Positions 1-64,000 of a stretch of DNA of 64,000 nucleotides are shown one piece after another. The notes below the pieces were generated by a model. It was given only the letters and a program-made list of their open reading frames with translations, ran no database searches and was not told the DNA's origin. Made by a program: the position numbers and the translations under genes. The DNA comes from Bacteroidota bacterium. Lineage in GTDB: Bacteria; Bacteroidota; Bacteroidia; Chitinophagales; Saprospiraceae. Within the stretch, counting starts at the first letter, position 1. Each line of letters begins with the position of its first letter. The stretch is taken from NCBI GenBank assembly GCA_030147525.1, contig JASBVF010000056.1, positions 248,001 to 312,000 of the forward strand, written 5' to 3'.

Positions 1-883
1 CGACGACCCTTTCGTTCCTGGATGGGTCGTCGGCATACACATCCCACTGGCCATTTCCATTGGTGTCTTCCCATTCGAAGCTGTTGTTTACTGAAAACGA
101 CAGCACGACTTCCACACTTCCGGTTTCATTGCCGGTAATGACCAACGGTTCCGTGAATTTTCCCGTCACCACACAGGAACCGGGCGGCACGGGGCTGGTT
201 TGAAATAGAGGATTCACCACCGTCGTCGCACCGGCAGGCGCTTCACCGGAAAAAACGGAATTGTAAGCATCGTAAGGCGCTGAAAAACCGGTTTCAAAGG
301 CCCAAAATCCCTGCTTTTTTGCTGCGTTGACAGCTAAGGTTTTCGACTTTGGAATGACCTGGGTCAGGTAAGTATTGAAACCTACGAACGAAGCAATAGT
401 GCCGGTCTGGTCGTCCAAATTGCCAATCAATGGAACATTTTTCAAATTAAATTTCATGTCATAATTCTGGTAAGTGACACTCACTCGCACCCACTCGTAA
501 GTACCGGGCGGCACATCTTTCAGGTTAATTTTTGTAAAAACCTCGTTCTCGCCAGCCACCAGCGCTTTGTCAAAATCTACCGCCAGGCTGCCTCCGGCAT
601 CCGTTTCAGCACCTTTATAAAGAATAACTCCGTTGCCCAATTGGGTCAAAGCATGGGGAGCAAGCTCAATGTAGTGGACGCTCATGGCATGAAAACCGGG
701 CGTTTGAGTTGCATGGCCCTGTGGAATCGTGGCTGGCTGACCGATATTATTCAGGCGGGGCTGGTTTTTATCAAAACGAAAAGAGAACATCAGTTGGTTT
801 TCGGCGCCGGGCGGCATATTTTCACCTTTTTTACAGGCAAAAAATGAAGAGAGGAGGAGCGCAAAGATCAAGTTGAATTTCAT
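1..883 (-). CDS. Lipoprotein, partial (3' end beyond the window)
   Basis: The minus strand is open from an ATG at 883 to base 1 with no stop, giving 294 codons; the C-terminus lies outside the window. The protein begins with a hydrophobic signal ending in SSFFAC, so residue 17 is a likely lipidated cysteine and the product probably sits in the outer or inner membrane facing the periplasm. The rest is beta-rich and hydrophilic, with no TM segment. Near the cut end it has DTNGNGQWD, which resembles a calcium-binding DxNxNGxxD loop. It diverges from the DUF885 peptidase gene with only 62 bases between the starts, so both promoters must lie there. I do not recognise the family; the lipoprotein assignment is the firm part. 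Confidence 0.8.
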   Translation of the reverse strand, partial: MKFNLIFALLLSSFFACKKGENMPPGAENQLMFSFRFDKNQPRLNNIGQPATIPQGHATQTPGFHAMSVHYIELAPHALTQLGNGVILYKGAETDAGGSLAVDFDKALVAGENEVFTKINLKDVPPGTYEWVRVSVTYQNYDMKFNLKNVPLIGNLDDQTGTIASFVGFNTYLTQVIPKSKTLAVNAAKKQGFWAFETGFSAPYDAYNSVFSGEAPAGATTVVNPLFQTSPVPPGSCVVTGKFTEPLVITGNETGSVEVVLSFSVNNSFEWEDTNGNGQWDVYADDPSRNERVV

Positions 884-945
884 TTTTTAGATTTTTGATG
901 AAACGTAGCGTCAGCTAAATTTTTCCACTTAAACGAAACAAAATC

Positions 946-2679
946 ATGAAACCCTACTTTCCCTGGCTCATTTTTATTGGTTGTTGTTTGTTTTTTTCAT
1001 CAAATGCACAGCAAGACCCGGCAAGTCAGTTGCGTAGTTTAATCGACGAAGACCGGCAGTTTCAAAAAAAAGAATTTTCAACTCCCGGCCGGGATTTTCC
1101 CGCCATCACTCCGGCTGACGAAATAAGACGGGCAGAATTTTACAGACAGGAACTGGCCCAACTGAAAAATATTGACCCTGTCCAGCTTTCCAGGCAGGAC
1201 AAAATCAGCTACGAACTGCTGAAATACGTACTCGAAGACCGCATCGCCGAGGTGGAATTCGAGGCTTACCTCGTGCCATTGAATGCAGAGGGAGGTTGGT
1301 ATACCGATTTCGTTTTATCAATTGATCGCCAGCGTTTTAACACAAAAGAAGATGTCGAAAAATACATTCGAAAACTGAACGGGTTCAAACACTGGGCTAC
1401 ACAAAACATCCAGTTAATGGAGACCGGCCTGGCAAAAGGCCGCACGGCGCCTTACGACATCCTGAAAGGCCGTGAGAACATTGTCGATCATCTGATTGTG
1501 AAACAGGCTGAGGATAGTCCATTTTACAAACCATTTGAAAATATGCCCGCCTCCATCCCGGCAACTGAACAGGAGGCTTTGCGAAAAGAAGGCCGTTCTG
1601 CCATTCTGAACAGCGTGGTTCCCGCCTACCGGGATTTTCGGGATTTTTGGAAAAACAAGTACATCCCCGGCGCAGTGAAGTCGCCGGGTATTGCCGTTCA
1701 GCCCAATGGCCGTGCTTACTACGAGCAGCGGGTGCGTTATTTCACCACCCTGCCCATGACTGCGGATGAGGTTTTTGAAATTGGCCAGCAGGAAGTGGCA
1801 CGCATTCGTACGGAGATGGAAGCGATCATTCGGGAAGTTGGATTCGAAGGCAGTTTTGCCGATTTTCTGCAATTTTTGCGCACCGACTCGCAGTTTTATC
1901 CAAAAACACCGAGGGAATTGCTTCAGGCAGCCAGCTATTTTTCAAAAAAAATCGATGGAAAACTGCCGGAGTATTTCGGGAAACTACCCCGGAATTCCTA
2001 CGGCGTCTCTCCCGTCCCCGATGTGTTGGCGCCCACCTACACCGGCGGCCGTTACAGCCCCGGCTCACTCGAACATCATCGGGCCGGTTTTTATTGGGTC
2101 AATACGTACAATTTGTCGTCCCGCCCGCTGTATGTGCTGCCATCCCTCACCTTGCACGAAGCGGTGCCTGGTCATCATCTTCAGATTTCATTGGCGCAGG
2201 AGTTAGAAGGCGTGCCTGACTTCAGGCGAAACACCTACCTCAGCGCCTTCGGCGAAGGCTGGGCGCTTTACGGCGAGTGGCTCGGCCAGGAAATGGGAAT
2301 TTATGAAACACCCTACGAGCATTTTGGGCGGCTTACTTACGAAATGTGGCGGGCTTGCCGACTAGTGGTAGACCCAGGCCTTCACGTCAAAGGCTGGAGC
2401 CGGGAGCAGGCTATTGAATTTATGGTCAACAACACGGCGCTCTCACTTCATGAGTGCACAACCGAAATCGACCGGTACATCGGCTGGCCGGGGCAGGCGG
2501 TTTCTTATAAAATCGGCGAGCTGAAAATCAGGGAATTACGCAAGCGTGCCGAGGAGGCTTTGGGTGAAAAATTTGACCTCCGTTCCTTCCACGACCTCAT
2601 ACTTTCAGAAGGAGCAGTGCCTTTGTTTATTCTGGAGAAAATGGTTGACGAGTGGATTGCTTCGCATAAAAAAGAATGA
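946..2679 (+). CDS. DUF885 family protein, putative secreted zinc metallopeptidase
   Basis: A 577-residue protein with an N-terminal signal peptide (residues 1-21, ending SSNAQ), so it is exported. The region from about 25 to 570 matches the DUF885 family, whose members are usually 550-620 residues. The diagnostic motif HEAVPGHH is at residues 404-411 and a conserved GEGWALYGEW follows at about 436-445; these resemble an HExxH zinc site with a downstream glutamate ligand, so peptidase activity is a reasonable inference from the family, though substrates are unknown. It stands alone, divergent from the upstream lipoprotein. No obvious terminator was found directly after it. Confidence 0.88.
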   Translation: MKPYFPWLIFIGCCLFFSSNAQQDPASQLRSLIDEDRQFQKKEFSTPGRDFPAITPADEIRRAEFYRQELAQLKNIDPVQLSRQDKISYELLKYVLEDRIAEVEFEAYLVPLNAEGGWYTDFVLSIDRQRFNTKEDVEKYIRKLNGFKHWATQNIQLMETGLAKGRTAPYDILKGRENIVDHLIVKQAEDSPFYKPFENMPASIPATEQEALRKEGRSAILNSVVPAYRDFRDFWKNKYIPGAVKSPGIAVQPNGRAYYEQRVRYFTTLPMTADEVFEIGQQEVARIRTEMEAIIREVGFEGSFADFLQFLRTDSQFYPKTPRELLQAASYFSKKIDGKLPEYFGKLPRNSYGVSPVPDVLAPTYTGGRYSPGSLEHHRAGFYWVNTYNLSSRPLYVLPSLTLHEAVPGHHLQISLAQELEGVPDFRRNTYLSAFGEGWALYGEWLGQEMGIYETPYEHFGRLTYEMWRACRLVVDPGLHVKGWSREQAIEFMVNNTALSLHECTTEIDRYIGWPGQAVSYKIGELKIRELRKRAEEALGEKFDLRSFHDLILSEGAVPLFILEKMVDEWIASHKKE

Positions 2680-2876
2680 AATTTTTTGCGGCGCCCAGGG
2701 GTAAAACATTTCAAAACTGACTGCACCTTCGCTTCGACTTCTTTAATCAATTGTTAAAAGCTACCATTTTCGGTAACGAAAGGGGCTGCTCAAACGATTA
2801 AATAGTAAGCAAACTTGCGGTGACAAAAGTGTTAGCACCAAACCAACCACCTTTTTTCACCTTAAAAACCAGTCAT

Positions 2877-2948
2877 ATGTTAGTACTCCTCGGAATCATC
2901 GCCATGTTTGGCTGCTTCGCCAAACTGGCATTCGACAGAAAATACTGA
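2877..2948 (+). CDS. Possible 23-residue hydrophobic micropeptide
   Basis: In the 363-base gap between the DUF885 gene and the HtrA gene there is a short ORF of 23 codons plus stop: an ATG, about 17 mostly hydrophobic residues (start MLVLLGIIAMFG), then the basic tail FDRKY. This is the composition of a single-pass membrane peptide. A strong hairpin follows 8 bases after the stop, at 2957-3011. There is no clear Shine-Dalgarno sequence and I did not find a convincing TAnnTTTG promoter in front of it. It is listed because peptide and hairpin fall together; it may still be chance. Confidence 0.35.
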   Translation: MLVLLGIIAMFGCFAKLAFDRKY

Positions 2949-2956
2949 AAAGCAAA

Positions 2957-3011
2957 GGAGTTACTCGAATTACTTCCGACTTCGAGTCTGACCCGCAATT
3001 CGAATAACTCC
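2957..3011. terminator. Hairpin terminator between convergent genes
   Basis: Arms 2957-2971 and 2997-3011 (GGAGTTACTCGAATT against AATTCGAATAACTCC) pair over 15 positions with one wobble or mismatch, and the loop holds a second small stem (GACT-TCG-AGTC). On the minus strand the stem runs directly into TTTGCTTTT, fitting termination of the HtrA gene. On the plus strand a T6 tract lies about 9 bases beyond the stem, so it could also end a short transcript carrying the micro-ORF. Confidence 0.65.
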
Positions 3012-3042
3012 CTGACGCTATTTTTTCACCCTGAAACCAATC

Positions 3043-4053
3043 CTACTTCATTTCAGCCGGAATAACTCTTACCTTTTCTTTACTACCTCTTCGCAATACT
3101 ATCAGCTCTGAAGCCTGACCTATTGACTTGTCATTCAATAACTTGTGCAAATCGTCAATTGAATGTACGGGCGTTTCACCCAAAGCGATAATGATATCCC
3201 CCACTTCCAGTTCGGAGTTATATGCCGGGCCGTCCGGCTCCACGCTCTGAACGAGTACACCGGATTTTACTGTGAGTTTGTGATAGCTGACGGAGCGGGG
3301 ATTCAGAGGGGCAGTCTGTCCGGCGATTCCAATATAGCCACGGCGAACTTTCCCCTCCATGATGAGCTTGCCCACAACATACTGCGCAAGGTTTGATGAA
3401 ACAGCAAAACAAAGCCCCTGGGCGGGTAAAATAACGGCTGTATTGACGCCGATAACACCGCCCTGGCTATCCACCAAAGGCCCACCGGAATTGCCTGGAT
3501 TCAACGCTGCATCCGTCTGAATGACATCGTCGATCAGCCTGCCGCTTTCCGATCTGAGCGTACGCCCCAGCGCACTCACGACGCCAGCTGTTACCGAATA
3601 CTGAAAACCATAAGGATTGCCAATCGCTACTGCCAGCTGACCAACCTGCAGGCTGTCGCTGTTACTAAAGCGAACTGCACGGAGGTTATCACCACTAATT
3701 TGCAAGACGGCAATATCCGTTGCGGGGTCTTCACCTACCAGTTTTGCCTGAAACTCCCGCCCGTCTTGCAGCGCCACCTCGATTCTGGTGGAATTACTGA
3801 CAACATGGCTATTCGTCACGATGAAACCATCACTGGAAATGATGAAGCCGCTACCCGTACCAAAGGGTTGTTGCCGTCTTGGGTTGCGGGATGGAGCAGG
3901 CTTTTTGTTTACTTTAATCTGGACAACAGAAGGGCTGACTGATTTTGAAACTCCAACAATCGACCTGGAGTAAGCATCCAGCAAAACTTCATCCGTGAAA
4001 GGTGTTTGGTAAGGTTGCATGTCGGGGTTTTCAGTCGCTGTTAGTTGAAACAT
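3043..4053 (-). CDS. HtrA/DegP-like serine protease with one PDZ domain (S1C)
   Basis: A trypsin-like serine protease of 336 residues. The catalytic triad is visible: His in VTNSHVV (about residue 83), Asp in ATDIAVL (about 113) and Ser in NPGNSGGPL (about 189). A single PDZ domain follows from roughly residue 240 to 331. Classical HtrA/DegP proteins carry an N-terminal signal or TM anchor, but this one has none: the N-terminus is polar, so it may act in the cytoplasm or be exported by another route. An internal ATG at 4020 is an equally possible start and removes 11 residues that look non-conserved. A TTG and a TAGGATTTG sequence at about 4081-4110 on the minus strand could be its promoter. 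Its transcript probably ends at the 2957-3011 hairpin. Confidence 0.88.
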   Translation of the reverse strand: MFQLTATENPDMQPYQTPFTDEVLLDAYSRSIVGVSKSVSPSVVQIKVNKKPAPSRNPRRQQPFGTGSGFIISSDGFIVTNSHVVSNSTRIEVALQDGREFQAKLVGEDPATDIAVLQISGDNLRAVRFSNSDSLQVGQLAVAIGNPYGFQYSVTAGVVSALGRTLRSESGRLIDDVIQTDAALNPGNSGGPLVDSQGGVIGVNTAVILPAQGLCFAVSSNLAQYVVGKLIMEGKVRRGYIGIAGQTAPLNPRSVSYHKLTVKSGVLVQSVEPDGPAYNSELEVGDIIIALGETPVHSIDDLHKLLNDKSIGQASELIVLRRGSKEKVRVIPAEMK

Positions 4054-4121
4054 AGATTGGATGATTTACGAGCGCTGGCTCAAATCCTATTGATTTTGAA
4101 AGGTGCCAACGCTGTTTTTGG

Positions 4122-4162
4122 AAAAAAAAGAAGCCGGGCACGTATCATCGTACCTGGCTTCT
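4122..4162 (-). terminator. Rho-independent terminator of the M28 peptidase gene
   Basis: Arms 4129-4142 and 4149-4162 pair over 14 positions (two are wobble or mismatch depending on strand) around a 6-base loop. On the minus strand the stem is followed by eight Ts (4122-4129). It lies about 150 bases past the stop of the peptidase gene and just ahead of the HtrA start, so it separates the two genes. Confidence 0.8.
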
Positions 4163-4313
4163 CGTTTTGATTTTCATTCCCGGAAAGGAATTTTCTTTCA
4201 CTGATGAAAATCATTCCAATCGATCAATTTAGACAAATTGGCAGGCAAGAAATTTTATTTCGTGAAATTTTGACAGCAAATACTTGGCTTGTTATTCAGT
4301 TTCACCTGTTTTG

Positions 4314-5540
4314 TCAAAACTCCACTTCTCTCTCAATGACTTTATTTTTACGCTTCACCTTCACTTTGGCCTTGTCGCCTTTTTTGAACTTGCTCAAACC
4401 CTCCATGTAGTCATAGATGGTTTTCACTTCAACATCCCCAATCTGCATCACGATGTCTCCTTTTTCCAACCCGGCCTTCTTCGCAGGGCGGTCATCCAGC
4501 ACCGCATCGATCCGCATTCCCTCACCGTCGTAGACATAGTCAGGCATGACTCCGAGCGTTACTTTAAAACTGGCGGCCTGCTGTTGTTCGTCTTTGGTTT
4601 TCGTGAATTCGATTTTACCGTCGTCATCCAGGTTTTCAATCAATTGTGCAATGAGTTGAGACACTTCGTAAAGGCCATCATAGTTAACCAGTTCACTGTC
4701 ATCACTCGGCTTGTGATAGTCGCTATGCTGCCCGGTAAAGAAATGAAGCACAGGAATGTCTGCCAGATAAAAAGAGGTATGATCCGAGGGCCCGATACCG
4801 CTATCAGAAGTTTTCACCTTGATTCCTCCGACGTTGATTTTAGCCAACTCATCTTTCCAAACCGGCGAAGTGCCTGCCCCATTCACTGCCAGCACTTTTT
4901 CTTCGTTCAACCTTCCGACCATGTCCATATTTAGCATGTAATTGACCATTTTGAGGTCGATGGTCGAATTTTCAACATACTTTTTCGAACCAATGAGCCC
5001 TAATTCCTCTCCTGAAAAAGCGATAAAAAGGTAGTTGTTATTTTTAGCCATAGAATTTTTCAGATATCCGGCCAGGTAAAGTAAAGATGAAACCCCGCTC
5101 GCATTGTCGTCGGCTCCGTTATGAATTGCCGGATCGCCGGAATGAAGAGAAGAGCCGGGCATACCCATTCCGAGGTGATCGTAATGAGCGCCGATGACAA
5201 CCGTATTGGCAGCCCCGTTGTCAATATAACCCACCACGTTTTTACCTGACCGTGACTCGCCACCAGAGGTAGCGTGTGGATTCATATTGTACTGAAAATC
5301 AAAGGAATGAAACCACCCCCCATCAGACCCCATGGGTTGCAGACCTATCTCCCCAAAACGAGCGGCAATGTATTGTGAAGCCAAGGCCTCGCCTTTTTTA
5401 CCGGACTCCCGGCCTTGCAAGAGATCGGAAGCCAGATAGACTACATCTACTCTCAATGCTTGCAAAACGGCATCTTTGTCCTGAGCAAAAAGGAGTTGGA
5501 AAACACCCAAACAAATAGAAAGAAGTAATAATTTTTTCAT
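4314..5540 (-). CDS. Secreted M28 family zinc peptidase with C-terminal PDZ domain
   Basis: An exported aminopeptidase-type enzyme. The start at 5540 gives a clean signal peptide (MKKLLLLSICLGVFQLLFAQ); an upstream in-frame ATG at 5561 adds seven residues. Numbered from 5561, the M28 metal ligands are seen in order: His in GAHYDHLG (126), Asp in NGADDNASG (151), the Glu pair in SGEELG (185-186), Asp in MLNMDMVG (213) and His in DYHKP (283), which fits a two-zinc site. Residues about 330-410 form a PDZ domain, a common fusion in this family. Substrate is unknown; periplasmic or surface peptide breakdown is the likely role. It is a single-gene unit closed by the terminator at 4122-4162. Confidence 0.9.
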   Translation of the reverse strand: MKKLLLLSICLGVFQLLFAQDKDAVLQALRVDVVYLASDLLQGRESGKKGEALASQYIAARFGEIGLQPMGSDGGWFHSFDFQYNMNPHATSGGESRSGKNVVGYIDNGAANTVVIGAHYDHLGMGMPGSSLHSGDPAIHNGADDNASGVSSLLYLAGYLKNSMAKNNNYLFIAFSGEELGLIGSKKYVENSTIDLKMVNYMLNMDMVGRLNEEKVLAVNGAGTSPVWKDELAKINVGGIKVKTSDSGIGPSDHTSFYLADIPVLHFFTGQHSDYHKPSDDSELVNYDGLYEVSQLIAQLIENLDDDGKIEFTKTKDEQQQAASFKVTLGVMPDYVYDGEGMRIDAVLDDRPAKKAGLEKGDIVMQIGDVEVKTIYDYMEGLSKFKKGDKAKVKVKRKNKVIEREVEF

Positions 5541-5820
5541 TTGAATTAAACTTTTTTTCATGACAGATATTTACAATCTTTAAAGTATCATTCGCCATCG
5601 ACCACATAAGAACTGCTCTAACAGACATTTATGTACAATTTTTTGCAACCCAGCTGACCTAATTATAATTTTAAAACACCAAACTAAAAGAGGTCGAAAA
5701 ACGATAAAAACGTGTTAATATAAGGGACGAAAGTTGTATTTTTGATGACTAACGGTAAAATTTTGGCACTCATTATCAAGTAAACATCTATTTTAATCGT
5801 AAGTTATTTGTGGAAAAACT

Positions 5821-5850
5821 TTGTAAAAAAATAATATCTCACTATTTTTG
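5821..5850 (+). promoter_or_regulatory. Consensus Bacteroidota housekeeping promoter for a small RNA
   Basis: TTG at 5821-5823, a 19-base spacer, and TATTTTTG at 5843-5850 match the Bacteroidota -33/-7 consensus (TTG, N19, TAnnTTTG) at every specified position. Transcription would begin near 5857 and run right. No protein gene follows on this strand; a terminator lies 113 bases downstream of the -7 element. Confidence 0.75.
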
Positions 5851-5856
5851 AGTCCC

Positions 5857-5994
5857 ATTCTTACTGATACTTGCCTGAGTTTTTCCAAACAGAATTTATT
5901 TTACTTATTAAAGCTATTTAAACAAATCCCGAAAAATAAAGATATAGTGTTTCATAGTGTGAGGGGTAACCGCTTCGGTGGTTGCTCCTTTTTT
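5857..5994 (+). ncRNA. Candidate small non-coding RNA (about 135-140 nt)
   Basis: This is defined by a perfect promoter (5821-5850) and a perfect intrinsic terminator (5963-5994) on the same strand, with no ATG codon anywhere between them. The body is AT-rich and has the direct repeat ATAGTGT-ttc-ATAGTGT just before the terminator. It does not show the conserved apical loop of SRP RNA, and I cannot match it to tmRNA, RNase P or 6S RNA by eye. It runs convergently toward the 3' end of the polyprenyl synthase gene, which ends 15 bases past the T-tract, so readthrough would be antisense to that mRNA. Confidence 0.6.
5963..5994 (+). terminator. Rho-independent terminator with UUCG tetraloop
   Basis: Arms 5963-5973 and 5978-5988 pair over all 11 positions in RNA (three G-U pairs) around a C(UUCG)G tetraloop, followed by T6 at 5989-5994 and further T-runs. 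There is no T-tract on the other side, so it works only for rightward transcription. No protein-coding gene reads into it. Confidence 0.85.
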
Positions 5995-6008
5995 ATTGCT
6001 TTTTTTTC

Positions 6009-6983
6009 TCAGAACTCACGTTTCATCAAAAAATCCGCAAAGCTTTCTAACATAGCCTTCCGGCCGGGCTCCGCCTGAATCTTGGACAAATTATCCAATG
6101 CCTCCTGTTGAAAAAAGGATTGTTTTTCCTCCGCTAATGTTTTTATTCCCAATTGATTAAATATCCGAATGACTTCCTTGATCTTAGCGCCCTCTTGTAT
6201 GTCTGGATTATTGTAGCAAGCTTTTAAAATCGTTTCTTTTTCCTTGTCCGCCACTTCAAGTGCCTTCAGGTAAAGATAAGTTTTCTTGTTTTGGACAATA
6301 TCACCCCCAGTTTTTTTGCCAAACTTCTCCGGGTCGCCAAAAGTGTCCAACACATCATCCTGAAGTTGAAAGGCAATGCCGAGGTTTCGCCCAAATTCGT
6401 ACAGCAGCTGAGCATCTTCCTCGTTGGCACCTCCCAGCAAAGCACCGATTTTCAGGGCACCACCTAAAAGCACAGACGTTTTCAACTCGATCATCCGGAT
6501 GTACTCTTCAATACTTACATCGTTCCGTTTCTCAAAGTTGATATCCATCTGCTGCCCTTCGCATACTTCGATGGCAAATCGATTGAATATTTTCAAGACA
6601 TCCTTCAGGCGAGGATGCTCAAGCTTCATAAGGTATTCATAGGCATACACCAGCATCACATCTCCGGAGAGAATGCCAGTGTTCAGGTTGTACTTTTCAT
6701 GAACCGTCGGTTTCCCACGGCGCAGCGGAGCATCATCCATAATGTCGTCGTGCAGCAATGTGAAGTTGTGGAAGACCTCTACGGCAAAAGCAGCCGGCAG
6801 TGATTGCTCGACCGAATCATCAAAAAGATAGTGCCCCATGAGCAAAACCGCCGGCCGAAGGCGCTTACCTCCAAGTGAAAGTATGTAGTCGATCGGTTCG
6901 TACAACTCCCGGGGCTCACGTGAGAATTTATTATCCAGAAGAAATTGCTCGAAAAGCTGTTGAATTTGGTGTAAAGTTTGCAT
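6009..6983 (-). CDS. Polyprenyl (probably farnesyl/geranylgeranyl) diphosphate synthase
   Basis: A trans-prenyltransferase of 324 residues joining isopentenyl diphosphate to allylic diphosphates for isoprenoid synthesis in the cytoplasm. Both aspartate-rich Mg sites are present: HDDIMDD (Asp 79, 80, 83) followed by the RRG motif, and QLQDDVLD (Asp 209, 210, 213). The GGKRLRP motif at 38-44 binds the diphosphate. An aromatic residue (Phe74) five positions before the first aspartate motif suggests a short-chain product; this is inference. A longer ORF starts at 7037, but a TATTTTTG -7 element at 7020-7027 puts the transcript start near 7013, so the ATG at 6983 is the real start. Confidence 0.92.
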   Translation of the reverse strand: MQTLHQIQQLFEQFLLDNKFSREPRELYEPIDYILSLGGKRLRPAVLLMGHYLFDDSVEQSLPAAFAVEVFHNFTLLHDDIMDDAPLRRGKPTVHEKYNLNTGILSGDVMLVYAYEYLMKLEHPRLKDVLKIFNRFAIEVCEGQQMDINFEKRNDVSIEEYIRMIELKTSVLLGGALKIGALLGGANEEDAQLLYEFGRNLGIAFQLQDDVLDTFGDPEKFGKKTGGDIVQNKKTYLYLKALEVADKEKETILKACYNNPDIQEGAKIKEVIRIFNQLGIKTLAEEKQSFFQQEALDNLSKIQAEPGRKAMLESFADFLMKREF

Positions 6984-7019
6984 GGTGATCGCTGAATAGT
7001 TTGTCAAAAGGGGTCGGGG

Positions 7020-7027
7020 CAAAAATA
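7020..7027 (-). promoter_or_regulatory. -7 promoter element of the polyprenyl synthase gene
   Basis: The minus strand reads TATTTTTG here, a full match to TAnnTTTG. No TTG stands 19 bases upstream, so the -33 element is weak. It predicts a transcript start near 7013, about 30 bases ahead of the ATG at 6983. Confidence 0.55.
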
Positions 7028-7240
7028 ATCCCCGCATTTACATTTTACTTCTTCCTGTCGTTTCATTTTGAGAATTCCTTTAAACCGAGCTTATAAAATT
7101 CAGGTAGTTTCATTTTCATTCTAAATCTAAACCACTGAAAATTTATCCCATGCAGTGTACATTAAAAGATTTTCACCTGAAAAGTTTAAAATAAGATAGC
7201 CTCATGACTACACCAAGCCGCTTTTCCTAATTTTCTAACA

Positions 7241-7684
7241 ATGAAGAAATCCAGATCCGTGAATATTTTACTAATTGAAGATAACCCGGGAGATGTCAGA
7301 CTGGCACAAGAAGCCTTCAAAGAAGGGAACGTTGACGTTAAGCTCGACATCACCATGGACGGTATGGAAGCGCTGTTGTTTCTACGGAAAAAAGCGCCCT
7401 ACGAAACCGTGAAAACACCTGACCTCATCCTGCTGGATCTCAATTTGCCCAAAAAAGATGGCAGGGAGGTTTTAACTGAAATAAAGGAAGACCCTAACCT
7501 GAGGCGTATTCCTGTTGTCATTTTAACCACATCCAACGCTGAGCAGGACATCCTGAACAGCTACAACCTTCACGTCAATTGCTATGTCAACAAACCGGTT
7601 GACTTTGACCGGTTCTTCGATATTATTCAAAAGATCGAAGAATTCTGGCTTAAAACTGCCATCCTTCCCAGTATGGTAAGGTGA
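7241..7684 (+). CDS. Single-domain response regulator (Rcp1/CheY-like)
   Basis: A stand-alone receiver domain of 147 residues with no output domain. The acidic pocket (IEDN, residues 12-15), the phosphoacceptor Asp66 in ILLDLNLP, the switch Thr in ILTTSN and the conserved Lys in VNKP are all present, so it should be phosphorylatable. The spacing and the LIEDNPGD..L..EAF pattern resemble the Rcp1 subgroup that often pairs with hybrid or phytochrome kinases. The next gene, 109 bases downstream, encodes a multidomain receiver/kinase-like protein, so the two likely belong to one phosphorelay. Confidence 0.92.
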   Translation: MKKSRSVNILLIEDNPGDVRLAQEAFKEGNVDVKLDITMDGMEALLFLRKKAPYETVKTPDLILLDLNLPKKDGREVLTEIKEDPNLRRIPVVILTTSNAEQDILNSYNLHVNCYVNKPVDFDRFFDIIQKIEEFWLKTAILPSMVR

Positions 7685-7793
7685 ATACCGAGCTCATGCG
7701 GTTGATGAACGGAAACTGATTTACAGCATGTTTTAAATTAAAGTAGTTCAATTTCCGGCCCGGGAAAACCAGCAACACACAACGAGAAAGCTC

Positions 7794-9743
7794 ATGAATA
7801 CGAAAAGCAGAGTACCGATACTATTGATCGAAGATAATGCTGAGGATGCAGCAATGATAAAAAAGTACCTCGAAGACGTTGGCTTCAAGTACGATCTTTA
7901 TCACACGGAAACACTGTACGAAGGGATAGACCTGATCAAAAAAAATCCTGTCGAAATTGTTCTGTTGGACCTGAACTTACCCGATTCTTCCGGCTTTAAA
8001 ACTGTTTCATCCTACCTGGAAAAGGCGGCAAACGTCCCCGTCATCATCGTCACTTCGATGTATAACGAAATCATTGGAAATCAGGCGATTAAAGCTGGGG
8101 CACAGGATTATCTGATCAAAGGGCAATTTGACAGCAAATTATTCGGCCGCTCTATCCGGTACTCGTTGCAGCGGGCGAAAGTCCAGTTAAAACTGGAGGA
8201 TACGGCCAAAGAATTGGAACACAGCAAAAAGCGCTTCCTTGAAGCGCAGAAAATGGCTCATTTCGGCACCTGGGAAATGGATATTGTTTCGAGTACGATG
8301 GTTTGGTCCGATGAGATTTACCGTATTTTCTCGCTTATACCGGGCAGCTTCAACCCTACCCTTTCCGAGTATCTCACTTTTGTGCCGTTGGAAGAACGCC
8401 CGACCGTTGAATCTTTTTTCGAAAACGCTGCAAAAGACGGACAACTGCATCAGACTGAACACCGGATTCTGGTGGAAGGCACCAACATCCGGTATGTAAC
8501 CATCCAGGCCAAAGTGCAGGTGGATGATAGCGGAAATTTTATCCTCGCAGGCAGCATCCAGGATATTACCGAACGAAAAATGTCGGAGAAGCTGCTCATT
8601 GAAAAAAACATCTCAAACCAAACTGCAAAAATCCAGGAAGCAGTGCTCGCAGATCTCAGTTTCCAGATTCGAACCCCGCTGTCTTCCATCGTCAACCTTT
8701 TGTTTTTGTTGGAAAACACGGAAACTGACCCCTCTCAATCCACTCATATCAACGACCTGAAAACCTCCATCAGCGACCTTTCCCTGTCCGTCAACAACCT
8801 GCTGAACTTCTCAGTGATGGTAGCTGACAATGTGAAGATTGAAGACGAAGAATTTAACATCCGTGACTTCCTGACCGGCGTTCATAATATTCTCAAAATC
8901 AAAGCTGACTCTGCCAACCTTCCTTTGAAGTTCGACATCGATGATAAACTCCCGGAAAAAATCACCGGCGACCCGAAGAAAGTCACCCAAATCCTCTACA
9001 ACCTGATCGAACATGCCATGCTCTACAAGGGTGAAAATGCCAGCGTTTTGGTGAATGCAAGCATGAATGAAGCTAAGGGCAATAAATCGAACATACTCCT
9101 GAGTGTCACAAACTCAGGTATTCAACTTCCTAAAAGCGAAATCAACCAGTTGATCCAAGCAGAAAAACTGCTCGAGATCAACATGGAGGAAAAAGATGCC
9201 GTGACCCAAAAGCGAAAGCTGGGCATCGCCATCGTTTCAAAACTGGCAAAAACGCTTGGAGGGGAAATTTCTATCGAAAGCAAACAGCGTGAAGGCACGG
9301 AGTTTTCTATTAGTTTACCTGTCAAAATTCCTCGCCAGACAAGGCTGCTCTCCGGCGATGCTCCGGATGTGCCGCTGAAGATTTTGATGGTCGAAGACCA
9401 CTTCCTCAATCAAATTGCCACCAAAAAAGTACTCACATCATGGTCAAACATGGTCAGCGTGGACATTGCTGAAAACGGCCTGATTGCCGTGGAAAAATTC
9501 AGGGAAAACAGCTACGACCTCATCCTCATGGACATTCAGATGCCCGTGATGAACGGGCTGGATGCTGCCAAAAAAATCCGTGAGTTCAGCAACGTTCCGA
9601 TCATTGCCCTCACGGCCAATTCCACCAAACAGGAACAAGACAAGTGTTTTGAAATCGGCATGAACGATTACCTCGGCAAGCCTTTCAAACCTCAGGAATT
9701 GTATGGCCGGATCATGAATATTATGTCACTGGTTATGAATTAA
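7794..9743 (+). CDS. Receiver-PAS-histidine-kinase-like-receiver hybrid protein with degenerate kinase core
   Basis: A cytoplasmic protein of 649 residues without TM segments. The order is: receiver (about 7-125, phospho-Asp59 in VLLDLNLP), PAS (about 145-262), a HisKA-like dimerisation segment (about 280-345), an HATPase-like domain (about 365-510) and a second receiver (about 527-648, phospho-Asp580 in LILMDIQMP). The kinase parts are altered: the phosphoacceptor His of the usual SHEIRTPL motif is Phe290 (LSFQIRTPL), the Mg-binding Asn of the N-box is His407 (NLIEHAML), and the G1 box DxGxG reads NSGIQ (Asp replaced by Asn440). The G2 region (KLGIAI...LGGEISIES) remains. It therefore probably cannot autophosphorylate and may act as a PAS-gated scaffold or phosphate sink. 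It follows the single-domain regulator. Confidence 0.9.
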   Translation: MNTKSRVPILLIEDNAEDAAMIKKYLEDVGFKYDLYHTETLYEGIDLIKKNPVEIVLLDLNLPDSSGFKTVSSYLEKAANVPVIIVTSMYNEIIGNQAIKAGAQDYLIKGQFDSKLFGRSIRYSLQRAKVQLKLEDTAKELEHSKKRFLEAQKMAHFGTWEMDIVSSTMVWSDEIYRIFSLIPGSFNPTLSEYLTFVPLEERPTVESFFENAAKDGQLHQTEHRILVEGTNIRYVTIQAKVQVDDSGNFILAGSIQDITERKMSEKLLIEKNISNQTAKIQEAVLADLSFQIRTPLSSIVNLLFLLENTETDPSQSTHINDLKTSISDLSLSVNNLLNFSVMVADNVKIEDEEFNIRDFLTGVHNILKIKADSANLPLKFDIDDKLPEKITGDPKKVTQILYNLIEHAMLYKGENASVLVNASMNEAKGNKSNILLSVTNSGIQLPKSEINQLIQAEKLLEINMEEKDAVTQKRKLGIAIVSKLAKTLGGEISIESKQREGTEFSISLPVKIPRQTRLLSGDAPDVPLKILMVEDHFLNQIATKKVLTSWSNMVSVDIAENGLIAVEKFRENSYDLILMDIQMPVMNGLDAAKKIREFSNVPIIALTANSTKQEQDKCFEIGMNDYLGKPFKPQELYGRIMNIMSLVMN

Positions 9744-9859
9744 CCCGGACTGTACTTCCAGTTACCGAATTGTCCTGCATTCGCATCTTCTTCACTTTAG
9801 CCTAACCAAGTTAACTCTCGTGCAGAGTTTCAGGTTGCAAATGCCCGTGGAAGAACGGG

Positions 9860-9888
9860 GCCAAACGAACAGTTTGGCAACTTTTTTT
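9860..9888 (+). terminator. Rho-independent terminator after the hybrid kinase-like gene
   Basis: GCCAAAC (9860-9866), a 5-base loop and GTTTGGC (9872-9878) form a perfect 7-bp stem followed by AAC and T7 (9882-9888). It lies in the 318-base gap before the DNA methyltransferase gene and closes the response-regulator transcription unit. I saw nothing else clear in that gap. Confidence 0.8.
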
Positions 9889-10061
9889 GTCTATCTGGAA
9901 GAATCTACCCACTTTTGAGCCGCTTTTTGAAATGGTGAATTCGTAATTTGGGCAAACCTGTGTCGTTCAACACAGTGGCCGCAATCATTTTATTTACCAA
10001 TTCACTTGTTCACCCCTGCCTGGCTGCATTTAGCCGGGCTGAAATTCACCTACTCAGCAGG

Positions 10062-10973
10062 ATGGCAAAAAACAGACAAAGCACCAAAACCAGTTCTTTC
10101 GGTACAAACGGCAGGATCAACCACGATTCCTCGAAGTTTTACAATTCCCGGCTATACCAGGAACTGGAGGTCAAAAAAGTTGAAAAAAAGCCTGCCGAAC
10201 CCGTCAACCCCTTCCCCGTCAACCTGCTAAATCAGATCATCTGCTCCACTTCTGAGAACATGTCCTCCATTCCGGACAACTCCGTCCACCTGATGATCAC
10301 GTCGCCGCCCTACAATGCCACAAAAGATTACGACGAAGACCTTTCACTGGTTGAATACCTGCACTTTCTGGAGCGGGTTTTTACTGAAACCTACCGGGTC
10401 CTGGTGCCCGGCGGACGGGCCTGCATCAACGTCGCCAACCTTGGCCGCAAGCCCTACCTGCCGCTAACTGCCTACATTTCGACCATGATGATCGATATCG
10501 GGTTTTTGATGCGGGGTGAAATCATCTGGGACAAGGGAGGCAGCGCCAGCCCAAGCACCGCATGGGGCAGCTGGCAGAGCGCTTCGAACCCCATCCTCCG
10601 GGATGTGCATGAGTACATTCTCGTTTTTTCAAAAGGAGATTACAAGCGCCATTTGTCCAAAAATGAAAAGGAAGTGAAGCTAAATTCCATAGGCCGTGAT
10701 GAATTCCTGGAATGGACGAAAACCGTCTGGCAAATGAACGCCGAGTCCGCCAAACGCATCGGGCACCCGGCACCCTTTCCTGTTGAATTGCCGCACCGCC
10801 TGATTCAGTTGTATTCTTTTGAAACAGACATTGTGCTGGACCCATTCATCGGCAGTGGCACTACCGGAGTGGCAGCCCTGCGAGCAGGCCGCAATTTTGT
10901 AGGCTACGAAATAGTGGAAGAATATGTGAAGCTTGCGCAAAAACGCATTGATGCCACGGAAGTAACATCCTGA
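10062..10973 (+). CDS. Orphan beta-class DNA methyltransferase (N4-C or N6-A)
   Basis: A SAM-dependent DNA amino-methyltransferase of 303 residues. The catalytic motif IV reads TSPPYN (residues 80-85) near the N-terminus and the SAM-binding motif I reads DPFIGSG (260-266) near the C-terminus, so the order is that of beta-class enzymes. SPPY is most common in N4-cytosine enzymes but also occurs in N6-adenine ones, so the base cannot be fixed. The ORF extends upstream to a TTG codon at 9948, but the added 38 residues look like translated non-coding DNA and the ATG at 10062 is preferred. No restriction enzyme gene is adjacent, so it is probably an orphan regulatory or protective enzyme. It is convergent with the epimerase gene 19 bases away. 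Confidence 0.88.
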   Translation: MAKNRQSTKTSSFGTNGRINHDSSKFYNSRLYQELEVKKVEKKPAEPVNPFPVNLLNQIICSTSENMSSIPDNSVHLMITSPPYNATKDYDEDLSLVEYLHFLERVFTETYRVLVPGGRACINVANLGRKPYLPLTAYISTMMIDIGFLMRGEIIWDKGGSASPSTAWGSWQSASNPILRDVHEYILVFSKGDYKRHLSKNEKEVKLNSIGRDEFLEWTKTVWQMNAESAKRIGHPAPFPVELPHRLIQLYSFETDIVLDPFIGSGTTGVAALRAGRNFVGYEIVEEYVKLAQKRIDATEVTS

Positions 10974-10992
10974 GCTACCGCTCAAAACTGAC

Positions 10993-11988
10993 TCATTCTG
11001 CGTCGTTTAATTGAATCCAGTCCACCGTTTTTTTCAAACCCTCATCAATTCTGGTAAACTCGTAGCCTAAATGTTGCCGGGCTTTTTCACTGGAAAGCTC
11101 CCAGTTGTAAAGGTATTTTTTCACCCAGGGCGGCGTCAGTAACGGTGGCGCTCCGGTCAGATTTGCCCTGACTTCCATGACCCGGGCCACAAGATTTACC
11201 ACCGGAATGGGTATTTTGAAAAGCTTTTCCCGCTTGCCTGTAATTCCGGCAAGCATTTCGAAAAAATCATTGAACGAAATATTATCCCCGCCCAGAATGT
11301 AGCGTTCCCCTGCACCACCCTTCTCCATCGCACGAACGTGGCCATCAACCACATCGTCGATGTACACATAATTGCCGACACTGTTGCCGTCTCCGGGCAG
11401 GGTACGGAATTTACCACGCAGATAAAGTTTCACCATCCTCGTCACGCCGTTGCTATCGCTGAGCAGACCTGGGCCGTACACCCGGGTCGGATTCACAACG
11501 ATAATTTCCAAATCTGACTCCCGGCTCAGGGCTGCGGCCTTCTCTTCGGCTTCGGCCTTTGAGCGTTCGTAGTCGGTGAAGTAATCCACCCAACGGGGCG
11601 TGTTTTCATCGGAAGGAACACCGTTGGAAGGGCTGATCACACCAGCGGTGGAGGTGAAGACCACACGTTTGGCGCCTGCATGGCGGGCAGCTTCGAATAC
11701 GTTCAACGCTCCATCCACATTGTAGCGGTAAAATGTCTGCGGATCTTTATCCCAGGGTTTGGCGTAAGCCGCAACATGAAAAACCCCATCGCATCCCGCT
11801 GCCGCCGCCTTCAGGCTTTCCGGATGCAGCAGATCGCCTTTGAAAAAATGAACACCTTCCACATTTTTCAGGTCCGCTGTTTTCGATTCGCTACGGTAGA
11901 GCGCATGAATGGTGTGCCCTTCACTTGCCAGGCGTTTAGCTAACTGAACGCCGATGTAACCGGTCGCACCGGTGATGAGATACTTCAT
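10993..11988 (-). CDS. NAD-dependent epimerase/dehydratase (extended SDR)
   Basis: A 331-residue extended short-chain dehydrogenase/reductase. The Rossmann motif TGATGYIG is at residues 6-13, and the catalytic YxxxK pair is Tyr140 and Lys144 in YERSK, with Ser/Thr in FTSTAGV (111-117) upstream. The overall sequence resembles the dihydroflavonol-4-reductase or hopanoid-associated sugar epimerase subgroups, but the substrate cannot be set from sequence. It is a single gene facing the DNA methyltransferase tail to tail. Confidence 0.88.
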   Translation of the reverse strand: MKYLITGATGYIGVQLAKRLASEGHTIHALYRSESKTADLKNVEGVHFFKGDLLHPESLKAAAAGCDGVFHVAAYAKPWDKDPQTFYRYNVDGALNVFEAARHAGAKRVVFTSTAGVISPSNGVPSDENTPRWVDYFTDYERSKAEAEEKAAALSRESDLEIIVVNPTRVYGPGLLSDSNGVTRMVKLYLRGKFRTLPGDGNSVGNYVYIDDVVDGHVRAMEKGGAGERYILGGDNISFNDFFEMLAGITGKREKLFKIPIPVVNLVARVMEVRANLTGAPPLLTPPWVKKYLYNWELSSEKARQHLGYEFTRIDEGLKKTVDWIQLNDAE

Positions 11989-12046
11989 TGCTTGCTGAGA
12001 ATTTTTAATTCGGATAAAATTTCGAGGGGCAAATATAGCCCTAAAA

Positions 12047-12090
12047 CAACAAGGAGCGGCCCAGTGTTGACTGGTCGCCGCTCCTTGTTG
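12047..12090 (-). terminator. Long hairpin terminator of the reprolysin-type protease gene
   Basis: Arms 12047-12060 and 12077-12090 form a perfect 14-bp GC-rich stem (CAACAAGGAGCGGC and its complement), and the 16-base loop itself contains CCAGT/ACTGG. On the minus strand the stem is followed by TTTTAGG, a modest T-tract. It lies 42 bases past the stop of the large protease gene. Confidence 0.7.
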
Positions 12091-12131
12091 GAAACTTACA
12101 GGCTGCTTTTCTGAACAGCCCGACAGGGTTT

Positions 12132-15100
12132 TTACCTGCCGATCAAAAGTTTTTTCACAAAAATACCTGCCTCCGTACGCACCTGCACGAAGTAAATACC
12201 TGACGGCAGTCCGCCCGTGTTCAGTTGCAGGTTTTCAGATGCAATATCAAACTGGCGAACCAGCACCTGCTGCCCCTGAGCATTGACGATCGAGGCAGTC
12301 AGTTTGCCGGGCATCGATTTTTTGAAGCCCAGCGTAACCAGGTCCGTAGCCGGGTTCGGAAACAGGAAGAAGTCGTTGCTTGCTGCCAGGTCCTCCACGC
12401 TGGTTGGGTCAGCATTCGCATCGATGATGATATTGAAACGTGGCGTACCGAAGTAACCGCCATTTCCGTCATTCACCGAAAAAGTGAAATAATCGTAGGT
12501 AGCATTCGGGTCGGTATTGGTGTATTGCACAGCACTGGAGTAAACATCCAGCATAGTGAAATGATCGCCAATGCCCAACGGCTGGCCATTCAGTTTCACT
12601 TCGCCAAACGCTGTGTTCTTCACGATAGTAAACTGCAACTCACTCGGCAAATTATCCTGATCTTCCACCTCAAGGCGGTTCTGGTAAATCAGGCGGGATC
12701 CGTTCGGCGGCACCCTCAGCGTATCGTTTTTCACCAAAACCGGATCCTTGGGAGTGATCGAAGCACAGTATTCGAGTGCCCAGCCCTCAAACGAACCACC
12801 GTTGCCCAACGTATTGATAACCGCAACGATCAGTGTCCAGTCTCCGGCCACATCCTGTCCGTTGAAAGCGGATAGCACCTGGGCGGGTTTGTACGAGTTA
12901 CCGGCGTTGGGTGGGCAGGGAACGGTCGTCAAAGGCGACTGGTCATCAAAACCCATGTTGAAATCCTGACTGTTGCAAGGCAATGCCGACAGCAAAGTCA
13001 CGGAATCACCGGCAGGGTTTTTCACACGGAATGCAAGATCAGCGATAGCATCATGCTTTCCTTTGATGCTTTTCAGGTTGATATCGCTGATAGTTCCGCT
13101 CTGCGGAACATTGATTTTTGACTGAATGTAAGGCAAGCCCAAGCCTGAGATTTGAACAGTGCTTCCAGTGCTTTGCAGCTGCTGGCAGGTTTGTGAAACG
13201 GTGTGAAACGAAGCCGGATCAAGGTAGCCCGTAAAGCCACATTCGTTTGCAGGCTGAATACGCCAGTAGTAAATCGAATTATCCTCAAGGGTAACCGAAG
13301 GCGTGAAAGTTGGGTTGGTGAGTCCTGTTGCTTCGCTGACAATGCTGGTGAAACCAGGGTCCGCTGCGATCTGAATGTCGTAGCTCGAAGCATTTGGGAG
13401 TGCAGTCCAGGTGAAAGTCGGGAGCCCGGTCTGGCCCGAGGCACCGTCTTCCGGCGTAAGCACCGTCAATGCTGAAAAATCGTTGTTCACGAAGTTGATG
13501 TCCACGGTCCGCTCAGCGACCGGTACGCCATCCGCTTCTGCTTTGATGGTGATGGTAAAAACGCCGTCCGCAGTGACGTCATCGTTGCTGATCGTCAGTG
13601 TCGATTCTCCGCCCGGCGGTATCGGATTGTTGTTAAACGAACCCACCGCACCGGCAGGCAATCCTTCCACCGAGAAAGTGATATTTTCTGAAAAACCCTG
13701 AAGCGAAGTCGTCTGCAGGCTCACTGCGAAAGGATCAGGCAAACAAACCTGACCGTATTCCGGTGCAGAAACGAGCGCAAAACCGGGCTGTGAGGCAGGC
13801 ACAATCGAAAAATTCTGATTTGAAATGTCGAAGAAAATATTATCAGCCGCTTCCACCCTTACCCGAGCAGTGGTGGTCAGTTCTTCCGGTACGACAACGA
13901 AAGCGCTACCGTCGTTCGGCGTTTGCGCCAGCAAAGTAACCGGATAGGTAAAGCCACCATCTTTCGACAACCGAATATTCACAAACTTACAGTTCACCGG
14001 CGCAGCATCCGTGTTTGCCACATCCCAGGTCACCTCGACATACTGGCCGACCTCCCAGGTCTCACTGCTGGTATTCGGTTTCGTGACAACAAAGGGACCG
14101 GCTGCCGCAGAGGCGTTGAATTGAATTTCTTTGTAACCATATCCACCCGCTCCGGCGTGGTTGTCACGGGCCGTAAAACGGAAAGTTAAAGGTCTCGTAA
14201 TGGTAGGCAGTACCTCTTGAATATCGGAAGAATTCGATACGATGGTTTCCATTTTAGGGAAAACCCGTGTCAGCGACGAAGAAGGCGGATTGGAGCGGAA
14301 CAAAGGTGCATTGCCATTGGGCATACCCAGTAAACTGGCCGGGCCAAGATCGTATTGCTCCCAGCTGTATGTCATGTTGTCACCGTCAGCGTCAGTTGCC
14401 TGACCTGTCAGCACGAAAGGCGTACTGATCGGAATACTGAACCCGCCCGTGATCGGAATGGTCACTTCGGGAGTGTTGTTTCCAACTGTCACCACCTGCG
14501 CACAGGTACCACCGGTGTTTGCGTTCCGGCTGAACGCCCTGACACGTTCCATTGAGTTGATGTGAAAATAGTCATCCGTGATTGCCTGCAAGTGGTTGGT
14601 TCCACAAACGCCATTGCCGTTGTAGCACATGATTGAGCTGCCGCTACCCGGCTCGTAGGCTGTGGAAGGGGTTTCATTTTGATCATCACATTTGTTAAAC
14701 GTATGCGTTGCGTTGAACTGATGACCCACTTCATGCCCTACCACCAGGTAAAACAGATTGCCATTGTACGGCCCGAAACGACAGGAAGCTCCCCGGGACT
14801 TGTGCCCGGTGTCAAGCCCGCCGGAACAAACAGAAGCCAACGCTGCCAGCCCTCCGCCATTCGTTCCGAAAACATGGCCGATGTCGTAACCGGCATTGGT
14901 GTAGGCTCCGTTCAGGACGTTGAGATTTTGGGAGATCATGTCCGAGGTATTCCCGTTGGTGTAGGGATCCGTTGCAGCGCTGAAGAAAAAAGTCTGTGAA
15001 GTGTTGGCGATCAACACCAGCCGGATAGCGTTGTCTCTTTCAAAAATGCTGTTGACCTGATTCACCACATTTGTCACAGAAGACAACACCAACGCAGGAG

Positions 15101-15788
15101 TGCCACCCGCTCCGGTAGAATATTCGCCGGTGGTAGCCACGGCGAGGCGGTAGGTGTAGAGGTTGATGACGGCGCCGCTGCCCCGCTGATTTTCACCAAA
15201 AACAATGTTATTTTCATCCAGATCATCCGCTTCCGGATGTTCCAGCCCGCAGAAAGATTCGACCATCTCTGCAAGGTTGATGCTTGTATTTTTTAACCAG
15301 TAGCTCATGTAAAACTCCTGCTGCCCGGTGGCGTAGGGTGAAATGAACCAGGTGCCGTCCATCGTCTGTACGATGGCATTGAAGCCTAACAATGTTTGGG
15401 CAAAACGGATGGTCACGCCCGGACGGTCGAGGCTTTTCCCTGCGAAAGTTTTGATCATCGGGAAAGCATCTGCCAGACCTGGCTCCATGATCGACGACTC
15501 CCATACCGCAAAGTTTTCCATACCACCGTCAGGTTCCGGCAGGCTGAGAATCAGAGGGTTGTTCTCCGCAGCATCGGTAAATTCTGCGGGTGCCTGCCGC
15601 AGGTAGTTCACCATCGCATTCATATCCAGCGACAGAGTGCGGTAAACCGACGGCGCTGATTCGACAACTGCATTTTCAGGTACGTTAATTTGCGCCTCAC
15701 TCACATCGTTCCAAAAGCTCGCAGAAGACTGCGCCATCAGAAAAACGAAGGAAAAAAGGGCGATACAAGTAGTCAGGATTTTCTTCAT
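12132..15788 (-). CDS. Secreted reprolysin-type metalloprotease with T9SS sorting domain
   Basis: A 1218-residue exported zinc endopeptidase. From the ATG at 15788 there is a signal peptide (MKKILTTCIALFSFVFLMAQ) and a propeptide, then a metalloprotease domain with HEVGHQFNATH (His352, Glu353, His356, His362), the extended HExxHxxxxxH zinc site of metzincins, and a nearby SSIMCYNG Met-turn. Downstream come beta-sandwich and fibronectin-III-like modules, a proprotein-convertase P-like domain with the GDWTL pattern, a cadherin-like segment, and a C-terminal type A T9SS sorting domain (FPNPATD... ending KKLLIGR). It should be delivered to the cell surface or medium. A longer ORF begins at 15863, but that lies inside the -7 element at 15861-15868, so 15788 is preferred. 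Confidence 0.93.
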   Translation of the reverse strand: MKKILTTCIALFSFVFLMAQSSASFWNDVSEAQINVPENAVVESAPSVYRTLSLDMNAMVNYLRQAPAEFTDAAENNPLILSLPEPDGGMENFAVWESSIMEPGLADAFPMIKTFAGKSLDRPGVTIRFAQTLLGFNAIVQTMDGTWFISPYATGQQEFYMSYWLKNTSINLAEMVESFCGLEHPEADDLDENNIVFGENQRGSGAVINLYTYRLAVATTGEYSTGAGGTPALVLSSVTNVVNQVNSIFERDNAIRLVLIANTSQTFFFSAATDPYTNGNTSDMISQNLNVLNGAYTNAGYDIGHVFGTNGGGLAALASVCSGGLDTGHKSRGASCRFGPYNGNLFYLVVGHEVGHQFNATHTFNKCDDQNETPSTAYEPGSGSSIMCYNGNGVCGTNHLQAITDDYFHINSMERVRAFSRNANTGGTCAQVVTVGNNTPEVTIPITGGFSIPISTPFVLTGQATDADGDNMTYSWEQYDLGPASLLGMPNGNAPLFRSNPPSSSLTRVFPKMETIVSNSSDIQEVLPTITRPLTFRFTARDNHAGAGGYGYKEIQFNASAAAGPFVVTKPNTSSETWEVGQYVEVTWDVANTDAAPVNCKFVNIRLSKDGGFTYPVTLLAQTPNDGSAFVVVPEELTTTARVRVEAADNIFFDISNQNFSIVPASQPGFALVSAPEYGQVCLPDPFAVSLQTTSLQGFSENITFSVEGLPAGAVGSFNNNPIPPGGESTLTISNDDVTADGVFTITIKAEADGVPVAERTVDINFVNNDFSALTVLTPEDGASGQTGLPTFTWTALPNASSYDIQIAADPGFTSIVSEATGLTNPTFTPSVTLEDNSIYYWRIQPANECGFTGYLDPASFHTVSQTCQQLQSTGSTVQISGLGLPYIQSKINVPQSGTISDINLKSIKGKHDAIADLAFRVKNPAGDSVTLLSALPCNSQDFNMGFDDQSPLTTVPCPPNAGNSYKPAQVLSAFNGQDVAGDWTLIVAVINTLGNGGSFEGWALEYCASITPKDPVLVKNDTLRVPPNGSRLIYQNRLEVEDQDNLPSELQFTIVKNTAFGEVKLNGQPLGIGDHFTMLDVYSSAVQYTNTDPNATYDYFTFSVNDGNGGYFGTPRFNIIIDANADPTSVEDLAASNDFFLFPNPATDLVTLGFKKSMPGKLTASIVNAQGQQVLVRQFDIASENLQLNTGGLPSGIYFVQVRTEAGIFVKKLLIGR

Positions 15789-15860
15789 GCTGATTTTAAT
15801 TTTTTTAACTGGTTGAATTTCAAATGAGAACACGGCAAAGCCGCACATTCGAAGGTTTGG

Positions 15861-15868
15861 CAAAGCTA
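15861..15868 (-). promoter_or_regulatory. -7 promoter element of the metalloprotease gene
   Basis: The minus strand reads TAGCTTTG, a full TAnnTTTG match, placing transcription start near 15854 and leaving a leader of about 65 bases. No TTG is present 19 bases upstream. It decides the start codon of the protease gene. Confidence 0.5.
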
Positions 15869-16062
15869 AACAACCTTACTTGCTTCAGGAAATCAGCAAA
15901 TCGGGCATTTTCGTTAGGGGACGGACAAATATGACCTGCCGAAATGCAAAACGGGAAACCTCCGCCCAAACCTTTGCAGCGGAAATTCCCCGTTTTAGAT
16001 GAAGGTAAGCGCCTGCTCACCTGCCTTTTTTAAAATAATCACTTGCCTTGCCACGCTTCGGC

Positions 16063-16353
16063 CTACCCCACCAGCATACGTCTTTTTTTCACCCAATCCT
16101 CCTTTTTCACAAACGTGACGGGCACAAACTCCTCTGTTGGTTCTCCGATGAAATACAGCATCCAATCCTCGTCATAGTCACTCAGAATTTCACGAATGCA
16201 CTCAACCCGATTGACGACGGGAGCCTGACAGTCCGACCAGTAGAACAGTTCTACCCGGTACTGCAATTGCTGTTTTTCACCATTGATGGTCATCTGGATT
16301 TCGATATCCTGCTTGCCCTGGCCGGGTGGAATGGGAATAGCAATATGTGGCAT
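16063..16353 (-). CDS. Small hypothetical protein
   Basis: A 96-residue soluble protein with no signal peptide or TM segment. It starts MPHIAIPIPPGQGKQD and is rich in aromatic and acidic residues, with a YRVELFYWSDC stretch that looks like alternating beta strands. I do not recognise the family. It sits 42 bases downstream of the FtsX-like permease gene on the same strand and could be cotranscribed. Coding is supported by balanced amino-acid composition and protein-like alternation rather than by homology. Confidence 0.6.
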   Translation of the reverse strand: MPHIAIPIPPGQGKQDIEIQMTINGEKQQLQYRVELFYWSDCQAPVVNRVECIREILSDYDEDWMLYFIGEPTEEFVPVTFVKKEDWVKKRRMLVG

Positions 16354-16395
16354 GGTCTGCTTTTTTAGTTTTAAAATTTATTGATAATCAGCATT

Positions 16396-18771
16396 TTATT
16401 CGCTTCGCAAACTTTTCACCGGATTGGCAAGCGCTGCTTTCACACTCTGAAAACTCACCGTCAGCAAGGCTACTGCCACTGCCAGCAAGCCCGACAGCGC
16501 AAACACGCCCCAGCCCAATTCGATCCGGTATTCGTAATCCGCAAGCCAGTTTATTAAAAAATACCAGGTAGGCAGCGCTGCCAGCAGACAGGAAACCGCC
16601 ACCAGCACCAGAAATTCTCTCGATTGCATGGCCCAAAGGTTAGGGACGGTGGCGCCCAGTACTTTCCGAATGCCGATTTCTTTGGTTCGCTGCTCCGCAA
16701 CGTAAGCTGACAAACCGAACAATCCGAGGCAGGAAATAAAAATGGCCAGAATGGCAAAAACTCTCGCCAGCTTCCCGATCCGTTCCTCCGAACGGAACTT
16801 GGCGTCGTACGCTTCGTCGGCAAACTGGTAATCGAAGGGGCTGCCGGGGCTGAGTTTTTTGTAAACTTCCCCGATGCTGGCGAGCGCATCCCGAACGGGT
16901 ACGCCAGGTTTTATTTTTACGACAAAATAACTGGCCCAATCGGGGTTTATGAAAAAAACAGTCGGCTTGACCGGCTTCCAGGGCGACTCCATGATGAGAT
17001 CTTTCACCACGCCGACAACCTGGTAGGGGCGATCGTCCTGCCGGATGGTTTTTCCGACAATATTGTCCAGCCCGGTCAGCTTCACTCCGGCTTCGTTGAG
17101 GATGATGGCCGAAGTATCAGTACTGAATTCACGAGAAAAATCCCGGCCTTCCTTGATTTCCCAGCCGATTGTTTTTCCCAGTTCGTGAGTGGATGTGACG
17201 ATACCGAATACCGGGGTAGTCGAAGGATCCTTCCCCTCCCAATCGAAGCCAATCTGATTCGACCAGATGGCGGTAATCGGGCCGGAGGTGGTCGTCATTT
17301 CTTCCACGACGCCAGTTTTAAGCAGGTCGTTTCGGAGCACATCCTTTTTGGGGTCCAGTTCCGTGTTGTTTTGAAACTGAATGATCCCCTCTCTGTTGTA
17401 GCCGACCGGACGGTTTTTGGCGTGTTGAATCTGGTTAAAAACCACGATGGTACCGATGATGAGCGCTACTGAAACCATGAATTGAACGACCACCAATGCC
17501 CTCCTCGGCACAGAGGCCCATCGCCCCGTCCGGAAGGTACCTTTCAATACCTGCAACGGCTGAAATGAGGACAAGTAAAACGCAGGATAGCTACCGGCCA
17601 ACAGCCCGGTAAAAAGCGCAAAACACAGCACTGCCATCCAAAAAAACGGATCAACCCACGGCAGCGACACTTGCTTGTCAGCTACCTGATTGAACCAGGG
17701 AATGGAAAACTGCACCAGTGCCAGCGAAAATAGCAGCGCCAGAAAAACCATCAGCAACGACTCACTGAGAAATTGCCCGATGAGTTGCCCCCGAAGCGAA
17801 CCAATGGATTTGCGGATGCCGACTTCTTTGGCCCGCTTTTCCGACCGGGCTGTTGAAAGATTCATGAAATTGATGCAGGCAAGCAGCAGTACAAATACCC
17901 CGATGATGCCAAACAACCAGACGAACTGTATGCGCCCGCCGGTATTCACCCCGCTTTTGAATTCGGAGTACAAATGCCAGCGTGACATCGGAAACAGAAA
18001 AACATCAGCCCTGGAGTCCTTCCGGTTGTGTACCCGTTCCAAGTCTTTGATTTTTGCTGAAACCGCTGCCATGTCTGCCGCCTCGCTGATTTCAACAAAA
18101 AGCTGAAATGAGTAGTTGCCCCAGCCATCCGGATTGTTAAGTGCCCATGGGTTCTGATCCAGAAAATAGGCCCATGTAACATAAAACTTGACCCGATGAA
18201 ACTCATCGTTGAATGGCAGGTCCTGAAAAACGCCCGTCACGATCATATCCGATTCAGAATTGAAGCGAATGGTTTTACCCATCGGATCCACACTTCCAAA
18301 CAGCGCATCAGCCAATGATTTTGCCAACACGATGGAATTAGGCTTTTCCAGAATGTCAGCGTAGGTTCCTTGTAGTAAGTCCAGCGACATCATTTCGGCG
18401 AAGGCCGGTTCTACATGCATGCCCTCCCGCTTTAGCTTGGTTTCATCCACCGCTAACACGTGGTCGTAAGTCCACGAAGCCAGTGCAACCCGCTTAAAAT
18501 CGGAGCTGTAATGATTGCGTAGCGCATCAGCGTAGGGCAAACAGACGGCAGGCCCCGTATTGATGTCGTCGTTAAATGGCAGACTGGCGCACACCTGCGC
18601 CAACCGGTCGTAGTTTTTGTGAGTAGTGTTGAATGTAAGTTCGTCACGTATCCACAAACCGATCATCATCGCTACGGCCATTCCGATAGCCAATCCGGTA
18701 ACATTGATAAAACTGGTAGATTTGTTTTTGAGGATGTTCCTCCAGGCGATTTTTAAATAATTCTGAAACAT
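16396..18771 (-). CDS. FtsX/MacB-like ABC transporter permease
   Basis: A membrane protein of 791 residues from the ATG at 18771 (MFQNYLKIAWRNILKNK); the ORF extends to 18819 but the conserved N-terminus begins here. It has the eight-TM double-FtsX layout typical of Bacteroidota: a first TM at about residues 20-42, a large MacB periplasmic core domain, three TM helices (about 270-400), a second TM and periplasmic domain (about 410-650) and three final TM helices (about 660-780). Such permeases act in lipoprotein or peptide export and stress responses. The ATPase partner is not next to it, so it probably works with a subunit encoded elsewhere. Confidence 0.9.
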   Translation of the reverse strand: MFQNYLKIAWRNILKNKSTSFINVTGLAIGMAVAMMIGLWIRDELTFNTTHKNYDRLAQVCASLPFNDDINTGPAVCLPYADALRNHYSSDFKRVALASWTYDHVLAVDETKLKREGMHVEPAFAEMMSLDLLQGTYADILEKPNSIVLAKSLADALFGSVDPMGKTIRFNSESDMIVTGVFQDLPFNDEFHRVKFYVTWAYFLDQNPWALNNPDGWGNYSFQLFVEISEAADMAAVSAKIKDLERVHNRKDSRADVFLFPMSRWHLYSEFKSGVNTGGRIQFVWLFGIIGVFVLLLACINFMNLSTARSEKRAKEVGIRKSIGSLRGQLIGQFLSESLLMVFLALLFSLALVQFSIPWFNQVADKQVSLPWVDPFFWMAVLCFALFTGLLAGSYPAFYLSSFQPLQVLKGTFRTGRWASVPRRALVVVQFMVSVALIIGTIVVFNQIQHAKNRPVGYNREGIIQFQNNTELDPKKDVLRNDLLKTGVVEEMTTTSGPITAIWSNQIGFDWEGKDPSTTPVFGIVTSTHELGKTIGWEIKEGRDFSREFSTDTSAIILNEAGVKLTGLDNIVGKTIRQDDRPYQVVGVVKDLIMESPWKPVKPTVFFINPDWASYFVVKIKPGVPVRDALASIGEVYKKLSPGSPFDYQFADEAYDAKFRSEERIGKLARVFAILAIFISCLGLFGLSAYVAEQRTKEIGIRKVLGATVPNLWAMQSREFLVLVAVSCLLAALPTWYFLINWLADYEYRIELGWGVFALSGLLAVAVALLTVSFQSVKAALANPVKSLRSE

Positions 18772-18842
18772 AGCACGGATGATTTTTCTCAAAATCAGCA
18801 ATGCGTATGCCACCACCATAAATACCTGAATACCAGATCATT

Positions 18843-18881
18843 AAAACAAAATCGTCCGATGAGAGTGTTCATCATCGGACG
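18843..18881 (-). terminator. Rho-independent terminator of the OmpA-like gene
   Basis: CGTCCGATGA (18853-18862) and TCATCGGACG (18872-18881) form a perfect 10-bp stem around a 9-base loop. On the minus strand it is followed by ATTTTGTTTT (18843-18852). It closes the two-gene unit 22591-18954 and separates it from the permease gene. Confidence 0.8.
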
Positions 18882-18953
18882 GTTGTTGTACGATTTGCGG
18901 ACAGATTTTTTTTTAAAAACTAAACTTGCTGCCAGGGCAAAAGGTCAGTCAGG

Positions 18954-21383
18954 TCATTCCTTCACTTGCAGGCTTACCTCTACCCTCCTGCCCTCCTGCG
19001 GGGTTCTGACATTATTATCGATGCCGCCTTTGCCAATGGAAATTCGATCGGCGGGCACACCGGTTTGTACCAAAAGCTGTTGCACCGCTTCGGCACGGCT
19101 CCGTGATAGTTCGAGGTTTCGCTGACGGTTGCCCGAAGGGTCGGTAAAGCCATTGAGCGTAGCGATCAATTCGGGGTGCATGAGTAGCAGTTTAGCGGCT
19201 TCCTGAACCGTGGATTTTGCCTGCTCGTTCAGGGTTGCTGAGCCCGTTTCGAAGTAAACCGGCTTCTTTTCCCAGCCTTTAATTTTTGTTTTTAAATCAG
19301 CCAGAGCCTTGGCTTTGCGCTCAGCTTCTGCGGTCGCTGCCTGTTTTTCTTTCATTTCGGCTAACTCCTGTTTGGCGGCGTCGAGTTCAGCCTGCCGCTG
19401 GGCTTCGGCCTCGTTACGTTTTTGCACCTCGGCTTGCAGGCGCTGCGCTTCAAGCGCTTGTGCTTCGGCTTCCGCCTGTTGTTTGCGCTGCAATTCGTCA
19501 GCCTTGATTTTGGCCTTTAGTGAATCAAGCTCGGCTTTTAGTGCAGTCACCTCCGGGTCAGGTTGTACTTTTTTCAAGGAATCAGGTTTCGCCGGCGCAG
19601 CTGACTGTGCCCGGAGGCTGTCAAGCGATTTTTGCATTTCCTGCATACGGGCATTGAGTTCGGCGATTTGCTGATCTTTCCCGGTGTCAGCGGCAGGAGG
19701 CGCAACTATGACTGACTGCGGTTTAGCCACCTCCTTGCTTAGCGACTCAATGGAAGCACGAAGTGCGGCTAACTCCTGCTGGCTGCGGCGGTCATTTCTG
19801 GCGGCAAGCTGTTGCTCGTACTGCTGCACTTTTGCCCGCAGGGCAGCCAATTCTGCATCACTCGCCCCTTGCGGCGCCTGCTCCTGCCGTTGTTGCAGCT
19901 GGCTTTTTATAGTCTGCAATTCCTTTCGCATCGATTGAACTTCATCGTCTGGTTTTGTGGGCGCCGTTGCGGGAGGAGCCGGCGGTTTCGGAGTTTTCGG
20001 AGTCGATTTCAAAGAGTCGATTTGCTGTTCGAGCCGCTTGATTTCACCGGCCATCTGCGTCTTCACGGATGGATCAACCTTGCTTTCAAGGCTGTCTTGC
20101 CGGGATTTCAAGGTGGCAAGCTCCGTTTCGAGGGCCGTTATTTTTTGCTGATTTTGTTCAACAACGGGGGCAAGCGGTTTTTCTGACGCTTTTGGCTGAG
20201 GCGCAGCAGGCGCAGGTTTTTCTTTTCCTGAATCCCCGGTTTTCTGTGCCGGCTTTTCTATTGCAGCGGCCGTATCCGGTTGCGTCGTCTTTGAAATTTG
20301 TTCCTGCTGGCGCTGTATTTCATCGGCCATTTCAGTCTCCGTCGGATCGACCAGAGGTGGTGTATCCATTTCCACAGTATCCAAAACGACTTTCGAGTCA
20401 GCCGTATCTTTTTCCCACAACGGCAACGCTCCGGTAAAAATGGCCGGGGCGAAAAAAGCTTCCTTTTTTCTTCCTAAATTATAGTGTAGTGAAACCGTTG
20501 CGAAGGTGTAAAAATCGTCCTTTCCGTTGCTGTTGCCCCGGTACTCGCCGTTCCAATTGGCAGGGTTGGCAGCGTACTCCTGAGCCGGGTTGTCGTATTC
20601 CGGAAGAAATTTCCCGCTCACGTCGTCGAGGTAATCTGTTTGAGTAAAATGAAAAAGGTATTCGAGATTCAGATTGAGGCGGTTGGCGAGACGGAACTTC
20701 AGCCCCAGGCCTGCCATGGGTGTGAAGACGGAAGTTTTGTAGCTCACCCCTTCTGTTTCCAATTCGGTCAGGTTGGTTTCAAAATGACCATCCTGCTCCA
20801 CGATGATAGCTGTGGAATGGCCTTCCGGTAAATTACGGATCGTGCCGTCGGGCCAGTAGTAGTACGGCTGATTGTTTTCACCAAAATATAAATCGCCGTA
20901 TACCTTAAAACGGGTGACTCCAACGCCAGCCTTGAGGTAGGGGGCAAAAAATGCGGTTTTACCCATCAATTTTTCATTGTCAAAATAGTAGGCGAAATAA
21001 GCGCCGTAGTTCCTGATTTTCGTCAGCGCATTCAGTGAGCGGTCAAAATTGCTGCCATTAGTTTGCAGCTTGCCTTTCCAGTCAATGGATCGGTCGTTGG
21101 CAGTGAACTGGCCCTTGCTGTAGGAAATACCAAGCCCCCAGGCTCGTGAAAGACTGCGCTCAGCAGTCAGGCCATAGGTCTTGAAATCGATGTGATCGAA
21201 AGGATGTATGGTTCTCGGGGTAGGCTGAACGAGCCGGAACTGATCCGTGAGGTCGCCGGTGTAACTCATCAAACCGCCGGCGGCGCCAAGTCGCCAGCCG
21301 AATTTGTCCTGCTGCGCAGCAGCCGGATGGGTACAAATGAAGGCAACGAGCAGTATCGATATTTTAAAAAAGTGAAATTTCAT
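18954..21383 (-). CDS. OmpA family protein with N-terminal beta-barrel and long coiled coil
   Basis: An exported envelope protein of 809 residues. After the signal peptide (ending HPAAAQQ, about residue 25) residues 26-310 are beta-rich and resemble an outer-membrane barrel (WGLGISYSKGQF, YFAYYFDNEK, LNLNLEYLFHF). Residues about 330-690 are a proline/alanine-rich then coiled-coil region with many KxxEL heptads. Residues about 700-805 form an OmpA-like peptidoglycan-binding domain (FETGSATLNE, NGFTDPSGNRQRN, LSRSRAEAV, EGRRVEVS), with the peptidoglycan-contacting Asp and Arg kept. It likely tethers the outer membrane to the cell wall over a long coil. It is 38 bases downstream of the gene at 21422-22591 and cotranscribed with it. 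Confidence 0.88.
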   Translation of the reverse strand: MKFHFFKISILLVAFICTHPAAAQQDKFGWRLGAAGGLMSYTGDLTDQFRLVQPTPRTIHPFDHIDFKTYGLTAERSLSRAWGLGISYSKGQFTANDRSIDWKGKLQTNGSNFDRSLNALTKIRNYGAYFAYYFDNEKLMGKTAFFAPYLKAGVGVTRFKVYGDLYFGENNQPYYYWPDGTIRNLPEGHSTAIIVEQDGHFETNLTELETEGVSYKTSVFTPMAGLGLKFRLANRLNLNLEYLFHFTQTDYLDDVSGKFLPEYDNPAQEYAANPANWNGEYRGNSNGKDDFYTFATVSLHYNLGRKKEAFFAPAIFTGALPLWEKDTADSKVVLDTVEMDTPPLVDPTETEMADEIQRQQEQISKTTQPDTAAAIEKPAQKTGDSGKEKPAPAAPQPKASEKPLAPVVEQNQQKITALETELATLKSRQDSLESKVDPSVKTQMAGEIKRLEQQIDSLKSTPKTPKPPAPPATAPTKPDDEVQSMRKELQTIKSQLQQRQEQAPQGASDAELAALRAKVQQYEQQLAARNDRRSQQELAALRASIESLSKEVAKPQSVIVAPPAADTGKDQQIAELNARMQEMQKSLDSLRAQSAAPAKPDSLKKVQPDPEVTALKAELDSLKAKIKADELQRKQQAEAEAQALEAQRLQAEVQKRNEAEAQRQAELDAAKQELAEMKEKQAATAEAERKAKALADLKTKIKGWEKKPVYFETGSATLNEQAKSTVQEAAKLLLMHPELIATLNGFTDPSGNRQRNLELSRSRAEAVQQLLVQTGVPADRISIGKGGIDNNVRTPQEGRRVEVSLQVKE

Positions 21384-21421
21384 ACTCTGTTTTGTTGGTT
21401 AAAAGTCCTTGCTCCCGTAGC

Positions 21422-22591
21422 CTACTTATCCAGCCCCAGCGAAATATTCACCTTCGCACTCAGGCCGATGAATGGCCGGACAAAAATCTTGTTGCCGTCG
21501 CCATTGTTACCCTGCTCTTCGAGCAATGCCGCTCCGGCATTGAACCGAACAAAAGAAAATAGCTTATAATCCAGCCCTACGTAGAGCGGACGGTTGACGA
21601 TCGGGCCGGAGATTTTATCACCGCTCTCGTTTTCAAAATTTTGAGTGAAAACTCCAAGCGTCAGCGAGGCATTTCTGAAAAACTTGGGTGCAATCGTGCT
21701 GGTTGACAGCGGAAAACCAAGGCCGAGGTAAGGCGAGTCACCGAATGAACTTTTGCTGTCCAGTTTGTCATTGAGCCAAACCCCTCCGTAGCCTGCATTC
21801 AGGGCAAAAAATGTGGAGCGTTTTTCCGTTTCGTAGTCATCCACATAACGCCTGTCAATGAGGATAGCCATTTCGCTGTTCATCAAAAATTTCACCTCCG
21901 AGTGAACGAGTTGTTTTAGTTCGTTCGTCAGCTGCTCCCGGTAAAGGCGGCGTTGTTCCTCCTCGTCGCCTGACGAAAATATGTATTGTGCTTTGGAAAG
22001 GTCAGCCTTTTCCACGGTATTCAGTTTTTGGCGCACGATATCGGAAAAGCCTTCAAATCCCCAGAAAGTCCGGCTCCTGTAGTTTTTCAGTCCGGAGGTA
22101 ACGATGTCATTCATGTCAGAAATAATCTGGCGGGTGTTTCGGGTCAGCTTGATGCTATTTTTTTTCACCCCGAACGTCTGATCGAGGTAGGCGTCGAGGT
22201 TGACTGTAAGTTGGCGGTAAACTTCGCTCTGTTCCTCTCGCCCGATGGTGCTGTAGAAACCGATGAGCAGATCATACGCTTTTGAAGCCTGTAACTTGTA
22301 ATTCAGCGGCACGTTGAAAACACTACCCTCCCGGTTAAACGGCCGTTTCCAGACAGCCGTTGACAGGGATTCTCTGTTGTCTTTCCCCCTTGCGGTGAAA
22401 ACCGAAATTTCAACGATATCCACCGATTCGGGGATGTTTCCGGTAAAAAGGATGGACTGTTCAGCGGGCAGAGGCTCGTTTTCGCCAAAGCGATTCATTT
22501 CGAAATCGTAGTTGACGGTGGCGTACTGTGCAGTTGCGAAGGCAATAGAAAGCAGGGTGGCGGCAAGCGCCAATGTGTATCTTTTGAGCAT
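21422..22591 (-). CDS. Exported protein of unknown function, operon partner of the OmpA-like gene
   Basis: A 389-residue protein with a signal peptide (MLKRYTLALAATLLSIAFATAQ). The first half is a beta-rich segment (residues about 30-120) followed by a helical region with many charged residues; the last 130 residues alternate in a pattern like barrel strands (FALNAGYGGVWLND, LTLGVFTQNF, VGLDYKLFSFVRFNAGAALL, PFIGLSAKVNISLGLDK), and it ends in a hydrophobic strand, as outer-membrane barrels do. I do not recognise the family. Its position directly upstream of the OmpA-like gene suggests a shared envelope role. Confidence 0.75.
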   Translation of the reverse strand: MLKRYTLALAATLLSIAFATAQYATVNYDFEMNRFGENEPLPAEQSILFTGNIPESVDIVEISVFTARGKDNRESLSTAVWKRPFNREGSVFNVPLNYKLQASKAYDLLIGFYSTIGREEQSEVYRQLTVNLDAYLDQTFGVKKNSIKLTRNTRQIISDMNDIVTSGLKNYRSRTFWGFEGFSDIVRQKLNTVEKADLSKAQYIFSSGDEEEQRRLYREQLTNELKQLVHSEVKFLMNSEMAILIDRRYVDDYETEKRSTFFALNAGYGGVWLNDKLDSKSSFGDSPYLGLGFPLSTSTIAPKFFRNASLTLGVFTQNFENESGDKISGPIVNRPLYVGLDYKLFSFVRFNAGAALLEEQGNNGDGNKIFVRPFIGLSAKVNISLGLDK

Positions 22592-22659
22592 ATTGATTAA
22601 GTTATTTTTTTATTGAAACGGACAAGTAGAGAGAGTGTTTAAATGCTAAAAAATGAGCA

Positions 22660-23508
22660 CTATTCATTCTCTGGCACCTGTCCAATGATTTTGACCTTGC
22701 TTGTTATCAACTGGTGTGTAGGGATCACAACCCATTCTTTATCAGCCGTTTGAATCGTGACGGAAATATTGTTGGTCGAAACGATTTTTCCCCGAACATC
22801 ATCAATTTCGATCACCTGCCCCGTGTTGAAAGTCCGGCGGCTGAAAAATCCAGCCAGAATGTTAGACAGTACATCCCTGGAAGCAAAACCATAAGAAATG
22901 GCAGCTGCCGCAAGGATTGCCCCAAGTATGAGCATAAAATTATTAGTTATTACGCTCGTGTCCACCCCTGCCTGGTTTAGGGCTGTCAGCGTAACTAAAA
23001 TGATCAGCAGGTAGAATACAAATTCACTGATGAGCTTCCCTGCGCCGATATTCATAGAGGTGGAAGCGCCACGGATGATGTCACGAACGAAAGTGGCAAT
23101 GTAAAATCCAATGACGAAGAAAATGATAGCCACCAGCAGGTTGGGCAAAAATCCCAGCAATTTTGATACCTCTGCCGATACGGCGGACCAACCCAACGCA
23201 TCGGAAGCCGAAATAATGACTAGCAGCAACAAAATCCAGTAAACGAACACCCCGATTATCTCGCTTGGAGCACGCTGTACGTTGGCTTTTTTCAAAAAGT
23301 CGCTGGCTTTGATCTTGTCAGCGAGCACATCGAATTTCACCAGTTTTAGCAACCGTGAAACGACTTTGGAAAAAAACCTGGCAAAAAGCCAACCCAATAA
23401 CAGTATTAAAATGGCACCCAAAATACCCGGAATGGCTCCAAGGAATTTTTGCCCGAAAGACTGAAAACTGTTGAAAAACACTTCCGACCAGTTAGTTATC
23501 TCGTTCAT
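22660..23508 (-). CDS. Mechanosensitive ion channel (MscS family)
   Basis: A 282-residue inner-membrane channel. The N-terminal half has four hydrophobic helices (about 22-46, 85-107, 125-150, 170-200), the first carrying the GAILILLLGWLFARF pattern of the conserved-TM-helix domain. The MscS pore helix follows (IAAAAISYGFASRDVLSNILAGFFSRR region), then a compact beta domain (GQVIEIDDVRGKIVSTN). The protein stops shortly after the beta domain, so it lacks the large alpha/beta C-terminal cage of E. coli MscS; short forms like this are known. It should release osmolytes on hypo-osmotic shock. Confidence 0.92.
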   Translation of the reverse strand: MNEITNWSEVFFNSFQSFGQKFLGAIPGILGAILILLLGWLFARFFSKVVSRLLKLVKFDVLADKIKASDFLKKANVQRAPSEIIGVFVYWILLLLVIISASDALGWSAVSAEVSKLLGFLPNLLVAIIFFVIGFYIATFVRDIIRGASTSMNIGAGKLISEFVFYLLIILVTLTALNQAGVDTSVITNNFMLILGAILAAAAISYGFASRDVLSNILAGFFSRRTFNTGQVIEIDDVRGKIVSTNNISVTIQTADKEWVVIPTHQLITSKVKIIGQVPENE

Positions 23509-23653
23509 GACGCTAGATTTTTAGGTTTTAAAGGCGAGTGAATTAGCAATCGTAACGCTATGATAACCAAATTTTTACATTACAAAACAACTTCTGCAGG
23601 CTTTGCCGGAAATTTTTTTTTGAAAAATGCACGGTCTTGCCGGCAGGCACTTC

Positions 23654-24340
23654 TTAGTTTTTCCTGCTAATGGATTCAAAGTGCTTTTTCGCTGCGTTTA
23701 CTTCCGCTGCTTTGTTTTCAATTTCTGTTTTTTTTGAGCCCTGCATTTCATTATTGGCGGCGATGTCAGCTTCGGCTTTTGCTATGGTTTCCTTCGCTTT
23801 TTCGATGGTCTCGTGCAGGTCTTTCTGCTGATCTTCCAGCTTTTTCAATTCTTTTTCAAGCGATTTCAACTCTGCTTCTCTGCGCTCCACGTCTTCTTTT
23901 GCCAATTCTTTCGATAGCTTAAAATAGTAGCTGTTCAACATTCTCTCAACAGTGGGATAGCGCTTGGGATGCTGGGCAGAGGAGAGGAAAGCGCCGCCAA
24001 GATCAAACCATGCCGTAAGCGTACTTCCATTGATTCGGGCATAAACATCCACGGTGTTGTCGCTCATGTCTTTAACAACAGCGTTGTCAGTAAAAATTTC
24101 CTTTGTTTTCCGGTCGGTTTTTGTTTTTCCGCTTTTGTAATCTTTCATAAAATCCTTCCAGACATCCATAGCGAGCTTTGCGTTTTCTGCGGGCAGGTCA
24201 ATGTAAAAACAGTTTTGGTCTCCCTTGGACATCTGTTTGATTCCCTCCTGCACAATTACCTGGGCGGAGATCGAAAGCGGGGTTAATAAAAACAGGGCTC
24301 CAAACATGAACAGCGCTGTTATGGCATTTTGTAACTTCAT
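23654..24340 (-). CDS. Exported protein with C-terminal coiled coil
   Basis: A 228-residue secreted protein from the ATG at 24340, which gives a good signal peptide (MKLQNAITALFMFGALFLLTPLSISAQ); the ORF reaches 24406 but that start would bury the signal. The middle part (about 30-135) is a small globular domain, and residues about 140-220 are a long highly charged coiled coil (repeated KSLEKELKKLEDQ type heptads). I do not recognise the family. Periplasmic location is the only supported inference. It lies downstream of the sigma-factor pair on the same strand, 117 bases away. Confidence 0.72.
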   Translation of the reverse strand: MKLQNAITALFMFGALFLLTPLSISAQVIVQEGIKQMSKGDQNCFYIDLPAENAKLAMDVWKDFMKDYKSGKTKTDRKTKEIFTDNAVVKDMSDNTVDVYARINGSTLTAWFDLGGAFLSSAQHPKRYPTVERMLNSYYFKLSKELAKEDVERREAELKSLEKELKKLEDQQKDLHETIEKAKETIAKAEADIAANNEMQGSKKTEIENKAAEVNAAKKHFESISRKN

Positions 24341-24457
24341 GATATTGATATTATTATTTAAGGAGTGAAGCGTATCTTTAAGACCGGGCAAAAAGATATT
24401 GGTCACACGATTAGTTGCGGCAACGGAGGAGCCGCTGACAGGTAGGAGACGCAGTAA

Positions 24458-24733
24458 TTAATCTTCGCTTGGGGCTGCTGACTCTATGTTATTCTCCAGG
24501 CCATTCTCTTTGGGCTTGCTCATCAAGCCTACCATGCTGGATTCAGACATCGCAAATTTCACTGTAAATAAATCCGCCACGTCAGCGATGAGTTGCAGCG
24601 AGTCGAGCGTGTCAAACACACTTTTTTTCAACTCCTCCGGCGCCTGCTCTTTCGCCCGGACCTGTTGAAACTGTGCCGATAAGTGGTGGCGAAGCTCTTT
24701 CGCTTTTTCCTCGGGTTGATTACTATCGTTCAT
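24458..24733 (-). CDS. Small acidic protein overlapping the ECF sigma gene, candidate sigma regulator
   Basis: A 91-residue cytoplasmic protein from the ATG at 24733. That start overlaps the 3' end of the sigma-factor gene by 11 bases, which implies translational coupling. The sequence is helical and includes LKKSVFDTLDSLQLIADVADLF, with no TM segment or zinc-binding HxxxCxxC anti-sigma motif. Genes of this size placed right after ECF sigma genes are often regulators of the sigma factor, but that role is inference here. The longer ORF start at 24760 is less likely because it deepens the overlap. Confidence 0.65.
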   Translation of the reverse strand: MNDSNQPEEKAKELRHHLSAQFQQVRAKEQAPEELKKSVFDTLDSLQLIADVADLFTVKFAMSESSMVGLMSKPKENGLENNIESAAPSED

Positions 24734-25331
24734 ATGCTGCCTGTTTAAACAAATCTGCAAGCCTGTCCCTACTGCGTTTTAAGCGCATTTTTACAGCGCT
24801 TTCACCCATTTCCAGCGCCGAGGCTATTTCTTTCACCGGCATGCCATCCTGGTAACGCATGAAGAGAATGAGGCGCTCATTTTCATTCAATTCTTCAATC
24901 AGGTTTTCCAGCTGGGTCAACTGCATCTCCTTCAGTTCCTGGTTTTCAGACTCAATTTCATCAACTGACAACTGAAACTCCACAGCTGAAATATCTTCCT
25001 GTATCATCTTTTTCTGTTTGGCCAGATAACTCATACAGTGATTGTAAGCTATGGCAAAAACCCAACCGTAAAACGGGGAAATACTTTTGTAATCCTTTAA
25101 TTTAAGGAACATTTTCACCAGCACGTCGTGTGCAAGATCTTTGGCCGTCTCCCTGTTTTTGACAATCGCCATACACTTGAAAAAAACTTTATCCGCGTAG
25201 CGGTCGTAGAGTTCTTCCTGCATCTGGCGCTGCATTTCCTTTTTGTTTTCAGAAAGAATTGCAGCTATCAGTTCTTTATCAGTCAGGCCGGAGTATGGAG
25301 TTTCTTTGTTTTTTAAAAAGGCCATTTTCAA
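24723..25331 (-). CDS. ECF-type RNA polymerase sigma factor
   Basis: A 202-residue sigma-70 family protein with only regions 2 and 4. Region 2 covers about residues 35-110 (LYDRYADKVFFKCMAIVKN, AKDLAHDVLVKMFLKL, FYGWVFAIAYNHCMSYL) and binds the -10 element and core RNAP; region 4 covers about 140-195 (LNENERLILFMRYQDGMPVKEIA, ESAVKMRLKRSRDRL) and is the -35-binding helix-turn-helix. A second ATG two codons in (25325) is also possible. No membrane anti-sigma gene is adjacent; instead a small cytoplasmic gene overlaps its stop codon. Confidence 0.93.
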   Translation of the reverse strand: MKMAFLKNKETPYSGLTDKELIAAILSENKKEMQRQMQEELYDRYADKVFFKCMAIVKNRETAKDLAHDVLVKMFLKLKDYKSISPFYGWVFAIAYNHCMSYLAKQKKMIQEDISAVEFQLSVDEIESENQELKEMQLTQLENLIEELNENERLILFMRYQDGMPVKEIASALEMGESAVKMRLKRSRDRLADLFKQAAYER

Positions 25332-25667
25332 CTTTGAAAGCTCAAAGATGAGAACTTTTAAGGCTTCAAGCCTCCTCTACTTATCCGATTTTTGATAATT
25401 ATCTGATATTTTTCGGCAAAAAAAAGCCTTCCATTCGGTATTGCGGGGTCGTCATGACGGTATCAATAAACACAGGACAAAATCAAAAAGGTTGGGTCAC
25501 TTTTTGCATGAATAAACGACAATGTGTTTTTTCATTGACCGATTTCCGGTCACCCGGTAAAATCTGGTTCGGTTTGTCGGCGGTTGTCTCCCTGTTTATT
25601 CTAATTTTACGGCTAATCGTTTGGCAGATCGTAAGATCTGTCCCGGCAGCCAATTTGTAAACATGCC
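25332..25667. other. 336-base intergenic region between sigma gene and SAM methyltransferase
   Basis: Divergent promoter region. The minus strand has CATCTTTG at about 25341-25348, one base from TAnnTTTG, which could serve the sigma gene. The plus-strand side holds the inverted repeat at 25625-25640. No convincing small gene or terminator was seen. Confidence 0.4.
25625..25640. promoter_or_regulatory. Inverted repeat upstream of SAM methyltransferase gene
   Basis: CAGATC-GTAA-GATCTG is a perfect 6-bp palindrome with a 4-base centre, 27 bases before the methyltransferase start codon. It could be an operator or a small leader hairpin. No regulator gene is adjacent to support either. Confidence 0.3.
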
Positions 25668-26495
25668 ATGAGTTATTTAGAGAAACATTTTTCAACGAAC
25701 GATCCACATACTGTTTCCCTTTTTGATGAATTGTCGGTCTGGTCATCTTGCTTTGGCAAAATTTTACTTGACAACATTCCGCTGCGCAAAGGAATGCGCA
25801 TTCTTGACATTGGTTGCGGTACGGGTTTCCCGCTTTTTGAAATAGCGCAGCGCCTCAATGGCATTTCAAAACTGACTGGCATCGATACCTGCCAGGCAGC
25901 CGTGGAAAGAGCTAACTGGAAAAAAGAGCAATACGGCCTCTACAATGTTGAAATCATCTGCGGTGATGCTGCCAGCCTCCCGTTTAAGGAAAAAGAATTC
26001 GACCTCATCGTCTCCAACCTTGGCATCAACAATTTTGAAAAACCGCAAAAAGTGATCGGGGAATGCTACCGGGTACTCAAACGCCCCGGACGTATCTGCC
26101 TGACTACCAACACGGAAGGACACTTCCGGGAATTTTATTCAGTTTATGAATCCGTCCTGAAAGAACTCGGGAGGGAAGATTTGCTACCTGTTTTAAAAAT
26201 TCAGGAGCAACACCGGGGCACCGACGAAACCATCCGGGAACTCCTGGAAGACAACCGTTTTTCCGTTGTAAAAATCATCCGTGACCGTTTCCACCTCCGC
26301 TATGTTGACGGTACAGCCATGCTGAACAATTTTCTGACGATTGCCGGATTTCTCCCGGGCTGGCGCTCGGTGGTACCACCGGAGGCAGAATCAGAAGTTT
26401 TTGATTTGATCGAAAAAAAGCTGAATGAGCAGGCCGAATGGGACGATGAGTTAAAAATGACGGTGCCCATTCTTTACGTTGAGGCCGTGAAGTGA
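25668..26495 (+). CDS. Class I SAM-dependent methyltransferase
   Basis: A 275-residue cytoplasmic methyltransferase of the UbiE/Methyltransf_11 type. Motif I is ILDIGCGTGFPL (about 46-57), followed by the acidic end of strand 2 (TGIDTC), GDAASLPF (motif II region) and LIVSNLGINNF (motif III region) with YRVLKRPGRICLTT after it. The C-terminal part (about 160-275) is a helical cap that sets the substrate, which is unknown. An overlapping ATG at 25663 is out of frame. It stands alone, convergent with the DHFR-like gene. Confidence 0.85.
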   Translation: MSYLEKHFSTNDPHTVSLFDELSVWSSCFGKILLDNIPLRKGMRILDIGCGTGFPLFEIAQRLNGISKLTGIDTCQAAVERANWKKEQYGLYNVEIICGDAASLPFKEKEFDLIVSNLGINNFEKPQKVIGECYRVLKRPGRICLTTNTEGHFREFYSVYESVLKELGREDLLPVLKIQEQHRGTDETIRELLEDNRFSVVKIIRDRFHLRYVDGTAMLNNFLTIAGFLPGWRSVVPPEAESEVFDLIEKKLNEQAEWDDELKMTVPILYVEAVK

Positions 26496-26539
26496 GATAT
26501 TTCAAAATCAGGCTTCCAAGCCCTGTTTCGCCAGTCCGC

Positions 26540-27064
26540 CTAAAGTTTATGCACCATCTGCACCACGCCGTTGGGGAATTGCTCCAAGCTTTGTAATTGC
26601 AAGCTGAGCTGCCGGTCGATTCCTTCAAACATCGGCTTACCTTTTCCCAAAACCACCGGAATTTGAGTCAAAATCAACTCATCCACCAGGCCTTCGTTGA
26701 AAAAATTAGCCGCCAGCGCAGCGCCGCCTAGCAGCCAGATATCTTTGGGTTCGCTTCGCAATGCATCAGCCAACTCCCCTACTCCATCCCGCCAGATGAC
26801 GATGTCTTCACGCCCCCCGGTATCGATGTCCCTGCTGGTGAAAATGTAGCTTTTGGTACCCGGGAAATTCCAGCCGTCGGGAAAGTCTTTCGCCTGCTCG
26901 TAAGTTTTGGAGCCGGAAAGAACGGTGCCGATGGTTTTCAAAAAATCAGTGTAACCGTAATCGTATGATTCTTTTTGAAATGGTTCCAACCAGTCCACGC
27001 CTCCGTTTTCATCTGCAAGGAATCCGTCGAGGCTGGCAGCTAAGTAGAAGATAATTTTACCCAT
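26540..27064 (-). CDS. Dihydrofolate reductase family protein (RibD C-terminal-like)
   Basis: A 174-residue NADPH-binding protein with the DHFR/RibD_C fold. The N-terminal IFYLAASLDGFLADENGGVDWL matches the family start, and the nucleotide-binding parts are seen in SGSKTYEQ (about 50-57) and IWLLGGAALAANFF (about 112-125). It lacks the residues that would make it a confident folate enzyme, and family members include riboflavin-type and unknown reductases. It is 23 bases downstream of a small lipoprotein gene on the same strand. Confidence 0.88.
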   Translation of the reverse strand: MGKIIFYLAASLDGFLADENGGVDWLEPFQKESYDYGYTDFLKTIGTVLSGSKTYEQAKDFPDGWNFPGTKSYIFTSRDIDTGGREDIVIWRDGVGELADALRSEPKDIWLLGGAALAANFFNEGLVDELILTQIPVVLGKGKPMFEGIDRQLSLQLQSLEQFPNGVVQMVHKL

Positions 27065-27087
27065 GTCAAGATTTTAAAATGCCGTGG

Positions 27088-27408
27088 TTAATTTTCCCAG
27101 ATGGTTTGCCAGTCACCTGAATTGTACTCCGAAAAACACGCAGGATTGGCGCACCAACCAGTGCAGGTATGACAAACGGTATCGCAGCTTGCATCCAAAA
27201 TCCATGAGATTTTCTCGTGGTCAACCGGGTCGGCATATACCTTGAACCAAAAATGCTCCTCGTCTGCAAGCTCAATTTTGCGAATAAATTGAGCATCTCC
27301 CTGAAGCTTAAATTCTTCGATTTTGGCACCAATACAATTCAATTGACTTTCCTTTTTGCAAGCTGCGATTGCCAGGATGGCAAAGAAGAAAAATACAACC
27401 TTTTTCAT
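27088..27408 (-). CDS. Small cysteine-containing lipoprotein
   Basis: A 106-residue lipoprotein: the signal peptide ends in AILAIAAC, so Cys17 should carry the lipid. The mature part has a cysteine cluster near the C-terminus (CDTVCHTCTGWC and NPAC), which suggests disulfides or a metal site in the periplasm. The family is not recognised. It probably forms a two-gene unit with the DHFR-like gene. It diverges from the D-threonine aldolase-like gene with 74 bases between the starts. Confidence 0.75.
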   Translation of the reverse strand: MKKVVFFFFAILAIAACKKESQLNCIGAKIEEFKLQGDAQFIRKIELADEEHFWFKVYADPVDHEKISWILDASCDTVCHTCTGWCANPACFSEYNSGDWQTIWEN

Positions 27409-27469
27409 AGACTGTTTTTTTTAAAAGAGACAGTGCCGGATTCAATGTCAGTTGGGCGCAAAAGATTTT

Positions 27470-27477
27470 TAAATTTG
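27470..27477 (+). promoter_or_regulatory. -7 promoter element, possibly giving a near-leaderless mRNA
   Basis: TAAATTTG is a full match to TAnnTTTG and ends only five bases before the ATG at 27483. Transcription would start within a base or two of the start codon. A TTG at 27452-27454 is 15 bases upstream, shorter than the usual spacer, so strength is uncertain. Confidence 0.45.
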
Positions 27478-27482
27478 GCCTC

Positions 27483-28568
27483 ATGAAAATCACCACTCCA
27501 ACCGTACTCCTCAACTGGGCCACGGCAAAAGCCAACATCGATCGGATGGCTGACCGGGCCAAACGGCATGGCCTGCACTTCCGTCCGCATTTCAAAACGC
27601 ACATGAGCCAGGAAGCCGGAAAATACTTCCGGAAAATTGGCGTGGAAGCCATCACCGTTTCTTCCTTCACCATGGCCGAATACTTCTCAGAAAGTGGCTG
27701 GAAGGATATCACTGTGGCTTTCCCCGCAAACGTGCGGGAGGTCGAGACGATCAACCGGCTGGCGGAAAGCATTTCATTGAACCTGCTGGCTGTCAACGCT
27801 GAAAGTGTTTCACTTTTAAAAAATGGCTTGCGGTATCCGGCGGGTATTTTTATTAAAATCGATGTGGGAACCCAACGGACCGGCCTGCTGCCGGACGACG
27901 AAGCTGGCATCGACGCCTGCCTGTCAGCCATCGAAACCTCTAATCTGTTGACGTTCAGGGGCTTTCTGGCACATGCCGGGCACAGCTACCGGGCCAGATC
28001 GGTGGAGGAAGTGCTGAAAATCCATGAGGAAACGACCGGCATTTTGCGCCAGCTGAAAGAAAAATACCGGCCACACTTCCCAGAACTCGTCATCGCCCCC
28101 GGCGACACACCCACCTGCTCCGTTGCCGAAACCTGGGATGGCGTGGATGAAATCCGCCCCGGTAACTTCGTTTTTTACGATGTGATGCAGGTGCAAATCG
28201 GGGCCTGCCGGATGGAAGATATTGCTGTCGCTCTCGCCTGTCCGGTTGTGGCAAAACATGCTGACCGCCACGAAGTTATCGTTTACGGTGGCGGCGTACA
28301 TCTTTCGAAAGACCGGCTGATGTGGGAGGGAGTTGAAATGTATGGCCTGCCGGTTTTGTTGACGGAAGATGGCTGGGAAATGCCCGAAGCCGGATGCTAC
28401 GTACGGTCGATTTCGCAGGAGCACGGCGTAATCCGTTGCTCTCCTTCTTTTTTTGAAAAAATGGAAATCGGCGGTCTGGTGGGCATACTTCCGGTCCATT
28501 CCTGCCTGACGGTGGACCTTACAAATGAATACCTGCTGACAACCGGGGAAAGATGGCCGAAGATGTGA
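27483..28568 (+). CDS. D-threonine aldolase-like PLP enzyme (alanine racemase fold)
   Basis: A 361-residue cytoplasmic fold-type III PLP enzyme of the DSD1/D-threonine aldolase group, which cleaves D-3-hydroxy amino acids to glycine and an aldehyde or deaminates D-serine. The PLP lysine is Lys38 in FRPHFKTH, and the N-terminal TIM-barrel domain runs to about residue 245. The C-terminal D-ser_dehydrat-like domain includes VYGGGVHLSKDR and SQEHGVI, which carry the likely metal-binding His residues. The product is judged from the family; the exact substrate is not set by sequence. It is convergent with rsmD, eight bases away. Confidence 0.88.
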   Translation: MKITTPTVLLNWATAKANIDRMADRAKRHGLHFRPHFKTHMSQEAGKYFRKIGVEAITVSSFTMAEYFSESGWKDITVAFPANVREVETINRLAESISLNLLAVNAESVSLLKNGLRYPAGIFIKIDVGTQRTGLLPDDEAGIDACLSAIETSNLLTFRGFLAHAGHSYRARSVEEVLKIHEETTGILRQLKEKYRPHFPELVIAPGDTPTCSVAETWDGVDEIRPGNFVFYDVMQVQIGACRMEDIAVALACPVVAKHADRHEVIVYGGGVHLSKDRLMWEGVEMYGLPVLLTEDGWEMPEAGCYVRSISQEHGVIRCSPSFFEKMEIGGLVGILPVHSCLTVDLTNEYLLTTGERWPKM

Positions 28569-28576
28569 GCCGGCTG

Positions 28577-29128
28577 TTAATCCGACTCCGGCATTTCAAA
28601 AAAGGAAAAAATGGTGCCGCCGTAATTCCGCTGCTGCAGAAAGCGGGGATGATTTTCGAAGTTGTGGTGGGAATTATGTTCCATAACAAACCATCCGCCG
28701 GGCTTCACCAGGTTTTTTTCAAAAACCAAATCCGGAATGGTGTCAATGGTGGGTAAAGGGTAAGGCGGACCTGCGAAAATGTAATCGTACTGCTCGTAAG
28801 CCCGTTCGATAAACTTAAAAACGTCAGCATTGACGATTTTTATAAAACCCTCAATATCAAGATCTTTAGTGGTTTTCTGGACAAACTTCACACAGCCCGG
28901 AAACTTGTCTACGTAGGTCACATCGGTGCATCCTCTGGAGATAAATTCGTAGCTATGATTGCCGGTACCGCCGAAGAGGTCGAGCACTTTTATTTCCTCA
29001 AAATCGAAGGTGTTTTGCAGGATGTTAAACAGACCTTCCTTGGCAAAGTCCGTCGTCGGGCGGGTAGGCCATTTGTCAGCCGGCGGATTAAAACGCCTTC
29101 CTTTGAACTTGCCTGAAATAATGCGCAT
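28577..29128 (-). CDS. rsmD: RsmD-family 16S rRNA (guanine-N2) methyltransferase
   Basis: A 183-residue SAM methyltransferase. The RsmD N-terminus is clear (MRIISGKFKGRRF, then RPTTDFAKEGLFNIL), motif I is VLDLFGGTGNHSYE, and the end of strand 2 is VTYVDKF. In RsmD of model species the catalytic motif is (D/N)PPY; here it reads FAGPPYPL, with Gly in place of the acidic or amide residue. This may be a lineage variant or loss of function. It is 27 bases downstream of the DUF3822 gene in a three-gene leftward unit. Confidence 0.88.
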   Translation of the reverse strand: MRIISGKFKGRRFNPPADKWPTRPTTDFAKEGLFNILQNTFDFEEIKVLDLFGGTGNHSYEFISRGCTDVTYVDKFPGCVKFVQKTTKDLDIEGFIKIVNADVFKFIERAYEQYDYIFAGPPYPLPTIDTIPDLVFEKNLVKPGGWFVMEHNSHHNFENHPRFLQQRNYGGTIFSFFEMPESD

Positions 29129-29155
29129 GCCACGAAATATTAAACGAATGAAAAA

Positions 29156-30016
29156 TTAGTTGCAGAGCGTCAGCGAGTACAGGTCAAAAAAGAAATACGG
29201 CTGTACTTCCTTGAAACGCCGGCCAAATTTAAGGAAAGGGGGCTCCGACATAAATTTGAGTTGCCCGAGGTACCTGGACAGCATTTTAAAAATTTCCCCA
29301 TCCTCCGATATTTCACCTGACAGAAAAACGGGAATTTTTACCGGATCCAATGTGAATTGATCAAGCGTCAGCAGCGTAAAGTAGAGAACATCGCCCGCAG
29401 AAGAAATTGGAAAGGAATTATAAAAAATCAGGTTCTTCTTCTCAAAAAGTGCCAGATGGACATGCTCCTTTGATATGTGCACAAAAAAACTGTGCTCACT
29501 GCCGTCTTCGATTACACGCCGGGCGCCCAGCATAAACGGAGTAGCCGGATTAAAAATCCGGGCTGTGGGAAACTGCTTTTTCAAAGCTTTTACCAGATCC
29601 GCATCAAGAAAATAAACCAACTGTACATTGCTGTCTGCGAGTTCATCATCATAAACTATACCGTTGGAATCAGTGGAGGAAGTTAGTTCCCGGAGGTAAG
29701 TTTCCTTTTCACTTTCATTGTACAGTCGGGTGGGTACCACAACGGATGGCCCCGAAGGTAAGGTAATCCTGACCCTTCTGAAAAGATAACCAAACAGCTC
29801 TTCTCTTGAAAAAATCGCTTCAAGTTCATTGATCAGAGAAAAATCCTGGCCAGGGCGGCTGATGAAGGGAATAGTTCTGAGCCGGAGTGCGAGACCTGAG
29901 TTGGCATCAGAGACAAAATAAACTAAGCTGTCCATCCTGATCAGGATGGACAGCTGATATGCAGAAGAAAGTTTCTTGTCAAATTCTGATTCTAAGATGT
30001 CGTAATTTACTCCCAT
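29156..30016 (-). CDS. DUF3822 family protein
   Basis: A 286-residue cytoplasmic protein of a Bacteroidota-specific family that is often encoded next to rsmD, as here. The sequence alternates short strands and helices (YQLSILIRMDSLVYFVSDANS, SFFVHISKEHVHLALFEKKNLIFYN), reminiscent of an actin/ASKHA-like fold, but no ATP-binding motif is certain. Its start overlaps the end of the upstream pseudopilin-like gene by 10 bases, so the two are translationally coupled. Function is unknown. Confidence 0.82.
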   Translation of the reverse strand: MGVNYDILESEFDKKLSSAYQLSILIRMDSLVYFVSDANSGLALRLRTIPFISRPGQDFSLINELEAIFSREELFGYLFRRVRITLPSGPSVVVPTRLYNESEKETYLRELTSSTDSNGIVYDDELADSNVQLVYFLDADLVKALKKQFPTARIFNPATPFMLGARRVIEDGSEHSFFVHISKEHVHLALFEKKNLIFYNSFPISSAGDVLYFTLLTLDQFTLDPVKIPVFLSGEISEDGEIFKMLSRYLGQLKFMSEPPFLKFGRRFKEVQPYFFFDLYSLTLCN

Positions 30017-30603
30017 GAACCCGTTAGAATGGGTTTGTTACGATCGCCGAATTTTATTTTCTTTTTCGGGTCATAACGTTCATCATACTTTTTGTACTTG
30101 GGATCGGCGAATTCTCCCATGAACTTAGCGTATGGAATCCCGACTTCCACTACATCCACCAATGCGGACTGGTAGCTGATCGTATCACCAAAGATTTCAA
30201 ATTCAATTCCATTTCCATAGGGCACTTTACCGATATCAGCATTCAGTACGAGCGGAGGATTCATGTTCCGCACGGAGTCCATTGCTGGAATGTACGACGT
30301 GTCAAAACTCACCAAATCCTTGCTGTTCGGATCGTCTGGATCTCCGTAAACTTTAATGATCCGGTACTGGCCATTTTTAATGGTGTCGACGAGTGCCGTA
30401 AATGAAGGTGCGTAGTGTCCGGTGACATCCCGGTAAACTTCCTGCGCTCTTCTGATTTGGATCAATTGATTGATCACTGCTTTTTCACGTTCGTCTTTTG
30501 TTTGTTGAAAAGCAATAGGCTCCTGAATCTGGGTGTAGAGTACATAACCCAGGAAAAGGATGAGGAGGAACATCAAGGCATTAAAAATCGATCTCTTTTT
30601 CAT
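30007..30603 (-). CDS. Single-TM pseudopilin-like protein
   Basis: A 198-residue protein with an N-terminal TM helix (about 8-25) and an extracytoplasmic domain. The segment after the TM (INQLIQIRRAQEVYRD.TGHYAPSFTALVDTI) resembles the alpha1 region of type II secretion pseudopilins, which typically have a QxxxYxxxxGxYPxxLxxL pattern. There is no prepilin peptidase cleavage motif (G-FTLIE) at the TM, so the similarity may be structural only. It heads the leftward unit with DUF3822 and rsmD. Confidence 0.72.
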   Translation of the reverse strand: MKKRSIFNALMFLLILFLGYVLYTQIQEPIAFQQTKDEREKAVINQLIQIRRAQEVYRDVTGHYAPSFTALVDTIKNGQYRIIKVYGDPDDPNSKDLVSFDTSYIPAMDSVRNMNPPLVLNADIGKVPYGNGIEFEIFGDTISYQSALVDVVEVGIPYAKFMGEFADPKYKKYDERYDPKKKIKFGDRNKPILTGSWE

Positions 30604-30889
30604 TCCGGTTTGTTTTGATGCAATGATAAAATATTTTTTGCTCGAGTCATCATTTGAAGCTGCAATTTTAATGATTCAAACGATTTCATGGCTAAGGAGG
30701 AGGTGATTTTTGCCAGTTTAGCGAAGAATAGCACCTCACGAGCGGTCATATTTGAATAAACCTCACCCGACTCCTTCCGACTTTGAGAAAAAACGATTGG
30801 TTTTCGCAGCAATATTTTAGATGCAAAACCAGAAAAAATGGTTGGGAACAATCACTGTTTTTTTCAAAAAAATTTCAATTTCAGATGAT

Positions 30890-31276
30890 TCACCCTCCAA
30901 CTTTACACTCGCCGGAGTATTGTGCGCCTTCATCCACGATCATGAATTTCGACTGAATAGTACCTTTGATGTAGGCAGTACTTTTGAGATGCAGCGTCCC
31001 TTCAACCACAATGCTGCCCTCAATTTTACCCATAATAATAGCATCTTTTGTACGGATATCGCCCTCAATCCGGCCACTTTCTCCCATCACCAGCCGCTGC
31101 GAACATTTGACTTCGCCTTTGATCTGACCGTCGAGCCGGACATTTTCAGATGCATTAAACTTTCCTTCAATTGCTGTTCCCGATGCAATGACACAGGTTT
31201 CGGATGATTCCTTCACTCCATTGGAAGTTACAGACTGGTTTTTATCTGTGCCTGGTTTTGTCTTAGTACCTATCAT
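30890..31276 (-). CDS. Bactofilin (polymer-forming cytoskeletal protein)
   Basis: A 128-residue bactofilin. The central part (about 28-118) is a right-handed beta-helix built from repeats such as TAIEGKFNASENVRLDGQ, SGRIEGDIRTKDAIIM and GSIVVEGTLHLKST, flanked by short disordered termini. Bactofilins self-assemble without nucleotide into filaments used in cell shape, stalk or envelope organisation. No M23 peptidase gene, a frequent partner, is adjacent. It diverges from tsaD. Confidence 0.92.
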   Translation of the reverse strand: MIGTKTKPGTDKNQSVTSNGVKESSETCVIASGTAIEGKFNASENVRLDGQIKGEVKCSQRLVMGESGRIEGDIRTKDAIIMGKIEGSIVVEGTLHLKSTAYIKGTIQSKFMIVDEGAQYSGECKVGG

Positions 31277-31395
31277 GTCTATTTTGTTTTGGAAATGTAT
31301 TTTGATCTTGTTTGAATCCTGCGGCCCCGGACGGGTTCAAGTGGTGGTTTTAAACAGCCAAAAAAATTGACTTAGTCGTTCCTGGCTGGGTATTG

Positions 31396-31403
31396 TACTT
31401 TTG
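31396..31403 (+). promoter_or_regulatory. -7 promoter element of tsaD
   Basis: TACTTTTG is a full match to TAnnTTTG, about 66 bases before the GTG start of tsaD. A TTG at 31367-31369 is 26 bases upstream, longer than the usual spacer, so the -33 contact is uncertain. Confidence 0.5.
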
Positions 31404-31469
31404 CCCCGATTTTGAAGGCTATGAAATTCGGGCATAAATGTAAAAATACTAAATAAAAGATTTTACCGG

Positions 31470-32471
31470 GTGAGTATAATTATTTTAGGAATCGAATCAT
31501 CCTGCGACGACACAGCCGCCGCCATTTTAAAAGATGGCGACATACTGAGTAATGTGGTTGCGAGCCAGGAGGTCCATCGCCTCTACGGCGGTGTCGTGCC
31601 CGAGGTTGCTTCCCGGGCCCACCAGGAAAATATCGTCGCGGTGGTCGATCTGGCAATCCGCAAAGCAGGCATTCAAAAAAGAGATATCAGTGCAATCGCT
31701 TTCACTAAAGGTCCGGGACTGATAGGTTCACTCATCGTGGGAACCTCCTTCTCAAAGGCCATGGCACTAAGCCTTGACATTCCGCTCGTCGAGGTGCATC
31801 ACATGCAGGCACACGTACTTGCTCATTTTGCAGAGGATCCAAAACCTGCGTTCCCTTTTCTCTGCCTTACGGTCTCTGGTGGCCACACCCAGATTGTTCT
31901 GGTAAAAGACTTTCTTGAAATGGAAATTCTGGGCCAAACCATCGACGATGCAGCCGGGGAGGCTTTCGATAAAACGGGCAAATTACTGGGACTTGACTAC
32001 CCCGCCGGGCCAATGATCGACGAACTGGCAAGGCAAGGCAAGCCTGTCTTCGACTTTCCTGAACCAAAAGTCTCCGAGCTGGATTTCAGTTTCAGCGGCC
32101 TGAAAACCTCGATCCTTTATTTTTTAAGGGACAACAAGAAACAAAACCCGGATTTCATCAAAGAAAACCTGGCTGATATCTGCGCATCGGTTCAAGAGCG
32201 CATTGTTTCAATTTTATTGAAAAAACTTCGCATTGCAGCTCAGCAGACGGGCATCCGGGAAATTGCCATCGCCGGCGGGGTTTCCGCCAATTCAGGCTTG
32301 CGGAACGGGCTGGCTGAAATGGGAAAAGCAGAAGGCTGGAACACTTACATTCCAAAATTTGAATTCTGTACTGATAATGCAGGCATGATCGCCGTCACCG
32401 GCTACCATAAATTTTTGAAAGGAATATTTGCTTCGCAGGAGGTAACGCCTGTAGCGAGGATGGATTTTTAG
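31470..32471 (+). CDS. tsaD: tRNA N6-adenosine threonylcarbamoyltransferase
   Basis: A 333-residue ASKHA-fold protein (Kae1/YgjD family) that transfers the threonylcarbamoyl group to A37 of ANN-decoding tRNAs, working with TsaB and TsaE in the cytoplasm. The N-terminus ILGIESSCDDTAAA, the iron-binding HxxxH motif in HHMQAH (His111 and His115) and the ISGGHT-like VSGGHTQIV motif are all seen, as is the C-terminal GGVSANSGLR. Translation starts with GTG at 31470; the conserved N-terminus begins immediately after it, so no other start fits. Its stop codon overlaps the first base of a long hairpin. Confidence 0.96.
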   Translation: MSIIILGIESSCDDTAAAILKDGDILSNVVASQEVHRLYGGVVPEVASRAHQENIVAVVDLAIRKAGIQKRDISAIAFTKGPGLIGSLIVGTSFSKAMALSLDIPLVEVHHMQAHVLAHFAEDPKPAFPFLCLTVSGGHTQIVLVKDFLEMEILGQTIDDAAGEAFDKTGKLLGLDYPAGPMIDELARQGKPVFDFPEPKVSELDFSFSGLKTSILYFLRDNKKQNPDFIKENLADICASVQERIVSILLKKLRIAAQQTGIREIAIAGGVSANSGLRNGLAEMGKAEGWNTYIPKFEFCTDNAGMIAVTGYHKFLKGIFASQEVTPVARMDF

Positions 32472-32511
32472 CGATGAATGATGAGCAGGATTACTGCTCA
32501 TCATTCATCGC
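32471..32511. terminator. Perfect 18-bp hairpin between convergent tsaD and DUF697 genes
   Basis: Arms 32471-32488 and 32494-32511 (GCGATGAATGATGAGCAG and its exact complement) surround a 5-base loop. The left arm shares its first base with the tsaD stop codon. There is no T-run on either side, so it is not a textbook intrinsic terminator; it may stabilise the 3' ends of both mRNAs or pair the converging transcripts. Confidence 0.55.
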
Positions 32512-32523
32512 TCACCATAATTA

Positions 32524-33270
32524 TCAGGCTCCGATAATTCGCTTTTTCATCCGTTCGAACTCTTCATCGGTAATGATTCCGGCAGCTTTGAGTTCTCCCA
32601 GTTCTTTTAGTCTGGTAATCGTATCGGCATCTGAAGTTGGCTTGGCTGTGGCGGGTTCTGGTGCAGGCTCGACGTTCGGATTTGGTGCGGGCTCGGCAGC
32701 AGGGGCGTCAGCTGAACCGGCCGTGGATTCTTCAGCCTTTTTCTTGGCTTCCTGTTGCTTACGCAATTCTTCCGCTACTTTTTTACCCTTTTCAAATTGT
32801 TCCCGATACATTTTTTTCAGGCGGTCGGGGTCGAAGTCGAGGATCGTACCGCCCGTTTCAAAATGAACCTTGAAGACCTGCCCTAACGCATAGGTCGAAG
32901 CGCCGGAAAGAATAGCGTTAGCCACACTGCCCACGACGGAGCCTACGAATGGAATCATCTTCGCCAGGCTCCCAGCACCCAGGCGAGCCAGCGTCGCCGT
33001 TGTCAGGGAACTGACTATTGCCTTCCCTTGTGTTTCATGAAAATCAACATCGTACACTTTGCAAAGCTGGCGGATCATATCCAGCTGGGAAGCGCTGACG
33101 GCCAGGATATCGGCCACCGGCACCGGAATTGCCCCAGCTCCCATGCTGAAGAGAATGTGATTACGGACGATGGTTTCTGCGTGCTTTTCACGCTCCTTTT
33201 TTAAATCTTTATAATCGTTCATTACATTGTTTTTAAGCTTTTCAGCTGCAGTTTTGATGAAGTCTTCCAT
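32524..33270 (-). CDS. DUF697-like membrane-associated protein with SHOCT domain
   Basis: A 248-residue protein. Residues about 30-150 resemble the DUF697/EcsC-like helical domain (NHILFSMGAGAIPVPVADI, ATATLARLGAGSLAKMIPFVG) with one or two hydrophobic helices rich in Gly and Ala that may insert in the membrane. A basic helix and a Pro/Ala-rich linker (about 170-215) follow, and the last 32 residues form a SHOCT domain (LKELGELKAAGIITDEEFERMKKRI), a short module for oligomerisation or partner binding. Function is unknown. It stands alone, convergent with tsaD. Confidence 0.78.
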   Translation of the reverse strand: MEDFIKTAAEKLKNNVMNDYKDLKKEREKHAETIVRNHILFSMGAGAIPVPVADILAVSASQLDMIRQLCKVYDVDFHETQGKAIVSSLTTATLARLGAGSLAKMIPFVGSVVGSVANAILSGASTYALGQVFKVHFETGGTILDFDPDRLKKMYREQFEKGKKVAEELRKQQEAKKKAEESTAGSADAPAAEPAPNPNVEPAPEPATAKPTSDADTITRLKELGELKAAGIITDEEFERMKKRIIGA

Positions 33271-33421
33271 TATTGCGACGGTTAAATTTCATAAAAGTTC
33301 TTCAAGAATAATAAAGTCAGGCAGATATAAAAAGTTTTCTTCGACGTTGCGGTGGCATTCACCGACAAGCAAACAATGACTCCGCTTACTTCAGACTTTC
33401 TTTCAAAATACGTCTTTTGAT

Positions 33422-33450
33422 AAAAAAAGCATGGCTCAAAAAAGCCATGC
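33422..33450 (-). terminator. Rho-independent terminator of the diheme cytochrome gene
   Basis: GCATGGCT (33429-33436) and AGCCATGC (33443-33450) form a perfect 8-bp stem with a 6-base loop; on the minus strand T7 follows directly (33422-33428). Confidence 0.85.
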
Positions 33451-33524
33451 CTGAAAAATGGTTTAATTCCGATGTGAAACATCAAAACGAGGGTGTACTT
33501 GCTAAACCTCGCCAGCCTTTACTT

Positions 33525-34508
33525 TCACTTGCTGGCATGGGCATTTTCCTGTCCTGACGACAACGCATCGACATCATTACGGATAGCCGGTATCGTTTGC
33601 AAATAAGCCCAAATTGCGGATGCTTCTTCTTCGGTCATCGCTGCAAACGGCTCCATGGGATACCGAACTGCCCCGCCATTGGGGAGCTGCCCGAACCGGA
33701 CGGCTTTCACAAACTGTTCCTCCGTCCAGTTGCCGATGCCGGTTTCTTTGTCCGGTGTCAGGTTTCGGGTGTAAATAATTTCGCCCTCCAGATTGGGCAT
33801 GGCATTGCCACCACTGAAGTAACCCGGTGTTTTTTCCGGTTCCATGATGTTCATGGTTTCAAAGCTGGGACTGTGGCAGCCGTAACAGTCAACCTTTCCC
33901 GTTGCCAAATACTTACCAAATGCGACTTTATCGCCGGGAGGCGGCGCCACTATTTCCTCTGTGGGGTAAGGCAGCGGTTTGAAGGCCACCCTGCAGAGAA
34001 GTTTTGTTAAAAATGAAGGCTGTGAGGCCGGCTGCACCTTATCAGAGGGCTCCAATTCCGGCGCATCAGACCGAAGGTAGGCGATGATGCTGTGTAGATC
34101 GTAGTCCGAAATATGCGGAAACTTTGGCATCCATGGCGGAGCGTATTCGCCGTTGCGTTTTATGCCCGTTCTTAAAAGGTAGGCGAGTTCTCCATCCGTG
34201 TAGCGACCGGCGCCATACTCAGGGTGCCGGGTAATATTTAGTGACCAAGCCTTCCCAAATTCAGCCGGAAGATCGGGCATGAGCTGCCCTTCCAGCTTTC
34301 CATTTTGAGCCATGTGACACTTGCTGCACAACATGGAGCTAAGTCTTTTGCCTTCGGCAACCATAGCGCTGTCAGCCGTTACTTTCAAATCCGGTGCATT
34401 GACTTCATAAGTCGGAATTCCTCCAAAATGAACCACAGCGGCACCTGTGAGGGCCAGGAGTACAATCACACCCAGCAGGATTCCAAGAATTTTGAATACC
34501 TTTTTCAT
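33525..34508 (-). CDS. Diheme c-type cytochrome
   Basis: A 327-residue exported protein with an N-terminal TM/signal anchor (about 5-27). Two CxxCH haem motifs are present: CSKCH (61-65) and CYGCH (208-212), each in its own class I-like domain, with candidate distal Met ligands in PPWMPKFP (about 127) and in the PNGGAVRYPMEPFAAM region. It should carry electrons in the periplasm, probably to a terminal oxidase or from a dehydrogenase; no such gene is adjacent. A second cytochrome gene lies 545 bases upstream on the same strand. Confidence 0.9.
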   Translation of the reverse strand: MKKVFKILGILLGVIVLLALTGAAVVHFGGIPTYEVNAPDLKVTADSAMVAEGKRLSSMLCSKCHMAQNGKLEGQLMPDLPAEFGKAWSLNITRHPEYGAGRYTDGELAYLLRTGIKRNGEYAPPWMPKFPHISDYDLHSIIAYLRSDAPELEPSDKVQPASQPSFLTKLLCRVAFKPLPYPTEEIVAPPPGDKVAFGKYLATGKVDCYGCHSPSFETMNIMEPEKTPGYFSGGNAMPNLEGEIIYTRNLTPDKETGIGNWTEEQFVKAVRFGQLPNGGAVRYPMEPFAAMTEEEASAIWAYLQTIPAIRNDVDALSSGQENAHASK

Positions 34509-35053
34509 AAAAAGATTGTTTAGCGGCTTGACCGTCAGCTGAAAAAGGCTGGAGATAAGAAAATATCAGGCTTTTGAAAACCAATCATCCAAGCATTTAA
34601 CAGCTTGATAATCAAACCTTTGGTTAACTAATTGCTTGTTCAATATCATCAGGCAAAATCGTGCAAACGAAAGAGGAGCTGAATTGTGAAGCTTATCAGG
34701 CTATCTGCCATTCCAAAAAAAATAAGACACTGACAATCAGCGACTTAAAATTGCCACATCAAATTTCCTGACGATAGCTTTTGTGTCGAAAAGTAGTGGT
34801 AGTGAAGCCTGTCCATTTTTTGGACAGAGACGGAAGAGAGGGTCGCTTTCAAATGGTGTTCCATAAAAATCTATGGCAAAAGAAGAGCGCAGAAAGGTAA
34901 GTTGGGCTGAAAAATTTAACCAAATATAAACTCTTTTCGAGAAAAAGCTAAATCCCTGTTTTACAAAAAGCCCTGGCCGGCATTACAAAACAGACCTAAA
35001 AAAAGGTGAGACAGTCAACTGCCCCACCTCTTGAAATTATGAAAAAGGTCACT
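34509..35053. other. 545-base intergenic region between two cytochrome genes
   Basis: It contains the terminator of the upstream cytochrome gene at its right end and a hairpin CTGTCCA-N5-TGGACAG at 34809-34827. It also has an 18-codon ORF at 34873-34929 that I do not trust. The promoter for the diheme cytochrome must lie in the first 150 bases but has no clear TAnnTTTG. Confidence 0.4.
34998..35029 (-). terminator. Rho-independent terminator of the monoheme cytochrome gene
   Basis: Arms 35004-35015 and 35018-35029 pair at all 12 positions when read on the minus strand (two G-U pairs), with a T6 tract following (34998-35003). On the plus strand the same positions would be A-C mismatches, which shows the leftward direction. 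Confidence 0.8.
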
Positions 35054-35644
35054 TTATCCGGCAGGAGTAATGGGTGCTGGCACGACGTTACTCACGGGCG
35101 GTAAAGTTTTCAGAAAAGCAAAGATTGCTTTGAGGTCCTCGTCAGTAAGGTTTCGGTAAACAAACCAAGGCATTGGCGGCAGAAGCGGCCGGCCTCCGTC
35201 CAGTCCTTTGTACTTACCCTCCCGGATAGCTTTGATGAACTGTGCTTCAGTCCAGGAACCGATTCCGGTATCGTCCGGCGTAAGGTTCGCAGAAAAACTG
35301 GTACCCCATGGACCGACAGCAGCCGTAAATTCCATGTTGAAAAGTGCGTAGTCTTTCAAAATGGATTTATCCTTGACGGGAACAAGTTTCGCTGCGGATG
35401 AGTGTCCTGAAAGCCGGCGTGTGGGGTCGACCTCAGGTCCGTTGGGCCCCATAATTTTGGGCGAATGGCAATCGTCGCAACCGATAGAATTCACAAGGTA
35501 TTCTCCCCGTTTGACAGGACTTTCTTTTTTCGGTTCAGGCTTGACAGCCGCTTTTGGCTCCGGTATGGCACTTTCGCCTTTTGTACATTTGACCAGGAGG
35601 AACCCGGTCAAAATCAGACCAATGATGAAGGTGATCGTTTTCAT
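35054..35644 (-). CDS. Monoheme c-type cytochrome, probable lipoprotein
   Basis: A 196-residue protein with an N-terminal hydrophobic signal ending at Cys20 (GFLLVKC), a loose lipobox of the kind seen in Bacteroidota, then a Pro/Lys-rich linker and a class I cytochrome domain. The haem motif is CDDCH (56-60), and PPMPWFVYRNL contains the likely distal Met. It resembles the domains of the neighbouring diheme protein, notably in the GIGSWTEAQFIKAIR/GIGNWTEEQFVKAVR segment shared by both, so the two are paralogues. Role: periplasmic electron transfer. Confidence 0.88.
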   Translation of the reverse strand: MKTITFIIGLILTGFLLVKCTKGESAIPEPKAAVKPEPKKESPVKRGEYLVNSIGCDDCHSPKIMGPNGPEVDPTRRLSGHSSAAKLVPVKDKSILKDYALFNMEFTAAVGPWGTSFSANLTPDDTGIGSWTEAQFIKAIREGKYKGLDGGRPLLPPMPWFVYRNLTDEDLKAIFAFLKTLPPVSNVVPAPITPAG

Positions 35645-35691
35645 AAAAAATATTATTGGTGAAAAAATTAAACTTTAACCTATAGCTCTGC

Positions 35692-36564
35692 TCATCGAGC
35701 TACGCTGAACTTCCAACTGGCCGTTCCCGATGGCGTTGACAAACGGCAGAAGTATAAGCCACAGCTCAGTTCATGCAAACTTGTTTCAAATGTGTACTCG
35801 CCATCGTGAAGCTCGCCTTCAAATACTTTCGACACCTGCCGCCCGCTCAAGTCGAAGAGGCTCACAGTGACATATTCTGTTGTGACCATGGAAAAAGTAA
35901 TGGCCAACGAAGTGTTGGCGGGGTTTGGAAAGATGCGTTGCAAGGTTGCCTGTGGCCTGCCCTTATCTTCTACGCTCGAAACAACCTCGCCCATCGAAAT
36001 ATCATCCACGATAAAATAGGTCCCGATGGCCGGCAGTCCTGTCGAACCGTAATTGTTCACCGTCATCGAGACATAGGCCCGGTACGGATTGCCCGGACCG
36101 TAAGTGATCGGAATGTTCAACAAAGTGAAAGTGTCGGCAGGCGCAGTGACCTCTGCAAATCCGCCAGCGAACGACGACCCGTTTTCATCCAACACAGCTA
36201 CGTAAATCGTAAAGGCATCGTCCGGATCTACTGGATGAAATTTGTAAAACATGGACAAAGCCGGATAAGCCACATCCAACGGAAACCCAAAATCACTGGT
36301 GTTGCTTTCGAGCAGTGGAATAAATGGAAACCCGGGGGTACCAGGCCAGACTTTCACCTCCCCCTTCAGCGCATAATCGCCTGAATACCCGGGAGTTGTT
36401 GGTCCGACATTACTGTTGTTTCCTCCGGGCGAGTTGGAAGTTTTCCATTCGTCTGGCTGACTATCCGTCCAGCTTTCAAAGCTGGCGTTCGGCACGGGAT
36501 TTTGACCAAAAGAAAGGGTGCAGAAAAAGAATGCGCCAAGGACGCACAGCAGATTGTTTTTCAT
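35692..36564 (-). CDS. T9SS cargo protein with N-terminal beta-sandwich domain
   Basis: A 290-residue secreted protein: signal peptide (MKNNLLCVLGAFFFCTLSFGQ), then a domain of about 185 residues starting PVPNASFESW, a pattern seen in carbohydrate-binding or PCMD-like beta-sandwiches, then a type A T9SS sorting domain (about 208-290: IFPNPANTSLAITF, VSLFDLSGRQV, LSCGLYFCRL). It should be exported to the cell surface. The ligand is unknown. It is 47 bases upstream of the monoheme cytochrome gene and may be cotranscribed with it. Confidence 0.85.
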   Translation of the reverse strand: MKNNLLCVLGAFFFCTLSFGQNPVPNASFESWTDSQPDEWKTSNSPGGNNSNVGPTTPGYSGDYALKGEVKVWPGTPGFPFIPLLESNTSDFGFPLDVAYPALSMFYKFHPVDPDDAFTIYVAVLDENGSSFAGGFAEVTAPADTFTLLNIPITYGPGNPYRAYVSMTVNNYGSTGLPAIGTYFIVDDISMGEVVSSVEDKGRPQATLQRIFPNPANTSLAITFSMVTTEYVTVSLFDLSGRQVSKVFEGELHDGEYTFETSLHELSCGLYFCRLSTPSGTASWKFSVAR

Positions 36565-36767
36565 TGATGTAATAGTTTCTTTTTTAAAAAACAGGTGATT
36601 TCACCTGGAATAATTACGCTGCAAAGATGCAGGCAGAAAGATCTGGCAGTAAATAGCACGGATATGTGAAAAACTAAGCAGAAATGCCGGGGCGATCACA
36701 CGAAAGGATGAATTGGACGAAACAAGTCAGATGGCAGATGAAACTACCATTTTTCAGGAAAAACCAT

Positions 36768-36799
36768 AAAAAAAGGGCAGTCACGGTGGTGATCTGCCC
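36768..36799 (-). terminator. Rho-independent terminator of the propeller-kinase operon
   Basis: GGGCAG (36775-36780) and CTGCCC (36794-36799) pair, with an inner CAC/GTG extension, and T7 follows on the minus strand (36768-36774). It lies 45 bases past the response-regulator stop codon and closes the four-gene operon. Confidence 0.8.
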
Positions 36800-36843
36800 T
36801 GCTGTTCAAAGTAAGTTTAACCGGTTGGCCGGCAATTTGCCAT

Positions 36844-37491
36844 TCACACGATTTTTTCTTTCAAAGCCTTCAGCACAGCTTCGGTTTTTGAGTTCACGTG
36901 CAGCTTCTCGTAAATGTGCCGGATGTGTGAGCGCACGGTATCTATGCTGATAAAATGCTCGCTGGCGATGAGCTTGTAGGAGTAGCCTTTGACCAGACTT
37001 TTCAAAATATCCTGTTCCCTGGAGGAGAGGTCGTAGTCAGTTTTTGGCTCGCTGGCCGGAGGTTGCTGCTGAAAAAACTGCAATACCCGACGGGCAATGC
37101 TGGATGTCATGGGCGAGCCTCCGTTTTTAACGTCGTGAACGGCAGCGATGATTTCACTGGGCGGCGTACGCTTGAGCAGGTATCCGGCAGCGCCGCTGCG
37201 GATGGCCTGAAAAATCTTGTCCTCATCTTCAAAAACCGTAAGCATGATAACCTGCGTTTCCGGTCGCAATGCTTTGACGATGGGCGTTGCCTCAATGCCT
37301 GAGCGCCCCGGCATGTCAATATCCATGAGTACGACATCGGGTTTGAGTCCGGGAATTTGCATTTCAATATTGCTGCAATCGGGAAAAGCTCCGGCGAGTT
37401 CAAGCCCCGGAGTCGCTTGTAGAAGAAAGGTCATGCCTTCCCGCAGGTCACGATTGTCCTCGTAAAGTAGTATGCGAATATTTTGTTCCAT
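36844..37491 (-). CDS. NarL/LuxR-type response regulator
   Basis: A 215-residue transcription regulator. The receiver domain (about 5-120) has LYEDNRD for the acidic pocket and the phospho-Asp in PDVVLMDIDMPG (about 58), with the TVFEDEDK and LLKRTPP switch and Lys positions kept. The C-terminal LuxR helix-turn-helix (about 150-212) reads LSSREQDILKSLVKGYSYK and then IDTVRSHIRHIYEKLHV. It is 55 bases downstream of the propeller sensor kinase gene and is clearly its cognate partner. Confidence 0.95.
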   Translation of the reverse strand: MEQNIRILLYEDNRDLREGMTFLLQATPGLELAGAFPDCSNIEMQIPGLKPDVVLMDIDMPGRSGIEATPIVKALRPETQVIMLTVFEDEDKIFQAIRSGAAGYLLKRTPPSEIIAAVHDVKNGGSPMTSSIARRVLQFFQQQPPASEPKTDYDLSSREQDILKSLVKGYSYKLIASEHFISIDTVRSHIRHIYEKLHVNSKTEAVLKALKEKIV

Positions 37492-37546
37492 GTTGCAAAA
37501 ATCAATGTGAAATTCCTTTTCGGAAATAGCATGAAATGGTGAAATG

Positions 37547-40500
37547 TTAGACCTTCAGCCTTAACTCGACGCTGGTGCCAGCCCCCACTGCGGAAACGAT
37601 ATCCAGCCTGCCGCCAATTTCCTCCGCCCGTTGCCGCATATTTTGCAGGCCGTTGCCGCCAATGCCTGCTTCATCCAGATTCTCCGGGGAAAAACCCTTC
37701 CCGTTGTCGCTGACTTTCATGAGCAGCAACCCTTTTTTGAAAGCCAGAAAAAGTTCCACCTCGGTAGCCTCAGCATATTTGGCGGCATTGTTGACGGCTT
37801 CTTTGAAAATAAGGTAGCAGTTCCGCCGTTGTTCCGGTGTAAGTTTTTTTCCTGAAAAACCATTCTGGACATTTACTTTAAAATGAACGTTGCGAGCCTC
37901 GAGCAGGCGAAGGCCAAATTCCGTCATGCGAGAGGCAATGTCTTCCAGGGCATCGTTTTTCGTTTTCATCGCCCAAACAATATCCTGCATGGTTTCCGAC
38001 AAGCTACTGGCGCTATCGCTGATTCGCTTAAGTACACCTGCTACCTGCCCGTGACTATCCCCCATTTGCTGCTTCGCAAATTCACTGAAAAACCGAATGC
38101 TGCTGAGGGTACTCCCCATCTCATCGTGGAGGTCACGGGCAAGCCCCTCCCGAAATGCCTCCAACCGCTGCCGCTGACTCCGCCGGTACACCCAAACGCC
38201 AACCAGCAAACCGCCCGCCAACACCGCCAGAAAAAGCTTGAAATACCAACGTTTCACCAATGGCGGAACAACCTGAATGCGTATCGTGGCACCTGGCTCA
38301 TTCCAAATTTCGTCATTGTTGGCGGCTTTAATCCGGAGCACGTACTCGCCGCCGTCCAGGTTGGTGTAAGTGGCCACCGGACGATCTGAGTAATTCCAGC
38401 TTTCGTCAAACCCCTCCAACTGATAAGCATAGCGATTTTTTTCGGGCTGGTTGAAATTGAGCGCTGCAAATTCGATGGAAAAAAGCGTCTCGCCCGGCTG
38501 CAAAATCAGCAGGGCATCCTGGTATGTTTTTCGAAAAAAGAAAGAAGGTTTGATCGTGGAAAAAACCGGCTGCCGCTCTTTGTTCATGACTTTGATGGAA
38601 GTAATGGCTACCGGAGGAGGTGTTGTATTTTTTCGCAAAATGGCCGGGTTAAAATAGTTGAAAGCATTTTGAAAACCGATGAAAATTTCACCGTCAGGCA
38701 TGATGCTCAGCCCGTCTGTCGGTGCGTTGGAAAATAGCCCGTCGGCGATACCGTAGTAGCTAAACGTCCCGTTTTTTGGGTCAAAACAATGGAGGAAATG
38801 ATTGCTGTTCAGCCAGATTTTTCGCTGCTGATCTTCAACGAGGAAGTTAGGCTGCCCCATCAGTTTGCCCTCCGTTTGAGAAAACCTGCGAAGTAGCCGG
38901 CCGTCTTCGGATATCTCCATGAAGCCGCCATGATAAACGGCATAGACCAGCCCGCTTTTACTGACCAGAATACCGGCCCAGGCAGGATTATTTACACCTG
39001 ATTTTGCCTGAATGAATTTTACCTCCCCATTTACCGGACCAAAACGGACCGCTCCCAGGTTTGTGTTCATCCATACCACGCCAGAGGGATCGGTGGCAAT
39101 TGAAGAAATGTATTTCCGATCAGGCCCGGCAAACAGGCTGTCCGGCAAATTCACCTGCTCAATGCGGTCAGTCTCAGGATTATATCTGAACAATCCGCTG
39201 GCGTTGGACCCAAACCAAATTTCACCCCGGACACCTTCTGCCAAGGATAAAATATTATTTGCCCGGCGCTGTGATGGTGGAAAAAAGTCATCCCAGGTTT
39301 TCAGTTCTCCAGATACAGGATGGTAGCGTGAAATGCCATAATGGGTGCCGATCCAAATGTACCCTTTCCGGTCCTGATGCATGCAAAAAATACCCTCATT
39401 CAGCAGGGGACATTCCTGATGGCTCAGTTTTTTAAAGGTGTTGTTCAGTCTGTTCCATTTGTGCAGCCCCCTCGCCCACAGACTGACAAAGTAAGTATTG
39501 CCGGTGGGGTCAGTGCGATCTTTCACCACCGCCGAAACCAGGCTAAACTGCCTGGCGTCGTCCTCCGACGGTATCGTTGCCCGGCCAAACCGGATAGACA
39601 GCGGGGCATAAAGTTCCAACCCTGCCTCGGTGCCAATCCACACTTCGCCTGTTTTTTCATCTTTAAAAAAACTGTAAGTCAGGTAATTATTGTGTGAGTA
39701 GGGATCACGCAGATCCGGCTTGAACTGCCGGATTCGATCTTCCTTCGGGAAGTACTGGTACAAACCATGATCGCCGCCTCCCAACCAGAAAAAAGGCTGA
39801 CCGGTAACAGTCTTATCCGGTAAAATCCCCGTTGCCAGCGACTCCCGGTCAGGGTAATCGACAATCTGGTCGCAGGCAGCGTCGTAGCGGAGCAAGCCGT
39901 AAAACCAACTGGTTATCCAAAGCTGGCCATCCTGATCCTCCGCCATCCGCATAACGGCAACTTCATTCATCCGAATTCCAGAGCTGAGGGAATCATACCG
40001 GCTGAGTTGTTTTGTATTCAGGTCAAATCGGTGAACAGTGGATTCGTGGACCAACCAGAGTTGCTGATTTTTGTCGAGGTAGGTGAAAAAATTACCAATA
40101 TTCGGGGGTGTTTTCCAAAAGCCAAGCTGCTTTTTCGTGACCGGGTCAAGGCAGTAGATTCCACTTTCAGCACTTACCCAGACTTTGTTCTTTTCATCAA
40201 AAACGACCTTGCCAACCTGGTCGTTTACAACTGAATCAGCATTTTCGGGTAAAAAAACCGGTTCGAGCACAAGCCGCTCCGGATCAAGTCTGCAAATTCC
40301 GTTTGCGCCACTCACCCAAATGCTGCCGTCAGGAGCAAGGGTCATGTGTTGGATGTAATTCAGGCTTGGGTTGTCTTCCTGCCCGTTTTTAAAAAAAACC
40401 CGACGAAAGTTCTGTCCGTCATAGCGGTTCAAACCATGTACAGTGCTCACCCAGAGAAACCCTTTTCGGTCTTTGAGCACCGCTGTAACGTGATCGTTGG

Positions 40501-40648
40501 AAAGCCCATGCTCCGATGTATAGTGAATAAAAGAAAAGGAACCTTGCTGAGCAGGGAGCAGCATGCAATTTGAGAATAGCAGCAACAGGCAGAGTAGACG
40601 TTTTCGCTGGCGCAAGGAAGCTGAATTTTCAAGCAAAAATACAGGCAA
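37547..40648 (-). CDS. Propeller-type sensor histidine kinase (Reg_prop, Y_Y_Y, HisKA_3)
   Basis: A 1033-residue membrane sensor. After a signal sequence (about 15-34) residues about 40-680 form two beta-propellers made of two-component-regulator repeats (patterns such as LKDRKGFLWVSTVHGLNRYDG, DRKGYIWIGTHYGISRY, DPSGVVWMNTNLGAVRF). A Y_Y_Y domain (about 715-785, with YAYQLEGFDESWNYSDR) follows, then one TM helix (about 795-815), a HisKA_3 dimerisation domain with His841 in ARDLHDEMG, and a HATPase domain (NNAAKYAEA, DNGKGF, GGNGLQNMRQRAEE). Such proteins sense periplasmic ligands, often glycans. The cognate NarL-type regulator is directly downstream. Confidence 0.95.
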   Translation of the reverse strand: MPVFLLENSASLRQRKRLLCLLLLFSNCMLLPAQQGSFSFIHYTSEHGLSNDHVTAVLKDRKGFLWVSTVHGLNRYDGQNFRRVFFKNGQEDNPSLNYIQHMTLAPDGSIWVSGANGICRLDPERLVLEPVFLPENADSVVNDQVGKVVFDEKNKVWVSAESGIYCLDPVTKKQLGFWKTPPNIGNFFTYLDKNQQLWLVHESTVHRFDLNTKQLSRYDSLSSGIRMNEVAVMRMAEDQDGQLWITSWFYGLLRYDAACDQIVDYPDRESLATGILPDKTVTGQPFFWLGGGDHGLYQYFPKEDRIRQFKPDLRDPYSHNNYLTYSFFKDEKTGEVWIGTEAGLELYAPLSIRFGRATIPSEDDARQFSLVSAVVKDRTDPTGNTYFVSLWARGLHKWNRLNNTFKKLSHQECPLLNEGIFCMHQDRKGYIWIGTHYGISRYHPVSGELKTWDDFFPPSQRRANNILSLAEGVRGEIWFGSNASGLFRYNPETDRIEQVNLPDSLFAGPDRKYISSIATDPSGVVWMNTNLGAVRFGPVNGEVKFIQAKSGVNNPAWAGILVSKSGLVYAVYHGGFMEISEDGRLLRRFSQTEGKLMGQPNFLVEDQQRKIWLNSNHFLHCFDPKNGTFSYYGIADGLFSNAPTDGLSIMPDGEIFIGFQNAFNYFNPAILRKNTTPPPVAITSIKVMNKERQPVFSTIKPSFFFRKTYQDALLILQPGETLFSIEFAALNFNQPEKNRYAYQLEGFDESWNYSDRPVATYTNLDGGEYVLRIKAANNDEIWNEPGATIRIQVVPPLVKRWYFKLFLAVLAGGLLVGVWVYRRSQRQRLEAFREGLARDLHDEMGSTLSSIRFFSEFAKQQMGDSHGQVAGVLKRISDSASSLSETMQDIVWAMKTKNDALEDIASRMTEFGLRLLEARNVHFKVNVQNGFSGKKLTPEQRRNCYLIFKEAVNNAAKYAEATEVELFLAFKKGLLLMKVSDNGKGFSPENLDEAGIGGNGLQNMRQRAEEIGGRLDIVSAVGAGTSVELRLKV

Positions 40649-40674
40649 ATCAAATGATAAATACGGTTGGCGAG

Positions 40675-41529
40675 CTACTTTTTCTTACGTCGTTTTGCCT
40701 CCCGCAAAGCTTCATATTCCGCCATCTCCGCTTTTGTGACAGGCGCAAAACGTTCCATCGCCATTGCTGCCGTCACAGCACCCAGCATTGTAGCAGCCAC
40801 GACCCCCAACAATGGTACAAACATGAGTACGTAGGCTACCAGGCCGGTAGCTACTGCGACGCCAACCACCTTCCGGCTTCTGCGGCGACTCTGCTCCACG
40901 GTTAAGCGGAAACACTCATGATAATTATCGATCAGCGTAAAACCCAAGAAGAAAAACTGGATCAACAAACCTGCAGGTTGTTTCAAAAAAGACAAGCCTA
41001 ACATCCCGAGTGGAATATTGACCACCCCCTGGATGATGCTCTCCATGATCCAGGAGACCAGGGAAACAGCGATCATCCGCTTTTCAGCCCGTATGAACGC
41101 CCGGAATGAATGATCGGGCTCCCTCCCGATTCGTATCTCCAAAGTGCGCTGAATAAAATGAAATGTAATGACCTCCAGCACGATGAGTACGAGATATTTC
41201 TGCCCGCCTTGCAGTACCCAACTGAATTTTTCAAAAGTGATGTTGGAAAAAATGCCAGTCAGTCCCGCCGAAAACACCTGAGGATTGGTCACTACCTCCG
41301 AGATAGTTTCGTAAAAAGTTTTAAATATCCGCCAGCCAATCAGCACCGCCACGACGATGAGCAGTTTTACCGTCCAGCCATACCGGTGCAACCCCTTCCA
41401 GGGCTGATGCTTCCGGATGAATTCATAGGCTACACGGTGCATTAAAACTGTTGCAACAAACTGGTGGATAAAATTGGCAACTTGCTCAGAAAACGGATGC
41501 TTTTCCGGTGTTACTGATTGTTCTGACAT
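40675..41529 (-). CDS. EI24/CysZ-like integral membrane protein
   Basis: A 284-residue protein with about five TM segments (around 53-75, 105-130, 150-170, 175-200, 228-262) and a basic C-terminus (EAKRRKKK). The region FFFLGFTLIDNYHECFRLTVEQSRRRSR followed by a hydrophobic VPLLGVVAATMLGAVTAA stretch resembles the C-terminal half of EI24/CysZ proteins, but similarity is modest. It is 26 bases upstream of the propeller kinase gene, and its start overlaps the end of the pentapeptide-repeat gene by 19 bases, so all are in one operon. Confidence 0.72.
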   Translation of the reverse strand: MSEQSVTPEKHPFSEQVANFIHQFVATVLMHRVAYEFIRKHQPWKGLHRYGWTVKLLIVVAVLIGWRIFKTFYETISEVVTNPQVFSAGLTGIFSNITFEKFSWVLQGGQKYLVLIVLEVITFHFIQRTLEIRIGREPDHSFRAFIRAEKRMIAVSLVSWIMESIIQGVVNIPLGMLGLSFLKQPAGLLIQFFFLGFTLIDNYHECFRLTVEQSRRRSRKVVGVAVATGLVAYVLMFVPLLGVVAATMLGAVTAAMAMERFAPVTKAEMAEYEALREAKRRKKK

Positions 41530-43061
41530 TCGGTTTTTACTTTACTCAACAGATTTCGATTAAAATCAAGCGGCCTGGGCAGGTCTCCGTTCGGAAAAAT
41601 CTCCCAGAGTGTTTCAAGTTTTGGATTAAACTGCAACCACATCGCCGTTGCGGCGATGTCGTCCCGGTCAGAGGAAAGGCGGTAAATGTAAACGCTGTCT
41701 TTTTTCACCCCTAAATCTTCGAGGCCAAAGGGATTGCTGACCGGGTAAAGCGACAGGTTGCGGCTCTCGTTGTCATGGTTTTTCACTTCCCGTATCCGAT
41801 CAGAACTTTCGATGATCTGCTCGACCAGTTTGCTGCACGTGACAATCCGGACAACGGGCGACCGCAAATCGAGGCGAAGCCGGTAGAGCGTGTCGGTGGT
41901 GAATCCTTTTTTCTCAACCTCCTTCATCGGCTCGTAATATTCCCGCAAAGAGGCCAGCCCCCTCAAGTTGTAAAACTCAAGGCTATCCAGCCAGTCCATT
42001 GAACGAAAATAGCAACCTTCGAGATTGACATTTGTGATTGTTGCCTCCTGCACTTTTACGCCTTCAAGGTTGGAGTTTCTGAAATCGCCATCCAGATAAA
42101 TCTGCCGCAAGTCGGCCTGTTCCAGGTTACCTCCGGCGAGGCTGATGCCCTCCATCCGGGAGCGGCGAAGATTGGCCCCAGCGAGGTTGACACCGTTCAT
42201 GCTGGTATTTTTGAAAGTAGCTTCCTCCAGGTAAGCCTGCGAAAGGTCAGCCCCTTCGAGGTTTGCCCGGTTAAAATTGGCTTTGTAAAAATACGAGTGC
42301 GACAACTTGGCGCCTTTCAGGTAAGCATCGGTAAAATTAGCCTCTTGCAAATCTGCGTAGTTGAAGTTGGCCCTGGCGAATATTTTATCATAGGTCCCCT
42401 GATCCAGGTTGCTGTTGATCAATGAAAAAAGCAATTGCCCACGCTCAGGACTAAGCTGCCGGTCGGTCAGTTCATCGTTTTCGAGGTACCGGTAAGGCCG
42501 CAAAGCCTGGCTCAGTGAAACGATGCGCCCGATGAGCGGCGCCGATAATGAGCGCTCAGGATTGCCCTTCATTTCGTCATCAATTTTATCCATGATGTTG
42601 CTCATAAAAAAAATGAGAGAGCTGCGGCGGTTGCCCTCTTCGAGGTTGATCTGCTGATCGAGCCGCTGATTTTGCTTGCCAAGCAGGAGGTTCTGAATTT
42701 CGAGTTTGTCGTTCTGCCGGTTGAGAATGTAGGTCTGTACAACCATGATGAGCAGCGGCCCCATAGCTGCAATGATCGCAAACATGCCTATGCGAGTCAG
42801 CCGGTAAATCAGGTGCACCATCACATCGCTGATGGTATCCCTCGAAACGTTTCCGCCGGGAAGTTCGTCAAGCAACTGCCGGACGCTGCGCTTCAGGCGA
42901 TGGCCGGCCAACAGACGGGTGGTTGACTTTGTAAAAAGACTCCCCAGGTTGCTACTGACCTTCTGGCCGGCTTTCCGGGCTTCCAGCTCTGCCTTGAGGC
43001 GAAGGTTTTCAAGTTCGAGCTGGCGCAACAGGCTTTTAATTTCGTCGTTTGGCTGATCCAT
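41511..43061 (-). CDS. Membrane-anchored pentapeptide repeat protein
   Basis: A 516-residue protein. Residues about 5-35 are a coiled coil, a basic stretch follows, a TM helix lies at about 90-115 (MFAIIAAMGPLLIMVVQTYIL), and a second coiled coil follows. Residues about 228-355 are a pentapeptide-repeat right-handed quadrilateral beta-helix with A(N/D)LxxA units (YADLQEANF, RANLEGADLSQAYLEEA, VNLAGANLRRSRM, NLEQADLRQIYL). The C-terminal 150 residues are of unknown fold. It is the first gene of the operon running through the EI24-like protein, the propeller kinase and its regulator, which suggests a shared signalling or envelope task; this is inference. Confidence 0.88.
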   Translation of the reverse strand: MDQPNDEIKSLLRQLELENLRLKAELEARKAGQKVSSNLGSLFTKSTTRLLAGHRLKRSVRQLLDELPGGNVSRDTISDVMVHLIYRLTRIGMFAIIAAMGPLLIMVVQTYILNRQNDKLEIQNLLLGKQNQRLDQQINLEEGNRRSSLIFFMSNIMDKIDDEMKGNPERSLSAPLIGRIVSLSQALRPYRYLENDELTDRQLSPERGQLLFSLINSNLDQGTYDKIFARANFNYADLQEANFTDAYLKGAKLSHSYFYKANFNRANLEGADLSQAYLEEATFKNTSMNGVNLAGANLRRSRMEGISLAGGNLEQADLRQIYLDGDFRNSNLEGVKVQEATITNVNLEGCYFRSMDWLDSLEFYNLRGLASLREYYEPMKEVEKKGFTTDTLYRLRLDLRSPVVRIVTCSKLVEQIIESSDRIREVKNHDNESRNLSLYPVSNPFGLEDLGVKKDSVYIYRLSSDRDDIAATAMWLQFNPKLETLWEIFPNGDLPRPLDFNRNLLSKVKTECQNNQ

Positions 43062-43099
43062 GCGCCGAAATTACGGAGTAGTTCGGAAAAGTTAGAAAC

Positions 43100-43126
43100 A
43101 AAAAAACAGGCGCCCCGCAGGGCGCC
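43100..43126 (-). terminator. Rho-independent terminator of the DUF6438 gene
   Basis: GGCGCCC (43109-43115), CGCA loop, GGGCGCC (43120-43126): a perfect 7-bp GC stem, with T7 following on the minus strand (43100-43106). It isolates the DUF6438 gene from the operon downstream. Confidence 0.88.
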
Positions 43127-43143
43127 CGGTGTTGTGCGTGAGC

Positions 43144-43605
43144 TTAAAGTCCAGGGTTTTCGCTTGTTTTGATCCAGCCATCATCCGTCTCAGCAATGGC
43201 CTCCACTAATTTTTCGAGCGCCTTGAGCTCTTCCGGTGCGCCGTAATAATCTTTGATGGTTTTATCGATTGAGCCATGTTTGAAGGTGATCCAGGTCGTT
43301 GGCAGGTCGGTCACCTGGTCGGTGTATTCGTCTTGAAAAGCTTCAAAGTTACTTTTTTCAAAAGCAGCGAACAGTGCATTCGTTTCCTCAGGTGAAAGGT
43401 TTCTGGTCCATTCGCCCTCTTTGGAGACATTGCGCTCTCCTTTAAAAGTAGCATTGCCTTTTCCATTGACCTGAAAAACATACACCGGACAAAACCCGAA
43501 GCAAGGGTCTTTTTTCATTTCAATCATTGAAGTAGCTTCGTAATGGTATGGATCGCAGGCGACAAAAGTAAAGGCAAGTGCAGATAGCAACATCAGGTTT
43601 TTCAT
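43144..43605 (-). CDS. DUF6438 domain lipoprotein
   Basis: A 153-residue lipoprotein: signal peptide ending in FTFVAC, so Cys17 is the likely lipid site. The mature part has the DUF6438 hallmark DPCFGFCPVYVFQVNGKGN (with a probable Cys-Cys disulfide) and later LPTTWITFKHG and DYYGAPEEL. The family is common in Bacteroidota and of unknown function. It is a single-gene unit with its own terminator, divergent from the DinB-like gene. Confidence 0.88.
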   Translation of the reverse strand: MKNLMLLSALAFTFVACDPYHYEATSMIEMKKDPCFGFCPVYVFQVNGKGNATFKGERNVSKEGEWTRNLSPEETNALFAAFEKSNFEAFQDEYTDQVTDLPTTWITFKHGSIDKTIKDYYGAPEELKALEKLVEAIAETDDGWIKTSENPGL

Positions 43606-43786
43606 GACAAGTTTTTTTTATGGTAAAACAATGAGAAACAAGCAGTTAGAGAAACGTTGCTGAAGTGGTGGGCTCTTTCCGGGATGGCAAGGTATGACAA
43701 AGCCCCAAATAAAACAGTGGAGATTGCTGTATTTTTTCAACTTTGCCGGGTATTTTTCGAAGAAATCACCGATTAATTCTTTTTTC

Positions 43787-44302
43787 ATGGAAAGTGACAA
43801 AATATTCAGAGATCTGCTGGTTGCTGAAGTCCGGCGGCGATTGATTGGAGAGGGAGTTCCCAGAATCCAAAAATGCCTTTCAGAGCTTACGGAGGCGGAA
43901 ATCTGGTTTCGTCCAAACGAACACAGCAACAGCGTTGGTAACCTGGTGTTGCACCTTTGTGGCAATGTCCGGCAGTGGATACTTTCAGGGCTGGGCGGTC
44001 AACCTGATACTCGGCTTCGGCAGCAGGAGTTTGATGAAAATGGCCCTTTGCCGGCCCGGGAACTACTGCAGCGTCTGGATGAAGTTATGCAATCTGTGGA
44101 AGTGGTTTTAGACAAGTTAACACCTGCCCAAATCCTGCAACCGGTTGTAGTACAAGGTTTTACCGAAACAGGCGTCAGCGTTTTGGTGCATGTGACAGAA
44201 CACTTTTCCTATCACGTAGGTCAGATGACTTATTTTGTAAAATTGAAAAAGGATATGGACACGGGCTACTACAAAGGCCAGAACCTAAACGCTACCTCCT
44301 GA
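43787..44302 (+). CDS. DinB-fold (DUF1572-like) protein
   Basis: A 171-residue four-helix-bundle protein from the ATG at 43787 (MESDKIFRDLL); the ORF extends upstream to 43694 but those residues look non-coding. The three His positions that bind metal in DinB-fold proteins are visible as His in LVLHLCGN (about 49) and the pair in HVTEHFSYHVGQM (about 139-148). Members include thiol-dependent transferases and stress-induced proteins; no activity can be set here. It is convergent with the next membrane protein gene. Confidence 0.85.
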   Translation: MESDKIFRDLLVAEVRRRLIGEGVPRIQKCLSELTEAEIWFRPNEHSNSVGNLVLHLCGNVRQWILSGLGGQPDTRLRQQEFDENGPLPARELLQRLDEVMQSVEVVLDKLTPAQILQPVVVQGFTETGVSVLVHVTEHFSYHVGQMTYFVKLKKDMDTGYYKGQNLNATS

Positions 44303-44326
44303 CCAAAAACAGCGAACAGGACGACA

Positions 44327-44866
44327 TCATCGTTCCCGTTCAAACATCTTCAGTTCATGAAGATAAAGCCCGCTTCGAAAAGATGCAAACAGATCGAACA
44401 CCAGCATCACTGCACCCTGAATGCAAAGGCCTGCACCACTGCCCAGCATGTAAGCCCCCCCATCGAAAAAAGCACCTCCGGCAACGAAACCACACCCAAG
44501 GAAAAAGAGAACCTGTTCTGCTAGCTTGTAGGTTTCAAAATTTGACATGACCTGCTCCATTCGTTGTGGCTCACCTTTTGCAAATCCTTCTGGATTCTTT
44601 TGAAGCTGGTCAATGAGCCCTTCAGCGTGTGTGATACTTTGCAAAAAAACGGTTGTTCCTGCCGAAAAGTGAATCAAGGCAATCAACCCGATGGGAGCAG
44701 CTGCGCCACGGGCAAGATCGCCCCCCAGGCTCCAGTATAAATAGCATGCTCCAGCCAGGCAGACTATAGCCCAACCCATCAGAAACAGGCCGCCATTTTT
44801 TTCACCGTGAAAAAAATCCCGTAATGCTTTTTCCATCCTTATTTCAGGAGCTTGATCCTGGATCAT
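44327..44866 (-). CDS. Four-TM membrane protein of unknown function
   Basis: A 179-residue protein with four hydrophobic segments (about 26-47, 56-75, 113-133, 137-160) separated by a charged loop (ITHAEGLIDQLQKNPEGFAKGEPQRMEQV). Both ends are charged and probably cytoplasmic. I do not recognise the family. It lies 105 bases downstream of a sensor kinase gene on the same strand. Confidence 0.72.
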   Translation of the reverse strand: MIQDQAPEIRMEKALRDFFHGEKNGGLFLMGWAIVCLAGACYLYWSLGGDLARGAAAPIGLIALIHFSAGTTVFLQSITHAEGLIDQLQKNPEGFAKGEPQRMEQVMSNFETYKLAEQVLFFLGCGFVAGGAFFDGGAYMLGSGAGLCIQGAVMLVFDLFASFRSGLYLHELKMFERER

Positions 44867-44971
44867 GGTTTCAAGAGAGTTTATTTATGGTTGTAAGGAC
44901 AAAACTAAAGGAAGCCTATTAGTTCTGGGAAGAAAGTCAAATTTATTTGAATAAGAGGAGGACAAGCCAGG

Positions 44972-46342
44972 TTAGTTCTTGCTTATTTCAGGAATCGTGA
45001 AGATAAAGGTAGTGCCGTTGGACTCCTCCGGATGCACCCAGATGTTGCCGCCCATGTTTGAAACAATTTTTTTACAAGTCGCTAGGCCGATCCCGGTTCC
45101 TTCATATTCATGGCGACTGTGCAGTCTTTCAAAAATATTGAAAACCCCATCACGATGTTCGGCAGGAATACCAATTCCATTGTCGTGAAAATGAATCACG
45201 TGATTTCCATCCTTGCTTTCATGTGATATTCTGATGACCGGCTTAACGTCTTTTTGCCTGAATTTGATGGAATTAGAGATCAGGTTTTGAAACAATTGCA
45301 TCATCTCTGTGGACGATGCTTTAACAACCGGGAGCGGATTGGTGTAAACGGCTGCATCAGTTTCTTTCATCGTAGTGACGAGATTTCCGACTACCATCAG
45401 AAGAATGTCGTCGAGGTTTACCTCTTTATCATTTTCGGAACGCCTGCCCAGGCGAGAATACTCCAGCAAGTCGTTTAGCAATTTTTCCATTCTTGAAACG
45501 CCATCCGTCACATATCCCATATACTCCACTGCGGGGTCATCTGGCTGATTGCTAAGCCTTCGTTTGATCAACTGCGTATAACTTCCTATCATTCTCAAGG
45601 GCTCTTTCAGGTCGTGGGATGCAGCGTAGGCAAATTGCTCCAGCTCTTTGTTGGAAGCGATTAGTTTAGCTTCGGCTTCGATAAGGGATTGGGTTTGGCG
45701 GGAGAGTTCTGCTTTTTGGCGCTCAAGCTCTTTTTGCTGTAAGTTCAATGCATTAATTATCATCGATTGCCCAGTAGCAAAAAAAAGCACAATCCCTACC
45801 ACCATTATAAATAAACCTGAATAGCTGACAAAAAAGTAAAATGCATCAAGCTGCATTGTCTGCTCTCTGAAAGTGTACCCCTGTATTATGTCTAAATAAT
45901 AAACATACGAAGTAAACGTCAATAATACTAACAACCAACTGAACCCTGACAAAGCATTTGCAAAAAGGAGCGCCAGCAGAGGGGCAGCTAACATCCAAAG
46001 TAAATTATCAGAATAAAGACCACCCGTTTCTAACACCGGCTCAACCAGAATTACAAATAGAAAAAACGAAAGCAAGTTTCCAGATAAAACAAATTTACCG
46101 TACTTCCGAAATATTATCAGTAATCCTATCGATATACCCATCGCAATTTTAAGGGGTGGGTTTTGTACCGACGGATAATAAATACTATTCGACAGCTCAA
46201 TCGAGAAAGAAATAAAAAAAAGAAAGAGGTGAATCGAAGCGAGTACTCTTGCTTTTCTAAGATCCAAAACAGACAGGTAGTGGTCACTATGGACCAATAA
46301 CCTATCGTAATGCTTCAAAAATAAATTTTGACTTTTTGACAT
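44972..46342 (-). CDS. Membrane sensor histidine kinase
   Basis: A 456-residue kinase. The first 200 residues hold about six TM helices with short loops, so sensing is within the membrane. A coiled coil (about 200-235, QQKELERQKAELSRQTQSL) leads to HisKA with the phosphoacceptor His243 in YAASHDLKEPLR, and the HATPase domain has an intact N-box (QNLISNSIKFR), G1 box (HDNGIGIP) and G2 (GTGIGLATCKK). It ends without a receiver. No response regulator gene is adjacent. The membrane half lies in the AT-rich patch described elsewhere. Confidence 0.93.
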   Translation of the reverse strand: MSKSQNLFLKHYDRLLVHSDHYLSVLDLRKARVLASIHLFLFFISFSIELSNSIYYPSVQNPPLKIAMGISIGLLIIFRKYGKFVLSGNLLSFFLFVILVEPVLETGGLYSDNLLWMLAAPLLALLFANALSGFSWLLVLLTFTSYVYYLDIIQGYTFREQTMQLDAFYFFVSYSGLFIMVVGIVLFFATGQSMIINALNLQQKELERQKAELSRQTQSLIEAEAKLIASNKELEQFAYAASHDLKEPLRMIGSYTQLIKRRLSNQPDDPAVEYMGYVTDGVSRMEKLLNDLLEYSRLGRRSENDKEVNLDDILLMVVGNLVTTMKETDAAVYTNPLPVVKASSTEMMQLFQNLISNSIKFRQKDVKPVIRISHESKDGNHVIHFHDNGIGIPAEHRDGVFNIFERLHSRHEYEGTGIGLATCKKIVSNMGGNIWVHPEESNGTTFIFTIPEISKN

Positions 46343-46412
46343 CTTGAGAAATACCGATTCTAACGATTCAACGATTAGTAATCAAGATTTCTGCCAAATA
46401 GCCAATACTCCT

Positions 46413-47699
46413 TTATTTTTGAGTAACTAAGTCAACTGAACTCAAATTTATTTCAAAAGCATTGTGAATTTGCTCCATGCTAAAATTCTCATCTCGAAGG
46501 GCCTTAGGCAGTTCCTCCGCCACGGTTTCAAGCAACAGCTCTATATCCTCAAACTCATTGTGAACAGTAGAAAGAAGACGAAGGCCAGCCCTGTGATAAG
46601 GAACACTTGGGAAAACAGCTATACAGGTTAGAAAACCTGCATTCTTCAACCTATTAGTTAGATTTTGAGCTACTTCCACTTTCCCAGTTCCAAGATAGAA
46701 AACCGGCGTTTTACCTCCTTCAATGATTGGCAACCCAAGCTCAGCTGCCTTATTATCAAAAAAGCGAATTCTTTCCGATAACGCATTCTGAAGAACATTG
46801 ATCTCGTCGCTGAGGTGGATTTTTGCAGATGCAATTGAGGCAGCTAAAGTTGGAGGTTGTAAAGGTCCTGTAAAAATTAGGGTACTGCCACAGTTTCTAA
46901 CTTTTTCCTTCATTTGATTATCGTTAAAGACTGCAACTGCTCCAGATGTTCCAAAAGCTTTGCCCATTGAGGTGATAAGAACCATTCTTGGATGGAGAGG
47001 CCCCTGAGACATTACGTAGCCCGCCCCATTTTTGCCAGTCCAACTCATTCCATGCGCATCATCTATGTATAGATGAAAATTATCATACTTTTCCAAAAGT
47101 TGATGAAGTTCATCCATTGGTGCTACATCTCCATACATAGAGTAAACGCCATCCGCCAAATACCAAATTTTGTTATATTGACTACTCAGCTTTTTAATCC
47201 TGCTCTCGAGGTAGTCCATTCGATTATGCCGTATCATTTCGACATGAGCGCCATTAGTTTTCACTATTTTAGTGGCCATCTGAACACTAGTGTGCACTTG
47301 GTGATCAAGTATTACAGCATCACCATCTCCGATCAAAACTGGAAGTGCAGCCCAATGTCCAAGCGCAGTTGTAGGCATTATAACAACTTCATTTCCAAAC
47401 ATTTGCTCAAAAAGAGACTCTAGTTCTTCATACATGTTCAAAGAGATGTAGGCTCTTGACACGTAGAAATTAATGCCATAATCGTCAATAGCCTTTTTCG
47501 CAGCTTCTTTGAGCAACGGATGAGTTTCAAGTCCTAAATAACTACAGGAAGTAAAATTGTGAATAGGCCTGTCGGACAAATGTAACATCCTTCGATCAGG
47601 CATTGGATGGGAATCTGCGATCAAATGAATGAGATCGAGATCACGGAGTTTAAAAGCGAGTTCATTTACGAACTCAACTTGGGAGGCTAACTTTGTCAT
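46413..47699 (-). CDS. Alpha-oxoamine synthase-like PLP enzyme
   Basis: A 428-residue fold-type I PLP enzyme. The order of motifs matches the alpha-oxoamine synthase group (BioF, KBL, serine palmitoyltransferase): FTSCSYLGLETHP (about 48-60), the SRAYIS substrate loop, LYIDDAHGMSWTG with the PLP-contacting Asp and His, and the Schiff-base Lys in ITSMGKAFGTSG (about 243). These enzymes condense an amino acid with an acyl-CoA; the exact substrate cannot be read. A role in sphingolipid or sulfonolipid head-group synthesis is possible in this phylum but is speculation. Base composition is more AT-rich than in neighbouring genes. Confidence 0.82.
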   Translation of the reverse strand: MTKLASQVEFVNELAFKLRDLDLIHLIADSHPMPDRRMLHLSDRPIHNFTSCSYLGLETHPLLKEAAKKAIDDYGINFYVSRAYISLNMYEELESLFEQMFGNEVVIMPTTALGHWAALPVLIGDGDAVILDHQVHTSVQMATKIVKTNGAHVEMIRHNRMDYLESRIKKLSSQYNKIWYLADGVYSMYGDVAPMDELHQLLEKYDNFHLYIDDAHGMSWTGKNGAGYVMSQGPLHPRMVLITSMGKAFGTSGAVAVFNDNQMKEKVRNCGSTLIFTGPLQPPTLAASIASAKIHLSDEINVLQNALSERIRFFDNKAAELGLPIIEGGKTPVFYLGTGKVEVAQNLTNRLKNAGFLTCIAVFPSVPYHRAGLRLLSTVHNEFEDIELLLETVAEELPKALRDENFSMEQIHNAFEINLSSVDLVTQK

Positions 47700-48235
47700 G
47701 TCTTGGGAGTTTTTGTTTTAAGTTTAAAATAAGATTAATTTGTTTTCAAATGCTCCTGTGAGATCACATGACAAGAACTTAGACAACGAAAACTGTTTCA
47801 GTAATCAAGCCTATGCCTTGACATTAGAAGCAATTAAAATGCTTAACCCAACTTTTTTTGTTAAAAAAAACTCTCCAAGTAGTTGTAGAAATTGGAACCC
47901 AGTCTCTTTAGAATTTAGCATTTGTTGCAAATGCCTGATTAAAAACTATTCGACTGGTATTTTAAAAACTGCTCTTTTGCAGTATGATACATGATGTCAA
48001 TGAAAGTAAATGTCTCCAAATTTTGAACATTGCAAATTTAAGGCGTTTTCATTTATTTAGCACCTATTAGGTACTATTTTTTTTCAAAATGACTATACTT
48101 TGTTGTAAAAATTCAGGTAAAATACGTGGACATTACATTTTTTATTTACACAAATGGTTTTTCTCCGGAATTTCCAAAAATTGCAGCATTCTCAAAATCC
48201 ATTTTCTGAAATCATTGTTTCCTTAACGACATTTT
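47700..48235. other. AT-rich intergenic region upstream of the paa operon
   Basis: Between the oxoamine-synthase-like gene and the paa operator there are 536 AT-rich bases. They hold a weak hairpin with T8 near 48060-48088 (CACCTATTAGGTA core) and scattered T-runs. An 84-codon plus-strand ORF at 47740-47994 looks random. Nothing else could be supported. Confidence 0.4.
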
Positions 48236-48253
48236 TACGAACAAGTGTTCGTA
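48236..48253 (+). promoter_or_regulatory. Palindromic operator of the paa operon
   Basis: TACGAACA-AG-TGTTCGTA is a perfect palindrome with 8-bp arms, ending 19 bases before the -7 element at 48273. It therefore covers the place of the -33 element, which has no good TTG. The symmetry and size fit a TetR-family repressor site such as a PaaR-type regulator of phenylacetate genes; no regulator gene is in the window. Confidence 0.65.
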
Positions 48254-48272
48254 TGTGATTTCAAAAAATTTC

Positions 48273-48280
48273 TACCTTTG
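48273..48280 (+). promoter_or_regulatory. -7 promoter element of the paa operon
   Basis: TACCTTTG matches TAnnTTTG fully. Transcription should start near 48287, about 43 bases ahead of the paaA ATG at 48330; this rules out the longer ORF start at 48255. Confidence 0.65.
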
Positions 48281-48329
48281 TGGCAGAAATTTAAAAATTT
48301 CTTACTTCAGCCAACCTTACCAAATTATT

Positions 48330-49295
48330 ATGACACATCTAAATCTTGAAGATCAATTTCAGGCCAAGATTGACGCCGAAACTAAAATCGAGCCCAAAGA
48401 CTGGATGCCGGAAGCCTATCGTAAAACGCTCATCCGACAAATTTCCCAGCATGCCCATTCTGAAATTGTGGGCATGTTGCCCGAAGGAAATTGGATTACA
48501 AGAGCTCCTTCCCTTCGCCGCAAATTGATCCTCCTCGCAAAAGTCCAGGACGAGGCCGGACATGGCCTCTACCTGTATAGTGCAGCTGAAACGCTTGGGG
48601 CCAATAGAGATGAACTTGTGCAGCAGCTTCTGACCGGCAAAGCTAAATATTCAAGCATTTTCAATTATCCAACCACCAGTTGGGCCGACATCGGCGCTAT
48701 CGGGTGGCTCGTTGATGGTGCAGCCATCATGAACCAGGTGATGCTGACTCGGGCTTCTTACGGCCCTTACGCCCGTGCGATGGTTCGTATTTGCAAAGAA
48801 GAAAGTTTCCATCAGCGTCAGGGGTATGAAATCATGATGACCATGGCAAAAGGTTCACCTGCCCAAAAACAAATGGCACAAGATGCACTCAACCGTTGGT
48901 GGTGGCCCTCGCTCATGATGTTCGGTCCAAAAGATGACGACTCAGCCCACAGTGAGCAATCCATGAAATGGAAGATCAAGCGCAAGTCCAATGACGAACT
49001 CCGTCAACAATTCGTGGATGTAACCGTGCCTCAAGCCGAATATCTTGGCTTGACCATTCCTGACCCTGACCTGCAATGGAATGAAGATCGGGGACACTAC
49101 GATTTTGGAGAAATCAACTGGGAAGAGTTCTGGAATGTTGTCAAAGGCAATGGCCCCTGCAACCGGCAGCGAATTCAGGCTCGTGTTAAAGCTTATGAAG
49201 ATGGTGCATGGGTTCGGGAAGCCGCCGTGGCTTATGCCGAAAAGAAAGATCAGCGAAAGCTTGTTTCACCCAAAGCCCAAGCTGAGGCAGCTTAA
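48330..49295 (+). CDS. paaA: 1,2-phenylacetyl-CoA epoxidase subunit PaaA
   Basis: The catalytic subunit (321 residues) of the ring-1,2-phenylacetyl-CoA epoxidase, a ferritin-like diiron enzyme that epoxidises phenylacetyl-CoA in aerobic phenylacetate breakdown. The diiron ligands lie in the E-x6-ExxH repeats: [14 protein letters not shown] (about residues 71-84) and [12 protein letters not shown] (about 157-168). Length is close to the usual 310-330. The start at 48330 follows the promoter at 48273; the ORF to 48255 overlaps the operator. It heads the cotranscribed paaABC set. Confidence 0.95.
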
Positions 49296-49305
49296 ATGAT
49301 CACCG

Positions 49306-49342
49306 GGTTGAGCGAAAAGCACAGTAAGTGTTTCGCTCAACC
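49306..49342 (+). other. Intercistronic hairpin between paaA and paaB
   Basis: GGTTGAGCGAAA and TTTCGCTCAACC form a perfect 12-bp stem, extended by CAC/GTG past a two-base bulge. It starts 10 bases after the paaA stop and ends 18 bases before paaB. There is no T-tract, so it is more likely an mRNA-stability or differential-expression element than a terminator. Confidence 0.6.
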
Positions 49343-49360
49343 ATTTCAATTAAAATCATT

Positions 49361-49645
49361 ATGAAAAAAGATTGGCCACTTTGGGAAGTCTTCATCCGTA
49401 GCAAAAGCGGACTCAGCCATAAACATGTCGGCAGCCTTCATGCTACTGACGAGGTAATGGCAATTGAGAACGCCCGTGATGTTTACACCCGCAGAAATGA
49501 GGGCGTGAGCATTTGGGTCGTGGAGTCAAAGTACATCACAGCCTCTGACCCCGATGACTCTGATCCGTTTTTTGAGCCTGCTAAGGACAAAGTTTACCGC
49601 CATCCGACTTTTTACGATGTGCCGGATGAAATCAAACATATGTAA
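49361..49645 (+). CDS. paaB: 1,2-phenylacetyl-CoA epoxidase subunit PaaB
   Basis: The small PaaB subunit (94 residues), which bridges PaaA-PaaC heterodimers in the epoxidase complex. WPLWEVFIRSKSGLSHKHVGSLHATD at the N-terminus and NARDVYTRR.EGVSIWVVESKYI match the family closely. The ATG at 49361 starts exactly at the conserved N-terminus; the ORF's earlier start at 49328 would add 11 unrelated residues and lie inside the hairpin. It is 65 bases after paaA. Confidence 0.94.
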   Translation: MKKDWPLWEVFIRSKSGLSHKHVGSLHATDEVMAIENARDVYTRRNEGVSIWVVESKYITASDPDDSDPFFEPAKDKVYRHPTFYDVPDEIKHM

Positions 49646-49696
49646 TTGTGCAGGCAACGGCCTGCAGCCTCGTTGCATTTAACAATATTCATTTCT

Positions 49697-50440
49697 ATGA
49701 TTTTTAAATATCTTCTTCAGCTGGGCGACAACGCCCTTATACTTGGCCACAGGCTGGGTGAGTGGTGCGGTCATGCACCTGAGTTGGAAATCGACATGGC
49801 TTTGACCAACATTGCACTTGACCTGACCGGCCAAGCCCGCAACTTATTTCAGCGTGCAGCAGAAATTGAGGGAAAGGGAAGAACCGAAGACGATATTGCC
49901 TACCTGCGGGATGCCTGGGATTTTCGGAATGTGCTTTTGGTTGAACAGCCTAACGAAGACTTTGCCTTCACCATCGTTCGGCAGTTTTTCTTTGACACCT
50001 TTAATTATTACGCTCACCAGGAATTGACGAAAAGCAAAGACGAATGGCTCGCCGGATTTGCTGCCAAATCATTGAAGGAGATCACTTACCACCTTCGCTT
50101 TAGTTCAGAATGGATGCTTCGCCTTGGCGACGGCACGGAACTGAGCCATCAAAAATTGCAAACTGCACTTGACGAGTTGTGGATGTACCACGGAGAACTG
50201 GTTCAGCCAAATGAGGTTGACCTGGAATTGGCTAAAAGTGGAGTCGGTGTAGACCTGGAGAAAATAAAGCCGCTTTTCAACGAAAAAATCGAAGAGGTCC
50301 TCAGCAAGGCGACCCTGAACATACCTACCGACACCTGGATGCAAAGTGGCGGTAAAGATGGAAAACACTCAGAACACCTGGGCTACATCCTCGCCGACAT
50401 GCAATTTTTGCAAAGGGCCTACCCCGGTGTTGAATGGTAA
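49697..50440 (+). CDS. paaC: 1,2-phenylacetyl-CoA epoxidase subunit PaaC
   Basis: The structural PaaC subunit (247 residues), a ferritin-like fold paralogous to PaaA that pairs with it. The N-terminus (YLLQLGDNALILGHRLGEWCGHAPELEIDMALTN), the IALDLTGQARNLF and EDDIAYLRD segments and the C-terminal HSEHLGYILADMQFLQR match the family. The start at 49697 is chosen because the 17 residues before it in the ORF are not conserved. It follows paaB by 51 bases. paaD and paaE do not follow, which is unusual. Confidence 0.95.
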   Translation: MIFKYLLQLGDNALILGHRLGEWCGHAPELEIDMALTNIALDLTGQARNLFQRAAEIEGKGRTEDDIAYLRDAWDFRNVLLVEQPNEDFAFTIVRQFFFDTFNYYAHQELTKSKDEWLAGFAAKSLKEITYHLRFSSEWMLRLGDGTELSHQKLQTALDELWMYHGELVQPNEVDLELAKSGVGVDLEKIKPLFNEKIEEVLSKATLNIPTDTWMQSGGKDGKHSEHLGYILADMQFLQRAYPGVEW

Positions 50441-50526
50441 GCCTCATTTCTCCCTGAAATAATCTTGATCAAAAAGTATCATTTCAAAACTATCTTCAAA
50501 AATCCTTGTTCCGAGGAAAAAAATTC

Positions 50527-51069
50527 ATGATTACCGTTATTTCAGGAACAAACCGCCGCAACAGCGGTGCATTAGAATTCGCAAGACACTACGCTGATGT
50601 AATTGCATCCAAAACCACTGAAGAGGTTAAGTTGCTTGAACTTGAAAATATCCCTCATGATTGGTTTCATCCTAACATGTATGAGGCATCCCATCAGACG
50701 CCAAGCCTGGCCAAATTGCAGGATGAGTATATGCTCGCTGCCCAAAAGTTCATCTACATCGTTCCTGAATACAATGGAGGATATCCCGGCGTATTGAAGC
50801 TATTCATCGATGCCTGTTCCATCCGGGAGTATAAAAAGACATTTTTCGGAAAAAAGGCTGCACTTGTTGGTATCGCCTCCGGGAGAGCCGGTAACCTGCG
50901 TGGACTTGACCACCTCACCGGTATCCTCAATCACGTCGGTACTGTTGTAATGCCTAACCGTCTTCCCATTTCCTCAATCGAAAAAGTTATGGACGACAAG
51001 GGCGTCATCCACGATCCGGCGACATTAAGTGTGATTGAACGCCAAATCGACAACTTCCTTTCTTTTTAA
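50527..51069 (+). CDS. NADPH-dependent FMN reductase family protein
   Basis: A 180-residue flavodoxin-fold reductase (SsuE/azoreductase type). The FMN-phosphate loop is SGTNRRNSG near the N-terminus, the flavin-contacting YIVPEYNGGYPG is at about 76-87, and GIASGRAGNLRG follows. The ATG at 50527 fits the fold; the ORF reaches 50506. It lies 86 bases after paaC on the same strand and occupies the place where paaD or paaE normally stand. Whether it feeds electrons to the epoxidase is unproven: PaaE is a ferredoxin-reductase-type protein, a different fold. Confidence 0.88.
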   Translation: MITVISGTNRRNSGALEFARHYADVIASKTTEEVKLLELENIPHDWFHPNMYEASHQTPSLAKLQDEYMLAAQKFIYIVPEYNGGYPGVLKLFIDACSIREYKKTFFGKKAALVGIASGRAGNLRGLDHLTGILNHVGTVVMPNRLPISSIEKVMDDKGVIHDPATLSVIERQIDNFLSF

Positions 51070-51376
51070 TTTTTGGTTTACTGAATTTCGAGTGCACAGA
51101 TAGGTCTTTGATAAGCAAACCTGCTGAATTTAACCGGCTGTTTTTTATCGAAAAAACAGACAGGTCGTCCAGGTCGTCCGGTAGGCTGCATTGGCTTGCA
51201 TCCTGCTGTTTTGCAATGGTTTGCGTCAATTTTATTAAAGGCAAATTAAATTATGATGAAAATACGTATTTTACCCTTTCTAAAAATTGACAGGGAAAAT
51301 AACCTGCCTACTTTTGGTGATTATTTGATTTTAACTCATTTATTTTATTCACTTTTAATTACAAATTCAGAATATC
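51070..51376. other. 307-base intergenic region with a tandem 9-bp repeat
   Basis: It holds two perfect head-to-tail copies of AGGTCGTCC (51162-51179), 108 bases upstream of the -33 element at 51287, and the promoter at 51287-51316. The repeat could bind a regulator. No terminator for the paa operon was clear. Confidence 0.45.
51287..51316 (+). promoter_or_regulatory. Consensus promoter of the coiled-coil membrane protein gene
   Basis: TTG at 51287-51289, a 19-base spacer and TACTTTTG at 51309-51316 match the consensus at every fixed base. Transcription would start near 51323, about 54 bases before the ATG at 51377. Confidence 0.75.
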
Positions 51377-52288
51377 ATGAATCAAAAGCAAGGCCTCACC
51401 ATTCTCGTCGTCATCCTTCTCCTACTCCTCTTGGGAGTCGGGTATTGGGGCATCAAAACCAACAGTGACAAAAAAGCACTGACAGCTCAAAATAGCGAAC
51501 TAAATACGAAAATTGGCGACCTGGCCTCTCTTCGTGACGGGCTCGAAAGAGAAGTCGACAGCCTCCAGCAGGCCTACGCCACATTAGCTCAGGAAAATGA
51601 ATCCCTGCAGGGCTCCATCGAAGACGCAAAAGCGAACATTGCACAAAAAGAAGCTACCATCCGCAAAATCACAAAACAGGGCGCATCAGAAACTAAAAAC
51701 CTGAAGGCACAAATTGAAGAATTGCTCGCTGCCAAAACTCAGCTTGAATCCTCCATTCTTGATTTGAAGGCAGAAAACGATTCCCTTCGTGAGCTGACAG
51801 GCCAACTCACTGCTGACCTCGCCACTGCAAAATCAGAAAATGAAGCTTTGGCCGCTTTAAACAGCACCATTCAGGATGAACTGAAACGCCTGACACTTGC
51901 CAACTTTAAAGCCAGCGCTTTCCGGGTTGAGCTGGAGAAAAAACGGCCAAAAGCCACCGCAAAAGCGGGCAGAGCCAGAAGAATTATGGTAAGTTTTGAC
52001 CTTACGGATGTAAAAAAAGAATTCCGGGGCCTTCGGCCGCTGTACCTCGTCATCACGGATGACAAAGGCACTCCAATAAAGACGGAAAATCCGATCCAGG
52101 CAAAAGTCAATGTCAACAATCAGGCCGCCGACATCATTGCAGTTAAGCGCCAGGACATTGATATCGTTGAAAATCAACGACTTTCATTCACACATGAGCT
52201 TGAAGAAAAACTCAAGTCCGGCTACTACCGTGTCGCCGTTTATACTGACATTGGTTTGTTAGGGGCTTCGAGCTTCCGTCTTCAATAA
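51377..52288 (+). CDS. Single-TM coiled-coil envelope protein
   Basis: A 303-residue protein with an N-terminal TM helix (about 8-25), a long periplasmic coiled coil (about 30-180, repeated NSEL, LKAQIEELLAAK and ENDSLRELTGQL heptads) and a C-terminal beta domain of about 115 residues (ARRIMVSFDLTDVKKEFRG, LYLVITDDKG, YYRVAVYTDIGLLG). The layout suggests a spacer that reaches across the periplasm from the inner membrane. I do not recognise the family. It precedes an OmpA-type lipoprotein gene but has its own terminator. Confidence 0.82.
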   Translation: MNQKQGLTILVVILLLLLLGVGYWGIKTNSDKKALTAQNSELNTKIGDLASLRDGLEREVDSLQQAYATLAQENESLQGSIEDAKANIAQKEATIRKITKQGASETKNLKAQIEELLAAKTQLESSILDLKAENDSLRELTGQLTADLATAKSENEALAALNSTIQDELKRLTLANFKASAFRVELEKKRPKATAKAGRARRIMVSFDLTDVKKEFRGLRPLYLVITDDKGTPIKTENPIQAKVNVNNQAADIIAVKRQDIDIVENQRLSFTHELEEKLKSGYYRVAVYTDIGLLGASSFRLQ

Positions 52289-52358
52289 GTAAAGTTTATT
52301 GAAATTTTGGATCAAATCCCCTTCTTCCAAAATTTGAATAACACGATTTCTACCCTAG

Positions 52359-52396
52359 AGGGCACGATCTTTTACAATTGTGCCCTTTTCTTTTTT
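52359..52396 (+). terminator. Rho-independent terminator of the coiled-coil protein gene
   Basis: AGGGCACGAT (52359-52368) and ATTGTGCCCT (52377-52386) pair over 10 positions with one G-U, followed by TTTC and T6 (52387-52396). Confidence 0.85.
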
Positions 52397-52462
52397 GGTT
52401 AAGTTAAAAGTTTGATTTTTACGCTGATAAAAAGTGATTGATTAAATTAATCTGTCTCCTAC

Positions 52463-53368
52463 ATGAAAAAAGTAGCTAAGTCAATAATTCTTGCATCCTT
52501 GCTTCTGTCGCTTTTCGCCTCTATGACTTCATGTGTCGGAAAAAAGAAATTTCGCCGGGAGGTAAGCTCTCGTGACAGCATGGTCATGCAGTTGAACAGC
52601 CGGATCATTCAGCTGAACCAGGAAATTGCCGGTCTCAAATTGCAGCTCGCTGAAAAAAATGGTGAAAACAAAGCACTGAGAGATCTTCAGGATAAGCAAG
52701 ATAACCACATCGACCGCCTCAAGCGGGAAATAGAAAAGCTGACCTACCAATCCCTCTCCCAACAGCAACTGATGGATATTACCATCAAGCGAAAGCAAGA
52801 GGAAATTGCTGAAAGAGAGCAAGTATTGGAAGGGATGAACTCTACCATGGTAAGCCAGGAAGAATCGCTGCGAAGTATTCTGAAGCAAATGCAATTGGCA
52901 CTCTCCAACTATGATGCCGCTAAGTTTTCAATTGACTTCAGGGATGGAAGCGCTATTTTCGGTATTGCTGAGGATTTACTTTTCAGGCCAAGTAGCACCT
53001 CAAACGTTAAAAGCACCCTGGATGTGCTTGAAAAAGTCGCAGGTATTCTGAATCAACATCCTGAGATCAACATCATGGTGAAGAGCCACACCGACAACCA
53101 GCCTGTCAAGAGTCGAAATTATGTCGACAATTGGGATTTCAGCGCCCAACGTTCAGCTGCAGTGGTCAAAATCTTAACAAAGGAATTCTACCTGAACCCA
53201 AGTCAACTGACTGCCTCCGGCAAAGGCGAGTTCGAACCAACTACCTCGAATGAAACTACTGAAGGCAGAGAACGAAACCGCAGGGTAGAAATCGTGCTCA
53301 CACCAAAAGTTGACAAAGTTTTTCGGATGATTAGGGAGTACTCAAAACCTCAAGCAGACGGACAATAA
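52463..53368 (+). CDS. OmpA-type peptidoglycan-binding lipoprotein
   Basis: A 301-residue lipoprotein: signal peptide ending in SMTSC (Cys24), a coiled coil (about 40-150) and an OmpA/MotB-like domain (about 165-285). The peptidoglycan-binding residues lie in VKSHTDNQPV and ERNRRVEIVL, and the helix WDFSAQRSAAVVKIL is typical. It should link the outer membrane to the cell wall. The insertion VKSRNYVDNWDFS is like that of MotB-type domains. It has a shared terminator with the FAS1 gene downstream. Confidence 0.9.
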   Translation: MKKVAKSIILASLLLSLFASMTSCVGKKKFRREVSSRDSMVMQLNSRIIQLNQEIAGLKLQLAEKNGENKALRDLQDKQDNHIDRLKREIEKLTYQSLSQQQLMDITIKRKQEEIAEREQVLEGMNSTMVSQEESLRSILKQMQLALSNYDAAKFSIDFRDGSAIFGIAEDLLFRPSSTSNVKSTLDVLEKVAGILNQHPEINIMVKSHTDNQPVKSRNYVDNWDFSAQRSAAVVKILTKEFYLNPSQLTASGKGEFEPTTSNETTEGRERNRRVEIVLTPKVDKVFRMIREYSKPQADGQ

Positions 53369-53386
53369 AGTTTTTGTAAAACAGAA

Positions 53387-53417
53387 AAGCCCCCGCAAAT
53401 TCACATCTGCGGGGGCT
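53387..53417. terminator. Bidirectional terminator between convergent genes
   Basis: AAGCCCCCGCA (53387-53397) and TGCGGGGGCTT (53408-53417 plus one base) form a perfect 11-bp GC-rich stem; T-rich tracts follow on the plus strand (CTTTATTTT) and on the minus strand (TTCTGTTTTA). It serves both the OmpA-type and FAS1 genes. Confidence 0.85.
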
Positions 53418-53440
53418 TCTTTATTTTAGCTCAATCAATT

Positions 53441-54376
53441 TTACAGGTCACTTGGAATGAGAACTTTACTCAAAACGTGAATTACACCGTTTGTTGCTTG
53501 AACATCCGTAAGCAAAACAGTTGATTCGTTTCCATTGGCGTCGGTAATCGTCACATTCTCGCCAATATTGATCGTGATTTGCTCACCATTGACAGTTCCT
53601 GCCATCATGCCATCCGTCAGCGCTGTAGAACGCACGTTGCCAGCAACCACATGGTAAGTCAATACTTTCGCCAGCTGGTCAGCATCCAACGTTGCAGTCA
53701 CATCTGAGATTTCCTCAAATGCTGAATTCACCGGTGCAAAAACCGTAAAAGGGCCATCGCCTGACAAAACATTTACCAGATCTCCGGAAGCTGCACCGAG
53801 TGTGCTTACCAGCGAAGTGAAATTGGAATTTGCAGCAGCATGGCCAACAACATCCAACGGAAGGATAACGTTGTCAATCACGTGAATTACACCATTGGTT
53901 GCATCAATGTCTGCAGCCGTTACGTTAACGGAACCATTGATTTTCACCGCAGCAGCTGTTTTTTCAATCAAAATTGAAAGTTGAGTGTTGCCAGGTCCGG
54001 TTTCTGCAGCGGTGGTGGCATAGGTCTGTCCTTCCTGCAAATCAGTGGAAGCTACTTCTGCGCCAAGCACGTGGTAAAGCAGAACCTCAGTGAGTTGTTC
54101 ATCAGTGAGTGCATCGAGGTTTACACCTGAAGCCTGGAAGGCAGCATTAGTAGGTGCGAATACGGTAAAGCTTCCTGCACCATCCAAAACACCAACAAGA
54201 TTAACCCTTTGCAGTGCTGCAACCAGTGTGCTGAACTGAGGATCGTTAGCAGCAGTTTGCGCAATCGATTGTGGTTCGGGTGTCGGATCAACATTATCAT
54301 CGTCATTACAAGCGAGGAAAGACGTGGCCATCAAGCCAAGAAATAAAAAGCCAAACAGAAAATTAATCTTTTTCAT
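53441..54376 (-). CDS. Lipoprotein with two fasciclin (FAS1) domains
   Basis: A 311-residue lipoprotein: signal peptide ending in ATSFLAC (Cys23) with an acidic NDDDN directly after, resembling the Bacteroidota lipoprotein export signal that places lipoproteins on the cell surface. Two FAS1 domains follow (about 38-172 and 178-310), each with the H1 segment (GSFTVFAPTNAAF / GPFTVFAPVNSAF), the YHV box (LYHVLGAE / TYHVVAGN) and the closing NGVIHVIDNVILP / NGVIHVLSKVLIP. FAS1 proteins act in adhesion or matrix binding. Confidence 0.95.
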   Translation of the reverse strand: MKKINFLFGFLFLGLMATSFLACNDDDNVDPTPEPQSIAQTAANDPQFSTLVAALQRVNLVGVLDGAGSFTVFAPTNAAFQASGVNLDALTDEQLTEVLLYHVLGAEVASTDLQEGQTYATTAAETGPGNTQLSILIEKTAAAVKINGSVNVTAADIDATNGVIHVIDNVILPLDVVGHAAANSNFTSLVSTLGAASGDLVNVLSGDGPFTVFAPVNSAFEEISDVTATLDADQLAKVLTYHVVAGNVRSTALTDGMMAGTVNGEQITINIGENVTITDANGNESTVLLTDVQATNGVIHVLSKVLIPSDL

Positions 54377-54581
54377 TGTAACATTTTTTTGGTTAGAAAA
54401 ACGAAGTCTGTGATTGTTAGAATCGATTCCTCTAACATAAAAAGCAGGCTATGGTTTTACTTTGTTTCATCTTTTTTAAATAAAACTTAAACAAAACGAA
54501 TAAACTGCCTGATGATGCCAGTTGTCAAAAGCCACTAAATTTTATGTATCGAAAAGGTTATCCATCCCTTTTCAAAAGACT

Positions 54582-54589
54582 TACTTTTG
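54582..54589 (+). promoter_or_regulatory. -7 promoter element of the UPF0173 gene
   Basis: TACTTTTG matches TAnnTTTG fully; no TTG lies 19 bases upstream. It places the transcript start near 54596, so the ORF start at 54587 cannot be used and translation begins at 54623. Confidence 0.55.
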
Positions 54590-54622
54590 TGTTCCAGTCT
54601 TGAACTAAATTTCACTTCAATT

Positions 54623-55303
54623 ATGAAAGTTACTTATTACGGCCACTCCTCATTTCACCTGGAAATGAATGGCAAAAATCTGGTATTCGACCCCTTCATT
54701 TCACCAAACCCGAAAGCATCGGGTATTGATGTCGACAAAATCAAAGCTGATTACCTCCTTATTTCCCACGGCCATGAAGACCATGTGGCCGATGCGGAAA
54801 AAATTGGTAAAAACAACAGTGCTACTGTCATCTCATCTTTTGAGATCGTCTCCTGGTTTGAAGGCAAAAGCCTGAAAGGACACCCGATGAATCATGGTGG
54901 TAAATGGAAATTCGATTTCGGTACTGTGAAGTACGTATACGCCACACACTCCAGCGTACTTCCGGATGGAACTTACGGTGGCAACCCCGGCGGCTTTGTT
55001 ATCTGGGATGAAAACCTGTGCTTCTATTTTGCCGGCGACACGGCCTTGACGATGGACATGAAGCTCATCCCGGCAACCTGCCCGAAACTTGACTTTGCGA
55101 TACTTCCGATAGGAGATAATTTCACCATGGGCTACGAAGATGCTGCTATTGCTGCCGAATTCATCGAATGTGACACTATCATTGGCTGTCACTTCGACAC
55201 CTTTCCGTACGTAGAAATAGATCACGAGGCTGCGAAAAAGGTTTTTGCAGGCCGTGGGAAAAGGCTAATTTTGCCCGCCGTTGGCGAAACGGTAACAATC
55301 TGA
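54623..55303 (+). CDS. UPF0173 metal-dependent hydrolase (MBL fold)
   Basis: A 226-residue metallo-beta-lactamase-fold hydrolase from the ATG at 54623 (MKVTYYGHSSF). The metal site motif is SHGHEDHVAD (about 54-63), with the further ligands in YAGDT-like FAGDTALT and in IGCHFDTFP. Length and motifs match the UPF0173 (YtkL-like) family, whose substrate is unknown. It lies 95 bases ahead of parA on the same strand. Confidence 0.93.
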   Translation: MKVTYYGHSSFHLEMNGKNLVFDPFISPNPKASGIDVDKIKADYLLISHGHEDHVADAEKIGKNNSATVISSFEIVSWFEGKSLKGHPMNHGGKWKFDFGTVKYVYATHSSVLPDGTYGGNPGGFVIWDENLCFYFAGDTALTMDMKLIPATCPKLDFAILPIGDNFTMGYEDAAIAAEFIECDTIIGCHFDTFPYVEIDHEAAKKVFAGRGKRLILPAVGETVTI

Positions 55304-55398
55304 AAGGATAGCAGTATGGTAGAGTTGATGGATTTTATGGTCTAAAGCCGCTTTCTCCATCATCCCTTCTATGTTCCGGTCCTTCAATCCTTGCTAAA

Positions 55399-56190
55399 AT
55401 GGGTAAAGTAATCGCAATTGCAAATCAGAAAGGTGGCGTTGGTAAAACCACCACCGCCATCAATTTGGCGGCCAGCCTCGCTATTTTGGAGAAAAAAATA
55501 CTCCTCATAGATTCAGACCCCCAGGCTAACTCTTCGTCCGGAGTCGGTGTTTTTCAGGATGCCATCGAATCCAGCCTCTACGACTGTATGGTCAATGAAG
55601 AGGATCCCTACGAGGCGATCTATGAAACTGAAACGCCCAACCTGCATCTGCTTCCATCGCATATCGACCTCGTCGGTGCTGAACTCGAACTTGTGACAAA
55701 ACCAAAACGGGAGTACGTGATGAAAGGCATTGTTGACCAGGTAAAGGACGACTATGATTACATTATAATCGATTGTCTGCCCTCACTCGGCATCATCACG
55801 CTGAATGCTTTGGCAGCAGCTGACTCAGTACTCGTTCCGGTGCAGTGTGAGTATTTTTCGCTGGAAGGTTTGGGCAAACTGCAGAACACGATCAACGTGG
55901 TAAAGCAAAATTTCAATCCAAAACTGGAAATTGAGGGCATTTTGCTGTCGATGTACGACCGCCGCCTTCGACTTGCAAATGTCGTCGTGAACGAAGTGCG
56001 CAGTTTTTACAAGGATAAAGTTTTCAATACGATTATACACCGGAATTCAAAAATCAGCGAAGCGCCAAACATGCACCTGCCAGTTGTAATGTACGACGCA
56101 GGCAGCCGTGGCACCACCAACTTCCTGAACCTTGCAAAAGAATTTTTAAAAAGAAATAAAGACAGCATTAAAAAAACTGTCAGCAACTAG
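55399..56190 (+). CDS. parA: ParA/Soj chromosome-partition ATPase
   Basis: A 263-residue deviant-Walker ATPase that binds DNA nonspecifically and moves ParB-parS complexes during chromosome segregation. The Walker A motif KGGVGKTTT is at residues 11-19 with the signature first Lys, the A' motif DSDPQANSS is at about 39-47, and Walker B is [11 protein letters not shown] at about 120-130. Length equals chromosomal Soj. parB follows after 92 bases that contain a large inverted repeat. Confidence 0.96.
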
Positions 56191-56273
56191 CTTTTGGCTG
56201 TTAGCAATCCTAATTTTTATACATATACTTATCGCTTCAGGTATAAATCTGCAAACAGCTAAATGCCAAAAGC
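56190..56273 (+). repeat. Inverted repeat spanning the parA-parB junction
   Basis: Arms 56190-56205 (GCTTTTGGC-TG-TTAGC) and 56258-56273 (GCTAA-AT-GCCAAAAGC) pair at 14 of 16 positions, with the mismatch a symmetrical 2-base internal loop. The left arm starts at the last base of the parA stop codon and the right arm ends nine bases before the parB ATG. There is no T-tract, so it may affect parB translation or mRNA stability rather than end transcription. Confidence 0.6.
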
Positions 56274-56282
56274 CAAGAAAAA

Positions 56283-57173
56283 ATGGCAAAACAGGTAAAA
56301 AAAAGAGAATTAGGTCTCGGTGTACGGGCGTTGCTCACCAACATCGAATCACAGACCCAGGAAAAAAAAGCTGAGGTACTTCGGGAGTTGACCCACACCG
56401 TGGCGATGATCCCCGTAAGTGAAATTGAGGTAAACCCCTTCCAGCCCCGGACAGAATTTGATTCTGAGGCTTTGAATGAACTGGCCGAATCCCTCAAGGT
56501 TCACGGCCTCATTCAACCGATGACGGTGCGGCGACTGGCCGACAAACAATACCAGCTTATCTCCGGAGAGCGCCGTTTGCGGGCAGCTAAAATTGCCGGT
56601 CTGCAGGAAGTTCCCGCATATATCCGGCTAGCCAATGACCAGGAGATGATCGAAATGGCATTGGTCGAAAACATCCAGCGCTCCGATCTGAACGCCATTG
56701 AAGTTGCCATCACCTATCAGCGCCTCATCGACGAATGTAGCCTGACCCACGAAAACCTCTCCGGCAGGGTCGGCAAAGCCAGAGAAACTGTCACCAACTA
56801 CCTGCGATTGCTGAAGCTCCCTGTCGAGATACAACAGGGCTTGAAACAAGGACTCATCAGTATGGGACATGCCCGCTCACTGATTACACTAGACGACTTC
56901 CTGCTTCAAACCAGTGTCTACAAAGAAATTGTAGCCAAAGGACTATCCGTCAGAGCAACGGAAGCACTGGTGCGCAGCTACAAACATCCTGATCAGAAAA
57001 AGGGTCAGAAGCCAAAAATCGGCGGCGATTATCTTGCTGTTGAAAACAACCTGAAGAGTTTTCTTGGAACAAAAGTACAGCTCAAAGTAAAGCCCAACGG
57101 AAGCGGCCAAATCTCTATTCCTTTCACGTCCACGGAAGATTTGAACCGGCTCCTGGAGTTGATCGAACGATGA
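56283..57173 (+). CDS. parB: ParB/Spo0J chromosome-partition protein
   Basis: A 296-residue DNA-binding CTPase clamp. The N-terminal domain has IPVSEIEVNPFQPR, LIQPMTVR and the CTP-binding GERRLRAAK (about 97-105), followed by ENIQRSDL; the central helix-turn-helix (LSGRVGKARETVTNYLRLLKLP) reads parS; the last 40 residues dimerise (VQLKVKPNGSGQISIPF, LNRLLELIER). No parS-like 16-bp palindrome was found near the operon. DUF5683 follows 87 bases on, an order seen widely in the phylum. Confidence 0.96.
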   Translation: MAKQVKKRELGLGVRALLTNIESQTQEKKAEVLRELTHTVAMIPVSEIEVNPFQPRTEFDSEALNELAESLKVHGLIQPMTVRRLADKQYQLISGERRLRAAKIAGLQEVPAYIRLANDQEMIEMALVENIQRSDLNAIEVAITYQRLIDECSLTHENLSGRVGKARETVTNYLRLLKLPVEIQQGLKQGLISMGHARSLITLDDFLLQTSVYKEIVAKGLSVRATEALVRSYKHPDQKKGQKPKIGGDYLAVENNLKSFLGTKVQLKVKPNGSGQISIPFTSTEDLNRLLELIER

Positions 57174-57260
57174 AGTTTGAATTGTTAACGAAAAACTAAC
57201 CAGCCGCTCACTTTCAAACCTTTTCGTTTAAATTTCAAAATCACCGCTCAACCTGGGTTC

Positions 57261-57938
57261 ATGGGAAAAGAGATAATTGCTGGCGTTTTAGTATTCTTCA
57301 TTTGGCTCGGCGCCGCTGAGTGTCAAAACCAGGATTCTCTTGTACAACCGCAAAAGCCTGTTTTACAGCAGGATACCGTACCTGCAGTACCAATAGCCAC
57401 TTTTTCTGATAGCCTCCCCCCTACCCTTGCCCTTCAGGATTCTGCGCAGGTGAAAAAGCGCCGTTTTCTCTACCGGGTTTTCAAAGAAGATTACCCCAAT
57501 CCGAACAAAGCATTGTACCTTTCGCTTGCATTTCCCGGAGGCGGGCAGATTTACAATAAGCGCTGGTGGAAGCTGCCATTTGTATGGGGCGGTTACATTG
57601 GTTTGATCTATGCCGTCGATTTCAACACCAAAAATTATAAACTTTTGAAAGACGCCTACCTCGCTGAGTTGGATGGTGAAACGCACCCTTTTTCCGGCAC
57701 ACGGTTAAAAGCCGACGACCTCCGGCGCCTGCGTGACCAGTACGATAAAAGCAAACAGCTTTCTTACATTGGATTGGTAGCGCTGCACCTGGTGCAGGGA
57801 GCAGAGGCATTCGTGGATTGCCACCTGAAAACTTTCGACGTGAGCGATGACCTGAGCTTTCGGGTCAAACCTTCCATTCAGGCAACCCCAATGTCAGGCC
57901 CTACGCTTGGGATTGGGTTTGCATTGGTGATGAAATAG
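57261..57938 (+). CDS. DUF5683 domain membrane protein
   Basis: A 225-residue protein with a signal peptide (about 1-20, ending GAAEC) and a DUF5683 domain from about 80. The conserved N-terminus of that domain, PNPNKALYLSLAFPGGGQIYNKRWWKLPFVWGGYIGLIYAVD, contains a TM segment, and a second hydrophobic helix (YIGLVALHLVQGAEAFVDCHL) follows. The family is often found after parB in Bacteroidota but its role is not known. Its 3' end overlaps the convergent TraB-family gene by 38 bases. Confidence 0.9.
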   Translation: MGKEIIAGVLVFFIWLGAAECQNQDSLVQPQKPVLQQDTVPAVPIATFSDSLPPTLALQDSAQVKKRRFLYRVFKEDYPNPNKALYLSLAFPGGGQIYNKRWWKLPFVWGGYIGLIYAVDFNTKNYKLLKDAYLAELDGETHPFSGTRLKADDLRRLRDQYDKSKQLSYIGLVALHLVQGAEAFVDCHLKTFDVSDDLSFRVKPSIQATPMSGPTLGIGFALVMK

Positions 57939-58734
57939 CAGAAACCTGTACAGGCTTCACCTTTAATCCTCTCATTTTCAACAACTTAATTACACCTTTT
58001 TCACCCCCAAGATGAGCTGCCCCAACAGCTACGAACACCGTCTGCTGCCTGGCCAGACCGGCAATCCGCTCCGCCATCAATTCATTTCGTCGGTAAAGCA
58101 ATATCTTGCGGAGCCCTTTCGAATTCTTTTTCACGGTTTTGAAAAGGCGCTGTACTTCATTTTTTTGATACAAATCAGCCATATGCAGCAAGTGTTTGCG
58201 GTAGCGGCCAATGTTCTGACACATTTCCTGGAGCATTTTCACCTGGTCCGTGAGGGTAATTTTTTCGAGCACCTCCAGTTGTTCCCTGAAAGTCTCGACT
58301 CCGTGCATGGATTTGCCCTGCTGTTTGGCAAAATTCCAGAGAAATTCATCAAGCGAAACGGGCATGTCTGTGAGTAAAATCCGTTCAGCGATGAGATTTA
58401 CAATAAAAAACGGTGGAGCTTTTTGGAAAAAGTCAATATCGATACCTGCTGATTTTAGCAGGATGGATCGTACTTTCCGATACTTTTTTGGAGGAATTAA
58501 TTGTTGAAAGGGTCGACCTTCGGGCAGTTGCAGATTAAGTCGGGCTGGGTTTTCAATGGCCGCTTCATCCAGGTTGAATTCAGCGGCGTAGGCCTCGCAG
58601 TCCTTGATTTTTTCACAAACAAAACCGACGCTATCGAACATACGGCTGTCCCGCACATGCATCGTTCCAAAAAGGAAAGAAGTACCGCTGAGGTTTTCCC
58701 CATCGACACTCCAGAGCATTGTTTGTTTTTTCAT
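57901..58734 (-). CDS. TraB/GumN family protein
   Basis: A 277-residue protein of the TraB/Tiki superfamily, which includes proteases and pheromone-shutdown proteins. The two conserved motifs are present: GTMHVRD (about 23-29) and GAAHLGGEKGV (about 240-250), which together bring the His and Glu or Asp residues of the presumed metal site. Unlike exported GumN members it has no signal peptide and should be cytoplasmic. Its tail overlaps the end of the DUF5683 gene by 38 bases on the opposite strand. Confidence 0.9.
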   Translation of the reverse strand: MKKQTMLWSVDGENLSGTSFLFGTMHVRDSRMFDSVGFVCEKIKDCEAYAAEFNLDEAAIENPARLNLQLPEGRPFQQLIPPKKYRKVRSILLKSAGIDIDFFQKAPPFFIVNLIAERILLTDMPVSLDEFLWNFAKQQGKSMHGVETFREQLEVLEKITLTDQVKMLQEMCQNIGRYRKHLLHMADLYQKNEVQRLFKTVKKNSKGLRKILLYRRNELMAERIAGLARQQTVFVAVGAAHLGGEKGVIKLLKMRGLKVKPVQVSAISSPMQTQSQA

Positions 58735-58757
58735 CAGGAGAAGAGGGCAGGAGGAGA

Positions 58758-58861
58758 TGTTCTGTTAAGTTAGGATTGATAAAATATTACCCAGCACAAA
58801 ACCTGCTGAAATACAGCACTTTTTGAACCTTTCTAATTACAATTTTTGACTTAACAGAACA
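58758..58861. repeat. 104-base element bounded by perfect 13-bp inverted repeats
   Basis: TGTTCTGTTAAGT (58758-58770) and ACTTAACAGAACA (58849-58861) are exact complements, 78 bases apart, in the gap between the Lrp/AsnC and TraB genes. The interior is AT-rich without an ORF. No target-site duplication is obvious, so a MITE-like origin is unproven; a pair of regulator sites or a long hairpin at the end of the Lrp mRNA are other readings. Confidence 0.6.
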
Positions 58862-58881
58862 GCTCAACCCTCTGTTTGCCA

Positions 58882-59355
58882 TCATTCGTAATCGTACGGA
58901 AGTACTTTAGAATTCTTGACAGTGGAAAGTGTCATGAGCGTTTTCAGTCGCTCGATTTCCTCAATTTGGGAAAGCGTTTTGAAGAGCAACTGCTCATAAG
59001 TAGGAATATCCTTACAAACAATCTTGATCAGAAAATCCGCTTCACCAGTGATGATGTAACATTCGACGATCTCGTCAATCGCCTTTATTTTTTCCAGAAA
59101 GTTGTTAAGCGCATTCTCTTTTTGCCACGCCAAAGAAACCTGGACAAAAGTCTGGACATTTAACCCGATGCTCTGAGGGTTCACCTGGGCATGATAGCTT
59201 TCAATGTAGCCAGCAGTTTCCAGTTTTTTTACCCGCTCGAGAGTTGGGGCAGGAGAAAGACCAATTTTCTTGGAAAGGTCGAGATTGGTGATTTTGCAAT
59301 TCTCCTGCAGAATTTTCAAAATCTTGAGGTCAGTGCGATCGAGTTTATCTGCCAT
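58882..59355 (-). CDS. Lrp/AsnC family transcriptional regulator
   Basis: A 157-residue regulator with an N-terminal helix-turn-helix (about 6-60, LDRTDLKILKILQENCKITNLDLSKKIGLSPAPTLERVKKLE) and a C-terminal RAM domain (about 70-145) for oligomer formation and amino-acid binding (EIVECYIITGEADFLIKIVCKD). It probably responds to an amino acid. The distant alaD-like gene at 62758-63993 in the window is a possible target, as alanine dehydrogenase is Lrp-regulated in other bacteria; this is inference. Confidence 0.95.
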   Translation of the reverse strand: MADKLDRTDLKILKILQENCKITNLDLSKKIGLSPAPTLERVKKLETAGYIESYHAQVNPQSIGLNVQTFVQVSLAWQKENALNNFLEKIKAIDEIVECYIITGEADFLIKIVCKDIPTYEQLLFKTLSQIEEIERLKTLMTLSTVKNSKVLPYDYE

Positions 59356-59398
59356 ATGATTTATTGTTAAAATTTTTACCTAACGCTGATAGAATGGG

Positions 59399-59429
59399 CG
59401 AAGATAGAAAGTTGGAAAATGAACTACAA
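59399..59429 (-). promoter_or_regulatory. Promoter of the Lrp/AsnC gene
   Basis: On the minus strand TTG (59427-59429), a 20-base spacer and TATCTTCG (59399-59406) match the consensus with one mismatch in the -7 element. The start would be near 59392, about 37 bases before the ATG at 59355. Confidence 0.5.
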
Positions 59430-59547
59430 TAATTTTTACAAAAAACCTACGATAATTTTATTTTATAAATCACTTTTTGGAAAATGAGTAATAAAATTTT
59501 GGGTTGGAAGGATAAATGGGCCGGATTTGCCTTTTGATGCGAAATCC

Positions 59548-59577
59548 TTACCGCATCATTTTCTTTTTTTAAATTTG
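59548..59577 (+). promoter_or_regulatory. Promoter of the thioredoxin gene
   Basis: TAAATTTG (59570-59577) is a full TAnnTTTG match; TTA stands in place of TTG exactly 19 bases upstream (59548-59550). The transcript would start near 59584, about 67 bases before the ATG. Confidence 0.6.
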
Positions 59578-59650
59578 CAACCTTTGGAAGACTCAGGTTG
59601 TTAAATCTGCCGTATTTTCTAATTAATCTAAACTATTAAAACTCGGCAAT

Positions 59651-59971
59651 ATGGCTTTTGAAATCACAGATTCAAATTTCCAGCAAGAAGTGTTGGAGAA
59701 AGAAGGAGTAGCTGTTCTCGATTTTTGGGCAGAATGGTGCGGACCTTGCCGCATGATTGCTCCCATCATCGAAAAGCTTTCAGACGAATACAATGGCAAA
59801 GCTTTGATCGGCAAGGTCAATGTTGATCACAACCCCGACATTGCTATGAAATATGGTATCAGAAGCATCCCTACCATTTTGATTATGAAAAATGGTGAGG
59901 TGGTGAACAAGCATGTTGGTTATACGACCCAGGCCAACCTCGCTCAACTCATTGATTCTCAACTGGCTTAA
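59651..59971 (+). CDS. trxA: Thioredoxin
   Basis: A 106-residue classical thioredoxin. The redox site WCGPC has Cys30 and Cys33, the buried Asp is in VAVLDFWAEW, and the cis-proline is in RSIPTILIMKNG (about 76), followed by the GYT turn. It reduces protein disulfides in the cytoplasm with electrons from thioredoxin reductase, which is not in the window. It forms its own unit with a good promoter and terminator. Confidence 0.97.
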   Translation: MAFEITDSNFQQEVLEKEGVAVLDFWAEWCGPCRMIAPIIEKLSDEYNGKALIGKVNVDHNPDIAMKYGIRSIPTILIMKNGEVVNKHVGYTTQANLAQLIDSQLA

Positions 59972-60059
59972 CCTAAACTTTCAAAAGCTCATTGCCGGAA
60001 AACGAATTTCCGGACGCTGGCAATCAGCTATTGAAAATTTACCAGCTTTTCTCATACCT

Positions 60060-60098
60060 AAGTCCTCAGACCGTAGAAACGGATTGAGGACTTTTTTT
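60060..60098 (+). terminator. Rho-independent terminator of trxA
   Basis: AGTCCTCA (60061-60068) and TGAGGACT (60085-60092) pair, with an inner CCGT-AGAA-ACGG stem, followed by T7 (60092-60098). Confidence 0.9.
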
Positions 60099-60111
60099 AT
60101 CGCAGACAAGG

Positions 60112-60276
60112 CTAATACAGGAAGGTACTCGCCCAGTCGAATACCATCTGCCGCCTGAAAAACAACAGGACGGCAATTCCTGCAATAGTAAATACCCATA
60201 GAATCTTAATGAAACGGGTCGAACGATCATACTTTTCTTTCCTGCTGACGTATTTCCTTTTCCTTGACTGATACAT
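60112..60276 (-). CDS. 54-residue single-TM basic membrane protein
   Basis: A 54-codon ORF with ATG at 60276 and TAG at 60112-60114. The first 24 residues are strongly basic (MYQSRKRKYVSRKEKYDR), followed by one TM helix (about 24-40, ILWVFTIAGIAVLLFF), then RRQ and a short amphipathic tail (MVFDWASTFLY). The positive-inside rule puts the N-terminus in the cytoplasm. It lies 57 bases downstream of the patatin-like gene on the same strand and may be cotranscribed. The family is not recognised, but the composition is strongly protein-like. Confidence 0.62.
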   Translation of the reverse strand: MYQSRKRKYVSRKEKYDRSTRFIKILWVFTIAGIAVLLFFRRQMVFDWASTFLY

Positions 60277-60333
60277 TTTAAGAAATAGTGGTTCAAAAAA
60301 TAGCCGGATTTAAACTCCTTGCCGTTACCAAAA

Positions 60334-62730
60334 TTAAATCTTGAATTGCATTTCCTCGGCAATTGTCTCCTGCACAGGCTTCTGTTCCGGCTCGGCAGCT
60401 GGCTGCGGAGCTACAGCCGGGCCTCTTGGCTTCGCAATTTCCAGATCAGCCTCGTCTGCAATCTCTGGTGGTACGGACGAAACATCGACCAACCCGTCTA
60501 ACCGTTCTTCCTTTTTAAACAAAGATTTACCCTTGTCAAAAAGATCAATCAACTCGCCGATCTCAACGTCCCGGTCGCCCCGGTGATAATCGCCGGGCAT
60601 TTTAGGCATATCGAGCACATCCGTGGCGATAAACTGTCCAAGTTGAAAATAAGACTCCCACTGCACGGGGTCGAAAAACTGGTCAGCCGTCGACTCGTGC
60701 GGGAAGTCGGGGTGGTAAATTTTATACTTGAACGTATCGAACTGGGTGTTTTTTTCACCCTTCACATCATATTCCGGCACAAATAATTTTCGAGGAGGCG
60801 TAACGGATGATTTGACGTAAACAAGTGTACCGGTTTTGATTTTTTCCCGTCCATCTCCCGGTATTTCAACTAATTTTTTCTTGACGGTCTCGATGACCAT
60901 ATGCTTCAATTTTTCAAATTCCTCCTTCGGTATGTCAATATCGCATTCTGCTTTCAGATCGACCCGGAACTTAAGCACCTTCACATCACTTTTTGAATAA
61001 AAGTAGTTGACCAGTGCCTCGAGCTTGATCTTTTTTTCTACCTCCAGGCCTTTTTCCCTTATCTTTTTGGTGTAAAAAACCTGCTCGCCGTTTTCATCTT
61101 TCACATCAAACTCTTCCCAAATTTTCAGCAGATCGGCAACGGCAAAACGTTTCTGAGCATAGCCCGAAGATGCTTTCGGCCGGATGATATCTACGGGGTC
61201 CTGCCCGGAGCGAAAGCAGATATCAATGCCCAACTCATTCCTTGCCCGAATGGAAAGGTTTTCCAGATCAGCAAAAGTACTGGCCGGGTCAGCCCCGGCA
61301 TCGACTGCAAGAATGAGCCTGCACTGCCTTCGCAGTAATTCGTACACGGCAAGGTTTTCAATATGCCCCCCATCGGAAATGTTCAACTTGCGGTTGTCAG
61401 TCCCAATTTTTGAAAATAATTCTTTGAAGAAAAAAGAGGGCCACCAAACGGCGTATGTTGCCCATCGGGGGAGCAGAGGGCGGGGCTTTGCCAAGGGGTT
61501 ATTGACCCAAAAACCCAACCGGGCATTGAACAGTGTCATTAAAACACTGAGTAATTTACTGGAATAAATTCCCATGCCGGGGTTTACCGCTGCCGCCGAA
61601 ATCGTTAGGGCAGCAGGCAGAGTCATGTGCTTGTAACCGGGAAATTCTGCCGTTTTCACATAGTTGGAAAGCTTAGAACCTGAAAAAGTCGGTGATAGAA
61701 GAAAGTAATCGCTGGCTTTTGCTCCTTTGAATTTGTCTTCACCGCCCGGGTTTTGGAGGTTTAAGCAGGTGTTGATCAGCGGGTAAGGCGCCAAAAAATC
61801 ACCCCACTTTCCATTGATATTGAATACATCTTTTAACAACAGATTTCGGTAGCCGTATCTGGTATGACTCAGGAATGCATCGGCCAGTTGCTTCCGATAG
61901 TAGCGATGAAAGCTGAGCGAGTTGGGGTTTAGAAAAAACCCAACCAAGTACAGCCCTGCGGCCCCGAGTACACCCCACAGGATTTCTTTGCCGGTCCACT
62001 CTCCGCTTGTGTCTGTTGTCACGATCCAGACGAGTGCCAAAAAAAGCAAGATCACCAATGCGATCGCTGATTCAATTTTTGTAAAAATTTTTGAAATGCT
62101 AAGGCTGAAGTTAAAAATCAGGTTACCCAAAAAGTGGAATACCAGCACGACACCCATTACCCAAAGCCCGGGCCGGAGGTAGTCCATCACCCGGTTATTC
62201 TCGTAATTCCAGTCAAGGAGCGATTCCTGTACATCGAGGAAAGGCAGTGAGGCTACGGCTTTAAATAGCAGATACACCATGATGATAGTAACTGCAGGAC
62301 TCAGCAAACTCATGATCCAGCTTACTGCGTATCCTAAAACCAGCAAGAAAGTATTCCAGAGCTTGTCCAGCTTTCCCTGTCCAGGAATAAGGTAGTCGCC
62401 ATACATTCGCAGGTGGCTGATTTTACGCTCGTCAAACAACTCATCGTAGCCATTCTTTTCTTTAACTGTTGCCTGAATGTAAGCTCCCGTATAGCCACCC
62501 CCGGAAACTGTGGACAAATAATCAGCTTTTTCAAGAATTTTAAACAGATTAAGTGTTTTGAGAAACCCAAGGTTGATTGTCGCAGACCGAATGCCCCCGC
62601 CAGACATCGCAATGCCAAACTTATTCTTCTCGAAATCTTCGGCCGCTTTATCTCCGAAAAGCTTTTTGCGGCGTTCCTTCAAAAGTTTTTGCTCCTCTTG
62701 CAGTACAGTTCTAAGCTTAAAGGTATCCAT
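60334..62730 (-). CDS. Membrane patatin-like phospholipase
   Basis: A 798-residue patatin-like acyl hydrolase. The oxyanion-hole motif SGGGIRS is at about 43-49, the nucleophile Ser76 lies in STVSGGGYTG, and the catalytic Asp453 is in ISDGGHIENLAVYELL, giving the Ser-Asp dyad. Between them (about 120-300) is an insertion with about five TM helices, so the catalytic halves are split around a membrane domain. The rest (about 460-760) is soluble and ends in a Pro/Glu-rich tail. Lipid remodelling at the membrane is likely; the substrate is unknown. It is 27 bases downstream of the alanine dehydrogenase gene. Confidence 0.88.
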   Translation of the reverse strand: MDTFKLRTVLQEEQKLLKERRKKLFGDKAAEDFEKNKFGIAMSGGGIRSATINLGFLKTLNLFKILEKADYLSTVSGGGYTGAYIQATVKEKNGYDELFDERKISHLRMYGDYLIPGQGKLDKLWNTFLLVLGYAVSWIMSLLSPAVTIIMVYLLFKAVASLPFLDVQESLLDWNYENNRVMDYLRPGLWVMGVVLVFHFLGNLIFNFSLSISKIFTKIESAIALVILLFLALVWIVTTDTSGEWTGKEILWGVLGAAGLYLVGFFLNPNSLSFHRYYRKQLADAFLSHTRYGYRNLLLKDVFNINGKWGDFLAPYPLINTCLNLQNPGGEDKFKGAKASDYFLLSPTFSGSKLSNYVKTAEFPGYKHMTLPAALTISAAAVNPGMGIYSSKLLSVLMTLFNARLGFWVNNPLAKPRPLLPRWATYAVWWPSFFFKELFSKIGTDNRKLNISDGGHIENLAVYELLRRQCRLILAVDAGADPASTFADLENLSIRARNELGIDICFRSGQDPVDIIRPKASSGYAQKRFAVADLLKIWEEFDVKDENGEQVFYTKKIREKGLEVEKKIKLEALVNYFYSKSDVKVLKFRVDLKAECDIDIPKEEFEKLKHMVIETVKKKLVEIPGDGREKIKTGTLVYVKSSVTPPRKLFVPEYDVKGEKNTQFDTFKYKIYHPDFPHESTADQFFDPVQWESYFQLGQFIATDVLDMPKMPGDYHRGDRDVEIGELIDLFDKGKSLFKKEERLDGLVDVSSVPPEIADEADLEIAKPRGPAVAPQPAAEPEQKPVQETIAEEMQFKI

Positions 62731-62757
62731 GGCGATGGCATTTTGAAAAAGTGAAGT

Positions 62758-63993
62758 TTAAAGTCTTGAAGTAAGCAGCAACCCAAGGTCAGTGTGTTTC
62801 AGACCAAACCTTCTGCCCAGATAGGCATTGGTGAGTCTGCCTTTATAGGCGTAAACCCCATTGCGCAAACCGCTGTGTTCAAAAAGCAGCTCATCCATCC
62901 CGCCTGTTTCATCTGCACTAATCAGCAGCGGTGTTAAGATGTTGCTGATCGCAATGGATGCAGTACGGGGCACTTTCGAGGCGATGTTGGGTACACAGTA
63001 GTGAATGACTCCATGTTTCTCAAAGGTTGGCCGGTGGTGGCTCGTCATTTCTGAAGTTTCAAAACAACCACCCTGATCAATGCTAACATCGACGATGACC
63101 GATCCGGTTTTCATTTTTTCAACCATCGATTCAGGTACGATGACGGGGGTCCGGCCGGTTTTGGAATGGACGGCGCCAATGACGACATCGGCGTTCAGCA
63201 GTTCTTTTTCCAGTTGATATGGATTGAGAGTAGAAGTATTCAGGCGCTGTCCTACGTGGCGTTGCAGGCGCATGAGTTTGTAAACATTGTTGTCAAAAAT
63301 GCGGACTTCAGCTCCCAGCCCCAAAGCTACCCTTGTTGCTGATTCGCCAACAATACCCGCACCGAGAATGACGATTTTTGCGGAAGGTACCCCAGCTACG
63401 CCTCCCAGTAAAACGCCCTTGCCACCTCCTGTTGAAGCCAGCAACTCTGCTGCAGTAAGCACTGCGCTAATACCCGCCATTTCGCTCATGACCCGTACGA
63501 ACGGGAATGACCCGCTGTCGTCCTGGATGTACTCCATCGCCAGGGCGATGACTCGTTTCGCCTGAAGTTTTTCAACCAACTCCATCGAAAGCATCGGGAT
63601 CGTCAATGGGGAAATAATGACTTGGTTTGGGTGGTACATTTCGACCTCCTCCAAAGTTGGGGGTGCAACTTTTAACAAAACATTCGCCTGAAAGACCTTT
63701 TCTTTTTCATAAACAATTTCGCACCCTGCCTCTGAATACCGGTGATCGTTATAGTTTGTTTTCTCTCCAGCGCCTGCCTCGAATAAAATCCGGTAGCCTT
63801 TCCCTGACAGCGTCGCCACAGCTGAAGGGACCAATGCCACCCGGTTCTCCTGCATCATGTCAACCCTGGGTATGCCGATAAACATCCCTCCCGGCTTTCG
63901 TTCCACAGCCAGCATTTCGGCCTGTGGTTGCAGCCTGCTTTCTGTTAACGACTTAGGAATATGGATTTTTTTCTTTGTAGTAGACTCTGGCAT
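62758..63993 (-). CDS. ald: Alanine dehydrogenase
   Basis: A 411-residue enzyme of the alanine dehydrogenase/PNT family, which interconverts L-alanine and pyruvate with NAD and ammonia. The N-terminal catalytic domain has GIPRVDMMQENRVALVP, the NAD-binding Rossmann fold carries VILGAGIVGESA (about 209-220) and ADVVIGAVHSK, and the C-terminus returns to the catalytic domain with the CVPNIASKVPRTASIA motif. Many homologues are about 370 residues; the extra 40 N-terminal residues are polar, so the internal ATG near residue 27 could be the true start. It lies just inside the window end and precedes the patatin-like gene. Confidence 0.93.
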   Translation of the reverse strand: MPESTTKKKIHIPKSLTESRLQPQAEMLAVERKPGGMFIGIPRVDMMQENRVALVPSAVATLSGKGYRILFEAGAGEKTNYNDHRYSEAGCEIVYEKEKVFQANVLLKVAPPTLEEVEMYHPNQVIISPLTIPMLSMELVEKLQAKRVIALAMEYIQDDSGSFPFVRVMSEMAGISAVLTAAELLASTGGGKGVLLGGVAGVPSAKIVILGAGIVGESATRVALGLGAEVRIFDNNVYKLMRLQRHVGQRLNTSTLNPYQLEKELLNADVVIGAVHSKTGRTPVIVPESMVEKMKTGSVIVDVSIDQGGCFETSEMTSHHRPTFEKHGVIHYCVPNIASKVPRTASIAISNILTPLLISADETGGMDELLFEHSGLRNGVYAYKGRLTNAYLGRRFGLKHTDLGLLLTSRL

Positions 63994-64000
63994 AGGTTGG

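Follow-up and report, generated by a model that had tools for sequence, protein, structure and literature searches.

A probable small RNA family of the Saprospiraceae with a near-invariant 17-nt element directly before its terminator

Introduction

Does a promoter that leads straight into a terminator, with no protein to encode, mark a gene for an RNA and, if so, what would that RNA do? The question is raised by a short intergenic region in the window, that is, the whole stretch of 64,000 nucleotides analyzed here, from a genome of the Saprospiraceae (the family name is taken broadly, as in the genome collection). Our findings indicate that the region very probably represents a real and undescribed family of small RNAs (sRNAs) of a known kind, with a short core that is unusually strictly conserved. 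As to its function, we lean toward a stand-alone gene for a Saprospiraceae small regulatory RNA, in which a 17-nt element, ATAGTGTTTCATAGTGT, would act as the seed for base pairing in trans.

Architecture of the locus

The plus strand carries a -33 box TTTG (5820..5823) and, 19 bases further 3', a -7 box TATTTTTG (5843..5850) of the form TAnnTTTG, together a perfect match to the Bacteroidota promoter. Both had been pointed out in a previous reading of the DNA (the sequence-only reading) and are found as described there, base for base. The same is true of the intrinsic terminator (hairpin 5963..5988), which starts 113 bases past the -7 box with no ATG in the interval: positions 5963-5973 and 5978-5988 are its paired arms, C(UUCG)G is the loop, and a T6 tail follows (5989..5994). 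The description of this 11-bp stem as all-paired holds if wobble is allowed and fails if taken strictly, as G-U accounts for three of the 11. Transcription from the promoter to the T run would yield an RNA of ~138 nt (5857..5994, plus strand), the 5' end being placed from the -7 box and the 3' end from the T run, and the hairpin would be both the 3' end and the stabilizer of this RNA. Two genes on the minus strand flank the unit: (i) a divergent gene for an M28 peptidase with a PDZ domain (4314..5546) and (ii) a convergent polyprenyl synthetase gene (PF00348; 6009..6983), which lies outside the RNA and whose stop at 6009 is 15 bases beyond the T run, again as noted previously.

According to RNAfold, the 33-nt terminator hairpin has an energy of -14.5 kcal/mol (z -4.75), a value reached by none of 200 shuffles, and the entire 138 nt have a z of -2.2 (5 of 200 shuffles as good). 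Positions 1-20000 of the window contain 35 terminator-like sites for a chance expectation of 26, and the hairpin described here has the most pairs among the 35. The strongest evidence against chance is comparative, as the promoter, the 17-mer and the hairpin recur in relatives.

At the gathering threshold no Rfam family was found in the window or in nine further sources, which agrees with the earlier impression that the RNA does not resemble SRP RNA and could not be assigned to 6S, tmRNA or RNase P. At a permissive threshold there were four weak matches, none near its own gathering score. The best of them, to the Listeria sRNA sbrA (22.9 bits, E 0.036), rests mainly on the hairpin with the UUCG loop and the U tail; identity with sbrA was rejected, given a score far below the gathering score of 45 and a likeness that is the one of terminators in general.

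Conservation and distribution of the core

The main feature overlooked by the sequence-only reading is the invariant 17-mer ahead of the hairpin (5944..5960), which is near-invariant in the copies of the family and kept in paralogues. When 60 relatives were searched with the DNA, strong matches were confined to the last 50-70 bases. An alignment of 20 loci shows an unbroken run of 24 bases shared by every locus and a stem that varies little; the region further 5' aligns poorly outside the genus. As judged from these alignments, the 3' part of the RNA (the 23-mer ATAGTGTTTCATAGTGTGAGGGG and the terminator hairpin) is near-invariant and the conservation of the 5' part is limited to the genus. 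A 5' motif, TCTTACTGATACTTGCC (5859..5875), is similar by eye in about nine of 12 own-genus loci and not conserved outside the genus; this second motif, around CTGATACTT, is common to most own-genus copies where the 5' end is predicted and is perhaps a second contact site.

Allowing up to three mismatches, the 23-mer was found in 41 of 100 family genomes (99 genera; reversed control 0) and in 0 of 290 genomes outside the family; across 296 genomes of the phylum, two had a match, both in the family. The 15-mer is found without mismatch in 98 of the 248 family genomes, or 50 of 112 genera, and the control in none; at least one of these genomes, G090, has it at a gene start and not as an sRNA copy. 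With a covariance model at E <= 0.05, matches extend to 175 of the 248 family genomes, many of them weak, and the own genome itself contains weak extra matches (E 0.006-0.04). Within the order, the model matches 43 of 119 genomes at the same threshold, 34 of them outside the family (best E 1e-6); the 17-mer is absent from the loci inspected, which come from seven of these 34 genomes. Two of them, G631 (L087) and G639 (L091), of one genus in another family, carry TTTCATAGTGTG directly before a hairpin with a T run; in each, the site lies where a reading frame ends, and the two frames are similar. These loci may be distant relatives of the sRNA.

Among named genomes there are at least 117 matching stretches, and the 80 examined by title all belong to Saprospiraceae/Saprospirales, Lewinella, Phaeodactylibacter, Flavilitoribacter or bins with no label beyond Bacteroidetes or bacterium; NCBI does not list the three named genera directly under Saprospiraceae. 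The core lies between a GNAT acetyltransferase gene and the synthase gene in Phaeodactylibacter xiamenensis, Lewinella cohaerens and Flavilitoribacter nigricans; in Phaeodactylibacter luteus it was found with GNAT, and the synthase was not found.

Within the own genus, 12 of the 14 genomes have the core and terminator flanked by the same two genes, and in these 12 no case was seen in which promoter and terminator had been lost with the flanking genes kept. The other two are G006 (80% complete), with no strong core match, and G010, in which only a degenerate motif, GTGTTTCATAATGT, was found and neither flanking gene lies within the 3 kb covered.

Selection on the RNA and its promoter

The substitutions in the stem indicate that the terminator hairpin is under selection as RNA. 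Over 44 loci, 94.8% of the cells are paired, and double changes occur at 7 of the 11 pairs (15 cells); none of 500 shuffles reached this level, and sliding the structure by 1-3 columns left 36-63% paired. Moreover, G-U pairs are retained in the stems and would turn into A-C on the opposite strand, so that the functional strand is the plus strand. When nine own-genus units were folded to a consensus, 19 pairs resulted, and a double change was seen at none of them. The core has no conserved reading frame: its one stop-free frame can be traced back to an ATG no more than 200 nt away in just nine of 123 copies.

For a survey of the promoter, 128 distinct 15-mer copies had sufficient flanking sequence; five were dropped, and the 123 with a T run after the hairpin region were kept. 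Each was scored for the best TTTG-N18..21-TAnnTTTG within 170 bases upstream (maximum 10). The full score was reached by 19 of the 123 copies, compared with 0.5 in resampled (shuffled) sequences and 0 on the opposite strand, the copies being phylogenetically non-independent, with the own genus supplying 8 of the 19 perfect promoters (8 of its 12 loci with the core). A score of at least 9 was reached by 75 of the 123 (resampled sequences 11.4, opposite strand 11), and the transcripts predicted for these 75 measure 53-176 nt, with a median of 103. This excess supports the notion that the sRNA has its own promoter of the Bacteroidota type. The comparisons likewise support an architecture of a Bacteroidota-type promoter, a lineage-specific leader, the near-invariant 17-nt element and a directly adjoining terminator hairpin, and with it the earlier proposal of a small RNA gene of about 138 nt.

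The 17-nt element and its paralogues

A single copy is the rule, being found in 85 of the 98 genomes in which the 15-mer is exact; several copies occur in G541 (six), G098 (five) and G480 (four). In the paralogues of G541 and G098 the 17-mer is complete or nearly so and stands before hairpins unrelated in sequence, and for this reason the 17-mer looks like the functional unit of the RNA. Some paralogous copies have no clear terminator by eye. In G102 and in one copy of G492, only the first 13-14 bases of the 17-mer are kept, and in G631 and G639 it is TTTCATAGTGTG that precedes a hairpin. In predicted folds the mean unpaired probability of the 17-mer is 0.47 (0.43 with shuffled leaders; 0.54 for the leader), meaning that the element is not clearly single-stranded in the model.

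Tandem copies of the motif were observed with a strict pattern in 3 of 248 genomes (control 0). In G483 (C345, ~4090-4220; L385/L387), 29-nt units of the form AGTGTGAGG-5 nt-CCTCAGTGTTTCAT are repeated between FtsI-like and MurE-like genes (by eye), with about four motif copies, some degenerate, placed in the linkers between mini-hairpins; read on the mRNA strand, the array consists of repeated complements of the sRNA core. The carrier G130 (C47, 10125-10185; L386) has three close intergenic copies of GTTTCATARTG, one of them cut short. In a further carrier, G447 (C44, 2246-2277; L388), two closely spaced intergenic copies were seen, and the complementary strand leads into a strong hairpin with a T run, like a possible sponge RNA. 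A relaxed pattern gave 27 matches in 23 genomes versus about 70 in 48 for the reversed control and was set aside.

Search for target mRNAs

The complement of the 17-mer, ACACTATGAAACACTAT, contains ATGAAA, the commonest start hexamer of the own genome, where it opens 152 of 617 predicted genes (864 kb); by a post hoc estimate, a random 17-mer would hold the complement of this hexamer with a chance of ~0.3%. For this reason, pairing of the putative seed would most plausibly take place at translation starts.

Target searches, in which the start codon was chosen crudely as the first ATG, yielded no firm candidate, with the following results. Sites for the 11-mer complement CACTATGAAAC, besides the sRNA itself, occur at 0.29/Mb in 42 carriers versus 0.39/Mb in 58 other genomes (p 0.16). 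In the own genome, the 17-mer with up to three mismatches gave seven sites versus 12 for the control, that is, no excess. Over 14 genomes of the genus, no recurring gene start matched 13 of 14 bases; a single 13/14-base site is common to two sister genomes (L285, L287), where it opens a frame of six codons. The preference of predicted pairing for starts over internal sites was only marginally better than with shuffled seeds (5 of 60 did as well), and at gene starts the real seed was weaker than the shuffled mean both in mean energy and in the number of sites below -11 kcal/mol. Genes with a signal-peptide-like start did not differ from the rest in their pairing with the real seed (p 0.47), which favors them slightly relative to shuffled seeds (a value as low was seen in 1 of 40 shuffles). 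One susC-like gene was predicted to pair strongly and, as a single case (n = 1), was set aside.

A 20-nt exact match occurs twice in G047, a genome of another family of the order, at the start of two genes (L092, L093) that begin MKHYIFLL and share a signal peptide; both start with ATGAAACACTATATCTTT within the match to the complement of the core region, and one of the two frames stops after 30 codons. Other antisense matches at gene starts were found in G090 and G479 (exact 15-mer) and in G011 (one mismatch). We attribute these last three to chance, because genes commonly start with ATGAAACA and because, by our estimate, 248 genomes should contain about two such 15-mers by chance, the control having given 0.

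These results bear on a different reading, in which the 17-mer, with its AGTGT-N5-AGTGT repeat, forms a protein site together with the hairpin, the RNA serving to titrate or guide the protein instead of pairing with mRNAs. The 17 bases stay invariant while leader and hairpin vary, their complements are not enriched in carrier genomes, and 17 invariant bases are long for a pairing seed, so that protein binding could be the constraint. Known titrating RNAs carry many binding sites. By comparison, the single copy in 85 of the 98 genomes and the one motif per RNA argue against this reading, as does the position of the motif directly before a terminator, which is the pattern of sRNAs. We regard protein binding as rather unlikely, and give it that much weight because the target searches yielded nothing solid and the 17-mer is not clearly exposed.

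The base-pairing reading also has a far-reaching version, a family-wide silencer of translation starts, in which the seed complements an idealized start, ACACUAUGAAACACUAU, and represses many mRNAs of secreted proteins that begin AUG-AAA, RNAs with tandem sites being sponges, as suggested by the arrays of complementary sites in three carrier genomes. We give this version little credence.

Genomic context

The context was surveyed in 44 loci, with ~1.5 kb on either side. GNAT upstream together with the synthase downstream was found in 19 loci, the synthase only in 12 (all of the own genus), GNAT only in nine and neither neighbor in four. Outside the own genus, GNAT lies upstream in 28 of 32 loci; in the own genus no GNAT was found there, and the upstream gene is the divergent M28 peptidase. 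This pattern is likeliest to reflect ancestral synteny with later loss of neighbors, the RNA itself being independent of both.

The presence of a same-strand GNAT gene upstream in 28 of the 44 loci could suggest that the core is no free sRNA and belonged at first to the GNAT mRNA, as a conserved terminator or 3'-UTR element with a role in transcript ending or stability. However, the unit persists in the own genus without GNAT, behind a divergent gene and mostly with a perfect promoter, promoters are in excess upstream of the core in general, and paralogues sit in unrelated contexts; we therefore hold this explanation to be improbable.

The independence of the RNA from its neighbors also argues against a cis-antisense regulator of the polyprenyl synthase gene, a role that the sequence-only reading had considered. 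The synthase is indeed downstream and convergent in 31 of the 44 loci and its end is close to the T run, but the predicted RNA stops 15 nt short of it, overlap would arise only if the terminator were read through, and the core is kept in 13 of the 44 loci without a synthase detected within ~1.5 kb, which makes such a role very improbable. A mobile or repeat element that is no gene, for which the patchy presence (98 of 248 family genomes), the multiple copies in one genus and the tandem arrays in three genomes might speak, is hardly credible and largely excluded by synteny, as GNAT and/or the synthase lie within ~1.5 kb in 40 of the 44 loci, the stem covaries, promoters are present and no exact match was found in the viral collection.

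Comparison with known systems

A stand-alone regulatory RNA of this kind can be set beside FopS of Bacteroides thetaiotaomicron, in which a single-stranded seed is reported to be followed by the terminator and to pair at the starts of susC-like mRNAs, transcription proceeds from sigma-ABfr promoters and the RRM protein RbpB takes part (PMC11697453). The FopS family, with GibS, comprises paralogues with a common seed (PMC11697453; PMC7366714). As far as these accounts go, the Saprospiraceae sRNA is alike in having a putative seed directly before the terminator and common to paralogues, and differs in that its conserved stretch is at the hairpin, after leaders of very variable length, and not at the 5' end. 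It also differs in belonging to Saprospiraceae and not to Bacteroidaceae, mostly with one copy per genome. The resemblance is thus one of build, drawn by description only, and membership of the FopS family is not claimed. By analogy with RbpB and FopS of Bacteroides, an RRM-domain protein may take part in pairing of the Saprospiraceae sRNA with mRNAs; the own genome has two matches to RRM_1.

A second independent sRNA of the phylum, Rfp18 of Flavobacterium psychrophilum, is reported to be conserved in its genus and to have proposed mRNA targets (PMC9723704). The comparison is again by description: unlike the Saprospiraceae sRNA, Rfp18 is reported there to have a strong secondary structure and to pair through its third stem-loop (PMC9723704).

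In the portion of the open-licence literature covered by our search, no small RNAs of Saprospiraceae, Lewinella or Saprospiria were found, and the 17 letters GTGTTTCATAGTGTGAG did not occur in the papers searched. Seventeen bases that stay nearly unchanged over some fifty genera, with their surroundings free to vary, point to a partner that is constrained just as strongly. As some carriers in Phaeodactylibacter, Lewinella and Flavilitoribacter are named strains, a direct search for the partner is possible. In this regard, a Saprospiraceae sRNA would test more widely in the phylum the scheme of seed, terminator and RRM protein described in Bacteroides.

Other features of the DNA

Two further features were seen by eye. 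An open reading frame at 9948-10973 of the window (plus strand) has a TSPPYN motif and looks like a DNA methyltransferase. Elsewhere in the own genome (G000:C9 near 131997; L289 1584-1896), a tandem repeat that codes for NEVDTPVNEVD-like units adjoins a thymidylate-synthase-like frame.
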